64,000 nt of DNA from Morinoia aosen (Eukaryota; Arthropoda; Malacostraca; Amphipoda; Talitridae), in assembly GCA_030386875.1 (NCBI GenBank), contig CM059575.1, forward strand, positions 46,840,859 through 46,904,858, in the 5' to 3' direction. Positions 1 through 64,000 of this stretch are shown here, in pieces. The notes beneath the pieces are model-generated. The model ran no database searches. It was not told the DNA's origin and saw only the letters and a list, made by a program, of their open reading frames with translations. The position numbers and the translations under genes were made by a program. Every line of letters starts with the position of its first letter. Position 1 is the stretch's first letter.

Positions 1-428
1 TTATATTATATGATCATTATATACATATAAATTATGTATGTGACATAAACATACAAATCATTGGTATATTTTTGTGCATTACATTGGCATTTCTAATTAG
101 CCTTGAAACTGCAATTAATTGCATTTATGATGGAAATTGCAGTAAATTTTTACAGTTTTTATTCGTTATTAGGGCGAAGCAGCTATAGAACTTAAATAGC
201 CTTTTGTAACCTGCCGGAGTTCTTATTATTTTGTCACCATGCCTGAATTCCTGTTTTTATGACTAATAAATTAAATTGGATTTCCACAGATTTCTGATTG
301 AACATTTATTTAAAGTTCATTACTCAGATGAAAATATTTTCCTTCGGAGTTTAAGCTTGTTCTTATTGAATGCACATAATATCTATATTTGCACACATAA
401 ATGTACATATTTATATAAATGTGTATAT

Positions 429-497
429 GTATACAGAAATTAATTTTTTATGTATACAGAAATTAATTTTTTATGTATACAGAAATACATTTTTTAT
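429..497. repeat. 23-bp AT-rich tandem repeat, 3 copies
   Basis: Three head-to-tail copies begin at 429, 452 and 475. Each begins GTATACAGAAAT and ends in a T-run. The first two are identical and the third has two changes near its middle. This is a simple minisatellite with no evidence of function. Confidence 0.9.
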
Positions 498-3400
498 GTG
501 TACATATATCTTCAAGTATATATATATATAAATAAGAAGAAACATTAAAATTAAAACTTCAGATGAGGCCTCGTTGTATGTACTTGTTTTCATCTCCCTG
601 TTGAGTTACATTGACGGTTAGCAGTGCAAATATGTGATGAAAAGCTTATCAATTTACATTTATTAATATGAACTTGAATTCGTTGGTTTAAATATGTGTT
701 AGATTGATTCGAATTCGAGTTTGATTAATTTGAAGCAGAAGTTAATAGGTTTGAATTTGACTTCGGTAAATTTTAACGTGAGTTGGTTTTAACTTGTTAA
801 GCTTGAAAGTTGTAAGCCACTTGTGACCAGTTGGTTCTGGTTGCTGATAAGGAGTAACTGTGTAGCCTAGAAATAAGTTGATATTCATGCTCTCCGAGAA
901 ATGCAGATGATGCGATCAACCAAAATTTTGATGGAAATATTTTTCAGCAGGAAATATTTTTCGAATAATTTACTCTCACAGCAGACGTAATCCATTTTAC
1001 AGCCTGTGTAACCAATGTCAGTTGGGCGAAAATGAACTTAAACTTCTTCCTAAGTATTAGTGGAATGTTCCAATCACATTCAATGCGAAGAAGAAGTTGA
1101 ATATCTACTGTACTATAACTATGAGAAAGTACTGAAATATCTCCGATCTCATTACTGAGAGCATAGATGGAATTTTATACTGCGTCATTTACAGAAAGCC
1201 TTAAGAAAGCGATGATAAACAACCTAAAAATATACAAGACCATAAAAATACAATGCAATACAATACAATTACTTCATAAATGTTTGTTTGCGAAATGTAG
1301 CTGTATGCGATTGTTCCGCATGTGAATAAAATTAACGTTTTTTCTTCCATGTCCCCTCAGGGAGATACAACTATTGTATGTGTGAGAATTTGCACTCCCT
1401 TGGGGAAAACATGAGGTTCTATGCTAACGGTCAAGTTGGTGTTATTTTTGTTGAAATGAATTGTTTTTCATAATACTAATGACCATCTTTTTCTGTTCAC
1501 TGTTGCCTATTTTTTCCGACCTATCACTTTCTTCTTCAACTTTCAGCTTGTTTCATAAACTTATTTTTTAATGTTTCTATATATATATATATAGAAGCGA
1601 AAAGAAGGTTTCGAACTCACTCATCTAAGAAGGCATCGACTGGGATGGATTTGATGTACTGCGAAAACAAATAGATCATACAGGTGGCCCTTTGAGACTA
1701 GACTGTGTTTAAGGGCAAAGACTCTGGATGGGCCATCGTGACACTTTTCCAATATCGAGCACAGTGTATGGCGCATGGTTGACTCTCGCCACTTTCATCG
1801 TGTTCCACATATTATTGCCTAAGTTAATGCTTGCTCAGACTTTCATGCGTTTCTGGATATGTATCATATGCACATTATGAGAGCTGTGGATATTATTGAG
1901 ACTACCGGTTATGATTGCGTTTATTCTGGGCCAACGTACGACGCTCTAATTAAGATGGTTGAACACTAAACTTACCAGTGCTGTGACCGATAAAATGGTC
2001 ATTAACTTTTCAACCTGCATCTAGATACAGGCACAAACTAACCTGAATTCAAAGTTGAGGTTAAGCGTTTAATGTTTTGGAAGCGAACTCATCTTGTACA
2101 TTTGTAGATAAATGCTTCGAATAAAATACTAAGGGGCTTGTGAGGGCCGCTTGAGAAACTCGCGCTGGCGACCAGCAGTGCACTGCGATGAGGGAACTTG
2201 TCCTAGAAGACCAGCAGGTGTCCTCTAATCCGATTAGAACAGAAGCAGCTCCCGGTTGAATTTCAACGAGAAACTTATTGGATTGCATTTTAACGTTTTT
2301 CCATCAAATAGTTGAGCTGTGTAAGTCCCTGATATTTGTAGAGTCATCTTTTTGGAAGAATGTTTCCTTCTGAATTACTTCCGAAAAAAACACGGTTGTT
2401 ATCCATTTGCTCGGCTACTCGCTGCTGTAAATAATTCGCTTACTTCAAACCGCTTACTTAGAGAAGTAGGGTGAAGGAACAGGTGACAGAACTGAATCGT
2501 TTGCGTTATTTACCTGTATCGAAAAAACAGTTTCGTCGGATTTTTAAACAACCAAATTTATAAATCTTAATGACAGTGATAGAGATGGTTAAGAGACGCT
2601 TAAAAAAGCTTTCGTCGAGTACGAAAGCCAATGCATTCGAGGGTTATTACACAAATTCAAATTAAGAATCAACCATCAATCTTTTTCTCAATATGAGTTC
2701 CACTTCTATAGTGCGTATCCAGTTCTAGTACGTATAATGCGACAAATACTCCATACTCCCTGCCATCAAACCTACTGCACTCAGAACAATGAGAAATATT
2801 TTTGGTACACTCATGCACTTTTAGATCAAAATTTTCCGATTCACGAATGTGTGCCATAAATGCGTTGTGGCACATTTTTCTGTGTGACTACGCGACTTAT
2901 AAAGGCGTGCTACGTATCACACACCTTGAGTAATTCTACGGCAATATGAAACAAATTTCATTTCTCAGTCTCGAATTAACGCATTGACAAACTGAAAAGC
3001 TTAATATTTAAATAAAAGGCGCAAAATTTTGAATTTTTGGGAAAGATTCCTGAGTTCAAAAATATTGCGTATCAATTTTTTGTACGTAAAGTTTCCCACG
3101 TGCAATAAATGAATATGTTGTATAGCTTTCTCAATTGCTTGAACATGAAGTCATGAGTGACACACGCAGATGTATCCAAGTTTTTTAAATTAATAAAAAG
3201 TTTAATGGCAGATCGAAAAGAACAAATTCAGTCATACATTCTTACGTTGAAAAAAAAGCGCTTATTTGTTGATTTAAATTTGAATTTAAGTTGCTGTGTT
3301 TGTGATATGATACCAATAATAATTAGCATGTGATCAAGACGCTCACTAGAAAAATCATTCTGCATCTAGAACCAACTTAATTCAACAGGTTCACCATCAG

Positions 3401-5376
3401 TTTTTATATTTTATTCAGTTTTTATTTTCAAGCTCGAGAACTTCAGAGTATGCCATCGTGAGAATTTTTTAAAGCCCAAATTTTGTTCAATTAGTTCTCT
3501 TTTCCTCTGTGGTATAAAAGTAATTTCGTATCTTTTAACCTTTTATAGTCAGGTAAAATCTCTAAGTTATCTTCACATTCACTTTTTGCAATCGTTTACC
3601 GAACGGTCACATTTTTTCTTACAATCTGCAAACTTTTACATGACTCAACTGCATTTTGAAAATTTTAAGGTCGCATTTTCTCATAACTTCACTCGTTTTC
3701 TTGTCATCGTAGTGCAATAGTACCGTGCAATTATGTATTCTCTTAAATTGTGCGGGGAGATCGTGTCCTAGAATCAGTGCCTCTTCATTCTTTTTACTTC
3801 CATTAAATACTTCTCAGTTTTCAGTATGTATGGTATTCAAATGAACAGCAACAAAAAAAGCTTGCTGACATAATTCAGTTTTGACGGTTCTGAAGCTGAT
3901 CGTCTCAAATCCAAGGGCGTGTTGGATGGGTGGGCTCTAATTTTTTGCGTTGAAGCCTGGTCGAAATATCATGAATGCTATTTTGTCATCAGACACTTCA
4001 ATGTTTTCAGTATTAATTTACCAATGCTGAATTTTTTACCTGTCTCGAACGTACTCGCATGAATATTCCCTCTATATGTGCTACTGCAGGAATATATGCT
4101 AACAAATTATTGTAGGTTTTCAGTAAATCGCAGTGCATATATGACACGCCTACTGAAAACTGAAGTGTCCATCTCAAAGGCGGAAACGACAGATCTGTGA
4201 TGAAGCTAATTAGATTATAATTTTTTCACGAGACTTTCCGTTGGTGTCGACGGTATTTTCTTAGCATCATGTTTTTTACCGCATTCTGAGTCACTACGTC
4301 AGAGACATGAGTCGTTTTCCGTTTAAGCCCGAAAGCATTATGCGTGTCTATGGTGCTTGTAGTTATTTTCAACCTCAATTTGATTTTAAAAAGAGCTTGA
4401 CCAGTGCCTAACCGCTTAGTCAAGCCTAATTCATGAATGACTTTCTTCATAAATTTAACAAGTAAACTATGACATTCATTTTTTCGAAAGCATACATAGT
4501 GAGATGTATTAAAATAAGCTTGAAGTTCTGGTAAATGAGAACATAAGCATCGATAAAGAATAAATCTTGAAAAGCATAACGTGAAGTTAATAAACAAGAA
4601 AAGGCATTTGCGTGTGTACGCGGTGTTTATGGTTGGCTTAAAGGTCAAGTAGACTAATAGATTTAATTTTCTTTTAAACCTAATTAGATAAGAGTCATTA
4701 CTGTTAAACGATCGTTACACTTTTCAAATAGAAGACACTAATTTTCATTTTTTCATATATTTAATTTCATAATTTGAATTTGTGTGATGTGGTGCTCAAT
4801 TTCTTGTTCGATTTGCTGTTTTCTTCCCTGATTGTATCCACGTAAAAACTGATAGAATTAGCCAAGCCCAAATACACCGTGACTAACCTGTTTGGAGTAA
4901 CTTCAATTCAGGAGAGCAGCTGTGGTTATATTACGCGGTGAAACTCGGTAATATGGATATCACTCTGCAGGATCTCTGAATTTTTGTTTTGTAGAGTCAC
5001 ACTACAGTCTGTCACTGAATGTCTTTTCAAATTACTACAAATGATTCAAAATTCAGATGTAAAAAGTATTTAGTTAGGACTAAATACTTTTCGAAAATGT
5101 TTGGAAAATGTTTCGTCCGCATCAGTTGGACGCGGAGTTATCAGTTAAGAAGTGTTACCTTGCGTGGTTACATGGCTAGAAAATACCATGTTTTAATCTA
5201 CAAGGAACACTAAAATAAATAAAAACACTATTTTGTAACACCTAAGTGCATTTGAGGTTTGTTCCAAAACCGAGACACGGAGATGCATCAGCAATGAGAC
5301 ACTAAAGAATAGAATGCATACCAGTGTCTCCAGACCCGATTTAGAGATGCTCCAGTATCTCATTAATTATGCTATC

Positions 5377-5398
5377 AGTGTCTCATCGATGAGACACT
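5377..5398. repeat. Perfect 22-bp palindrome with surrounding GAGACAC copies
   Basis: The left half-site AGTGTCTCATC is followed directly by its exact reverse complement. The core GAGACAC/GTGTCTC recurs in both orientations within about 150 bp (near 5273, 5297, 5331, 5378 and 5391, with a partial copy near 5424). It could be a dimeric protein-binding site or a palindrome arising from local inverted duplication. The sequence shows the symmetry only. Confidence 0.75.
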
Positions 5399-5542
5399 TG
5401 GGCTTCAGTTTGATGCATTTATAACTGGTGTCTAACTGAAAACTCTACGGATATTAAGCGTAGCATTGCACTACCTTCCAAGGTTGACGCTCCTATAGCC
5501 TGCAGTTTCACTGTTAATTAGAAACGTTTTCGAAAGTCATAG

Positions 5543-5670
5543 GGAGAGCAGCGGCAGATACTGCTGGGCTGGAGAGCAGCGGCAGATACTGCTGGGCTGG
5601 AGAGCAGCGGCAGATACTGCTGGGCTGGAGAGCAGCAGCAGATACTGCTGGGCTGGAGAGCAGCGGCAGA
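5543..5670. repeat. 28-bp GC-rich minisatellite, ~4.5 copies
   Basis: Units start at 5543, 5571, 5599 and 5627, with a partial fifth after 5655. Each begins GGAGAGCAGC and contains CAGATACTGCTGGGCT. One copy has a single change (CAGCAGCAG instead of CAGCGGCAG). The array is much richer in GC than its surroundings. A minus-strand frame across it (5537-5788) is a by-product of the repeat and is not called as a gene. Confidence 0.95.
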
Positions 5671-8600
5671 AGAGGCGGTGCTCACCAGTTGCAAGACCTG
5701 CTAATACTGCCCTCGCCATTTGCTTCCATTCGACTAAGTGCGGAAGCGGTCTTACACTAGCTTCTACTTTAGTTACTAAGGGTAACACTCTAAGTAGACG
5801 TCACGACATTTGTAACAGAAATTAAATTGGTAAATCGTACATTTACTGAACACTTGATATTGATATTACAGTGGTATTACACTGGTAATGTCAATAAAAC
5901 TATAGGCGCAAAAATTAACCTTTAATTTTGTTAAAAGGCTTAATGCAAATTTATTGACCTTTAATCCGTTTCATAACATTTTGACCTTTCCGGATGCCCG
6001 TAGTGAAACGTATGAATATCTTTTGTGAATAAAGTTGTGTTTTGAACTCGTGTTGTTCAGTATGCACGCTGAAGCCTTCGGACAAACTAATCGCACTTCA
6101 TACGAGATCTCAATTCGACGTCCGCTCTTATACCGACAGCGAAGTGTGTGAAATCTCAGTACACTTAGTTGATTTTATAGTTCTATCTTCCAAACTGCGC
6201 CTCATAAGATTCGGCATGTTGAAATCGTAGTTCATTTTGAAGAGTAGGTTAATTTTGAATAATATGCTTCCTTTTCGTCGCAATTAGTGTAGTGTTCGCG
6301 TTGTTCTCTCATTTCAAATTATTCCTTTCTTCTCCCCTCATGATTTTATTTGTTATTGTATAGATTTATGTAACTTTATGGTTTACCATCCATCTTTCGT
6401 GATTCTACACTACTTGAATGAATTGAAATGATCGAAACGTTTCTAATTTCGATAAATTATGCCTTCATAAATGTGAAGGTGATTTGGCATGATTTTTATT
6501 CAAATTATAACTTCTATAAGGTAAGACACAAATATCCACTAGTAATTCCAGTGAATTAACTAAATAACTTTGTGTCCGTGTATGTTTATTTAATGCTTAC
6601 ATTGGGGAAGCAATATTCATGCTAATGTCCCAATTTAATCAGAAATATCAGTGATGTGGGAATCTGGCGGTAATTGTTCAGTGATAAAGTTTTCTTCCTA
6701 ATCCTAATCTGTAGCATTATGCTGGATCATGAGAGTAGGTGCTTTTTTATTTTTTTTTTACTTTTTAAAATGTAGCTTTTTTGCGTCATTTTTACATTTT
6801 CAAAAATGGTAAAGAGACAACGAGCATATTAAAGCTTATAGGAATTCAGAGTTTAAGTAAAAAGGAGAAGAAAACACACTCAAACTTAATAACATAATAG
6901 TAATCTTCGAAATATACACAGCGCTTATCGTTCAAGTAATCACATAATGGGCTTAAGGGTATAATTTTCATCGTACTACAGGGTACACAGAATAGTAAAA
7001 TCGCGTGAGTTCTGCTGGGTGTCAATGAAAATATTTAACACTCACGTTTGTGTGTCATGTATAATAATTTTCCGAAAATATGAAATAATGAATTTCTGAC
7101 ATATTCGTTTTACAATATAACATTTGTAATGAGAGAAGTAAAAGATAGCATCAGCTAAAGATGCAACAATTCCTCCCCTTCATTACATGATATAGCAACA
7201 AAACTTAGATTTTAATTACATGACAAGGGAATACGCAAGCAAGAGAGAAAATAGAAAAAAGTGCCAAGAGGAACGGGTAAGTTGAAGTACACGACTAGTG
7301 TATACATTCACCAGAGCACTGGGAGCTCATTTAGGAAGGCGTAGAGTATGTATTCAGCCATCTCACCAACACCGGAACACAGAGTACGAAGGCAAAAAGA
7401 AATAAAGGAAAAAAATTAGTCTGACAAAGAAGTATTCAACTTAGATTGTCGGTTCTTCAATTCCGACATGACGAATTATTTAGTTTATAACCTATCTCAT
7501 TTTCAGGGCGAAAAAGCTTCGCAGTTTTGGATTTTTTAACTTCGAAGTGCTAAATTTATTCAAGTCCCTCTTTCTAGCCCTATTTAGGACCGAGTTAAAT
7601 GATGATAAACATATGGGAGAACAGAAATGAATTTTTGTATATATGAAACCTCATTACTTAATCATTCGTTCGTTAGTACGTTCATGAATAATCTTTTGAT
7701 ATTCATGATTGACTTTCACTGTCAATGGTAATTTATTTTGCGATAGTTCCTATTTTAAATTGTAGCGTAAATTTCTCCATTTCACCATTTTCTCACAACA
7801 GCTATGAGCGACCTAACACATAGCTACACAGATACATTTTTTCGGTATTTTTCCTTCCAAATGAATGACATGAAAAACATAAGTAGTAAACGTGAAGACT
7901 TTGCGAAAAAACATTCCATCAGAGTAGTGCTGGTTCCCCGGATAGGACATCCTAAATTTTAAAATTTATCGACATAAGAGTTTAGAAACTCATTAAAAAT
8001 AGTTTTTTGTAGCTATGCTGATGATAATAACGGCGACAACGTGAAGTAATCGATGCTCGAACACGACTTAACGGTTCCATCTTGTTTCTTGTGAGGACTC
8101 TCAGTAAGGGGATACGAAAGCTAATTTTTTGAAATTGTTTCACAAGAATAATTTACCTTTTGTAAAATTATATTAAGGTGATCGCATAAACGTTAATTTT
8201 GAAGTAGAAAAAAATTTTGCATCCACAGTCACGTGTGTTTTTCTTTGCTGTTAGCCTTTAATCCAAATTAAAAAAGCGCGGTATCTTGGTATTACCTGTT
8301 GAAGCTGATAAGAACGTAACTAACCTGACCGTAAAAATAATAAATAGAGTAACGAATATCACAGAAGAGTTTATTAGCTTAACAGTCATGATCGACGAAA
8401 TAAATGTCTCTCAGTATTTATTGGAGAGCATTGAATAAATTCTAAAGAGTTCAAAACGAGCGACATATTATTCCATAAGGAATCAGATTTTTACAAATGA
8501 GTTGAAAAGCACTGGTATGCCCCGAAAACCGATTGAAGCTATATAGCATCACCCGAAAATTATGTTCGTTAACGTTGTAGATATTGTACCGCCGACAATT

Positions 8601-11264
8601 ATTTAATACCGCATGCTACTATCACAGATGAAATATTACAACGAAAAAATGAAACTCAAATGAATGTGCGAATGTGTTTTCTTATACCATTGTTAGCAAC
8701 AGTAAAGCGCAAAGAGGTCTTCGCTAATGCTTTTGAAGGCATAAATTTGAATGCAGATTTCAGTTATATGGGATCAACGAATTTCCAGCTGTGATTTGCT
8801 TTAAACCAGGATTTGAACAGAATAAAAAGCTGGAACGCTTCGCATGGGAGATGTCAAAGAATAACGACAGGGTAATTTTCCATGGACTCGCATCCCAATA
8901 ATTACAAAATTCACATCTCTCTTCTGCGCTGGAATTACAGGGTCATTCTGTTATTTTTGTATCACTTCTTTTTGCGCTTGAAGCCGTTGCATCTTTAACA
9001 ACACTATCTGGTTCTTTTTTGAAGTAACTTACTACTTGAGGCGAATGTTACATGATGCATACAAGTACGAGTATTTGCATCTAAACTCCAGTGACGAACA
9101 TCCTAGTCCCGATGTCTTCAAGGCTGGAAACGAAATAACTTGCTGCACACCTACAAAATTCTGTCTCCATTTGAAGAAGATTTGAACACTTTTAAGCCGC
9201 AAGAACTAATTGTTAAATAAGAAGAATTTTAGAAATAAATCATTAGATACAGTCAGCCATTGGAGTTGAGACAAATTTAATTTAGAAATTCTGATGATAT
9301 TTTGGCAGAGTAAAGCCCAGCTAGAGCAGGTTGATATTTCTTGAAGAAACCGATGTTAACTTTTTGCATGATATTAGAAGAGATTGCTGGAGATCCTTAG
9401 TTAGTTGTGACTCCACGGCCTTTATAGCTAATACCATTGATAGTGTTGCGGTAACCAAGGTTATTGAGGGATCGATGATAAAAGTTGAGGTTGATGACAC
9501 GAGGCATTTAGAAAGCTTTCCACCTATTGGGTTGAAGTGCTTCATAAAAACGTGTTTTAAAAGTGTTTGAATAAGTGGTTAAATTATTACCAATAAATAT
9601 TCAACAACTACTCTTTGTGAACATGGAAGTTGCAAAAGAGCCATGCATGTTCGCCTGGCTGTGAATTGCTCCTGATTGAATAAGAAATGGCAAGGAATAT
9701 TGTAGGCGAGGAGGTGGCGTGAGTCAGCAGCTCAGCCCTGACTCAATTCTCGTCAGGTAATTAAGGTGAGATCCGTTGAGCCTGTCCAGGCTATGACGGT
9801 CCATTGTATGGGATTTCCCAATTCTCGAAGCCTATTTTCCTCAACGTGCACAATAGACTTCATGCGCCAGGGCGACCTTCGGTTTTCCGCGATAATTATA
9901 CTTCAGTTTGTGAGCTTGTTATTTTCTCGCCATCCTTCGCACGGAAGTAGAATAGATGGCCCACTAACACGTCTCTTAAATCGTTTCTTGGTCTGCCCCG
10001 TATTTTCTTAACACTCCAGATATGTTCGGTAAACGTTGGTTAACTTATTTTCTTATTTTAAGATATTTTCTTCGTAATGTAAAGTGGTGCAATTTTTGGC
10101 TGGAAATTAAATTTTACTTTCAGTTAAATTGTGAACCAGTTACATGCATGCCTTCCTCGATCTGAGTTTTATTTAGGGTACGCCGTGATCACACTTGGAA
10201 AACAAGATTTGTTGGGTGTTTGTTTCAACACTGATTGACAGGAACTCATCACGAGAGTTTCGCTTTTGAATATTTCGATTAATTAGCTATTTATTTCAAA
10301 ATAATAAAACTGAAATGAGAAGTTGTGAACCTGTGACAATTAAATTCTTACCAATTTTTTGCTAAGAACGATGCAGATTTGTTCACAGCAAATGAATGCA
10401 TCCGTAGCAAATTTTCTGTCATGATTAGAAAGCAAATTTTTCAACTTCTGATGCAAAGATATTTTATAAATTATGCACGGCCCCACACGTGCATTCTTTA
10501 TCCTTCCCGGGAATTAAAGAATATTCATTTGATGAATCAAATCACGTTATTCTCGTGCTTAAATAGAAAGTATGTGAGGAACCTCGGAAAAGTGTGAACT
10601 GCTGTCCAATTAATCAGCATACATGAACTTCGATAGAGAACACAAATCTTATGAGAACGCAGTCGATGGAAGACGAGTCGGAGGATTTCAATTGATTTTA
10701 GCGTCGGGTGTTGGGTGCTGCTGTGACATTGAGGTAGTAATTTAAGACGCTCAGCATAAATATAATGAGTCAATAATATTGATGGGGATTCCGCCATCTG
10801 GCCCTCAAGGTACTCGATACTAACTAGTGGGCCAATAATGAATGCGAGCAAGATCTGGGAGATCATAAATTATGGTAATGATTCAAAACGCGCCCAAGAT
10901 CTCGCAGGAAAAATTAGGAAGTATAATTTTTTGGAAAGTGATGACAGAAAGACGAAATTAGCGTCATTGAACGAAAGAACGCTGTCTTGACCGAGATAAA
11001 CTGAATACAAGGCTGGAATTTCATGAGATCTGTGGTAAAAAATATTTATATGATCAGAAATGCCACTAATGAAGTGCGAATGATGTTAAATATTTTTTCC
11101 GCCTTATTTGATCGAACCGTTAATTCAGTAATCAGCACGCTCTGAAATAATTGCGAGTGATTATTATGGATTCTTGGAAAACCAGCTCTCTCAAATAAGT
11201 TGCTATTACCGCTTAAATCCGCATCAGTCAGATTCAGGGTCATTTGCCATTGTTTTTTATCCGC

Positions 11265-11308
11265 TTATGCGACGCTAACGAAAGCGGATATGCGACGCTA
11301 ACGAAAGG
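11265..11308. repeat. Two-copy 23-bp tandem duplication
   Basis: The string ATGCGACGCTAACGAAAG occurs twice, 23 bp apart. It is a small local duplication with no other signal. Confidence 0.8.
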
Positions 11309-11772
11309 TTGATACGTTCGCAACCGGAGCTGCTCTATTACGACTTTTGCTTCATTTCTACAAGATAATCAAGTCCTATAAAATGTTTTGCGAGATTAAA
11401 TTTCTGAGCTCATATTAACAATATGAAAGTTAAATAGTGTTGTCTCTTTTAAACAAGAATGCTGACACGAGACTAGACGTTTGAAATTTTGTTGTTTTGT
11501 TGTGTAAGTATTTCGAATACGCCGACACTGTTTGTCTAGCGTCAGTCAAGAAAAGCGACGCCGAAGAGAAGTTAGTGACGCTGACGTTAAAAATATAAAA
11601 TACAGCATTAGAGCAATAATCCCCGGGTTCTTGCAACCAGTGTTTAAAACATCTGGACAATCTATAGAGTTAATTAACTGCAAGAATGTATAATACGATT
11701 TACGAACATCTGTATTTGCTTCCCTTCTATTTTCTCCATTTCAATAAATGCGATAAATTTAAATTCCTCGTG

Positions 11773-11773
<1 letters not shown>

Positions 11774-11806
<33 letters not shown>
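11774..11806. repeat. (TA)n microsatellite
   Basis: An uninterrupted TA dinucleotide run of about 33 bp. Shorter TA runs occur near 519, 1580 and 54247. Confidence 0.95.
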
Positions 11807-11808
<2 letters not shown>

Positions 11809-14800
11809 CTCAAACGGGTGCACTGTTGAAGTTCTTGAAAATCACGGAGCTGCTACGGAAGTTACTTGAGTTGAAAAATTTAAACCCAAATATAAAGAAG
11901 TAGTTCAGGTATTTGTTTGCAACACATTTTATTCTAATAACTCAGAACCAAAGTGTCACTCATCAGCTTAGCTATTTTTGACTAAATAAACGCACTTGAG
12001 TCCAACATTTCAGCAGTTTAAAAAAAAACTCCTGGAAGTGTGCGTCGTAGACTCACACGTAAAGTTGCGGTTTGTACCATGCCAAACACGAGAGAAATTC
12101 GACGGAGGTCTATTCACATTGAAACATATTTCAAAAAGCCAGGAACATGGTTCATTGGGAAACAAATGCAATTATAAATAAAATCTACGAGCGTTTCTAA
12201 GAATTATTGTCCTCTTTGATCTGTTATGTATACGGTAAATACCCGAATCACTCGTTTTTGAGCAGCATTGTTCTAACTTCTAACGCTATTTTTAAATAAT
12301 CAATCATTCGTTTAGTTTTGGATACTGGAACCATAATTTGCGAAAGATGTCAGTTTGAACATTCATGCTGTACCGTATTTTTCCAAATACTGCAAATCTT
12401 TGGCATTATCTCAGCAATACGATGTGAACGTGGTATTTCAGGAATTGGATAATGCGTAGAAAGGCTTTCAATGCAAAATAGTACTTGTATAACAGTTAAA
12501 GGTCAACACAAAAATTTAACCTATCTGTTTCTGAAGTAGTGAGTTTTGTTGCCTATTGCACAGCTCTTGTTTTAGGTTGTTTGCTTTCGGATTCTCAAGC
12601 GGCTGATGGATCAGCGGCAAGTCTAGAGTCTATCATGATCTCCGTGTTCAAAAGTTCAGAAGCTCTGTTCAACTTTCTATCAGATTATCTGTTGTTATTG
12701 TCATTCCTAATTATCTACAATTCAGGTAACGAGAGTGGGCTTTTCACATTTTCATTCACACGACTAATTTGAATTTTTTTTTGCTCTAGAGTGGATTTAT
12801 TTTTCAGATGGTGGGCACAATTTTGTTCAAGATGCTACTCAAGCCTAGGAATACTACTCATGAAGAAATAAATTTGTGGAGAACTTTCAGTTAAACAGGA
12901 ACATATGAGGCGAGGAGGTGGGGCAAAAATTTTGCAACACAAGATTATAGCTGGGATTTTTTGGCTCCTGCTAGACCAAGAAAATATGAAATAGGAAAAA
13001 GAAGGCCCGATGATCTACGAACTACACAAATTTAGGGTAGAGTCTCAATTTTTGCGAAGCTGAATAAGTGGCAGAGTTCTCGCGAGGTGCATTTACAACA
13101 GGTGACAGCACTGAGGCAGTTCAAACACCTAGCTCATGTCGCTCATTCTGCGCTGTTGAAAATTACATTTTCTTTTTCTTAATCAATTACTTGATAAGAT
13201 GTGATTCTGAAAAACAAAATTTATAATCTGACGATAATTGCCGACATTTCTGAAACCGAGTTTGCAGTTGAAGTTTCAGAATATTGCTTAATTCTCCTAG
13301 TAAATACGTTGCTCATTGTAGTAACATCGTTGAAAAATAAATCGAAAACCAATACTCGACCCAACCAATGAAACAAATGGCATCGTTCTGCTCATTCTTA
13401 TAACATTCGGCGCATCCTTTCACCGTGTGTTATTTTTCATTATTTCATAGCATCAGCAAATCCAACCTTGTCTAAGAATGCCCTTCTCACTCTGTGAACT
13501 AAGTTTTCACTCAAAAGATTCTGATACACAACTGCTCGAGAAAAGAACTAAGAACATTTGCGTGATAAATATATGTATGCTTCTGGTGAATGCTCGCGCA
13601 GCGCACTGCATGCGAGAGTTGCTACTTTGTACCGATAGTCAACTTAAGGCAAGCGCTGCGAATCCAGGCAAGAAGATTTTTTTGCAACTTAATCCACCAT
13701 CTGGAAATATCTTGTCAAAAAGATGACATGGAAGTACCATGAGGAGGGAGAGTCCAGCTATAATTAATAATTCAGAAAATACTCCTCTGACTTAGACGAC
13801 AAAGGTGAGTTGCATGCATCCTTTCTCTGAAAAATTAATGTTGAATTATTCCTTAATCTTATTTTATGTACACATTGTTAGCTGCGAACGACACGAAGCT
13901 ATTTTTGATTTTCAGGGAATTATTTTCAGGAGCTTGAACACAATTAATACGAGTGAAGGTTTCTCGAGGAGGTAATTTGAGAGAATGATGGCAAAACTGT
14001 TCAATTTGATTCTGTCAAATTGTTACCTCGCTTAAAAAATACGAGCGCTTCAAATGTCCCAAGATAAATGATGAGTATCGAATCAGATCAATAAGAATTA
14101 AAAAAAGAATTAGGTGTGAAACAAGCAGAGGTTTATTTTTCAGCAGGTGACCAGTTGCCACATAATAACACAAAGTCCTCATATCGCATCAAAGAATCAC
14201 TTGGAAGCGCAGTCAGGTGGTGTTGAAAATTAATGTTGTGACTAGAAAAATGTTGAAAAGGTAAAAACTACGACATTAACATTTACGCTTTGAGTAAAAC
14301 CTAAATTTAAATAATTCAGTTTCAAACGGATCAAACCGCTGTGCATTCATGTACCTCAAGCGGCCAAAAATAGCTCCTGAGGACTGTATGTGAAATTCGA
14401 CCCAAGCAACAAGACAGCAGGATGTGTGAATATATCCAATCCAACCTTGCTTGTTCCTGAATAGCAAAGTAAATTTTCCTTCTAAAGTATTTCCCTGAGA
14501 AATGTAGCGGCATCTATAATGTTAATCAGCAACACCGATGCATGAACATGATGTTCTTCAACCATCATCACACTTACGGACAGATCTTTGCAGATACAAC
14601 CATCATCAGGTAAATATTTACTGTCGTTCGTACAAAAACTGTTCAATGCTCATTACTTATATAAATTTGTATATCCACTAAATATTGTTCGTGATATTTT
14701 GTACGATTCGTTGTCACAGGTCCATTTTACAATGAATATTATAACAAACCAAAATTTCATAAACTCACGAATCAGTAAAGCAGTTAAAAATAAAAATTGC

Positions 14801-17800
14801 GAAAAGTATACGAATTTGTTATGAAAAGTAATACGGCTTTATTTGAATGTTATTGACAATTTTAAATTTTCAATATATTCAACATCAATCCAAATATGGG
14901 GCGGTGTTCAAATATAAAAATACACAAGCATATTCTACAACATAACCTTTCATTTCAAATCACCCTTTTTTAAATTCGTCTTAAAAGTTAGCGCAGAATT
15001 GCGTTCAAATTTTGCTGAGATATTTTAATGACTTCTGATGAGTTGGGAAAACATACACTGTTTTCTGCATAAACAGAGTTCTATCTCGAATGTCAAGGCT
15101 AACACCTTAATTGAGTTTCATCAAACTTCTATTGCTGTGCTCCACTTCAGTCGCACAACCCATTTCACTCAAAACTCCCACCGGCATGTTTCCGTTTTTG
15201 AGTGCGTTTTCGTAAACTACAGAGCATTTACTGAACTAGAAAAACAAGTTATACTGTTTAGTGGCTTGTAGATTTTTAAGAATAACGCAGCATTTTGGTT
15301 TGCCTATACGTTCACAACAAGCACCCTTGTACAAAGTCTTTCCGACATAACTAAGGTGAGGAGAACTGTTTGTGTGGGGAGCAAATGGTCCAAAAATGAT
15401 AGACACTCCAAAATTCTTTCTTAAGAAATAATTAATTCTAGTGTTTTCATCGGTTATCATGCAGTAGGAGTATCTGACTCATGAACTGAGAGCCAATTCA
15501 ATCCACAGCATGTCGTACGACCGTGTACTACATGTAGTCAGCTTCCTCTGGACTGAAACTTCAAATAAATATACTCCGTTTCTCTCTGAAGCAGGTGACC
15601 ACAAGAAGAAATTTGACAAGTTGTCACACTGGATAGTAATTAGTAAGTTTAGGATAACATACTACATAAATTGAAATTCATACTAGGCAATGGCGATATT
15701 ATGTCCTGACAACTGAATCGGGTAATTTTTAACAGATTTCGTAAGTTCTACAAGTTTTATTTTCCTTCTTTTATTATATAAAATTGACGCTAATCTCGAG
15801 AAGCTTGATTTATTCTTTAACTAACCCTCTGTGTCAACATGTTGTATCCAAATGGTGTCCGCTCCTACGACTTCAGCGCTAAAGAAATAACATTTTTACA
15901 CATATTTTTGTTTCAATTTGATTGTTCAACCTTGATCATTCAAATTTATGAACTGCAATTAGTTTACTGCAAAATTCCAAGAGCTAGGCTTTCTATTATC
16001 ACTGTTAACTGTATTTCGAGCGACAGTTTCAAAATATTACTATATGCTGCAGCAACTTTTAAAATGTCTTATGCAGTTGTTGATGCATAGAAAACATTAT
16101 AAGATTCTGAAGACTATTTTCATTATTTTCATATTTCGTAGAAAATTATATTCATACTAAACGATGAACTATCACGATGTCGTTTTCCCAAATGTGCATG
16201 AGCGAAAATTTACCCGGCTCAGGAAGGTTGTAAAAATGTTCTATTTTTCAAGAAAAAAGACCGAATATCGTTTGTCGTTTCAAGTTTCTGTGGACGTGTT
16301 CAGGGGCGAGAATATCAGGATGAATAAAATTTTGATAATCTGACAAATAATTTGTACGCAGTGAACTTCATGTAGAGGCATTCTAGCTCAAGCCATATAA
16401 GCACGACCTGCGCGTATTGTCATCACTTACGAGCGGGTCAGCAGGAAACCGCCCCATAAATCAGACAGATTAACACTAGTCTCACGCTGGGCACTCAGGC
16501 TGCCTCGAGTACAGGGCGAGCGGCGCTGGAGACCTTGAAGCAGATGAAGGGATTTTGAAATGCCATCCTGTAGCTGCGCTCAGAGCGAGCATACATTCCA
16601 GGGAGTATCAAAAGGAAGCGAATTAAAAACAAGGAATATGTAGCCTTCAAGTTGTGAACTGATTGCGATAGGTTATTTAATATCTTCGTTGGCTAAACAA
16701 ACCAAGTTAGAGCGCGGAAACTTTCATCAGGAATGGAAGACACTTGAAATTAAAGTTTAGAATAAAATTAGAACGAATTTTTAAGTATTATTTCAATTTC
16801 TTAGCGAAAGCGAATAAGTCGCTAATTTTTATTCGAAGAATTTCTAAATTCAGTTATATACTTTTATATGTGATTGCTGAGGCTAGACGCACTTGTGTGA
16901 ATGTGCAATTGTCTCTTGACTAGCGTACGAAACGGCTTACTATGAAATACGGTGATTCAGATGAGACTGCTTATGTATTCAAACCGCAAACAGGCAATGA
17001 AAATTTCTGAGTTCTCGTTAAGGAAATTAGAGTCGAGCATCAGCTATTGATAATGTTTTAGAATTGCCATATGAAGAGGCTGGAAATGGAGGACGGCTTA
17101 GCTCGCTCTTTGATTTTCTCGTTGTCCTGGTGAACGCTTCAGTGTTCTGACTTGTGATGGAGGTGTGGATGGGGTGGAGGAAGCAGGCGCGAAGAGACGA
17201 GATTTCAGCCAAACGCAGATGACCTCAATTATGCCCCATTGACTGGCTCTCGAAAAGTAAAGGCGCAATTTATGCAATAATGTGAATGGTATTTTACACA
17301 CTTTTTGTCATATTTACGTACTTAAAATGTTTGCAACGATTGACCGTTTGTAAAAATAGAAAGAAGAATTTTTTGCAAATTGAAATTATACGTCAAAATA
17401 TAATATTAATCGTCGGGCTAAGAAAAATATAAAATTTAACAGCGTGTCAGGAGCTTATGAAGTATTCTCACGAAAGTCACCAAGGCTTAGATTTTAATTT
17501 CCTGTGACATTTTCAATGAGCTTAATGACTCTACGCAACATAAAACTATTTCTATTTTAATTTCTGTATAGTGTTGCCTACACAAGCTACGAGACTTTAA
17601 CTCAATGCTTGAATAAGAAGAAGTAACCAATCCAGAGATATGAGGGATCACTTATATTCAGCGCGATGAACAACAAAACATCTTTGAACTTAGTCAAATG
17701 AGTTCATCAAGAATAAAATCCAGACAAATGAAATCGATTTTTTTCACATAAAGTAAAGGTCACTCGTGACATCTGTTTTAATGATATTATTCTTACGTTT

Positions 17801-18058
17801 AGATGACAATATACAAGGATCTGAGTACTCATTTTAAACTCTGAATTCGTATAAATACACAAAGGTAACATCAAAGTTTGACAACATCTTTGTTTACAAA
17901 CATTACTTCAACAATATTAATTTGATATATATTATTAATACAGAGACCATTACACTAAAATTCATGATAGTGACTGTAGTTCAATATAGATAGGAATGAA
18001 TAGAAAAATATAAAAGTGTTTCACGATGATATAGTGAACGACGTATTTACTACGAAGG

Positions 18059-18982
18059 CTACTTCCCTTTTTTGTTGCACCTGCGAATAGTTGCTGTGTT
18101 AGAAATTTCTTGATCTGGATCATTGTTTTCTTCTCTGTGATCTAAAACCTGATTTACCCGTGCTGACTGGCCCCTCTCGGAGGGGAGTTGGGGAGGAGGA
18201 AGATCCTCTAAATTTATCGCTAAGCTTTCGTACGGCTTAGTTGTAGGAGGCTTGCCACTGCAGCTTGAGGTACGGTCATGGTCCTGTTGCTCGGAAACAC
18301 ACGTGGAATAATCTCTGGCTGCTGATTCGGGGGGCAATGTCCTATTTCTTTTCACGTGGAAATTCCGAGGGTTATTCTCATGACTTGGCGAAGGATACTG
18401 GAATGTCGACAATGTCTGTTGAGTCGAAGCAGGTGCTGGTGAAGACGACTGGTGGGCAGCGGAAGAAGATTCTAAAGAGGAGCAAGTAGAAGGGGCTGGA
18501 GAGGTCATTGTTCTATCATGTAAAAGGACAGGCACGATTTGTGAGCCCCGATTTAAAACGAGTTGAGCAGAAGGGTCGCAAGCTACTGTATACTGACTAC
18601 CACCGTTACCTAACATCTGAGTCTGAACCACGTTCTTCGTAGTATGCGACACATCTTTATAACACAAAGGGTTAGTCTGAAGAAAGTTATTATCCGAGGA
18701 AGAATTAGGATAATTATTGTCTTCCTTGAAAACGCTAGACTTCGGCGTATGATAGCTCTCGGGAGCCAAATTTGGCCGTATATTTTGGAGCGTGGCTGAG
18801 TTGAGTTGAGAACACTGAGAGTAACAAGGTTGCGTGCCGGTGCCCGGAAGGGGCGGAACTACCTCCTGGAACGACTGCGTGGAGCCTGTGGAGGACTGAG
18901 GAAGACAAGGCAGTGGGAACGAGAGGTGGTGGGGACTAAGCTGCTGGGACTCCCTTTGCAGTTGAAGAACGTTCACTGACAA
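18059..18982 (-). CDS. Sidestep-family receptor, terminal cytoplasmic exon
   Basis: This last coding exon gives 307 residues and a TAG stop at 18059-18061. The acceptor is a T-rich tract ending TTTTTCAG just before 18982, and the exon enters in phase 0 with TTG TCA GTG AAC. The peptide is rich in Ser, Pro, Gln, Thr and Asn, has no predicted fold, and contains a proline patch (NLEDLPPPQLPSERG) and a basic end (TIRRCNKKGK). This is typical of a disordered signalling tail of a cell-surface receptor, probably holding short docking motifs, though I cannot assign any. An uninterrupted frame of this length in AT-rich DNA is strong evidence of coding. An ATTAAA lies about 280 nt past the stop (17777-17782, minus strand) and could be the poly(A) signal. 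A separate intronless gene is unlikely, because the frame runs back only into a good acceptor. Confidence 0.8.
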   Translation of the reverse strand: MSVNVLQLQRESQQLSPHHLSFPLPCLPQSSTGSTQSFQEVVPPLPGTGTQPCYSQCSQLNSATLQNIRPNLAPESYHTPKSSVFKEDNNYPNSSSDNNFLQTNPLCYKDVSHTTKNVVQTQMLGNGGSQYTVACDPSAQLVLNRGSQIVPVLLHDRTMTSPAPSTCSSLESSSAAHQSSSPAPASTQQTLSTFQYPSPSHENNPRNFHVKRNRTLPPESAARDYSTCVSEQQDHDRTSSCSGKPPTTKPYESLAINLEDLPPPQLPSERGQSARVNQVLDHREENNDPDQEISNTATIRRCNKKGK

Positions 18983-20519
18983 CTGAAAAATAGAAAACGA
19001 CACAATGGTAGTTATGAAAGTTGATACAACGTCTTGAGATTAGCGTATGTGAATCTTGCGAACTGAAATACAAGTAAGAAAAAGATTTTCAGAGGATGAT
19101 TATTTCAACATTTCTGTTCGGCTCTATTGAATACGCTCATTATGACTGACACTAAAATTTATACACAGAAAAATGTATACAGCATACGCAAATTTGCGAG
19201 AAAACTATTCTGAATGAAGACATACATATCATGCATACATATGAAAACATTTGTAGTATATCTTTAGTCGTATAATGAATGGTAATATAGGGGAGGGTGG
19301 AATTGGATGGTACGAGAAGGAACTATACATTTATTATACTTGTACATATTTCAAAGGATAAGTTAGAGTAGAGAAAATGCTAGCGTGGCTTCTCAGTTTT
19401 ACCTTTGATATTTTTTATGGAACAAATAAACAATCGAAGGTAAAAAATATTTATTCAAATAATTTGAGACCACGAATGAAGAATGATACGTTCTAGCAAT
19501 GCATCTGTAAGACACTTGCACACTGTAAACCAAATTAAAGATTACTATTTAGATTTATTTATATTCATATATAAATAGTAAATTAAAATGAACAGTTTCT
19601 ACTATCTATCAATAATGAGATGGTGCTAGTATACTCCAATCGATCTGTATTGACTTGAGAGAGAAACTTCAAGTTGAACATTTAAAATAAGTTATAGATC
19701 AAAGCGAAATGAGTTTCAAGTGTCAGGGGACATGCCCATACAGAGCTGATATTCAGAATTTGGTCATCGTACGTGTTTCCAGCACAAGTTATTGGCCTCT
19801 CTTGATTTCATCGGACTATTTGAAGCCTGAATTTTTGATCACTCTCCAAAATGATTTTGCCTAATAAAACAAGTCATTTTCAGAAGATCCAATTCAACTC
19901 TTCACATATGCACTGTCGTTGGCATGAGTTGAAAAGTTCAAAGAATATTCATTACAGTAATGTAGGAATGAGTAATAACTCTACTACATCCGCCCAACAA
20001 AATCAGTTTTGTTCTCTCTCAATACGCTGTAACTTCAACTTGCCGCCGATTCACTTGTGTAGAATAGCTGGCTTGCTGCAATAAATTTAGAAGACCTGGA
20101 CTGATAGCGCTCTGTGTCGGTGCCCTGTTCGGTTTGAGACTTAGGGTTTCGAGATTGAATTCTTGAAATTTTTCAAGCGACAGGAATGAAATTTTTAGTG
20201 AACCTGAATTCCTTTTTACGCTGATTTTTCTTATTTCGGCAAGATTGAGTCGTGTTTCTAATAAGCAGATTATCAAAATAGAGAAGTGAATAAGCTGAGC
20301 AACAGTGAATATTTTAAGAGAAACCGCAGGGAAGAAATTTTGAGTATCTCTTATTTCTGATTTTGGTTTTCATCGTCATATAATCATTGAAAGAATTTCA
20401 GACGATCATTGAATACGAATAAAAATGAGTGAAAATTCAGACCTTTTACGCTCAGCTAAGTACATTGCAGCAATTGCTCACCCCAAAGATGTTCTCGAAG
20501 GCCACAAAAACAAGCTTAC
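18983..20519 (-). other. Intron 6 of the Sidestep-family gene
   Basis: About 1.5 kb between the donor GTAAGC (just below 20520) and the acceptor before 18982, phase 0. No coding exon, mobile element or RNA gene is visible in it. Confidence 0.6.
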
Positions 20520-20665
20520 CCAAGGGTCAGAGCTGACCTCAGATCCGCTTCTGTTTGATTTTCTGGGCAGGAGGTCCGGCGAGTCCTGTTTGTCTGAGAG
20601 CGAGATCTTGGAGCTGTGCCGCCTCTGCGATCTCGAACTGGGCCGGGACGTCACCTGGCTGCGAT
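20520..20665 (-). CDS. Sidestep-family receptor, cytoplasmic exon
   Basis: A 146-nt exon entered in phase 1 (acceptor ...CTTCGGCCAG) and left in phase 0 at a strong donor, TGG|GTAAGC. It encodes about 48 residues, Ser/Arg/Lys-rich at first (SSRSQRRHSSKISLSDKQ) and then DSPDLLPRKSNRSGSEVSS. The basic Ser-rich stretch looks like a possible kinase substrate region, which is inference. Both phases fit the neighbouring exons and the stretch is GC-rich against AT-rich flanks. Oddly, the first ~35 nt of the exon and its acceptor are part of a ~141-bp tandem repeat continuing to about 20985, so the intron carries decayed copies of this exon edge. A different acceptor a few bases downstream is possible. 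Confidence 0.65.
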
Positions 20666-20985
20666 CTGGCCGAAGATAGACAAGAAATTCGATAAAATAA
20701 TCTCCAACTGAGTTTCGACACCACTTGCTGTGATGAAATGAATCCAACTAAATTCAGAAGTTGACTAAGTCATTTGAAATTGGGCCGTGACGTCTCCTTG
20801 CTGCCATCGGGCTAGGGAGAGAAACAAGAATGTCGATTACATTATCTCCAATTGGGCTTCGACATCACTTGCTGCGATGAAGCGGTTGTAAGTTCAGAAA
20901 GTGGTCTAAACAACCTGAAACTATACAGTGACGTCTTGTGGCAATGGTCTGATGAAAATGAGCTCAGAAGGTTCATAACCAATCC
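20630..20985. repeat. ~141-bp tandem repeat overlapping an exon edge
   Basis: Two complete copies and one partial copy, diverged, marked by GACGTC at 20647, 20789 and 20930 and by the shared string CTCCAA.TG.G.TTCGACA. The copy nearest 20630 includes the acceptor and first bases of the cytoplasmic exon at 20520-20665. The second, around 20775-20815, still resembles the exon start but has no usable frame. The simplest reading is local duplication of an exon edge plus intron flank, with decay of the extra copies. Confidence 0.75.
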
Positions 20986-23487
20986 CTTACTAAACAGCCT
21001 ACACATTTTTTCTGTACCTTAAATTTAAACAAGCTCATGCAAACTCAATTCAGTCTTTAATGCTGAAAAGAAAAACAACTTTTTCAAATAAACGTTAATG
21101 ATTACAACAGTAATTGTGTTTTTTCAACAATTAAAAGAGCATTATCGCTTCACCAAATTTCTACAAACATATCAAGCGTTGATGATGTTAGACCAGGAGA
21201 AGAATGTTTCAAGTTTTCATTGAATTTTAGTGAAGCATTTATATGGTTCTGCAACAGTGAACAATAATCCAGGAACACTTGATTGGAGTCTGATTCGAAA
21301 TTGAAATGATTTCCTTGCATGCCTGCAATTGGTTTACATATTCTAAACTGGAGCAAACATTGCAGGACTGTTGTTTAAGCTTTAAATACCATATCACACT
21401 TTGCCGTACGGTTATTGCCAGTGTGCCGCCTAAGGGACTTTAATCACAGTCACCGAACATCAACCAACTTGTAATTAGTACAAAAAAAATTAATATAATT
21501 ATTTAACCGTTTTCAATACGTTGTTCTGATTGTTCGAAAATTTTTACCCTTGGAGTCGGTCATAAATTACCGAGATTATATACAGTTTCTACCTTGGATA
21601 TGTTTGAACAGATAAATAGCTATTCAGTGTCAGCAGTCGGCTGAGATTTTAGGACAAATAGAATTAAATGGTGCCGACTTTCCAATAGTCTTTATCGAGG
21701 GTAGTAGAATATTTGAACATCAATAATTACACATGCGTAAAACAGAGCCCAAGCTCACAACTTCAGCGCGGTTCAGAAATGAATCTACAATCTTTGTTCA
21801 TTTCGGGCGTAATTGGTTAGATGAACTTATAATCGAAAATTGATTTTTTTATTTAGGAACAAATTACTTAGAGTATGGTGTTTCCTGACGCTTCCTGAGA
21901 TCATATAGTTGTTAGGTACTTTTACCCATTCAACGGGTCAATGATTGTTCTGTTTTCGGTTTTTCAGTGAGAGTTTTCATACTTAATAATTGATTTATAC
22001 TTTTTACTTCAAGAAATAAACGCTTATTCCCCAGTAGCTGCAAGGACTACGCGTTGGAAATGCTTAAATAACGTCGCCTCCATGAATTTAATCATAAAAT
22101 TTTACGTCTCTGCTACTTTTTCCATACGATAGAAAAATATGTTCTTAAATATTTGCATTTAGTGAGACCTGTATACGGTGCGTTATGGAATTTGTAACAC
22201 ACAGCTATAAATACGACTGGAAATATATGAACACAGCTTTTGAAACATGACAGCATAATTGCAAGAAAAAACAGTATTTGCTATCTATTTTTTTCTGTAA
22301 ATGAGCATTAAATACAGGTGAACCCAGCAACATCGTGGAATGATCCTCATATTAGTTCAATTTTCGTTTTGTGTAGTTATAGGATTAACAAGAGAGAAAA
22401 AGCTCCTAGAAAAGAAAACAGTTAACCACGGGTCTCTTACGAGAAACGTTAGCGAAACACCTCTCATTGAACACCGCCGGGGGTCAGTTGTACATCAGTA
22501 CCTCTGTCTTCTGCTGCTCAATGCTCGTCCACACCCTAGCTGTCGATCAACCAAGGGACTGCTGGAATTGTTGTTAATCACTTTTCGGTGATTAATTGAT
22601 CTCGATATCTCTGGGGCCATGACTTATTGATTCAGGTTGGTTTATTCTTTGAGGTGAGATCAAGGTCGGAAGTAAGACAATTTACTGTACTTCATATTCT
22701 CACATCCTCTCATTGCGCTTCTTGATATTCTCTTCGATCGCGACAATATTCTCGAAATTTTTACTTATTGGTACGTGATTGAAGAGCATGCAAACAAGAA
22801 CATAGAACTTTTCAATGAGAGGGTAGTTTGCATTTATAAATGAGAAATATGAGACTGAATTTTAGATTGCCCAGATACCGCGTACACATCGTATGTATCA
22901 AATATACATTTCATTCTACTTCGTTTTATTTATCTTATGGGTTATCACAAGTATGAATGATTGGTTCAAAGTTGGTCCATATGCATCGAATTCATAGCAT
23001 GACACTATCTAAGACATAAGCAGCAGCAGTACAAATAGCTATTTTTTTGCACGAAGATAACATTTGCACCATCAAATTCAATTGTTCTAATACACTGATA
23101 CCGTACAGTGGGGCTTAATTTATTTGTCTCAATATTCAACCTAATTGTGCTAAATTTTGGCCATAGGACACTTACTTTTCTGTTTTATTTCATATGACGA
23201 ATCTTTATCATAGTAGATTCAATTATGTTTACTAATATCTGGACGTAGAATCTAAATATCGAACAAACGGATTTTTGTGAGTTGAGCTTTTTTCAACGGG
23301 CGCTAGAAAAAATCAGCAGGCCGAAAATGCCAGTGAAACTAAATTTTTTGTATAAATCAAGTGTGAACTGTAAAAGGAACATATAGTTTTTGCCAATTTA
23401 ACCATTAGAAGATAACAGATATTTTAAAAAATCGTACGTTGAGACAATATTTGTTAATGTAAGTTCCTTTTTTTAACAAGGAACTGC
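20986..23487. other. Intron DNA without recognisable features
   Basis: AT-rich sequence with only short chance frames (for example 22340-22591). No domain, tandem repeat or mobile element was recognised here. Confidence 0.5.
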
Positions 23488-23760
23488 CTCTCAGAGGCTG
23501 AGTTCCCTTGATGACGCTCCTTCTCGAATTCCCGCCCGCAAATCATCTTCGGACGAAACCTGAACTCGCTAATAGATAATGGCTCACAGGCTTTCAGTGG
23601 GATCTAGATCGGCGAAACAGGAGGGCTATGCCACCAGAATACCTACCTCGAAACTCATTTTGGCGAGAAAATTGGCTACGGCTTTTGATGAGTTAGACGG
23701 AGCACTGCCAGGCATAGGCACAACTTTTTAAAACATGACAGCTGAATGTCTTGAAGCCAA
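23488..23760 (-). mobile_element. Decayed Tc1/mariner transposase fragment (C-terminal part)
   Basis: The minus strand, read in one frame, gives APSNSSKAVANFLAKMSF, then DLDPTESL-AII, then VQVSSEDDLRAGIRE. These match in order the DNAPSHTSKAVQNFLAKM, PDLNPIENLWAILK and DDL-AIREEW segments of Tc1/mariner transposases around and after the catalytic acidic residues. Several in-frame stops (after MF, before PSCF, after ESL and after IIY) show that it is dead. No terminal inverted repeats were found, and only the C-terminal third or so is visible. The family assignment rests on motif order. The subfamily cannot be given. Confidence 0.75.
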
Positions 23761-25205
23761 TTTATAAACACCAATTCATGGAGACTGCAATAAGCAGCTG
23801 AGGTTAATGTAACGACTTCTGGCACTCGTATCATTGCATGTGAATCGTTTTGAGTTACATGTAATAGTTGTTTCTAGATAATTGTCGCATATATGTATGT
23901 ACTATTGTACCGTTGAACGTTTTGGCAAAATCTGTTCATTCAAAGCACTGTCATTGTAACAAATACTCATTTCATCTCGTCATCGTGGACTATTTAAACA
24001 ACCATCGTATAAAAGATCTGGTAATCAATTCTTTTTGAGTTTTCGTTTTCCTTCAAAGTTACTTAAGGCTGGAGAATCAAACACGCTACATTTATCAGCC
24101 AAACAACAAATTCAAAATACGAAGTGATAATTCTACTTCAAAATACCTCCTTTCGTTAAGATGGTATATTTCAAAACGAGTGAACACTGAGTGCCACGAG
24201 CATCTCACTGCGCGCTCACCGTGTACGGTGGATCAAGACGTGAAATGGGATCACGTCAGAAAAGCCACACGTGAGATAGGATTTAACACAAATATTATTC
24301 TTCGCGGTAAATTCGGTATAAAATCTATTGAGTTCTTGATCTGGATTGAGGAAAGCATTAATTATCCATAAGAAATCGAAAAGTTCTTTGCACTGCATAG
24401 TTCGTTGCACGTTGCGCGTCGTTGCACGTCACCTATATATTTATTTTAGTTTGTCATTGTTAGATGTATATTCATGGCGATCGTAAGTCATCAATATTAG
24501 GACAATGTTCGGCCCATGAGATAGCTGTTGTAAGTAAATAACCAAAAGCGAATGAAACAAGCACTTCGAAAATTGCTTCAAGAGACCACAAATTTAGCAT
24601 TTAGCATGGCTCTAAAATAGAGCACTCACTTTTTTGTGTAACCATCACCCTCTTTCCCAGAATACGAGCGAGAATCTCGAAGAAACATCATGTTTACGTG
24701 CACGAAGAAATAGCAGAGGCACATTCAATTAGAGGAGCGACAGTTTTGAAGGACGTGTCTTTCGGTTGTGCAAAAAATGCCGTCGACCCAAAAAGCCAGT
24801 TTTAAAGAAAAATTCTGCTTTGAAGCAGAGCTCGCCGACGACTATAATGCTGGACTTTATGCTAAGCTCTATTCGTGAGGCATTCTGGTTCGTGCTTGTT
24901 ATTCATTAAGAGAAGTCATGATGATAAATTGCAGCCCGTAATGATAAGATTATAAAGCGTGTACGTTGCGTTCCAGCGAGTGCGTTTAATGCTTACTCGC
25001 GGGGTCTTATAGAACCTTTGGGTTTGTTTTAGGACATGTTAAGAGTTGTTTGAGTAATATTGTAACTCGGGTGTGGGAAGTCAATGAAAATAATTCTTAA
25101 CTTTGAGCAGAGGTGGTTTGAATTTGTAACTGTCCAGAGTGAACAATGAAAACGAAAAAAAATCACAACCGAAAAATGACTTTTTTTCTTATCAACATTA
25201 ATCTA
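23761..25205. other. Intron DNA without recognisable features
   Basis: No supportable gene, repeat array or mobile element was seen. The short plus-strand frame at 24180-24371 has no recognisable family. Confidence 0.5.
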
Positions 25206-25800
25206 CTTTGTCTGAGTGCAGTGTGTGCTGTATGATGGGCAATGCTCTGATAGCAGTGTATGCTGTGTGATCTACTATGCAGTACTCTGACTGAAGTGTA
25301 TTCTGTGTGATCTACTGTGCAGTGCTCTGGCTGCAGTGTATGCCGGGTGATCTACTGTGCAGTGCTCTGGCTGCAGTGTATGTTGTGTGATCTACTGTGC
25401 AGTGCTCTGGCTGCAGTGTATGTTGTGTGATCTACTATGCAGTACACTGACTGCAGTGTATGCTGTGTGATCCACTGTGCAGTGCTCTGGCTGCAATGTA
25501 TGCAGGGTGATCTACTGTGCAGTGCTCTGGCTGCAATGTATGCAGGGTGATCTACTGTGCAGTGCTCTGGCTGCAGTGTATGCCGTGTGATCTACTGTGC
25601 AGTGCTCTGGCTGCAATGTATGCAGGGTGATCTACTGTGCAGTGCTCTGGCTGCAGTGTATGCCGTGTGATCTACTGTGCAGTGCTCTGGCTGCAGTGTA
25701 TGTCGGGTGATCTACTGTGCAGTGCACTGGCTGCAGTGTATGCCGTGTGATCTACTGTGCAGTGCTCTGACTGCGTGTGAGCTGTGCAGTGCTCGGTGCA
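25206..25800. repeat. 40-bp minisatellite, ~14-15 copies
   Basis: The unit contains GTGATCTACTGTGCAGTGCT followed by a CTGGCTGCAGTGTATG half. The exact spacing is 40 bp (for example AGTGCTCTGG at 25321, 25361 and 25401). The two halves share GCAGTG, so the unit looks like an older ~20-bp repeat that doubled. The copies differ at a few positions (TGCCGG, TGCAGG, TGTTGT), and the first and last copies are degenerate. Confidence 0.95.
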
Positions 25801-26504
25801 GTGTGCTGGGTAGCGCTCGCTAGTTTGATTGGGAAGCTCGTATCATTTTAATTACGCTTGTGAATTTCCTTGTGATGGATAAAGCAGTTACTTTTACATA
25901 GTTGAATAAAAACTCGAAGTTTTCAACTTACCGAGACATTGTAGTTAACTGTGAAATTTTTACCTTGGTAATTTATGGATGAAAGGACTTTCTCACAACA
26001 CTTATCCTCTTTCCTTCCACATAAAAGAAAGACCAGATGAATATTGTAGGATCCACACCGGTACTGGTGGAAGCAGACGTAATACAGTAGCAGACACACA
26101 GAGAGGAATTCAGTATTCTAGTATGTTCAACCTCAGAACATTAGCCAGGGTAGATCATCGTTGTTTACGTCTTGCATTGTTTTCTTAAATTGAGGTTTCA
26201 ATATTCTCTGCAGTTTTTAACGTTCGCGCTGTACTGCTAATTGTTTAAGGAACTTAATTTTAGGAAGTATATGAGTAGATGATCTGTTTTGCATGTAGTT
26301 GTGTACCAACAATAAATCTACTTTTTAGCGATGAAAAAGGTGTAACATATGCCCAGTGTTTGTGATGGGCCTAAACTGTTTGTATGCTAGCGATAAAATT
26401 GAGTTTTATGAAAGTCCTGAAACACACGGAATGAAGAAACTAACTCAAACTCAAGTTAATTTTTAATATAAAATTTTCAATTGTTTTAAAGAATGGAACT
26501 GAAA
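25801..26504. other. Unremarkable intron DNA left of the Penelope pair
   Basis: No gene or repeat was recognised. The 69-codon frame at 25979-26188 has no family resemblance. Confidence 0.5.
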
Positions 26505-26517
26505 TTAATAAAATATT
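26505..26517. repeat. Left copy of candidate 13-bp target-site duplication
   Basis: TTAATAAAATATT adjoins the left arm of the Penelope pair (overlapping it by about 2 bp) and recurs in direct orientation at 30039-30051, just beyond the right arm. Penelope-like elements make target-site duplications of variable length. The motif is AT-rich, so a chance match cannot be excluded. Confidence 0.55.
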
Positions 26518-26594
26518 TAACTATAAAAAGGAAGACTAAAGCCACGCTTCTTAAAACCATTTCTTATAAGAGAAAGACAATTCATAAAAGTGAA

Positions 26595-26627
26595 CGTTTC
26601 GACCATTATCATTGGTCATTATCAACA
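26595..26627 (-). ncRNA. Degenerate hammerhead-ribozyme-like motif, left copy
   Basis: On the minus strand, TTGATAAT precedes a GACC/GGTC stem with a short loop and then GAAACGTT. Penelope-like elements are known to carry hammerhead ribozymes (core CUGAUGA, stem II, GAAA). Here the core differs at two positions, so cleavage activity is doubtful. The mirrored motif is in the right copy. Confidence 0.4.
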
Positions 26628-26706
26628 CTGAAAAGATAAAACAATAGTACAGTTAAATGATGATCTATTGCAACATTCTAAACAATATATGGTGATCGAT
26701 AAAAAA

Positions 26707-28347
26707 CTATGAATTAACAATTTGTAGAGGGTATGCTGACTGCATGTCGTTCAGACTAGGTTTTAATTTGGAGATGAACAAGGATTCTAGAATTTTGAGT
26801 TCAGTTGGATTAGAAGCTCTACCTAATATCTGGAAATCTGAAAGTCTGATAGGTAAATCACATTTTTCAGCGTGTGCACGTATGGCAGAATGAGATGGTG
26901 CGGATAACAGATTATTGGTTCGATGGCTCCGACCAGCATGCTCAGATACTCGAATACGTAGGTTACGCGAGGTAGAGCCCACATACTCTGATGCACCACA
27001 TCGTGCACAACTATGACTGTAAACAACAGAGCTGAGCATGCCCTTCGGAAGACCATCCTTAAATCTGAAAAAAGACCCAACAGAGAGCGGATTGACCTGG
27101 ATAAACTGAAATTCACACTGCATGAAATATTTCGACAGTAGCTGAGACAATTCTAATTTTAATTTTTCAGACTGAGCTCCAAAGTACAGTAACGGAACAT
27201 ATAACAGTTTTCTATTGACATATGGGATTGGTTCAACTTTGGTACGAACAGAGAAGAGGAACTTTTTTAAAAAATTGTCATATAGTCCTACCGGAAATCC
27301 GTTCTTTACAAAAAAATTCCTAAGGAAAACAAATTCATTGTGAAGATTAGGATATGAACTGCATATGCTATAAGCCCTGTGAAGAAGGGTTTTAATACTA
27401 TTGACTTTAAATTGGAAGCTGCAGAAACTAAAATAGCTAAGTCCTAAACCAGTAAAAGTGGGCTTGCGAAAGACAGAACAATCAAAGTTATTGCACTTCC
27501 TAGTCACCCTCACATCTAAAAATGGCAAACAGTTATCATTTTCTTCGTCCATTGTAAATTTAATATTTGGATGTTTCGAGTTCAGGTAATCTAAAAATAA
27601 GGTACAATGAGTCTGGTCTCTAAATAAAATGAAAGTGTCGTCAATGTAGCGTTTGTAAAAGGTTGGCTTAAAATGGCTAGGACAATCATCTATCCATGAT
27701 TTCTCATGGTGGCATATAAAAATATTAGCAAAGGTAGGTCCTAGTGGAAGGCCCATACCCAAACCATCCAGTTGTCTGTATAATTTTCTATTGAAAATGA
27801 AAAAACTATTTTGAACAGAAAGCTCAAGAAATTTTTTGAATAATTCGCGGGTTAGGCCCAAAACGGTAGTACAATCACTAAATAAACAATTCAAGCAAAT
27901 AGTTATTGTCTCCTGTAACGGAATGTTTGTAAACAGATTTTCTATGTCAAATGATGCCATATAAAGTGAATTTGCATTGGGGATGCGAGTAATTTGCTCA
28001 GCGAATGATTTAGAATTTTCGACCGTATATGTATTAGTGGTGAATGGCGAGAGAATAGGAACTAAAAACTTAGCTAATTTAAAACTTGGCGTTTGATACG
28101 CGGCAAAAATAGGTCTAAACGGGTAAGACACGTTAAAGTTAGGTTTATGAATTTTAGCCAAACCATAGAGAATACCGGGGGCTGATCCAGAGATAAAAAG
28201 ACGTTTATATAAATCTTCAGGAATCAAGCTAAGTTTCTTCAATTTACGTAAGAAGTTGTTAATTTTGTCTTCTATTCTAAGTGTATATACATGCATCTCC
28301 TCAGAAATCTCTTTAAATTTACTGGTATTTGAAATTATGCTAGTCAT
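26707..28347 (-). CDS. Penelope-like reverse transcriptase / GIY-YIG endonuclease (left copy)
   Basis: A 546-codon open frame for the polyprotein that copies and inserts the element. Visible motifs: YGLAKIHKP near residue 61 (typical of Penelope RTs), RT motif A ASFDIENLFTNIP with Asp ~134, motif B GLGMGLPLGPTFANIF ~195-210, the catalytic YIDD ~234-237 in YKRYIDDTFILF, and LPFLDVRVTR ~275. The C-terminal GIY-YIG nuclease starts at VVYSHSCARC ~442, has EYVGSTSRNLRIRVSEH ~455-471, and ends with the ELKILESLFISKLKPSLN helix. The RT core and nuclease motifs all look intact. The N-terminus is truncated: the frame runs upstream past this Met as DRDRYNDS to the head-to-head junction, so the Met may not be a natural start. 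The stop is followed by the 3' UTR. Confidence 0.9.
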   Translation of the reverse strand: MTSIISNTSKFKEISEEMHVYTLRIEDKINNFLRKLKKLSLIPEDLYKRLFISGSAPGILYGLAKIHKPNFNVSYPFRPIFAAYQTPSFKLAKFLVPILSPFTTNTYTVENSKSFAEQITRIPNANSLYMASFDIENLFTNIPLQETITICLNCLFSDCTTVLGLTRELFKKFLELSVQNSFFIFNRKLYRQLDGLGMGLPLGPTFANIFICHHEKSWIDDCPSHFKPTFYKRYIDDTFILFRDQTHCTLFLDYLNSKHPNIKFTMDEENDNCLPFLDVRVTRKCNNFDCSVFRKPTFTGLGLSYFSFCSFQFKVNSIKTLLHRAYSICSSYPNLHNEFVFLRNFFVKNGFPVGLYDNFLKKFLFSVRTKVEPIPYVNRKLLYVPLLYFGAQSEKLKLELSQLLSKYFMQCEFQFIQVNPLSVGSFFRFKDGLPKGMLSSVVYSHSCARCGASEYVGSTSRNLRIRVSEHAGRSHRTNNLLSAPSHSAIRAHAEKCDLPIRLSDFQILGRASNPTELKILESLFISKLKPSLNDMQSAYPLQIVNS

Positions 28348-28370
28348 GCTGTCGTTGTACCTATCACGGT

Positions 28371-29819
28371 CCTGATAAGGGTAGAGGTGTAGTCATTGTA
28401 GACCCGTTTAGACCTATTTTTGCCGCGTATCAAACGCCAAGTTTTAAATTAGCTAAGTTTTTAGTTCCTATTCTCTCGCCATTCACCACTAATACATATA
28501 CGGTCGAAAATTCTAAATCATTCGCTGAGCAAATTACTCGCATCCCCAATGCAAATTCACTTTATATGGCATCATTTGACATAGAAAATCTGTTTACAAA
28601 CATTCCGTTACAGGAGACAATAACTATTTGCTTGAATTGTTTATTTAGTGATTGTACTACCGTTTTGGGCCTAACCCGCGAATTATTCAAAAAATTTCTT
28701 GAGCTTTCTGTTCAAAATAGTTTTTTCATTTTCAATAGAAAATTATACAGACAACTGGATGGTTTGGGTATGGGCCTTCCACTAGGACCTACCTTTGCTA
28801 ATATTTTTATATGCCACCATGAGAAATCATGGATAGATGATTGTCCTAGCCATTTTAAGCCAACCTTTTACAAACGCTACATTGACGACACTTTCATTTT
28901 ATTTAGAGACCAGACTCATTGTACCTTATTTTTAGATTACCTGAACTCGAAACATCCAAATATTAAATTTACAATGGACGAAGAAAATGATAACTGTTTG
29001 CCATTTTTAGATGTGAGGGTGACTAGGAAGTGCAATAACTTTGATTGTTCTGTCTTTCGCAAGCCCACTTTTACTGGTTTAGGACTTAGCTATTTTAGTT
29101 TCTGCAGCTTCCAATTTAAAGTCAATAGTATTAAAACCCTTCTTCACAGGGCTTATAGCATATGCAGTTCATATCCTAATCTTCACAATGAATTTGTTTT
29201 CCTTAGGAATTTTTTTGTAAAGAACGGATTTCCGGTAGGACTATATGACAATTTTTTAAAAAAGTTCCTCTTCTCCGTTCGTACCAAAGTTGAACCAATC
29301 CCATATGTCAATAGAAAACTGTTATATGTTCCGTTACTGTACTTTGGAGCTCAGTCTGAAAAATTAAAATTAGAATTGTCTCAGCTACTGTCGAAATATT
29401 TCATGCAGTGTGAATTTCAGTTTATCCAGGTCAATCCGCTCTCTGTTGGGTCTTTTTTCAGATTTAAGGATGGTCTTCCGAAGGGCATGCTCAGCTCTGT
29501 TGTTTACAGTCATAGTTGTGCACGATGTGGTGCATCAGAGTATGTGGGCTCTACCTCGCGTAACCTACGTATTCGAGTATCTGAGCATGCTGGTCGGAGC
29601 CATCGAACCAATAATCTGTTATCCGCACCATCTCATTCTGCCATACGTGCACACGCTGAAAAATGTGATTTACCTATCAGACTTTCAGATTTCCAGATAT
29701 TAGGTAGAGCTTCTAATCCAACTGAACTCAAAATTCTAGAATCCTTGTTCATCTCCAAATTAAAACCTAGTCTGAACGACATGCAGTCAGCATACCCTCT
29801 ACAAATTGTTAATTCATAG
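28371..29819 (+). CDS. Penelope-like RT / GIY-YIG endonuclease (right copy, shortened)
   Basis: The open frame starts at the head junction (the first Met is at 28566) and ends at 29819. From MASFDIENLF onward the 417 residues are identical to the left copy, including motif A, GMGLPLGPTFANIF, YIDD and the GIY-YIG domain with YVGST and RIRVSEH. The region before motif A lacks the segment with YGLAKIHKP, so this copy is unlikely to encode a working reverse transcriptase even though the frame is open. Absence of stop codons and identity with the left copy point to a very young insertion, recent gene conversion or a palindromic assembly error. Confidence 0.85.
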   Translation, partial: PDKGRGVVIVDPFRPIFAAYQTPSFKLAKFLVPILSPFTTNTYTVENSKSFAEQITRIPNANSLYMASFDIENLFTNIPLQETITICLNCLFSDCTTVLGLTRELFKKFLELSVQNSFFIFNRKLYRQLDGLGMGLPLGPTFANIFICHHEKSWIDDCPSHFKPTFYKRYIDDTFILFRDQTHCTLFLDYLNSKHPNIKFTMDEENDNCLPFLDVRVTRKCNNFDCSVFRKPTFTGLGLSYFSFCSFQFKVNSIKTLLHRAYSICSSYPNLHNEFVFLRNFFVKNGFPVGLYDNFLKKFLFSVRTKVEPIPYVNRKLLYVPLLYFGAQSEKLKLELSQLLSKYFMQCEFQFIQVNPLSVGSFFRFKDGLPKGMLSSVVYSHSCARCGASEYVGSTSRNLRIRVSEHAGRSHRTNNLLSAPSHSAIRAHAEKCDLPIRLSDFQILGRASNPTELKILESLFISKLKPSLNDMQSAYPLQIVNS

Positions 29820-29900
29820 TTTTTTATCGATCACCATATATTGTTTAGAATGTTGCAATAGATCATCATTTAACTGTACTATTGTTTTATCTTTTCAGTG

Positions 29901-29932
29901 TTGATAATGACCAATGATAATGGTCGAAACGT
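29901..29932 (+). ncRNA. Degenerate hammerhead-ribozyme-like motif, right copy
   Basis: TTGATAAT, then GACC, a short AT-rich loop, GGTC and GAAACGTT, about 80 nt after the RT stop codon. The arrangement matches a minimal Penelope hammerhead with a short stem II, but two core positions are non-consensus. Confidence 0.4.
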
Positions 29933-30038
29933 TCACTTTTATGAATTGTCTTTCTCTTATAAGAAATGGTTTTAAGAAGCGTGGCTTTAGTCTTCCTTTT
30001 TATAGTTAAACTTTCCAAAGATTGGAACCTTAACATTT

Positions 30039-30051
30039 TTAATAAAATATT
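30039..30051. repeat. Right copy of candidate 13-bp target-site duplication
   Basis: TTAATAAAATATT, a direct repeat of 26505-26517, about 28 bp outside the end of the right Penelope arm. Confidence 0.5.
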
Positions 30052-30859
30052 GTGCTGTTGAACCTAGTTCTTATATATCAGCGGAAAAATGAACCTGATG
30101 GGACGTTGACAATAATTGATTCATAAATTGATAGTCGTCTTAAAACTTATCAAACTTGCGGAGAAGTGCACAAAAAATGAAAGGAATTTAGCAATGAAAG
30201 TATTCCACTGAATGCTAAAAGTACAATCACTGAATCTAACTTACTTTCCTTTCCATTTACCGAGCTAAGATTGCAAATGAAAGATCTTTTTCGTTTGTCC
30301 GTTCGTCAATTAATAAAGTGATTACTGATTAGGTTTCGAAACCAATTCGCATTCCTTCGATAGATCTTTCGACTGATCAGCAATACTGAGATTAATTTTT
30401 AAAAATTGTTTGTATTATAACGATGTCTGAATTTCAAAATATCTTGCTATTGTTTAATGAGATGGGCTACACTTTTTACATGTATGAGTGAAGTCCTGAG
30501 TCAGAGATTTTGCTTATTTTTAAGGTGAAATACCAAAGCCTGGCAATGGGACTCATGCAAGTCATTCAATAAAGGTGCCAAACTTTGGGGCTGCTAATTT
30601 ATTTCTTTGCAACGGTGGCTGTCTCATGAGTTACGTGGTAACAATAAATCAAGCAATAGCTACCTGTTTTTTGGGGAACTCAGTGAATACCTAAACGAAA
30701 CGCTTGTACAAATTAGATCAGAGTGTATGAAAAGAAAACGAAGTAATGAACACTGAATTGACCAAAATAATTGCGACTACGTTTTTAGTGGTATATCTCA
30801 CGCGCATCAAAAATGATGCAGGAAAAAGGCAGCTAGAAAACTACACTGCTCTGTTTTAC
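30052..30859. other. Unremarkable intron DNA
   Basis: AT-rich, no supportable gene, tandem repeat or element seen. Confidence 0.5.
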
Positions 30860-31085
30860 TGAAGGTATTCCTTGCAGGCATGAGAAATGATGGAGTACTG
30901 CCACTAAAACTCATTCAGCAGTGAACACATTTGCTTCAGAAGACATAGAATCCATTTTATGGAAAGGCTGGGATTTGGAGAGTTATGGACCGTTCATCAA
31001 GATAATGATCTAAAGCACAATGCGAAAGCTACTCGCCATTCGTCCGGTCTGAAAATTGAAAACGATACGAGTGAAGTATAGAATT
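30860..31085 (+). mobile_element. Decayed Tc1-like transposase fragment
   Basis: One plus-strand frame reads FMERLGFGELWTVHQDND, then LKHNAKATRH. This matches the Tc1 transposase segment LPFMEEL..WVFQQDNDPKHTAKATREW around the second catalytic Asp. Just upstream, in another frame, GMRNDGVLPLKLI resembles the preceding strand (G...G.LPL..I). In-frame stops (30905-30907 upstream and TAG at 31079-31081) bound the open stretch. No inverted terminal repeats were found. It differs from the fragment at 23488-23760, so the two represent separate insertions. Confidence 0.7.
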
Positions 31086-34075
31086 TATGCAAGGGACGCT
31101 AGGTGCAATGAAAGGAAGAAATACGCTTAAAGTAGGATCGAATGGCCAATGCATGCACCAATGCAGAAGGATCACACTGGAACAGAGGTAGCGGGAATCA
31201 AACAGTGCCAGTCAACGTAGTGAAGAAATGGTTGATCGGTTTTTCATCATACCTTTCCCTCTACAGTTTTTTAATTTTCTCATCATGAAAAACTAGTCTA
31301 TTTATGTGGGCCATCGTATTAAACAATACTTAACAGCATGCCATTTGAAGAACTCAAGACTTTTGAGTTTTGTGGTTTTGAATTTTAATCAATCACACTT
31401 TGTGTACGTGGCGTACGAATTCATCAGATTCCTAAAAGCAGAAAAACGAATTTTCTTCGATGAAATTTGCATAAGTTTGTTCTGCAATGGCAATCAAATT
31501 TAAATCATTCGGTCTCGGGCTTAAATCTCTCCACCATCATGATCTGTTACATCCCAAAAAATTTAGATAGCAAGTGAACAGTTGTTTCTTACGCTAAGAT
31601 AACAGAAAATTTACCCGTTCATGACTCAATAGTGTTGACGTTATTGCTGAGGCTATAGATTTTACGAAGAATTCTGCCAGGTTCAGTGTTTGTTTCTAAC
31701 GGTGCGAATTAGCAATTGAAAATGGTCTGAATTTGCACACAGAGATGAAAAACGTACTCGAATTGTAATTGGTCTTTAGCGCAAATATTAATAGGAGATA
31801 GCTGTAATTAGACTCCGTATTTCTCAACGATTATTATTTTTCTCTCATACATCCACTGCGTTACACACAGTGTCCAAGCTTCCGGCAGCTCGATCTCCTA
31901 ACGTAGCGACGCCGACTGAGCTCTAAGTCTCACACGTCCAAATGAGAGAGGGAATATGGCCTCAAAAGGAGGCCAGAGCTTTGTGGCGAAGAAGGTCTCA
32001 CGAATTACAAAATTTTACTCTGGCTGCAAGGAACGTAGTATGAGTTTCATCTGGACTTATTTTTTTTGTAGATGCGATGGTTGACTGTTTGAACGCAGTA
32101 CTTTGCACAAACAGTGAACATGAAGTTGTTATTCAAACACTGTTGAGAAATGGTTACCATTTAGAAAAGAACACCGAAGCTGTGATGATATTCGTAATGT
32201 TCACTCTTGTTCTGTGATAAGCAGGCCTTTTTATAAACATTTCCTTGCGCAAAAACTTTAAATTGGGGTCAGAAAAGAGAACTAACAGACATGTAGCGAA
32301 GAAAAAGCGAATGAATTGAGGGGCACAATGGTCAAGCGAAAATTTTAATTCCAGTAATTCAATATATCTCCATTTAAAAAATAACACTGAATTTGTAGCC
32401 GACGTTGATGACATAAGTTTTGCATAACTTTAAATTAAATTTTAATCACAAATACGGCAGTCGTTGGTTCAAATTTTCCCTTTTTGGACCTAGATGCGAA
32501 GCGGTTAGCAGTTAATCCTCAAGTGTGCCATTAATGAAGGATGGGGGCTCAAATCTGGAGATGCAGGGAACCAGTCCCTTTGATTAACGAGATCTGCTCC
32601 GGGACTCACTTCTGAATGACATGTATGGCGCGGATGCAAGAATTACGAGTTTGAAAATTTTATTTCCGTGAAGAAAGTGAAGGTCAATTGAGGGGCGAAA
32701 TCAATTATCATGTAACATAATTTTGTTGCTTCAAAAGGCAGCAGACGAGTCGCACTTTACAAAACCCCAATCATTGCTCTACGTCCACTGATGCGCACAG
32801 TAGAAGCAAGTTTACCGTTAACAACAACGATGGCAAAGGCAAGTTCGCCATTTACAACTTCAACAACAAGCCACCAATTATGCCTGCGATAAATCAGAAA
32901 ATTCATCGATGTTAGTCATGAGCCATAAAGATAACAACGTAGAAGACTGAACGTGTATTCCGTGGCCCGATTATTCAATCTCCATATTCTGCCTAACCCT
33001 TATTATTTCAGTTGAAATATTTCAGTTGAAATGGGGGTACAGCGCCTGAATCAAATATGAATTACCGATCTCCTGCGAAAATAAAGTTACGTCAATGGCT
33101 ATCTACTGACCCAAGATCCTCATTATAAAAATCCAATAGCATGAGAACTTGGCAACCGAGATCCTCTCTATGGATTTTTCCTTTCCTGAACGTGATGAAA
33201 TAGTTCCCGTTGGTAATGGACGCATCCACCATGCTCATATTGTCCTTGTTTGTTTCCCTGTGCATGAGTGAATTTTTGATGACATGAAATTCCACCGCTC
33301 AATCTGAGGATTTCAATTTATCCAAAAATTTATGGGACGTGGCAAATAACCTCTTTCATCGGATCGGTATTAGAAGACAGCGGCAACGACTGCTGCATCA
33401 GGCGGATAAACGTAAAAATGAAGTAGTTGCAAAACCTATTCATTTACCACAATTACCACGCAAGGTGAGACCTGTACTTCACGCGAACAGAGATCAACTA
33501 AATCATTGAAATTTGTGTTTCACCTCCCAATGAAGTTAAAACATGAAATGAAGTTAACGAAAAAGCTGGTTTCTTGGCTTCAGCTTTCCTTTCTTACTTG
33601 TACACGAAAATTTTTTTGAAAAAATCATATCAAACTACGGAAGAAACAAATTATAGAGAAAAGCTTTCATTCTGTCACCATCGAAGATTTGCCGAATTAT
33701 TTATATGCAGCCAATTCAACAGCAGCAACAACAACGACCTTCACTGTTTGGAACTGAAAATAACGGCATAATTACAAAGACAATCTTATCGTACGGAACA
33801 CGAAACACAAATGTTCCAGGAGCATCTCGCGTGTGAGTTTTCGCTTGATGACGTCCATGATGTTCGAAGATTGAATAAGTGCTGCTACTTACAAAACTGG
33901 TTGTTTAGTAAATTTTATGCAGATAAAGATAGATTATTTCTAAAATGATCTGTAATAGAAATAAGTGTTTGGATAGTAATGAATAATGGGTAAATTAAAT
34001 TCATCTTTATTTAACTGACGTTATGCAAAGCAAATGAAATACTTGGCTGACATTTTTGCGACGGGTTCTGTGTTC
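31086..34075. other. Intron DNA without recognised features
   Basis: About 3 kb with only short chance frames (31306-31503, 32154-32414, 33092-33295, 33574-33771). No family, tandem array or element boundary was recognised. A slightly GC-richer patch around 31870-32000 has no long frame. Confidence 0.5.
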
Positions 34076-35034
34076 AATTTTGCTGTAAAGTACGTGTGCC
34101 ATGTCCCCAGATTTTGCTGTAAAGTACGAGTGCCCTGTTCCCAAATTTTGCTGTAAAGTACGAGTGCCCTGTCCCCAAATTTTGCTGTAAAGTACGAGTG
34201 CCATGTCCCCAAATTTTGCTGTAAAGTACGTGTGCCATGTCCCCAGATTTTGCTGTAAAGTACGAGTGCCCTGTTCCCAAATTTTGCTGTAAAGTACGAG
34301 TGCCCTGTCCCCAAATTTTGCTGTAAAGTACGAGTGCCATGTCCCCAAATTTTGCTGTAAAGTACGTGTGCCATGTCCCCAAATTTTGCTGTAAAGTACG
34401 AGTGCCCTGTCCCCAAATTTTGCTGTAAAGTACGAGTGCCCTGTCCCCATATTTTGCTGTAAAGTACGAGTGCCCTGTCCCCAAATTTTGCTGTGAAGTA
34501 CGAGTGCCAAGTCCCCAAATTTTGCTGTAAAGTACGAGTGCCCTGTCCCCAAATTTTGCTGTAAAGTACGAGTGCCCTGCCCCCAGATTTTGCTGTAAAG
34601 TACGAGTACCCTGTCCCCAAATTTTGCTGTAAAGTACGTGTGCCATGTCCCCAAATTTTGCTGTAAAGTACGAGTGCCCTGTCCCCATATTTTGCTGTAA
34701 AGTACGAGTGCCCTGTCCCCAAATTTTGCTGTAAAGTACGAGTGCCATGTCCCCAAATTTTGCTGTAAAGTACGAGTGCCCTGTCCCCAAATTTTGCTGT
34801 AAAGTACGAGAGCCCTGCCCCCAGATTTTGCTGTAAAGTACGAGTGCCCTGTCCCCAAATTTTGTTGTAAGGTACGAGTGCCCTGTCCCCAAATTTTGCT
34901 GTAAAGTATGAGTGCCATGTCCCCAAATTTTGCTGTAAAGTACGAGTGTCCTGTCCCCAAATTTTGCTGTAAAGTACGAGTGTCCTGTCCCCAGATTTTG
35001 CTGTAAAGTACGAGTACCACGACCCCAAATTTTG
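34076..35034. repeat. 34-bp satellite array, ~28 copies
   Basis: The unit begins AATTTTGCTGTAAAGTACG and ends near CCCTGTCCCC. Spacing is exactly 34 bp (ATTTTGCTG at 34077 and 34111). Copies differ mainly at GTGCCCTGT versus GTGCCATGT, CGAGTG versus CGTGTG, and CCCCAA versus CCCCAG. The first eight follow an ABCDABCD order, a 136-bp higher-order repeat. As 34 is one more than a multiple of three and the minus strand lacks stops in the unit, three long minus-strand frames (324-369 codons) cross the array. They encode the same 34-residue repeat shifted, and I do not regard them as genes. Confidence 0.97.
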
Positions 35035-35774
35035 ATCGACGATGTCAAATAGCGAGTTAATAAAATAGTAATTAAACCACAATTGAATTAGACATGATTT
35101 TGATACGTAGTTGGGACTACGGGAAACCATACCCGCACTAAAAGCGCTCGTGTGTTGCCATGAGCTGAGACATCACGGGTAGAGAAATATGGGTAAATCC
35201 CGAGGCCTTACTTTATGGTCATTATTGTCTATTTCGAATCCATAGTTTTTATTTTACACGGAGAAACGTGGCTAAAAGTGAAATTATGAACACTTCTTGG
35301 ATTTCTGTTATTTCATTGTAAGCTTCCATGGGATATTGGGTGGAACTCAGAGAACATCTGTATAATAATTTTCATTTTTATGGGCAGAATTTTTTCATAC
35401 GCGTCACAAAATAAATTTCAACCGGTAGTAAACACAAATATTACACATCTGTATTTTATGCTTCGTTCGCTCTGACGGCAGCCAAAATTCGAAATTTTCG
35501 AAATGCCTGAAATCAGGTAAAATTAACGTTTACCTAGTAGGTATTTTAGGCATTTTACATCATTGCTTTTTTTGAATAAATTTTAAGTCGAGTCATTTGC
35601 TTAACAACAAGAAAGCCACGTTTGAAATCGGGCAAGATTGCGTTTAACTCATGGGCTGAAATGGTTTATTGATAAATACATCGGCCTGCATGCTCATGCA
35701 TGCTATATGTATCGTTTTATGGAGAATACGGAAGGATATGTGAAGGGTTCAATTCTAAATGGAATGTTAACCGA
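35035..35774. other. Spacer between the 34-bp and 22-bp satellites
   Basis: About 740 bp of AT-rich single-copy-looking sequence. No gene or element was recognised. The two satellites do not share a unit. Confidence 0.5.
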
Positions 35775-38700
35775 CGCATGACTGTGTACCGTATACCGCA
35801 TGACTGTGTACCGTATACCGCATGAATATGTACCGTATACCGCACGACTGTGTACCGTATACCGCATGACTGTGTACCGTATACCGCATAACTGTGTACC
35901 GTATACCGCACGACTGTGTACCGTATGCCGCATGACTGTGTACCGTATACCGCACGACTGTGTACCGTATACCGCATGACTGTGTACCGTATACCGCATG
36001 GATGTGTACCGTATACCGCACGGCTGTGTACCGTATACCGCACGACTATGTACCGTATACCACACGACTGTGTACCGTATACCGCACGACCGTGTACCGT
36101 ATACCGCACGACTGTGTACCGTATACCGCACGGCTGTGTACCGTATACCGCACGACTATGTACCGTATACCGCATGACTGTGTACCGTATACCGCACAAA
36201 TATATACCGTATAAGCACGACTCTGTACCGTATACCGTACGGCTGTGTACCGTATACCGCACGGCTGTGTACCGTATACCGCACGGCTGTGTACCGTATA
36301 CCGCACGACTATGTACCGTATACCGCATGACTGTGTACCGTATACCGCACGAATATATACCGTATGAGCACGACTCTGTACCGTATACCGTACGGCTGTG
36401 TACCGTATACCGCACGGCTGTGTACCGTATACCGTACGGCTGTGTACCGTATACCGCACAGCTGTGTACCGTATACCGCATGACTGTGTACCGTATACCG
36501 CACGGCTGTGTACCGTATACCGAACGACCGTGTACCGTATACCGCACGGCTGTGTACCGTATACCGCATGACTGTGTACCGTATACCGCACGGCTGTGTA
36601 CTGTATACCGCACGACCGTGAACCGTATACCGCACGACTGTGTACCGTATACCGCACGGCTGTGTACCGTATACCGCACGAACGTGTACCGTATACCGCA
36701 CGACTGTGTACCGTATACCGCACGGCTGTGTACCGTATACCGCACAACCGTGTACCGTATACCGCACGACTGTGTACCGTATACCGCACGACTGTGTACC
36801 GTATACCGCACGACTGTGTACCGTATACCGCATGACTGTGTACCGTATAGCGCACGGCTGTGTACCGTATACCGCACGGCTGTGAACCGTATACCGCACG
36901 ACCGTGTACCGTATACCGCACGACTGTGTACCGTATACCGCACGGCTGTGTACCGTATACCGCACAACCGTGTACCGTATACCGCACGGCTGTGTACCGT
37001 ATACCGCACGACTGTGTACCGTATACCGCACGACTGTGAACCGTATACCGCACGACCGTGTACCGTATACCGCACGGTTGTGTACCGTATACCGCACGAC
37101 TGTGTACCGTATACCGCACGACTGTGTACCGTATACCGCATGACTGTGTACCGTATACCGCACGACTCTGTACCGTATACCGCACGACTGTGTACCGTAT
37201 ACCGCATGATTGTGTACCGTATACCGCATGGATGTGTACCGTATACCGCACGGCTGTGTACCGTATACCGCACGACTATGTACCGTATACCACACGACTG
37301 TGTACCGTATACCGCACGACCGTGTACCGTATACCGCACGACTGTGTACCGTATACCGCACGGCTGTGTACCGTATACCGCACGACTATGTACCGTATAC
37401 TGCATGACTGTGTACCGTATACCGCACAAATATAAACCGTATAAGCACGACTCTGTACCTTATACCGTACGGCTGTGTACCGTATACCGCACGGCTGTGT
37501 ACCGTATACCGCACGGCTGTGTACCGTATACCGCACGACTATGTACCGTATACCGCATGACTGTGTACCGTATACCGCACGAATATATACCGTATAAGCA
37601 CGACTCTGTACCGTATACCGTACGGCTGTGTACCGTATACCGCACGGCTGTGTACCGTATACCGTACGGCTGTGTACCGTATACCGCACAGCTGTGTACC
37701 GTATACCGCATGACTGTGTACCGTATACCGCACGGCTGTGTACCGTATACCGCACGACCGTGTACCGTATACCGCACGGCTGTGTACCGTATACCGCATG
37801 ACTGTGTACCGTATACCGCACGGCTGTGTACTGTATACCGCACGACCGTGAACCGTATACCGCACGACTGTGTACCGTATACCGCACGACTGTGTACCGT
37901 ATAGCGCACGGCTGTGTACCGTATACCGCACGACTGTGTACCGTATACCGCACGAACGTGTACCGTATACCGCACGACTGTGTACCGTATACCGCACGGC
38001 TGTGTACCCTATACCGCACAACCGTGTACCGTATACCGCACGGCTGTGTACCGTATACCGCACGACTGTGTACCGTATACCGCACGACTGTGTACCGTAT
38101 ACCGCATGACTGTGTACCGTATACCGCACGGCTGTGTACCGTATACCGCACGGCTGTGTACCGTATACCGCACGACCGTGTACCGTATACCGCACGACTG
38201 TGTACCGTATACCGCACGGCTGTGTACCGTATACCGCAAAACCGTGTACCGTATACCGCACGGCTGTCTACCGTATACCGCACGACTGTGTACCGTATAC
38301 CGCATGACTGTGAACCGTATACCGCACGACCGTGTACCGAATACCGCACGGTTGTGTACCGTATACCGCACGACTGTGTACCGTATACCGCACGACTGTG
38401 TACCGTATACCGCATGACTGCGTACCGTATACCGCACGGCTGTGTACCGTATACCGCACGGCTGTGTACCGTATACCGCACGACTATGTACCGTATACCA
38501 CACGACTGTGTACCGTATACCGCACGACCGTGTACCGTATACCGCACGACTGTGTACCGTATACCGCACGGCTGTGTACCGTATACCGCACGACTATGTA
38601 CCGTATACCGCATGACTGTGTACCGTATACCGCACGAATATGTACCGTATACCGCACGACTCTGTACCGTATACCGCACGGCTGTGTACCGTATACCGCA

Positions 38701-41700
38701 TGACTGTGTACCGTATACCGCACGGCTGTGTACCGTATACCGCACGACCGTGTACCGTATACCGCACGGCTGTGTACCGTATACCTCACGGCTGTGTACC
38801 GTATACCTCACGGCTCTGTACGGTATACCTCACGGCTGTGTACCGTATACCGCATGACTGTGTACCGTATACCGCACGAATATGTACCGTATACCGCACT
38901 ACCGTTTACCGTATACATCACGGCTGTGTACCGTATACCTCACGGCTGTGTACCGTATACCTCACGGCTGTGTACCGTATACCTCACGGCTGTGTACCGT
39001 ATACCGCACGACTGTGTACCGTATACCGCACGACCGTGTACCGTATACCGCACGACTGTGTACCGTATACCGCATGACTGTGTACCGTATACCGCACGGC
39101 TGTGTACTGTATACCGCACGACCGTGTACCGTATACCGCACGGCTGTGTACCGTATACCGCATGACTGTGTACCGTATACCGCACGGCTGTGTACTGTAT
39201 ACCGCACGACCGTGTACCGTATACCGCACGACTGTGTACCGTATACCGCACGACGGTGTACCGTATAGCGCACGGCTGTGTACGGTATACCGCACGACTG
39301 TGTACCGTATACCGCACGACTATGTACCGTATACCGCACGACTGTGTACCGTATACCGCACGGCTGTGTACCGTATACCGCACAACCGTGTACCGTATAC
39401 CGCACGGCTGTGTACCGTATACCGCACGACTGTGTACCGTATACCGCACGACTGTGTACCGTATACCGCATGACTGTGTACCGTATACCGCACGGCTGTG
39501 TACCGTATACCGCACGGCTGTGTACCGTATACCGCACGACCGTGTACCGTATACCGCACGACTGTGTACCGTATACCGCACGGCTGTGCACCGTATACCG
39601 CAAAACCGTGTACCGTATACCGCACGGCTGTGTACCGTATACCGCACGACTGTGTACCGTATACCGCACGACTGAGTGCCGTATACCGCACGACCGTGTA
39701 CCGTATACCGCACGGCTGTGTACCGTATACCGCACGACTGTGTACCGTATACCGCACGACTGTGTACCGTATACCGCACGACCGTGTACCGTATACCGCA
39801 CGACTGTGTACCGTATACCGCATGACTGTGTACCGTATACCGCACGGCTGTGTACCGTATACCGCACGACCGTGTACCGTATACCGAACGGCTGTGTACC
39901 GTATACCGCATGACTGTGTACCGTATACCGCACGGCTGTGTACTGTATACCGCACGACCGTGTACCGTATACCGCACGACTGTGTACCGTATACCGCACG
40001 ACGGTGTACCGTATAGCGCACGGCTGTGTACGGTATACCGCACGACTGTGTACCGTATACCGCACGACTATGTACCGTATACCGCACGACTGTGTACCGT
40101 ATACCGCATGACTGTGTACCGTATACCGCACGGCTGTGTACCGTATACCGCACGACCGTGTACCGTATACCGCACGGCTGTGTACCGTATACCGCATGAC
40201 TGTGTACCGTATACCGCACGGCTGTGTACTGTATACCGCACGACCGTGTACCGTATACCGCACGACTGTGTACCGTATACCGCACGACGGTGTACCGTAT
40301 AGCGCACGGCTGTGTACGGTATACCGCACGACTGTGTACCGTATACCGCACGACTATGTACCGTATACCGCACGACTGTGTACCGTATACCGCACGGCTG
40401 TGTACCGTATACCGCACAACCGTGTACCGTATACCGCACGGCTGTGTACCGTATACCGCACGACTGTGTACCGTATACCGCACGACTGTGTACCGTATAC
40501 CGCATGACTGTGTACCGTATACCGCACGGCTGTGTACCGTATACCGCACGGCTGTGTACCGTATACCGCACGACCGTGTACCGTATACCGCACGACTGTG
40601 TACCGTATACCGCACGGCTGTGCACCGTATACCGCAAAACCGTGTACCGTATACCGCACGGCTGTGTACCGTATACCGCACGACTGTGTACCGTATACCG
40701 CACGACTGAGTGCCGTATACCGCACGACCGTGTACCGTATACCGCACGGCTGTGTACCGTATACCGCACGACTGTGTACCGTATACCGCACGACTGTGTA
40801 CCGTATACCGCATGACTGTGTACCGTATACCGCACGGCTGTGTACCGTATACCGCACGACTGTGTACCGTATACCGCACGGCTGAGTACCGTATACCGCA
40901 CGAATATGTACCGTATACCACACGACTGTGTACCGTATACCGCACGACTGTGTACCGTATACCGCATGACTGCGTACCGTATACCGCACGGCTGTGTACC
41001 GTATACCGCACGGCTGTGTACCGTATACCGCACGACTATGTACCGTATACCACACGACTGTGTACCGTATACCGCACGACTATGTTTCGTATACCACACG
41101 ACTGTGTACCGTATACCGCACGACTGTGTACCGTATACCGCATGACTGCGTACCGTATACCGCACGGCTGTGTACCGTATACCGCACGGCTGTGTACCGT
41201 ATACCGCACGACTATGTACCGTATACCACACGACTGTGCACCGTATACCGCACGACCGTGTACCGTATACCGCACGACTGTGTACCGTATACCCCACGGC
41301 TGTGTACCGTATACCGCACGACTATGTACCGTATACCGCATGACTCTGTACCGTATACCACACGGCTGTGTACCGTATACCGCATGACTGTGTACCGTAT
41401 ACCGCACGGCTGTGTACCGTATACCGCACGACCGTGTACCGTATACCGCACGGCTGTGTACCGTATACCTCACGGCTGTGTACCGTATACCTCACGGCTC
41501 TGTACGGTATACCTCACGGCTGTGTACCGTATACCGCATGACTGTGTACCGTATACCGCACGAATATGTACCGTATATCGCACTACCGTTTACCGTATTC
41601 ATCACGGCTGTGTACCGTATACCTCACGGCTGTGTACCGTATACCTCACGGCTGTGTACCGTATACCTCACGGCTGTGTACCGTATACCGCACGACTGTG

Positions 41701-43555
41701 TACCGTATACCGCACGACCGTGTACCGTATACCGCACGACTGTGTACCGTATACCGTACGACTGTGTACCGTATACCGCACGACCGTGTACCGTAAACCG
41801 CACGACTGTGTACCGTATACCGCACGGCTGTGTACCGTATACCGCACGACTGTGTACCGTATACCGCATGACTGTGTACCGTATACCTCACGGCTGTGTA
41901 CCGTATACCACACGACCGTGTACCGTATACCGCACGGCTGTGTACCGTATACCGCACGACTATGTACCGCATACCACACGACTGTGTACCGTATACCGCA
42001 CGACCGTGTACCGTATACCTCACGGCTGTGTACCGTATACCGCACGACCGTGTACCGTATACCGCACGGCTGTGTACCGTATACCGCACGACTATGTACC
42101 GTATACCACACGACTGTGTACCGTATACCTCACGACCGTGTACCGTATACCTCACGGCTGTGTACCGTATACCGCACGACCGTGTACCGTATACCGCACG
42201 ACCGTGTACCGTATACCGCACGGCTGTGTACCGTATACCGCACGACTATGTACCGTATACCACACGACTGTGTACCGTATACCGCACGACCGTGTACCGT
42301 ATACCGCACGACCGTGTACCGTATACCGCACGACCGTGTACCGTATACCGCATGGCTGTGTACCTTATACCGCACGACTATGTACCGTATACCACACGAC
42401 CGTGTACCGTATACCGCACGACCGTGTACCGTATACCGCACGGCTGTGTACCGTATACCGCACGATTATGTACCGTATACCGCACGACCGTGTACCGTAC
42501 ACCACACGACCGTGTACCGTATACCACACGACCGTGTACCGTATACCGCATGACTGTGTACCGTATACCGCACGACTGTGTACCGTATACCGCACGACCG
42601 TGTACCGTATACCACACGACTGTGTACCGTATATCGCACGACTCTGTACCGTATACCGCACGACTGTGTACCGTATACCGCACGACCGTGTACCGTATAC
42701 CACACGACTGTGTACCGTATACCGCACGACTGTGTACCGTATACCGCACGACTGTGTACCGTATACCACTCGACCGTGTACCGTATACCGCTCGACCGTG
42801 TACCGTATACCTCACGGCTGTGTACCGTATACCGCACGACTATGTACCGTATACCACACGACTGTGTACCGTATACCGCACGACTGTGTACCGTATACCG
42901 CACGACTGTGTACCGTATACCGCACGACCGTGTACCGTATACCACACGACTGTGTACCGTATACCGCACGGCTGTGTACCGTATACCGCACGGCTGTGTA
43001 CCGTATACCTCACGACTGTGTACCGTATACCGCACGGCTGTGTACCGTATACCACACGGCTGTGTACCGTTTACCGCACGGCTGTGTACCGTATACCGCA
43101 CGGCTGTGTACCGTATACCGCACGGCTGTGTACCGTATACCGCACGGCTGTGTAGCGTATACCGCACGACCGTGTACCGTATACCGCACGGCTGTGAACC
43201 GTATACCACACGGCTGTGTACCGTATACCGCACGGCTGTGTACCGTATACCGCACGGCTGTGTACCGTATACCGCACGGCTGTGTACCGTATACCGCACG
43301 GCTGTGTAGCGTATACCGCACGACCGTGTACCGTATACCACACGGCTGTGTACCGTATACCACACGGCTGAGTACCGTATACCGCACGGCTGTGTACCGT
43401 ATACCGCACGGCTGTGTACCGTATACCGCACGGCTGTGTACCGTATACCGCACGACTGTGTACCGTATACCGCACGACCGTGTATCGTATACCGCACGAC
43501 TGTGTACCGTATACCGCACGACCGTGTACCGTATACCGCACGACCGTGTACCGTA
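35775..43555. repeat. 22-bp satellite array, ~354 copies (7.8 kb), open in six frames
   Basis: The unit starts CGCACGACTGTG and ends with GTATAC. It carries three CpGs and alternates purine and pyrimidine at 18 of 22 steps. Common variants are CGCACGGCTG, CGCATGACTG, CGCACGACCG, CTCACGGCTG and CACACGACTG, plus a rare 21-bp form with AATATA and ATAAGCACG (near 36195, 36348, 37425 and 37578). The consensus has no stop codon in any frame of either strand, so frames of up to ~715 codons run through it (plus: VYRIPHDCVPYTARLC-type; minus: RYTVHSRAVYGTQSC-type). Higher-order duplication is visible. It lies within the host intron, which is transcribed from the minus strand. No start context, domain or splice evidence supports a protein. 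Confidence 0.97.
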
Positions 43556-46429
43556 AGACTGAGTTGATTCAAACGATTGATCATCAAAATACCTAGTAAA
43601 ATTCCCACGATTGAAGTGACACATTGATGTGATGTATTTAGAGTTCAAGTATAGGTGTCAAATTACTTCACTCTGACGCAGGAAATTGGGTTGTGCTAAT
43701 TTTTTTAGTAGTAAATTTTTTTTCCATAAATTAAGAGCAGCCTGAAATGCGTAAATCGTTGACTCTGGAGGAATGCTTCCTCGCAGAGCAGAAGACAGTC
43801 CAGATCTCTGGAAAATACTCGATAACTTGGCAGAAGCAATCTAGAATGCTCAATTATTTATCAACGCCAAGAGCTTAAAGAAAATTAGTGTAAGAGGGGA
43901 AAATAGCTCCATGACGCGAGCCAACATTCATTTCTAAACTGCATTTCTTTGACGAGTGGCAGTGTTTTTTTTTTTGAGTTTTTTATGCTCGCAAAGTAAA
44001 AATATCAAGAATCGCATTTGAAATTGCTGCTATCATGAACGCTTGCCTACAGGGCAGAAGTAAGGTAAATACCGACTTGATATTAGCGCAGCCCCTCACT
44101 GCAGTAGCGCAACTGTTGAAGTTTTGCTCATACCTTTTTTGAGTGGATGCACCAAGCCGACCGATTTCAACATTGCCGCACAAAATATGTATAATGCGAA
44201 CGGATTTGTCTTAACCGAACCTGCAGCGAGTAAGATTATAATGTATTTTCGACGCATAGCAGCTTCTGTGGTAAACTAAGAGTTAAATTTTATCGAGGAA
44301 AATAAGTGGACTCGTTTTTGAAATGAAGATAGTTCAAAGAGCTTGTGTGTGCTCAGAAACATATTCCAACAAAATAAATCTTTAGGCGTATACGGTTTAT
44401 TTCCGTCACTAAAAAATCGGTTGATTGATAGATATGTTGTGGCGATTAAACTACTGTACGTATGCAAAACTGAAATGAAGTACAATGCCGCTTCGTAAAA
44501 TTCATCATGCCTCAGCCAACTTTTATTGGGAACGAAGGAATGTACCAAATTCCAGCTCTCATGTTTCGATAGACTAGTGGATATTTAGCACTGGTATACA
44601 TTCATTGTTTTGTCCGTTAAGTATCGAAGCGCAACTTGTTACACACGTCTTTACATCTCACCTGATTTAGATGCTACACTCCTCGTCCCATCTCGAAAGT
44701 TTCAAGATATATTTCGTCTATGCAAACAGCTCGGTTCTCATTGGAATGAATCTCACTCAGATTTTTTCTCCCTCAGTCAGTTTCTCTCGTCCTTTGAAGC
44801 TACGTCGTTTGTTAGAGTATCAAGCCTCCAGTTCGCTCCAGTTCCCAACTGGCCCCCAGAGAAGCAACTAAAAACAGATTTTGAAAGTCTAAATAGACTG
44901 TGCCTTCAAAATTCTGCAGGATTAAAAATTTACTACTCATTTTATTTGAATGAGATTCTGATTAAATTATTTACTCAGCAATTTGTGAGTCTGGACATCC
45001 TTGAATTTTAAAAACGTAATTTAGGAAGACAGTCTGCCTATTGCAGCGGTGTTTCATTCGACTGACTCCTGTAGACACTCTCCAAGACTTAAAATACATG
45101 GCGGAAAAATATCTCGCGGTGAAGTTAAAAAAGATAAATGTGTAAACATTATGAAGTTTAGCCTGGCATTCAACAGATCTTCTATAAAACCTTTGAAACC
45201 GCGTTTCAGTAAAAAATCTTATTAAACTGCTTAGGCAGATCGAACGTAGTGAAGGGTAGTTTATTCTAACAAACGAACCAAAAACTTGGCTTCAAGGTAA
45301 TAATAATTTATACCTTCTAAAACACCGACGTTTGGCATGCTTGGGAAAGTTGTTCATGTGTGAGTAATCTAAAAGTAGCATTTTAACGTACTATCTCCCA
45401 ATTGTAAAGAGTGTTTCTAAATTGCATAGTTTGATTTGAAATTTCTAATTCATGGCCATCTTTCCATTTTACCTTACAAATCGTAATGGACTTTGTCAAA
45501 AAACAACAACAATGAACTGATGAGATGCTCTCGTAAAAAATCAGATCAAAGAAAATCAGAGAACTTAAGGAAAAATATTATATTTGTACTCCTTTTTTAG
45601 TGCGGGGGTCTTACATTCGAAAGTTGAGTAATTTTATCGACGTCAAGCAGCTAAAAGCTGTTCTAATAAAATTAATTGTACCTGCACTTGAGATAAAAAT
45701 TCGTTTCAATATGGTTCTAACAATGGCTTAAAATGTTATAGATATATTTTTTAGGTATGCCACTTTTAAAGGTGAAATGTCGTCTGTTCCAGACACTCGG
45801 AGCAATATTTAAGGCTGGCGTGCTCATTTCTAAGCCGAGCGTGAAACCGGCATACGTCCAGTTTTACGGTCAGCAGACTTATGGAAAGTGTTTAGGATAT
45901 TAGGTTTTGCCAGTGCCTCAAGGAAGAGGCAATCTTACTAGTGCTGATGCAAATTCCATATCGCTTCTCTAGACTGATCGCTGCTCTCCTCGTACCTTGA
46001 AGTTTACAATATGAGTGACAAAAATTGATGAAGTTCAACGCAGTAATTTGTTTAGAAATACATCGTTTGAGCTATGACTACTTTTAGCACTAATTGAACA
46101 TTGAGGAGACGTTTATCATAAGACGAAAAATGTTTCTTCAGTCAGAGTAGGCGTGCAGGAGGAGTTCATACACGATGAAGCAAATGAGCTAAAATCACAG
46201 CAAAAATCCTTACGTGCAACTTACGAGATGATTTTCGAGTTCATTTATAACGATCAGCGTGAAGCTAAGGGTAACATTCGAGCTTTTTTAGGGTTAGGGA
46301 GACTTCGGTTAGGGAGAATTCAACTAATAATCTAATTTAACTATTTTAATCAATGAATAGGTTCTACTAGGAATTTAAAAACGAATAAAGTGCTAGGCAT
46401 TGTAATCATTTTTAATACAGATTTCAAAA
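43556..46429. other. Intron DNA between the satellite and the older Penelope pair
   Basis: No supportable gene. A 133-codon plus-strand frame at 44610-45011 has no recognisable domain. TTAGGG occurs twice in a row at 46288-46299 and once more ~10 bp later, too few for a telomeric tract. Confidence 0.5.
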
Positions 46430-46925
46430 ATTGTTAATTTATAATCATTACATAGCTTTAGTTTTATAAAACGTTTAGAAGTTCCGATCCATCTTCAGTT
46501 AGTAGCTTTCAAATATTGAAAATAAAGAAAAAACACTTATTTTATATAATACATGAACACAAGAAAATTTACGAGTAAATTTGCAAAGGATATGAACTAT
46601 TTGTGTTATTAAGAACCGGTTTTTCTTTGAAAATATAGAGATTCTAGAATGCGTAAATCTAAATCATTAGATGCTGTGCGTATAATAGAAAAATTGTCCT
46701 TTGCTATAGACAGTAGTCACAATACTGCTCGCTGTGAAGGCGGATAGATGAATGAGGCGGTTGGGTCAGAGGTCTTCCGCTACGGTAGCCAACTCCACGG
46801 TGTTGGGCAATCCTAATATAGAATGGCAAAGTCGTCATGTCGACATAGCCAGATGTTCATTGTTCACAACTAAACTTATACACAATGGATGCCCGCTTCC
46901 GTTTGGGAATCGTGTACTTGTAGCT
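46430..46925 (-). mobile_element. Old Penelope-like 3' fragment, left arm of an inverted pair
   Basis: The reverse complement aligns over most of its length with 47636-48000: shared CTGCTCGCTGTG, GAATGAGGCGGTTGG, AATCCTAATATAGAATG, AACTAAACTTATACACAATG and TATAAAACGTTT. It is the GIY-YIG end plus 3' UTR of a Penelope-like element, degenerate, with its 3' end at the left. The arms are visibly diverged, so this pair is much older than the one at 26516-30038. Confidence 0.7.
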
Positions 46926-47635
46926 AAAAAAACTAATTGTAAGTGAATTAACAGACACACTGCATAGTTTTACGCGAGAAAATGACGTTTGAAATGAAGT
47001 TCCAGACCTTGCGGAATTTTATTAGTATCTCCGAAGTATGGAAAAATGCAATACAGACGTTGCAGTGGTTCTATAAACGCATAGGTAACTTAGTATTTCT
47101 TATCCAGGAATTTTTTAATATGACTATTGAAAGTAGAAAAACAACACCCATTTTTTTCGAAGACGATTTTGTAGGAAAGAAAACTCAACATGTAGATCGA
47201 CGTGATTAGAAGAAATATTGAATGCACGACTCAATCCTTTTTGTGTGGTATTAATTTTGAATCTATAGTTACACAAACTAAAAAGCTCAAATCCAAACCA
47301 ATGAACGTAGCTTTCGGAAAGACAGATGAATTGAACGTAGGGCCATTTTCAGTAATAATTTTTGAGTACAAAAAGATAAACTATTATTTTTCCCAATTTC
47401 AACGGTGAATTTTGTAGACGAGTACTTAAAATTCAAATAACCTTTGAACAAGGGTGCATAACAAAGATGCTTAAACAAAAGAAACGGATTTTCGATATAT
47501 CTGCGAAAGAATTCAGGCTTAAAATCTATGGAACGATTTTCGCGAGATCTGTAAATTCTTTTTAAACGTTATTTTCCAACCGTAAAACTATGTATTGCGT
47601 CTAATAATTCACTGGAAGTTGGCTCTTTTTCGTTA
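46926..47635. other. Spacer between the arms of the older Penelope pair
   Basis: About 700 bp not matched between the arms. Short frames on both strands (46982-47209, 47202-47408, 47287-47478) show no recognisable RT motif, so I cannot say whether it is element interior or host DNA. Confidence 0.4.
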
Positions 47636-48000
47636 CTATAGGACGTGATTCCTAAGCGGATGCAGCCATCCATTGTGTATAAGTTTAGTTGTGTGCAGTG
47701 TACTTCTGGCTATGTTGCCCTGACGACTTTGCATTCTATATTAGGATTGACCATCACAGTCAAGTCAGGTACCAAAGCGAAAAACCTCTGATCCAACCGC
47801 CTCATTCATACGCTTACACAGCGAGCAGTGTTGTGGCTATATAGCAGAAGACAATTTTCATTTTACGATTATACTTCTTCCATTTTTTACGACTGATTTT
47901 TTCTGTATTTTCAATCTGTCAGACTGTTGACTGAAGGTGAAGCAGGCCTCCGAAACGTTTTATATGAATGACACTATGGACTTACTTTAAATTCATATTT
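47636..48000 (+). mobile_element. Old Penelope-like 3' fragment, right arm of an inverted pair
   Basis: The plus strand reads IVYKFSCVQCTSGYVALTTL, matching the start of a Penelope GIY-YIG nuclease (VVYSHSCARCGASEYVGSTS in the young pair), then after a frame change PPHSYAYTASS (compare APSHSAIRAHA). The 3' UTR has CTGAAGG, a short stem and CCGAAACGTTTTATATGA. The fragment is non-functional and 5'-truncated. It mirrors 46430-46925 across a ~700-bp spacer with 3' ends outward. Confidence 0.8.
47931..47957 (+). ncRNA. Hammerhead-like motif in the older Penelope fragment
   Basis: CTGA, an AGG...CCT stem, then CCGAAACG, at the position expected in a Penelope 3' UTR. The usual CUGAUGA core is CTGAAGG here, so it is at best a decayed ribozyme. 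A corresponding degenerate stretch is in the left arm near 46475. Confidence 0.35.
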
Positions 48001-51000
48001 TGGGAAATATTCATTAAATATGATTTCAATACATGACGCTATCTTCATTTTTGAATTCTTAATGATCATTCGTCTTAAGAAAAGTAACTTCCCTTGGATC
48101 TTTCAAAACCGTAGGTAGTAAAAGCATATTTTTTGATCGCACATTGAAGTGACAAAAAAAGATATAACATTTTTCAGCAGTATCTAGATAATGGAAAATA
48201 TAAGAGAAAAACCAATTCAGGTTGCGACTCAATCAGACCCATTGAAGCTCAACATAACATGGACCATAATTGCTTGTGAACACAAGTTACCCTTCGCGCA
48301 CGAACAAAAAAAGTTTAAAAGAAATAGGAAGAGAAGACAAAGATGAGATAGAAAAGAAGTTACAAAAACTGATACAAGTAAAGTGAGTATGAAAAATAGA
48401 AGCCTTGAAGGCCCCTCTATAGCTAAAGTAACCTACCAGTATCTCCCATGAGGGTGCCAGTCCCCACAGCACAGGAGAGACAGGCCCAACAGATCTACAC
48501 CTAGAAATCGAAGTGGCTCGGGGTGAATGATCAAGCTCGTCTAAGTTTTTCGCCGTAGCTTTTATAATTTTTACCGTCCAGAAACATGGTAGCTGCACTG
48601 GATGGCTAAAATCACACATTTTGAGTTGAAAATATAAAATTGGAATGTAAAAGATAAACGCAATCGCTTATTGTGATTAAAATTTGAAGTTTTTAGAACC
48701 AACACTTCGAAGGAACTTCTTAGCACGTAAAGTACAGACGAATAATCAGAAGCCGCACCAAAAGAGTGTTTGTGCATGTTTGTTCGATCAATTCATCATC
48801 ACACAGAAAAATGGTTGTCAAGTGAGGTAATATATTTCAAATTTTCATAAGTGGTGAGCTGATTAACAAAAATCCCCTTATAGAGTTTTCACCTTGAAAC
48901 TTGCATTCGCGCACTAAGTTTCTTTGTTGAACGACAAAAAATAACTCTTAATTTTTCGAGACAAACTTGTATTGCGCTTCAAATTACTTTAAGTTTTAGA
49001 AGTGACGGAAAAACGTTTGCAGCATATAACACACCCGGGTGACGATCACATTTACAGGAGCGGAGATCACAGCACCAGAGGCGTATGAAGAGTGCTGTAC
49101 AAATAAGAGGCAGTCCAGCGAGGCCACAAAAGGACGACACACAAGCTGCTCTCACGATGAAAAGAAACAAAAGAGACGGGACCTCATTTACCAAAGACTG
49201 TGTGTCCAAAGTGTGGTCCAAAGACCACAGGACAGGTTTCCATTTCATGCTGATTAATTTGCAGTGAATAGCTGTATCTTAGCTGATTGAAAATAATATT
49301 TTCACTGTGGATTTGTGAACAATGATGATTAAATGTAGTACACCTCAGCCACCTAAATATTTTCCCTAAATTAAAAAATCAAAGTCCGGTCATGGTTTTG
49401 GTATCAATAAATCTACTCTAGAGCGCCAAACGGTCCACAGCTCATTCACGTCACAGGGGCGACGAATACTACATGTTTTCGCCTACATGCTGCATTGTAT
49501 TACATGCTGCTTCTGACCACCCTGAACGTGCATTCGTTACTTATACCCTGCCTCTATTCAGATCTTAAAACCCTATGTTTTGCGGATAAATCTAGCTGTT
49601 TCCTCTACATCCCTTCAGCGAGCAAGGGCTTCTTGTCACCCCATCGAGATCTTCGACTTGCTCACATTGGATTGTTTTTAGAGCAACAATGTGAAGATGT
49701 GAGGGCACTGGGATGCTTCTTTTTATGACGCTCTCCGTTAGAGCTGAACATAATATCACTTCTTGCTTAGAATCATTTCATAGAAAACACAATTTCTTTT
49801 ACGGACCGAAAGCCAGTTTTTCTAGCTGATTCTGTAGGAGAGGGACCCGGAGGTTTCTTGTTCAAAGCATAAATGATTATCCTGGTTTATTGCAGATCTA
49901 GGTTTAATTGCATTGAAAACGTAATGGAACCGACTGTGATGAGTGCAAGACGTGTTTCAAGTCGTCAAAAAGTGCGAGTTAGGGGAAAAAGGAAGACTGA
50001 AGAAGAGTACTGAGATTAGATTTATTCACTTAGCTCTGATAGTTCACTGAAGTGTAGTGTGTTGGACAGCGGAGTGAGACACACTATCGTACAGTTCTCA
50101 ATTCTGAAGGGCTTCCTACTAATGATGGTGCAAATAGAAGTGCAACAAGTCGGTGAAATGATTTCGTTGACTTTGAAAATGAGTAGTTTTTAAAAAAACT
50201 GTATGTTTTCTTCTGACTGAAAGAAAGAGCTTCATACCGAATGGGTATGATATTTGTAGTTAACCTCTTCTCGGTAAGAAAATAGTGCTGTTTTTCAAAT
50301 TTCATTTTAAAATATTCGATCTTCGTTTTCAATGGGAAACACCCACCGGAAGTGTTTTAGACCTTAATTTAAATACTTTGATGATGATTTTGAATAAATA
50401 ATTTATGTAAAAATACAGTTAGAGGTGGGTCAACATTTCAGTTCTGTTTCAATTAACGCTTCCGTGTCGTCTATTTCCGAATCTCTATTCGAAATCAGGG
50501 CTCGGCTTGACTGTCATGTGCCTCTTCTGAAAGTTCTTGTAAGAATACGTGTGCAGTCACATTCTTTACTGTATGAAATGACATATTCGTTCTACAAAGT
50601 CTTATCAACATTGGCGAGTAAAGGCCGTCGACGTTATTTCATTGTTCAACGATTGGTCCCACTTACAAAAAATTTTAATAACCATATGATTAATTGGAGC
50701 ATGTTTCAAAAGCACGAATAATCAACGTCGAGCTAAATATATCAGCAAGCATGCATTCAAGTTTGGGGCCGAAAACCTGCTCAAGAGCGTGACGCGCTTA
50801 GAAGGTATTCATTTTGCATCAGTGAATGTTCACTATTGCGTTTTGGACTTAGAAAATCATAAATATGGTTGAAGTTCATAGATAGAAGCCGAACGAAAAT
50901 GTTGTGGCTCATACAAAAAATAATTCTCGTTAGTTGACTATTAACTGTTCCTCAGATATCTCCAAATACTCAGCATGGCTCATATCTTGGTTGTCGTATG

Positions 51001-51107
51001 GCTGCTCGCAACATCTTAACGCCTTTAAACAACAACTAAATTCAGCATCACAAGCGACTTTATTTAAGAGTGAGGATATTTAGTGCGTAATCTATATCAT
51101 AGAATAC
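48001..51107. other. Right end of intron 5, no recognised features
   Basis: About 3.1 kb adjoining the cytoplasmic exon at 51108. Short frames (48287-48619 minus, 49039-49257 plus, 50425-50721 plus) have no recognisable family. No tandem repeat or element was seen. Confidence 0.5.
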
Positions 51108-51317
51108 CTGGTGGGTTTTGAAGTACGGGAGAATATTTGGCCAAGTCGGTTGCATCGCGACACGTGAGCAAGGACTCCCTGGAAGCGACCTGCTCTGCCT
51201 TCTGCCTGTCGTCAGCAGCCCTGCCCAGGCCGCTGGAACAGTCTTCGCTGATCTCGCAGTCGTGCAGGCGCAGGTCGTTGCTGCTCCGAGCGTCCGAGTT
51301 GCCGTTGCCAGGCCGTC
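51108..51317 (-). CDS. Sidestep-family receptor, first cytoplasmic exon
   Basis: A 210-nt exon, phase 1 in and phase 1 out: acceptor ...CCAAAACTGAAG and donor CCACCAG|GTATTC. It encodes about 70 residues just inside the membrane, RPGNGNSDARSSNDLRLHDC and then EISEDCSSGLGRAADDRQKA and a further 30 residues ending KYSPVLQNPP. The peptide is polar, acidic and basic by turns, with no fold visible. It is GC-rich compared with its flanks, and its length and phase let the transmembrane exon join the 20520-20665 exon without a stop. The acceptor has a weak pyrimidine tract. A plus-strand open frame over the same bases (51118-51435) is its shadow. Confidence 0.7.
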
Positions 51318-53208
51318 CTTCAGTTTTGGAAAAAGTTATTCCAATTTTAGTCGGGAAATATTATTCCCGTATGTACGTCAAAAGCTTAATAACTTTCTAC
51401 AATTAATACGAAAATATCAATGTCTTTCAAAGTAAGAATTTTAAAAGGTGAAACTTGAAGAATTCGTGAGTCAGAAGTTAGGTGCAGAAATTAAATTCTT
51501 TTTAGAAGAAGGATGATGAAACGATTCTGATGTACGTGGAAACAAGCCATCAGTACCATAGACAAAGAATCTTTTGACCCAAGGTCAAGAGCCGTCTACT
51601 TCAAGAGATAAATCACAAAAATTAGAACTTGAATGCACTAAATATTAGCACCATGTACCAAATGAGGAAGGATGCGTGTAAATCATGGGATGTTAAAGCC
51701 TTTGATGTCATAGGTACTACTGCATGCCAATACTCGCTGACTGTCAACAATTGTAACTCGTAAATAAGCACTTATTACGAATTGGATTTATACCTGTTAC
51801 ATTTTTGAAACCATTAGTTATAAATTGTTGAATAAACATGCATGGATGTCAATAAGCATTCATTGCTCGCGTATTGTAAATGTGTTTTTTAAAACATTAT
51901 TTACGATTATTCCACTCATCTCGCTCAAAAAAATCTGTACTGAAGAGGCGTGTATTTTTGAGAGTGGAGTACCATTAAGTGCATGCTGCACAAGTTCACT
52001 GACGATAAACTTAAAAACGGCAGCCATTCTAACACATACCTGAACGAATGAGTTAGAAATTCTTGCTCACTTGAATTCTTGAAATGAAATATGTTTTCCT
52101 AGTTAGCTATCAGAAAACTTGCAAAATGACCGCTTTAACACGCTCTCACAATATTAAATGTTTTAAGAAATTTTGGGACTGGGCAGGCGGAATTTTTTTG
52201 TACCCTCATTTCATTTTCTAAGACAGTATTGCAATCTGAAACCCTATATTTGTATTTATTTTATCAAGAGGTTATTTTTAAGGAAAAACAGCGAAAAATA
52301 GTTGTCAAAATGAAGATGCAGTCAAATTTGGCTTGAAATGTAGTGAGAATGGCGGCCACGCAGTCATGATTCACCTTTAAGTTAGAAAGTCAAAACTGAA
52401 AAAGTGTTCCGTTCGAGAGTCATAGGAATTTGTATAAATTGAGTTCTTCACAATGCATCAGTGTTGAATTCGTGTGATGCAAATGCGCGCAAATTTCACG
52501 TGGATGACCTAAAGACGCTCTCGCACCGTGTAACCTTACATTTATCCATCGTGTAATTAATTTATTGATATGAATGCCTACGTGCTTTCCTTGAATATAA
52601 TTTGCCATTAATTTGTACAGGTTTAAACTCCATGGCGAACCATGACAAAGAGTGAGTGCTGTGTGGCCACTCTTAGTGCGTGTTGGAGTTGTGGGCTAGT
52701 CTTGGGACCACAACTTAGCGCCTATCCGAGAAAATAATTTCACTTGGGAAGAGAGCGAGGCAGAGTCATCATTCACCGCCTCGGTCAACAAAGTGTGAGT
52801 TAACTTCAGAGACACTTTGCATGCCAACCACTGCATTAGCTTTCACATTTACAATTTGAGAATCACGTTTTTTTTGCGAATCCAGTGAACTTGCTTGCAT
52901 CTAATTTTCACGCATGGATGAATTTTTCCTAATAAAACATATTCACTTTGCAGTAAATATCTTTAAAAATTTTCATTCCACTGGCTCTTTATGTTGCCAT
53001 AGCGATGACTTTTAGTGCCAAATTCTGGGGTACCTATGCTCATGGAGAATTTTTGGCTAAAATATTCTGCGATCTAACGTCGTAACTTTCTCGCTCTTGA
53101 TAGAACAAAGTAATTGCATTCTTTCTTATTTGAGGAGAAAAAAAACTCAACTGAGTAACTTCAGCGAAGAAATAAACATCGGTCAAGTGAGATGAGCTCG
53201 TGACTTAC
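51318..53208 (-). other. Intron 4 of the Sidestep-family gene
   Basis: 1.9-kb phase-1 intron starting GTAAGTCA. AT-rich, with nothing else recognised in it. Confidence 0.6.
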
Positions 53209-53370
53209 CTTTAGCCCCGGCGAGCATGGACCTGCAGCGCACCGCGACGGCGACGAGCACCGCGACGAGCACGACGCAGCCCACGATGAGCGCCACCACC
53301 ACGCTCACCGCCGAACTGCCCCCGGCCGCCGATGACAAAGACGGCGAGTTCGGAGCCGTGCCTTGCTCCA
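53209..53370 (-). CDS. Sidestep-family receptor, transmembrane exon
   Basis: A 162-nt exon: acceptor ...CGTGTCTAG, donor AAAG|GTAAGT, phase 1 on both sides. It encodes a short Ser/Gly-rich extracellular stalk (EQGTAPNSPSLSSAAGGSSA), a single helix of ~24 hydrophobic residues (VSVVVALIVGCVVLVAVLVA plus VAV) and a basic stop-transfer edge (RCRSM). This fixes the topology: Ig and fibronectin domains outside, tail inside. The exon is very GC-rich, unlike its flanks. The split codon with the upstream exon gives Leu (ANLEQG). Confidence 0.88.
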
Positions 53371-56300
53371 CTAGACACGGAGTGAGTGCATTATAGTGTC
53401 AGTTCATGCCCGCTCCTTCCTACTCTTTCTCACATTCGCATGCGTTTGACAGAAGTGAGAGATTCCCAAATTGACTCTGAAACTTTTCGCCAAACCATAA
53501 CATATTAATTCGATGTTAATTCTGCATGCTTTATGTGAGTCCAGTAACGTTGAATGATATTTTACAGTCATAACATGTCAGGTGAAATTGAGAATTCTCA
53601 TTACACTGAACATGGAGCTTAATAAAACAAACTAGGAAACGAGGCAGACTAGAAAAAAACAATGAAGAGACTCCTGCCTGACGTCACTACCGCGTGTCAT
53701 TGTTCAACGTTAAGAGGCTGAGTGCAGAATTAACGTCATATGGTTAAGTAAATACTAGGCTTGTTGGTTTGCAGCGCGTGGCTGAGTGGCAGCAAGCTGC
53801 TAAGGAACACCTCAATAATTGAAGTCATAAAGCCCAGGTATACGCTGTGGGACCGCCCTCACATCGCAGAGACCGTTGCGAATCCAGCGACGCGTTGTTG
53901 TTCTCGTGTTAGACACGCTTAGCTTACAGTAGGTTGTGATTTTATCACCATCACACATATGTATACAGTTAACCTGAGCTGGAGATGTGATTTTGCTGTA
54001 AGCTTCATTCTTACTGAGAATATTAAGCAGAAACAGAACTATGTACGGATTCAAATACGTGCTGTTTCCTTTGAAATTCTACTAAATAATGTCGTTGCAC
54101 ACCTCAACTAGTTTTTGCTGAGTATCAAGAAGATTCGTGTTTTAAAAACTTGACTTAACTAAGTTATTATAATACAATAGTAATAGTTTCTAAGTTTTTT
54201 ACTGGTGTCTATGTTTCAGTAGAATATGAAAAAATATATCTTATTCTATATATATATATATTACTAGTATATCACGAGGGTAGTGATTATTAGGAGTATG
54301 AGTACTACTTAACCGCCGAAAGGACTCGTTTTTCCGCTCTATCTCATCTTAGACTATTTTTACTTATGAATAATGCAGCGATCGCCAAAACTAAACACAT
54401 CTCAAGAGCGTGAAGGATTATGCCGGGATTTCACTAGTTAAGCAGTTTTGAATTTCAACTTCGTCTGAATCACGCCTTGCCAGCATGGTTGCATTACCGC
54501 AGGCTTCTAAGTGAAACAGTGAAAGCTAAGAGCCGCTCAAAGGCAACGATAGCATTTTATTGATGAGCGTTTAGAGTGTGGCACTCACTGTCGTAATAAG
54601 AGCAAGGGCTTAGGTGGCACGTGTTTTTATCTTAGCGAGTCTACAGAAGCAGGCAGGAATTGCTCAGTGATTTGTTTCGAACGTATCTCAAACTATTTAT
54701 GAATTAGGTACATTTTAGCTGACATCAGCGAAGAGCTTATGCTTCCAGAACTCTTACAGCTCAACAATGATGAAATTATCATCACGAGATATTCCTTACC
54801 TCACAGTTGGATTGCATACACGTAAACATAGAACGGTACCGCTGAAGGATTCACCCGTTCAATGTTAGCCGAATTAGTGTTGATCTTACCACACTGATGC
54901 TAACTTTTTTGCGCGGGGTGTGAATGTGGTACTCATTTTTTTTCAGATTATTAGATTAACAGCTATTAAAAGATTTTCATCTGAATGAGTTCTGTTACTG
55001 ATAGTGCCAGAATTGCTTATCAAAACGAGAGTAAGATCATAAACTTCTGTAAGATTTCACACCTGCCTGTCTCATATTCATGGATCAGTGCAACCGCTGA
55101 CTGTTGTGTGAAAATGATGATAAATACTTAGAGTAAGACTGCGCATCGATCACGTAATTTTCAATTCCGCCAATTTTATCAGAAAGAGCAGAAGTTTGGT
55201 CAGCCCCACACGCCTGCACTGCAATAAACAATAACCGAAACTGCCCGCTTGAGCATTTTTTATTTTGTTGGTGACACCTATCGGCGACATGAGGAATGTT
55301 CCAAGCGGGAGCGGCGGATAGAAATATTGAAGCGACATCGAGACAAGTAAATCATTAGTCAAAGAAACGTTCTAATTTACTTAAAAAAAATTTCATTCTC
55401 AAGCGGACTTTGTCCGTCGGGAATAAATAGTTCGTTTTGAAGCTCCAAAATGAGACGCTTATATTTAAGCGACATGCTGAGTTTTCATGAAGTACATGAC
55501 ACGCTCTATTAAAAAAGAAAAATTTAGTTCATTTCCCGGCACACAAGATTAGATTGTTCTCTTGTTCAGAGTTTGTGGAAACGTCGGTTAAGTTTACTAC
55601 GAACTCGGACTCAAAAGAGCAGGAGCTGGCAGAGACTTTTTTGAACTCTAAATTAGGGCTAACAATTATCCCCGCAAAGTTCACCCGCAAGATTACCCTC
55701 CATTGCCCTCCTCTTCACCGCCCTCTGCTCGAAGTAAGCAGACAAGAAATACAGTTGCAATAAACGAAAGTCTGCAAGCAATAGTTCCTAGAAGAGCAAT
55801 GGGGAAATAACTATGTGATGAGCAGAAGAAAATAGAAATATTACAGTTTTTACCGTAGGAATTACAACCCGCTTAATTTTTTTACCGCTTGCATGCATGT
55901 GTTTCGCCGCCTAAGTGATTTAATTACTTAAATCGCTGAGACAGCGAAAAACATGCATGCAGGCGACGAAAAAGTTAGACAAGGAAGGCAATACATCTTT
56001 CTATGCCTAAATTCAAGACAATTATTCCTGCTATGATAGCTTGCACATGCGACCTAACACAACGTATCATGTGCAAATCTGAACTCATCGGTCTTCATTT
56101 TGACCACAAGTACTCTAATGGTCCCTAATTCCTCTCGGCTGCTTGATAATAAATTCGCCAAGCTAACTGCTCTGGGGAAGCGCCTGAGGAAAACAGGCTT
56201 CTAACTCATCGAATGGCGTAATTACATGAGTGTTATTGCAGATAAAATGTGACGGCTGTTTGAGCACGACTGTGGAATCCAATCAATTTCCGGGCGAGTT

Positions 56301-57197
56301 CGAAAAAAAAACTCAACTATGAGGCAGCGCTTTTAACTTTCATTGATCAGAAAAATGCATTGTGAGATTACCAGAATTTCCGGGCACTTAAGTTCGCTCA
56401 GATTTCCCGAAGCAATTTGATTGAACTATCGTATATTTGCGTCGGTAGAGACTTTACCGAACACAGCGGATTGCTACGGGCACACAGATTCGTTTCTAAT
56501 AGTCATTCTTACTTAATTTTTAAAAATTTCGTCACGTTCATCTCATGAGAAAACTAATGGGGGGAAAATACACGGCCTTGCAGTCAGTCGAAAACGGATT
56601 AGCCCTCTAATTCAAGCACCTTGATGCTAGGAAAGCTTGAAAGTCTGGAGTTGATCTTAATGAATATGTGAAGGTACACAAAGAACGATATCGCTAACTC
56701 AGTGTTCTGCTCGGCAATCTTAGAATACTGTTATCTGGAATGCTATGAGACATGTAATTTCTTGCAAAAAAATCCAATGCTTTTTCATGTTAATTGGAGA
56801 TGTTATTAAGCTTCTTCTCGTATTATTACATACATGTTCTCAATCAGAGCATAAAATGAACCATGTAATATAACATAATATCAAGTACTTATAATTGTTG
56901 TAGTCGTCAAGTTTCCTTCAACTGGAGACGAAAATTTGAAAACCCAGTGAGAGGTTGCGACAGTAAAAGAATTTTATTAATCTTTTGCGTGATGGATGAA
57001 TCTACTCTATCACTGCACCGGAAAGTACCGATTAAATATTTTGTGCCCATTCTGAAATGAGCAAAAACGGCACTAGGTGAGGAAACCATTAACAGCTCCG
57101 GGCATTGTGCGCCGATGGAGTCAAAACAATGGCCGAATTTTTGTCAACGAAAGAACAAAGAGGCTCGAGTTTAGAAAATAACTTCCAGGAAACTCAC
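53371..57197 (-). other. Intron 3 of the Sidestep-family gene
   Basis: 3.8-kb phase-1 intron beginning GTGAGTTT. It contains a short hairpin-forming inverted repeat (55874-55977) and a weak pol III box A/box B pair (53779-53885); otherwise no gene is visible. Confidence 0.6.
55874..55977. repeat. ~34-bp inverted repeat around a 36-bp loop
   Basis: The left arm ends TGCATGCATGTGTTTCGC (55890-55907) and the right arm begins GCGAAAAACATGCATGCA (55944-55961): 17 of 18 pair. The symmetry extends outward for another ~16 bp with several mismatches. The loop itself is partly symmetric (AAGTGATTTAATTACTTAAAT). It could be a tiny MITE or a cruciform-prone palindrome. Confidence 0.8.
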
Positions 57198-57408
57198 AAT
57201 TGGCTCGCACGGTTTCGGGGGCAATTTCCTGCTGTGGAGGTCTGGGCTTTGTGGCCATAATGATGGTGCTCGGCTTGCTCTTGCCCTTCTCGTGTATAGC
57301 TCGAATTTGGATTGTATAATTCAATTCGGGCTTGAGATTTTCTAAGTTGAAGACTGGCTCGTGCCAAGTAGCTTGATACTTGAGATCGTTGTTCTCACTC
57401 TCACGAAC
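57198..57408 (-). CDS. Sidestep-family receptor, fibronectin III second half
   Basis: A 211-nt exon, phase 0 in (acceptor TTTTGTCGCAG) and phase 1 out (donor AATT|GTGAGT). Its 70 residues include EPVFNLENLKPELNYTIQIR and AIHEKGKSKPSTIIMATKPRP, the conserved F...L.P...Y.I.I.A.N.KG.S pattern of the C-terminal half of a fibronectin III domain. It joins the previous exon as KFIIE|VRESENN, in the middle of a beta strand. The end, PPQQEIAPETVRAN, is the membrane-proximal linker. The Sidestep family has exactly one such domain just before the membrane. Confidence 0.9.
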
Positions 57409-60400
57409 CTGCGACAAAATCAGTCATGAGACATGTGTCAAGATTTGATTTCATCAGTTCATTCCCTGTAAATGGAATATTATATGGAATTTACCCATAA
57501 TATAACTACACAAATTTATACCAAGAAACGTCGCAAAGTATGTAACAAATTCGATTCAATCTTATTTACTTTATTTATTGAGAAATTTTTCCGCAGAAGC
57601 TGTATAAATTAACGCACTGTGCACAGCCATGTTTAGCATCTTCTAAAGCTGCTGTTTCAAATTCTTTCGCTCTTTTGAAATCCTTTGGAACGATTTTTTA
57701 TTGTTTTTTTAGAAAGAGTTGGAGAATGCAATTGCTGAGCATTAGTATAGTTTGCGATATTCGTTGTGCTTCCAATTTCATAAGCTTTCTCAGTTGTCTA
57801 TCGGAATAGATACTCTAAGTAAAGTGCTATTTGAAGTTCGTTCATGAAGTAATACTGAGAAATGATGAGTTTTAGTTGACTTGCAAGCAATTATTAATAA
57901 AATGAACAAACACAGCATTTGAGCTCATTTTATGAGGGAGTGCATGACTGCAAAAAAAGTCATCGTCAATGTTAAATTAAAAAGCGATAATATTAATTCA
58001 TTTTTGCTATGTGAACGAAGAATGTTTTTGTAAAATTTTACAACCTCAATCCCTCTCCATGGAAGCAGTGGGCCTTGAAACTGATTGAATATTTCAGCCG
58101 CAATCCCTTTCTGTGGAACAGCAAAAAGTATAAGACACCGAGCATGCAAACTAACTTCAACATGTATGATTTGTCTTGAATCATAGATGATACACATTAT
58201 TTTTCTTTCAAGCACTATGCAATTACTTTATTTCATAAAGATGACGCAAACTAGGTTTTATTCAGAGTAAATCGAGGTATTAAGAATGAAATCTGACTCA
58301 AGTTGAGAAAGTTACCGATCAACCTTCTAATTTTCTTTGAGTTTTTAGTGAACACTAATTTTGAAAAAATATGAGGACCCAACGTTTAAAGATTTTGTTT
58401 TCTTCCTGTATTTACAATTAAAATTGATCAGTTCACAATGATATCATTGTGTAGTGTGTGATTGGGGTATGAAGTAACTTCGACTAGGAGATTCTTTTAT
58501 TGGCGTATAAGCTTTAGTTAGTAGTATTAGGATGTTAAATAATTAGGAAAGAATGTCTCAAGATTTGTGTTTGAGTTAAAATTTGTATTATTTAATTCCA
58601 ATTATACAATTTAAATTATTTTACATAATTAAAATGTCTTAAATATAATTGGCATATAATAAAAAATTATTGTGTTTGTAAATACAGTTACAATTATGTA
58701 ATACAATAATTTATACTACATTATTAAACAAAATTTTAGCGTCGAGTTTCATCGAGCATAGATTCTCTTATAACAGGAGTTCCTTACACGAAGAGAGTTG
58801 AGAACAATCACTGTCAAGAACAATCACTCTTTACTTCGACGTGTAAGAACAAGATTTCAACTTTGCGATTACGAAGAATCAGCTTTCTTTAAAACGACAG
58901 AGTCAAATTTTACTTTAATAAAAAACGCATCACATGCTGCCAAAATTTCTCTCCATTTTTCCCATAGAATCATTGAGTCCTCCAATAACAACCACAATGC
59001 AATACCATACTATAGTATTTTATAATGTTCAACTTGAAGATTATATAAATTTGCTCTTCTTTACTGCAGCGCTTCGAGACTTATTGCTCTATACCGAAAG
59101 CTGTTCTTGGGTTTAATGGATTTTATTCGTTGATTGTGGGGTGAGACAGAGTCTCGTCCTAGTAAGGAGTGAGGTCAATCGAGAGAGTAGGAGCAGCTGT
59201 GCATGTGGTGTACTCTTCTTGGCCAATCAAGTGTTCACTTCTGAACCTGTTACATCTATGTGCTATTTTGCTCAAGGATTAATTCCCTTAATTGGCTCAT
59301 TGCCTCTTAATAAACATGTTATTGAAATATCATCGACGGTCATCAACGCTGGCTTACAGTTTTAAATCATGCAGTGATCGCTTATATTGCTTTCTTGTGC
59401 AATATTGGTCGACAAAGAATGCTTCAGCAACTAGTCCATCGTTGGTCGAATGTACGACAGGATTCTTTTCAGTGATGGTACTTAATGTGGTTCATATCTA
59501 ATGATTGCAATGAACATCATCATAAATTATATTATAAACTGAGGAATTTGAAAGAAATTAACTCAATTAGGAGCGTATTTTAACGTCATATTCTAGGCCC
59601 TGCAGGATTTAGAGTGAATAGTTTTTATTCGAAGATTCTCAATTCGGAGAAAAAACATTTGACCATGTTAAAGTTAAATTTTATTATTATACAAACTCAC
59701 ATTGCTAATGTACTTAAGTAGATACTACAGCTCTGTTTTAATAGGAACAAAGCTCTGCGAACGCATGTACAAAGTGCAGATCAATCACGACGGCTTGAGA
59801 ACCACTGCTCTCCAGACATCCAACTGGCGCAATTATCTACGCGTCAATACCATCAGCGATGCTTGGCACGTCATTACGATCCATCATCTTGAGATTGAAT
59901 GCATAAATTAATTACATCTTTTGTTACCGAGCCAACTCAGAAAATTAGAGTCATCGGCAGGCTTGAATTCGAAGCGTGGCTTGAAATCTAAGCTCATTTT
60001 TAAGTCTAAAAATTGTTAATAGTTAAGTTCTTACGAGGAATGTAACTAGCTGATCTATGGAATTAGTGTGCTGTGCAGTCAAAATCCTTTGAAACGAAAT
60101 AAGATAATACTGACTGGCAAAACTTCATGACTGTTGAAAAATGAATGCATAGATTCGTACAAAACGCTCTATGCAGAGTCTCAGAAAAAGCTACTCAGAA
60201 TTGCCACAAGTGTCTCAAGATATCAGCTTAAAGGTGCGCTATAATGAGTCAATGCAACTGTACAGCGACACAGACTATTAGAATTAGTCATAGCATTAGG
60301 CTTCCTCAGAGCTAAATTGATTGATTTACATTGCATTAATGACTATGTTAAACAATGATAAATGCATTAATGTTATTCATGTCCTTGTTATAAAATATTG

Positions 60401-60503
60401 GTTTACAATAATTAAAAAACTTAAACCTATACACAAAATTTTTAACTCTGCTTAGCCCTGTCGTGCTGCCAAGTGGCACTCATGCAGCTCTGTCCATGAT
60501 TAC
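57409..60503 (-). other. Intron 2 of the Sidestep-family gene
   Basis: 3.1-kb phase-0 intron splitting the fibronectin domain. The stretch around 58560-58740 is extremely AT-rich. Short frames (57925-58215 minus, 58798-59025 plus, 59141-59365 plus) show no recognisable domain. Confidence 0.6.
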
Positions 60504-60616
60504 CTCGATGATGAACTTGAGAGGCAGTCCGCCGGAGCTGCCAGGCGTGCACTCCACCACAGCCGAGAAGGAGGTGACGGACCTTGCGGCGCAGTTGGTT
60601 ACCCTCGACGGTGGCA
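60504..60616 (-). CDS. Sidestep-family receptor, fibronectin III first half
   Basis: A 113-nt exon between acceptor GTCGCCACAG and donor GAG|GTAATC, phase 1 in and phase 0 out. It reads VPPSRVTNCAARSVTSFSAV and then VECTPGSSGGLPLKFIIE. This is the first half of the Sidestep fibronectin domain; in the family the pattern is NC...N.T...L.V.C..GF.GGLPQ.F.LEV, and the two Cys and the GGLP turn are kept. The plus-strand frame over the same bases is a shadow. Confidence 0.88.
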
Positions 60617-62834
60617 CTGTGGCGACACGAGCAACATTTTTGAGGCTGCAGTACTTTTCTTTCTCGAATTCATCCGTACAATAAGGGTGTTCGGAAAATC
60701 ATTGAGAACTTTGTTGACAATGGTTGTTCAGCTTATTTGAAATAAGTGGTTGATTGCGGAAAAAATGAACGTAAACGTTATTGAGACTCGGGTTAGTCTC
60801 TTTCAACATCGTTTATGTATGTGGTTGTAGTTGAACTTTGTATTTTGTACTGAAATGTGTCTGTGAATGGAAAAATAAACGCACAGTGACATTTAATAAA
60901 CCTTACAGCGCTTGCATTTATAGGAATGATCATAGAAATTGGATTTGATAGTCGGCTACTGTGGTCCTAAAAGTTTTCAATTCGAATATGCTGTGTTGAA
61001 GGTTGTTCAGTCACGGATCCCATCGACACGGATCCGTGCCAGATATTTCCATGCTTGAACAGAGGACTGAAAATGTGTTTCTAAAAGTTGAAATAAAATC
61101 GTAAACATGTTCCGACGAGTTCTTTCCAGTGTCTAAATTAGGGCTAAAGGCGATTTTACTTTGACGGTGTCTTTGCGCTCCACACCGTCGCTCTATTCAT
61201 GTTTTGCAAGTTATTCTGACAGTATTGCAAGAACAATACTGCATGACGATTACTGTCTCGGGGGAAGGAGCGTCGAATTGATCGGAAATGTAAAAGCTAG
61301 CCGGTGTGCTCTGACGCTCAATCTTTTCGTGGGAGGATCTGTAGAAAGTTCACCGTCGCTCCACACCGTCGCTCCACACCTCTAGTGTAAAACGAGCTGA
61401 AGTCAATAAGTTCGTAGTACGGGATCCCTAGAAAGAACGTAAGCATGCGTCTGGGGAATGCTTTACAACTTCTATCAGACAGTGACAGGGCACCGTGTGC
61501 AAGATGTGCTCGGAAATGTGAGAATCAATTCGCAAAAATATGTTTAAATTAATTAAACCATTATTATCCCCTACATGTTATTTCGTGTTTATGGTCATTG
61601 TTATTCTAAGATTCCAACTGCTGAAGTTAAATAAAGAGCTGTATTCCGAACCTCTTCACTTCTCAAAAGCTTTTTAGAAGTAATATTTGGTACAGAATCA
61701 ATCGTGCCAGAATAATTGTGCAAAAAATAATTTTTATTGTGCTAATTTATCTTGATATTTTTCTATTGATGATAAAAATTCTATAGTCTACTGCGTTCTT
61801 TGAGTATTTTATTTGGACTTTAATAAGTGGTAAAATAATATTTTTCGTCTTCATTTGGTCTTCTAGGGAAGTTTAAATTTCGCAAGAATTACATCTTTAG
61901 TCTACTTTATTGTTCGCTCATAGTTTAGCTTAAATTTTAACTATTCCAGTTTCAAAGTCAATGAAGTGCATATTTAAGCTGGAGAAATTATAAGTGAATT
62001 GTATTCAATTGTTAGGGTATGAAACAGAAAGATTCTACGAAAGTTCACTAGTTTCTGAATATCAATATGATCAAATTCCTTTCAGGGAGATTGTAGTATT
62101 CAATGAAAAGTCGTTTCGATTTTTCTACGGCAATTTTCACGCTCTGGAAGATTTGTTTGTCCAAATCCCGAACGGTTTTATGAGTGAGCTTCAACTGACT
62201 CACTCTATAAATAGTAATACGTTTTGATGGAGTAAGCCTTAATCAACAATTTGTCGAATAATGTATGTATCGTACTATGCGATGAAAACCACTAAAAGCA
62301 GCCAAATACTTGTTTTAGTAAACAACCACTGCTCAAATTAAGGATGTAAAAACACCAAGAGCTGCAACTTACACCAAAAATATTTTCTAAGATCATTAGA
62401 TAATAGGAGTATAACAAATCGTCAGTCAATAAGCGTCTCCGTTATTCACCGCAATTGATGCTCATCTGTTCATTTTGATACCATAATAGCGGTGTTGAAT
62501 GAATTACAAGTGTGAAATGATGAAAGATTTGCCTTTAAAACACTCAGCTATAAGGGCAGAAAAATGCATTCAGTCAAGTCTAGAATTTTGCTCTCTAAAA
62601 TTGCTTTAAGTTCATCTGTTCGGGTATAATATGGTGAACAGAATACTGATTATTCGTAGGAACCAAAAATCGAAACAAAATACTGAGAAATATATTTCAG
62701 CATTTAAATATTTAAATTCATCGCAAAACCCAGAAGTGCAAGTCCGCGATCGACAGCAAAATAGCATTATTTTGCTTGGCTCTCTAATTTTGCATCCTTG
62801 CTGAAGTCTGTGTAAATGTGGCATAAATACTCAC
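60617..62834 (-). other. Intron 1 in the window
   Basis: 2.2-kb phase-1 intron starting GTGAGTAT. It includes a 9-bp-stem hairpin (61012-61038) and two or three copies of CACCGTCGCTCCA near 61175-61380. No gene was recognised. Confidence 0.6.
61012..61038. repeat. Small hairpin, 9-bp stem and 9-nt loop
   Basis: CACGGATCC and GGATCCGTG face each other around CATCGACAC. The stem is perfect. It may be chance or a structure in the nascent transcript. Confidence 0.6.
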
Positions 62835-64000
62835 CAACTTTGGAAATAAGGAAGACGCAGGGCTGAGAAGAAGCTCCAACAGAGTTGCTAGCCCAACACT
62901 CGACTCTGTGCTGTTCAGCGGCCTCTTCGTTTCCCCTTCTGACGCGATGATTCACGTACCGCCCTGAAAATCTTTCTCCCACAGCAAACCGTTCATAAGC
63001 AAATGAAGTTTCAAAGTTGCTTCCGACGTTCGCGCTTGGACTTTCATCACTGATGGGGCCAAACTGCAAGTCTCGTTCGGCCATCTTCTCTGCTCCGGCT
63101 TTTTCTTCAAGATTCTCTTCACGCGGCAGCTCCGCGATGATATTACTCCGGATTTTGTTTCGAAAAATTCGACGCGCGCCATTAGGACCGACACGAAAAT
63201 TTCTATTCATATCACTACGATGCATCTCATTACGGGGGCTTAAGAGAGTTACCTTTTCGCTCACAATTCTGTTAAGGCTTGTTCCTTCTAGCAGAGAGCT
63301 CGTTTTTCTTTTGAAATGATTTGAAGAGATGTTTCTCAAGGTAGCTCGGTAGGTATTAAACACATTGGAATTTTGTCTTACATCTTTCTCTAGTTTTAAA
63401 GAGTTAATAGCCGGATGACTTATTTTCCAGCGTGTAATTTTACTTTCTAGTGACATTTCATCAGAGGCAGCTCGGGGGTAACGTATGTGATTCCGAGAAT
63501 TATTAGCATTAGCCGTCTGGCTTGGGAAAAGCGTTTCTATTTTATGTCCAATAAAGTCAGCCATTCTATTCTCGCGAGACAGCACTTTTCGAGCTAGCTC
63601 TGTCCACATCAATTCATCATCCAAATCGAAACCGTCGATGTCGTTCAGGTCACTCGAGTGAAATGGTTGAGAGTCTCTTGTCGCATCTTGTTGCCTTCGT
63701 ATATTCTTTAGGGCAGTCTTCCAGCCGTCTCGTTTCGATTTTCCGGCGTTGGAGGCCAACATTTCATTGAGGGTCGGACCTAGTTGCTGATGCTTGTAGG
63801 TTGCCGTGTATCCTGGGGGCCTCAAATCCAGGTATTCTCCTGGATACGTGTCAGGAGAACTAATGGCATCCTTCTGCTGCTGAGGCTGCCGCTTATTTTT
63901 GAGAGCATCTCTGATTCTTGCGGAGAGAAACGAATACGAATGGTTGCTGATTGTGAACCAGCCAGTGGAAGAAAGACCTGAGTCTTGGTGGTGAATTTTC
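62835..64000 (-). CDS. Sidestep-family receptor, large exon with end of last Ig domain (partial)
   Basis: The exon is open without a stop from the window edge to a good donor, AAAGTTG|GTGAGT, giving at least 388 codons; its 5' end is outside. The C-terminal part, HRVECWASNSVGASSQPCVF LIS, is the F/G-strand end of the last Ig domain with the family's CWA.N.VG....PCVF signature. The beginning, STGWFTISNHSYSF, could be the C strand of the same Ig domain (W.FN.S in the family). Between them lie about 340 polar, charged residues (for example SRENRMADFIGHKIETLFPS and FRVGPNGARRIFRNKIRSN) with no Ig pattern. By chance an open frame of this length is very unlikely, so the segment is probably translated. 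It may be a lineage-specific insertion, or part of it may be spliced out. Confidence 0.75.

Follow-up and report, generated by a model that had tools for sequence, protein, structure and literature searches.

An array in which a 22-bp unit can be read without a stop codon in every frame of both strands raises the question of whether such openness reflects translation of repeat peptides or merely the letters of which the unit is built. The array was found in a 64-kb window, the whole stretch of 64,000 nucleotides analyzed here (Table 1). Tandem Repeats Finder run on the window gave head-to-tail copies with a period of 22 and 90% matches, and the original prediction of about 354 copies at these coordinates proved exact. 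Wraparound alignment resolved the array into 354 units of 72 types with gaps in 5 units. The commonest types were present in 70, 64, 37, and 30 copies, variants were most frequent at unit positions 2-10, and 345 places on the plus strand of the window lay within three mismatches of the consensus. Note that all of these frequencies are those of one assembled allele.

The consensus unit lacks stop codons in any frame of either strand and, as 22 is not a multiple of three, all three frames of a strand are open, each being a rotation of a single 22-residue peptide repeat, as had been predicted. The repeat peptides encoded in principle are of the RTTVYRIPHDCVPYTARLCTVY type and the VYGTQSCGIRYTVVRYTVHSRA type. 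The further claim that the array is open in all six readings is true of the consensus but not of the real copies, which contain 63 stop triplets on the plus strand and 51 on the minus strand (114 in total, affecting 108 of the 354 units), so that each of the six frames is interrupted. The longest stop-free stretches were 722, 427, and 527 codons in the plus frames and 571, 517, and 417 codons in the minus frames (of 2593 codons per frame), the first agreeing with the predicted maximum of about 715. The observed/expected CpG ratio was 1.78 in the array versus 0.95 in its flanks.

Table 1 Coordinates of the array, of other tandem arrays and of the modelled host gene. Positions are those of the window unless another location is named; a slash marks an exon-intron boundary.
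Feature	Location	Strand	Unit and copies	Remarks
Minisatellite array	35775..43555	unit written on +, antisense to host gene	22 bp, CGCACGACTGTGTACCGTATAC, 353.9 copies	
Neighbouring minisatellite	34076..35034		34 bp, 28.2 copies	three minus frames open, all 319 codons
Minisatellite	5543-5670		28 bp x 4.6	stop-free on both strands
Minisatellite	25239-25778		40 bp x 13.5	with stops
Host exon, Ig-like end	62835..63999	-		ends ...RVECWASNSVGASSQPCVFLISKV/; donor G/GTGAGT; Ig-like by eye
Host exon, first half of FN3 domain	60504..60616	-		fn3 match across joined exons
Host exon, second half of FN3 domain	57198..57408	-		alone 23.1 bits (fn3 cut-off 25)
Host exon, transmembrane segment	53209..53370	-		hydropathy mean 3.4 over 21 residues; splice sites
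Modelled intron holding the array	18976..53208	-		34,233 bp; donor AAAG/GTAAGT, acceptor TTGTCAG/TG, phase 1 to 1
Last coding exon, cytoplasmic tail	18059..18975	-		open frame to ...RRCNKKGK, stop TAG
Array L034	contig C3, 20.46 Mb		23 bp	consensus stop-free
Array L035	contig C3, 22.31 Mb		23 bp	consensus stop-free
Array L038	L038:6365-9133		22 bp x 126.1	consensus stop-free
Array L040	L040:2642-4275		23 bp x 71.2	consensus stop-free
Array L052	L052:3092-6470		21 bp x 160.9	consensus with stops
Array L055			43 bp x 24.6	consensus with stops

The host-gene model consists of five minus-strand exons with GT donors and AG acceptors, which join in phase into one uninterrupted frame with 855 residues inside the window and a stop codon at its end; at its other end, the frame of the first exon continues beyond the window edge. 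When the two FN3 exons were joined by hand the product matched Pfam fn3 (9.6e-08, 32.6 bits against a cut-off of 25) and its best match in the PDB was NCAM2 (E 6.5e-9). Pfam gave no match for the long first exon, including the long stretch upstream of its Ig-like end, nor for the last coding exon, and no Ig family match was returned. The best PDB match of the first exon had an E value of 0.27, and a scan of the window plus 20 kb for the motif D[AS]G.Y.C gave no additional Ig exon. The modelled host is a gene for an FN3 membrane receptor-like protein, perhaps one resembling Sidestep. The Sidestep label is an assumption based on the Ig-FN3 junction and the domain order, and neither the Pfam nor the PDB searches name that protein. 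Sidestep is described as having five Ig domains, an FN3 domain, a transmembrane segment, and a short cytoplasmic domain (PMC9743010). The order of FN3 domain, transmembrane segment, and tail is alike in the two, whereas the modelled tail of the host is about 300 residues and that of Sidestep is short.

Location of the array within an intron of a receptor gene, another element of the original prediction, is thus backed by the splice model together with the FN3 and transmembrane exons. The array would occupy 22.7% of the modelled intron, which separates the transmembrane exon from the last coding exon but may hold a further exon, and the pre-mRNA of the modelled gene would carry the array as its minus strand. 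Elsewhere in the window, 26707-29819 contains two reverse-transcriptase frames that meet head to head (minus strand 26710-28392 and plus strand 28344-29816), both of which match RVT_1 and which, from their type of sequence, we take to be Penelope-like.

Is the openness of the unit more than its composition predicts? Shuffling the letters of the unit gave sequences stop-free on both strands in 9.4% of cases, whereas shuffles preserving dinucleotides did so in about 25% (24.6-25.6%). Random 22-mers at 55% G+C were stop-free in 17.6% of cases; with G+C lowered to 37%, similar to the flanks, the value was just 3.0%, which counts against a reading based only on composition. The unit is stop-free owing to its letters and neighbour frequencies, and there is support for the caveat attached to the original prediction, namely that the composition of the unit might be enough to explain the open frames.

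Selection for openness should make stop-making mutations rare. The consensus allows 66 single-base changes, of which 18 create a stop codon, and 14 of these 18 were found among the array units (122 occurrences) compared with 29 of the 48 other changes (312 occurrences). For transversions the stop-making class was represented by 12 of 16 types (49 occurrences) and the remainder by 12 of 28 types (48 occurrences), and both possible stop-making transitions were frequent, with 43 and 30 occurrences. No depletion of stop-making substitutions was found among the array units, and selection against stops was therefore rejected. Unusually long frames were likewise rejected: when the gap-free units were joined, the longest frame was 716 codons, and a frame at least as long arose in 57.7% of shuffles when columns were permuted and in 31.7% when unit order was permuted (300 shuffles each). 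Each of the 67 types without gaps was then assigned to the closest type commoner than itself, a heuristic rather than a tree, which gave 74 mutation events spread evenly over the unit positions (chi-square p 0.64). Positions 11-22 (12 of 22 positions), the half with fewer variants, held 35 of the 74 events (p 0.24), and thus showed no significant depletion that would indicate constraint. Protein-coding tandem repeats are expected to have a unit length that is a multiple of three with one kept frame and to avoid stops; the array has neither property.

Other arrays of the genome were surveyed in twelve 10-kb stretches (120 kb) at chosen coordinates, two of them on the contig of the window, taking in arrays of at least 190 bp with periods of 10-70 bp. 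Four arrays of at least 1 kb were found, and two of the four, with units of 22 and 23 bp, have stop-free units and are as open as the window array or more so. In one of them, L040, four of the six frames are open end to end for 544 codons. Given that half of the sampled long arrays are stop-free, an open array need not be a coding one, and stop-free arrays of 22-23 bp units are not rare in this genome. All four consensus units of the 22-23 bp arrays longer than 1 kb that were examined (the window array, L038, L040, and L034) are stop-free, with dinucleotide-shuffle stop-free rates of 0.246, 0.524, 0.206, and 0.085, respectively. The window array was chosen for its openness and L034 for likeness to the window unit, which leaves L038 and L040 as the independent pair (0.524 x 0.206 = 0.11). 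Arrays of 22-23 bp units are perhaps stop-free more often than composition predicts. At 7.8 kb, the window array is the longest of the arrays examined; the 120-kb sample contains arrays of 21-23 bp units that are 1.6-3.4 kb long. In the 40 kb of sequence next to the window (L014-L017), no array reached 190 bp. A 105-bp piece of the neighbouring 34-bp minisatellite had 13 matches in the genome, every one of them within that minisatellite.

The unit was then sought in the entire 1.99-Gb assembly of 29 contigs. With at most one mismatch there were 244 matches, all on the plus strand, and the window alone contains 244, the assignment to one locus resting here on the equality of the two counts. With at most three mismatches there were 349 matches genome-wide versus 345 in the window, and a reversed control pattern gave 4. 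A genome-wide satellite was rejected because the unit occupies a single locus in the assembly, and the label of satellite used in the original prediction is not supported. Satellite DNA is marked by extensive arrays at numerous or heterochromatic sites; none were found in the assembly, although blocks absent from it would escape such a search. Four sub-sequences of the unit had no match in a literature text search, Rfam gave 0 matches at the gathering threshold, and a tRNA search yielded nothing of use. As a separate observation on the assembly, contig C27 has several long COX1 matches without internal stops at 55-72 Mb, whereas the mitochondrial-type copies have 8 TGA codons; the C27 matches look bacterial, and the assembly perhaps includes cobiont contigs. 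The mitochondrial COX1 is open when translated with the invertebrate code and, taken together with the type of gene, would point to an arthropod.

A BLAST search of the genome with 88 bases of the array gave at least 114 matches, of which 108 fall within the array itself and 6 lie on contig C3, the latter at two places with 76-78% identity. These are the two C3 arrays of Table 1, which lie 1.8 Mb apart and are each followed by a related array of 48-51 bp units. A 13-bp core, GTGTACCGTAYAC, is common to the window unit and both 23-bp C3 arrays. In the window this core is a near-dyad, GTGTAC-C-GTATAC, whereas most copies in the C3 arrays form a perfect dyad centered on a single base, GTGTAC-C-GTACAC. 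A tandem pair of perfect dyads was found 38 times in the genome, in every case at one of the two C3 places (control, 7), and the window version in tandem occurs 254 times, of which 252 are in the window and 2 on C3. A core shared with the C3 arrays is unexpected for a purely private array and may be due to common descent or to chance.

The array also carries signs of its own growth. There is an exact internal copy of 670 bp at a lag of 1034, with further exact copies of 221 bp at lags of 748 and 286 and of 215-217 bp at lags of 1364, 2398, and 2684; at a lag of 1230, three 220-bp stretches are 99-100% identical. Such long exact repeats indicate duplication of multi-unit blocks within the array, as unequal exchange would give. 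Minisatellites are defined as having units of 10 to about 100 bp (PMC3152781), and slippage, unequal crossover, and conversion have been proposed for copy-number change of VNTRs (PMC8096271). The array has a head-to-tail unit in the 10-100 bp range, a local position, and internal signs of slippage or unequal exchange. It is like animal intronic minisatellites and VNTRs (PMC3152781; human, PMC8096271) in unit size, head-to-tail order, single locus, imperfect copies, block duplications, and (modelled) intron location. We consider it very probable that the array is an ordinary single-locus, G+C-rich intronic minisatellite that is stop-free by composition, grew by slippage or unequal exchange, and is non-coding. 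Replication slippage plus unequal exchange would have amplified a short seed lying within a large intron of the FN3 receptor gene, and further copies would have come later, when blocks of several units were duplicated within the array. Homogenisation would hold the units about 90% alike, and the array would be spliced out with its intron with no protein being made.

The original prediction raised frame-independent production of repeat peptides, in which ribosomes would read through the array in whichever frame, on the pre-mRNA or on an antisense transcript, like repeat-associated non-AUG translation. The six-frame openness of the consensus, the open stretches of 417-722 codons, and a modelled intronic location like that of the C9orf72 repeat are consistent with such translation. 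The GGGGCC expansion of C9orf72 resembles the array in being intronic and in having many copies and several open frames, but differs in that the array unit is 22 bp, stops are present in almost a third of the units (108/354), and there is no consistent folding excess. Folding of four 132-nt RNA pieces (two places, both strands) gave z values of -2.08, -1.35, 0.09, and 0.14; two pieces were modestly better than shuffles and two no better, so that across the four pieces no consistent excess was seen, the best z being -2.08. Together with the 114 stops, the undepleted stop-making changes, open lengths like those of shuffled arrays, and the equal openness of two of the four sampled long arrays, these data argue against the proposed role, to which we give almost no credence.

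Somewhat better, although still very improbable, is that the array regulates the receptor gene or its splicing in cis through many copies of a protein-binding site (for example, the near-dyad). The sharing of the core with the two C3 arrays, whose version is for the most part a perfect dyad, and the raised CpG ratio are in keeping with this, and there are precedents: in C. elegans the intronic minisatellite CeRep25B has been linked with alternative splicing (PMC4039745), and in human such minisatellites have been linked with enhancers and differential splicing (PMC8096271). CeRep25B is like the array in its short near-palindromic unit and mostly intronic location, but forms clusters along chromosomes III and II (PMC4039745), whereas the array unit is at one locus. 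Against a binding site is the lack of significant event depletion at positions 11-22. A composite proposal, less probable again, is that the array and the two C3 arrays belong to one small family, dispersed in the genome, whose common dyad core, GTGTAC-C-GTRYAC, is bound by a nuclear protein, such that the 354 intron sites would serve as a titrating or splicing platform and exported intron RNA would be readable in all frames. Least probable of all is a chromosomal satellite with large heterochromatic blocks elsewhere, of which the window array is one euchromatic outlier. The array is long and homogeneous, as a satellite would be, and satellite blocks can go missing from assemblies, but no second locus of the unit was found in this one.

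Neither translation nor a regulatory function is needed to account for an ordinary intronic minisatellite of this kind. The locus carries a caution: short G+C-rich units are often stop-free by composition, and six-frame openness alone is no evidence of coding.
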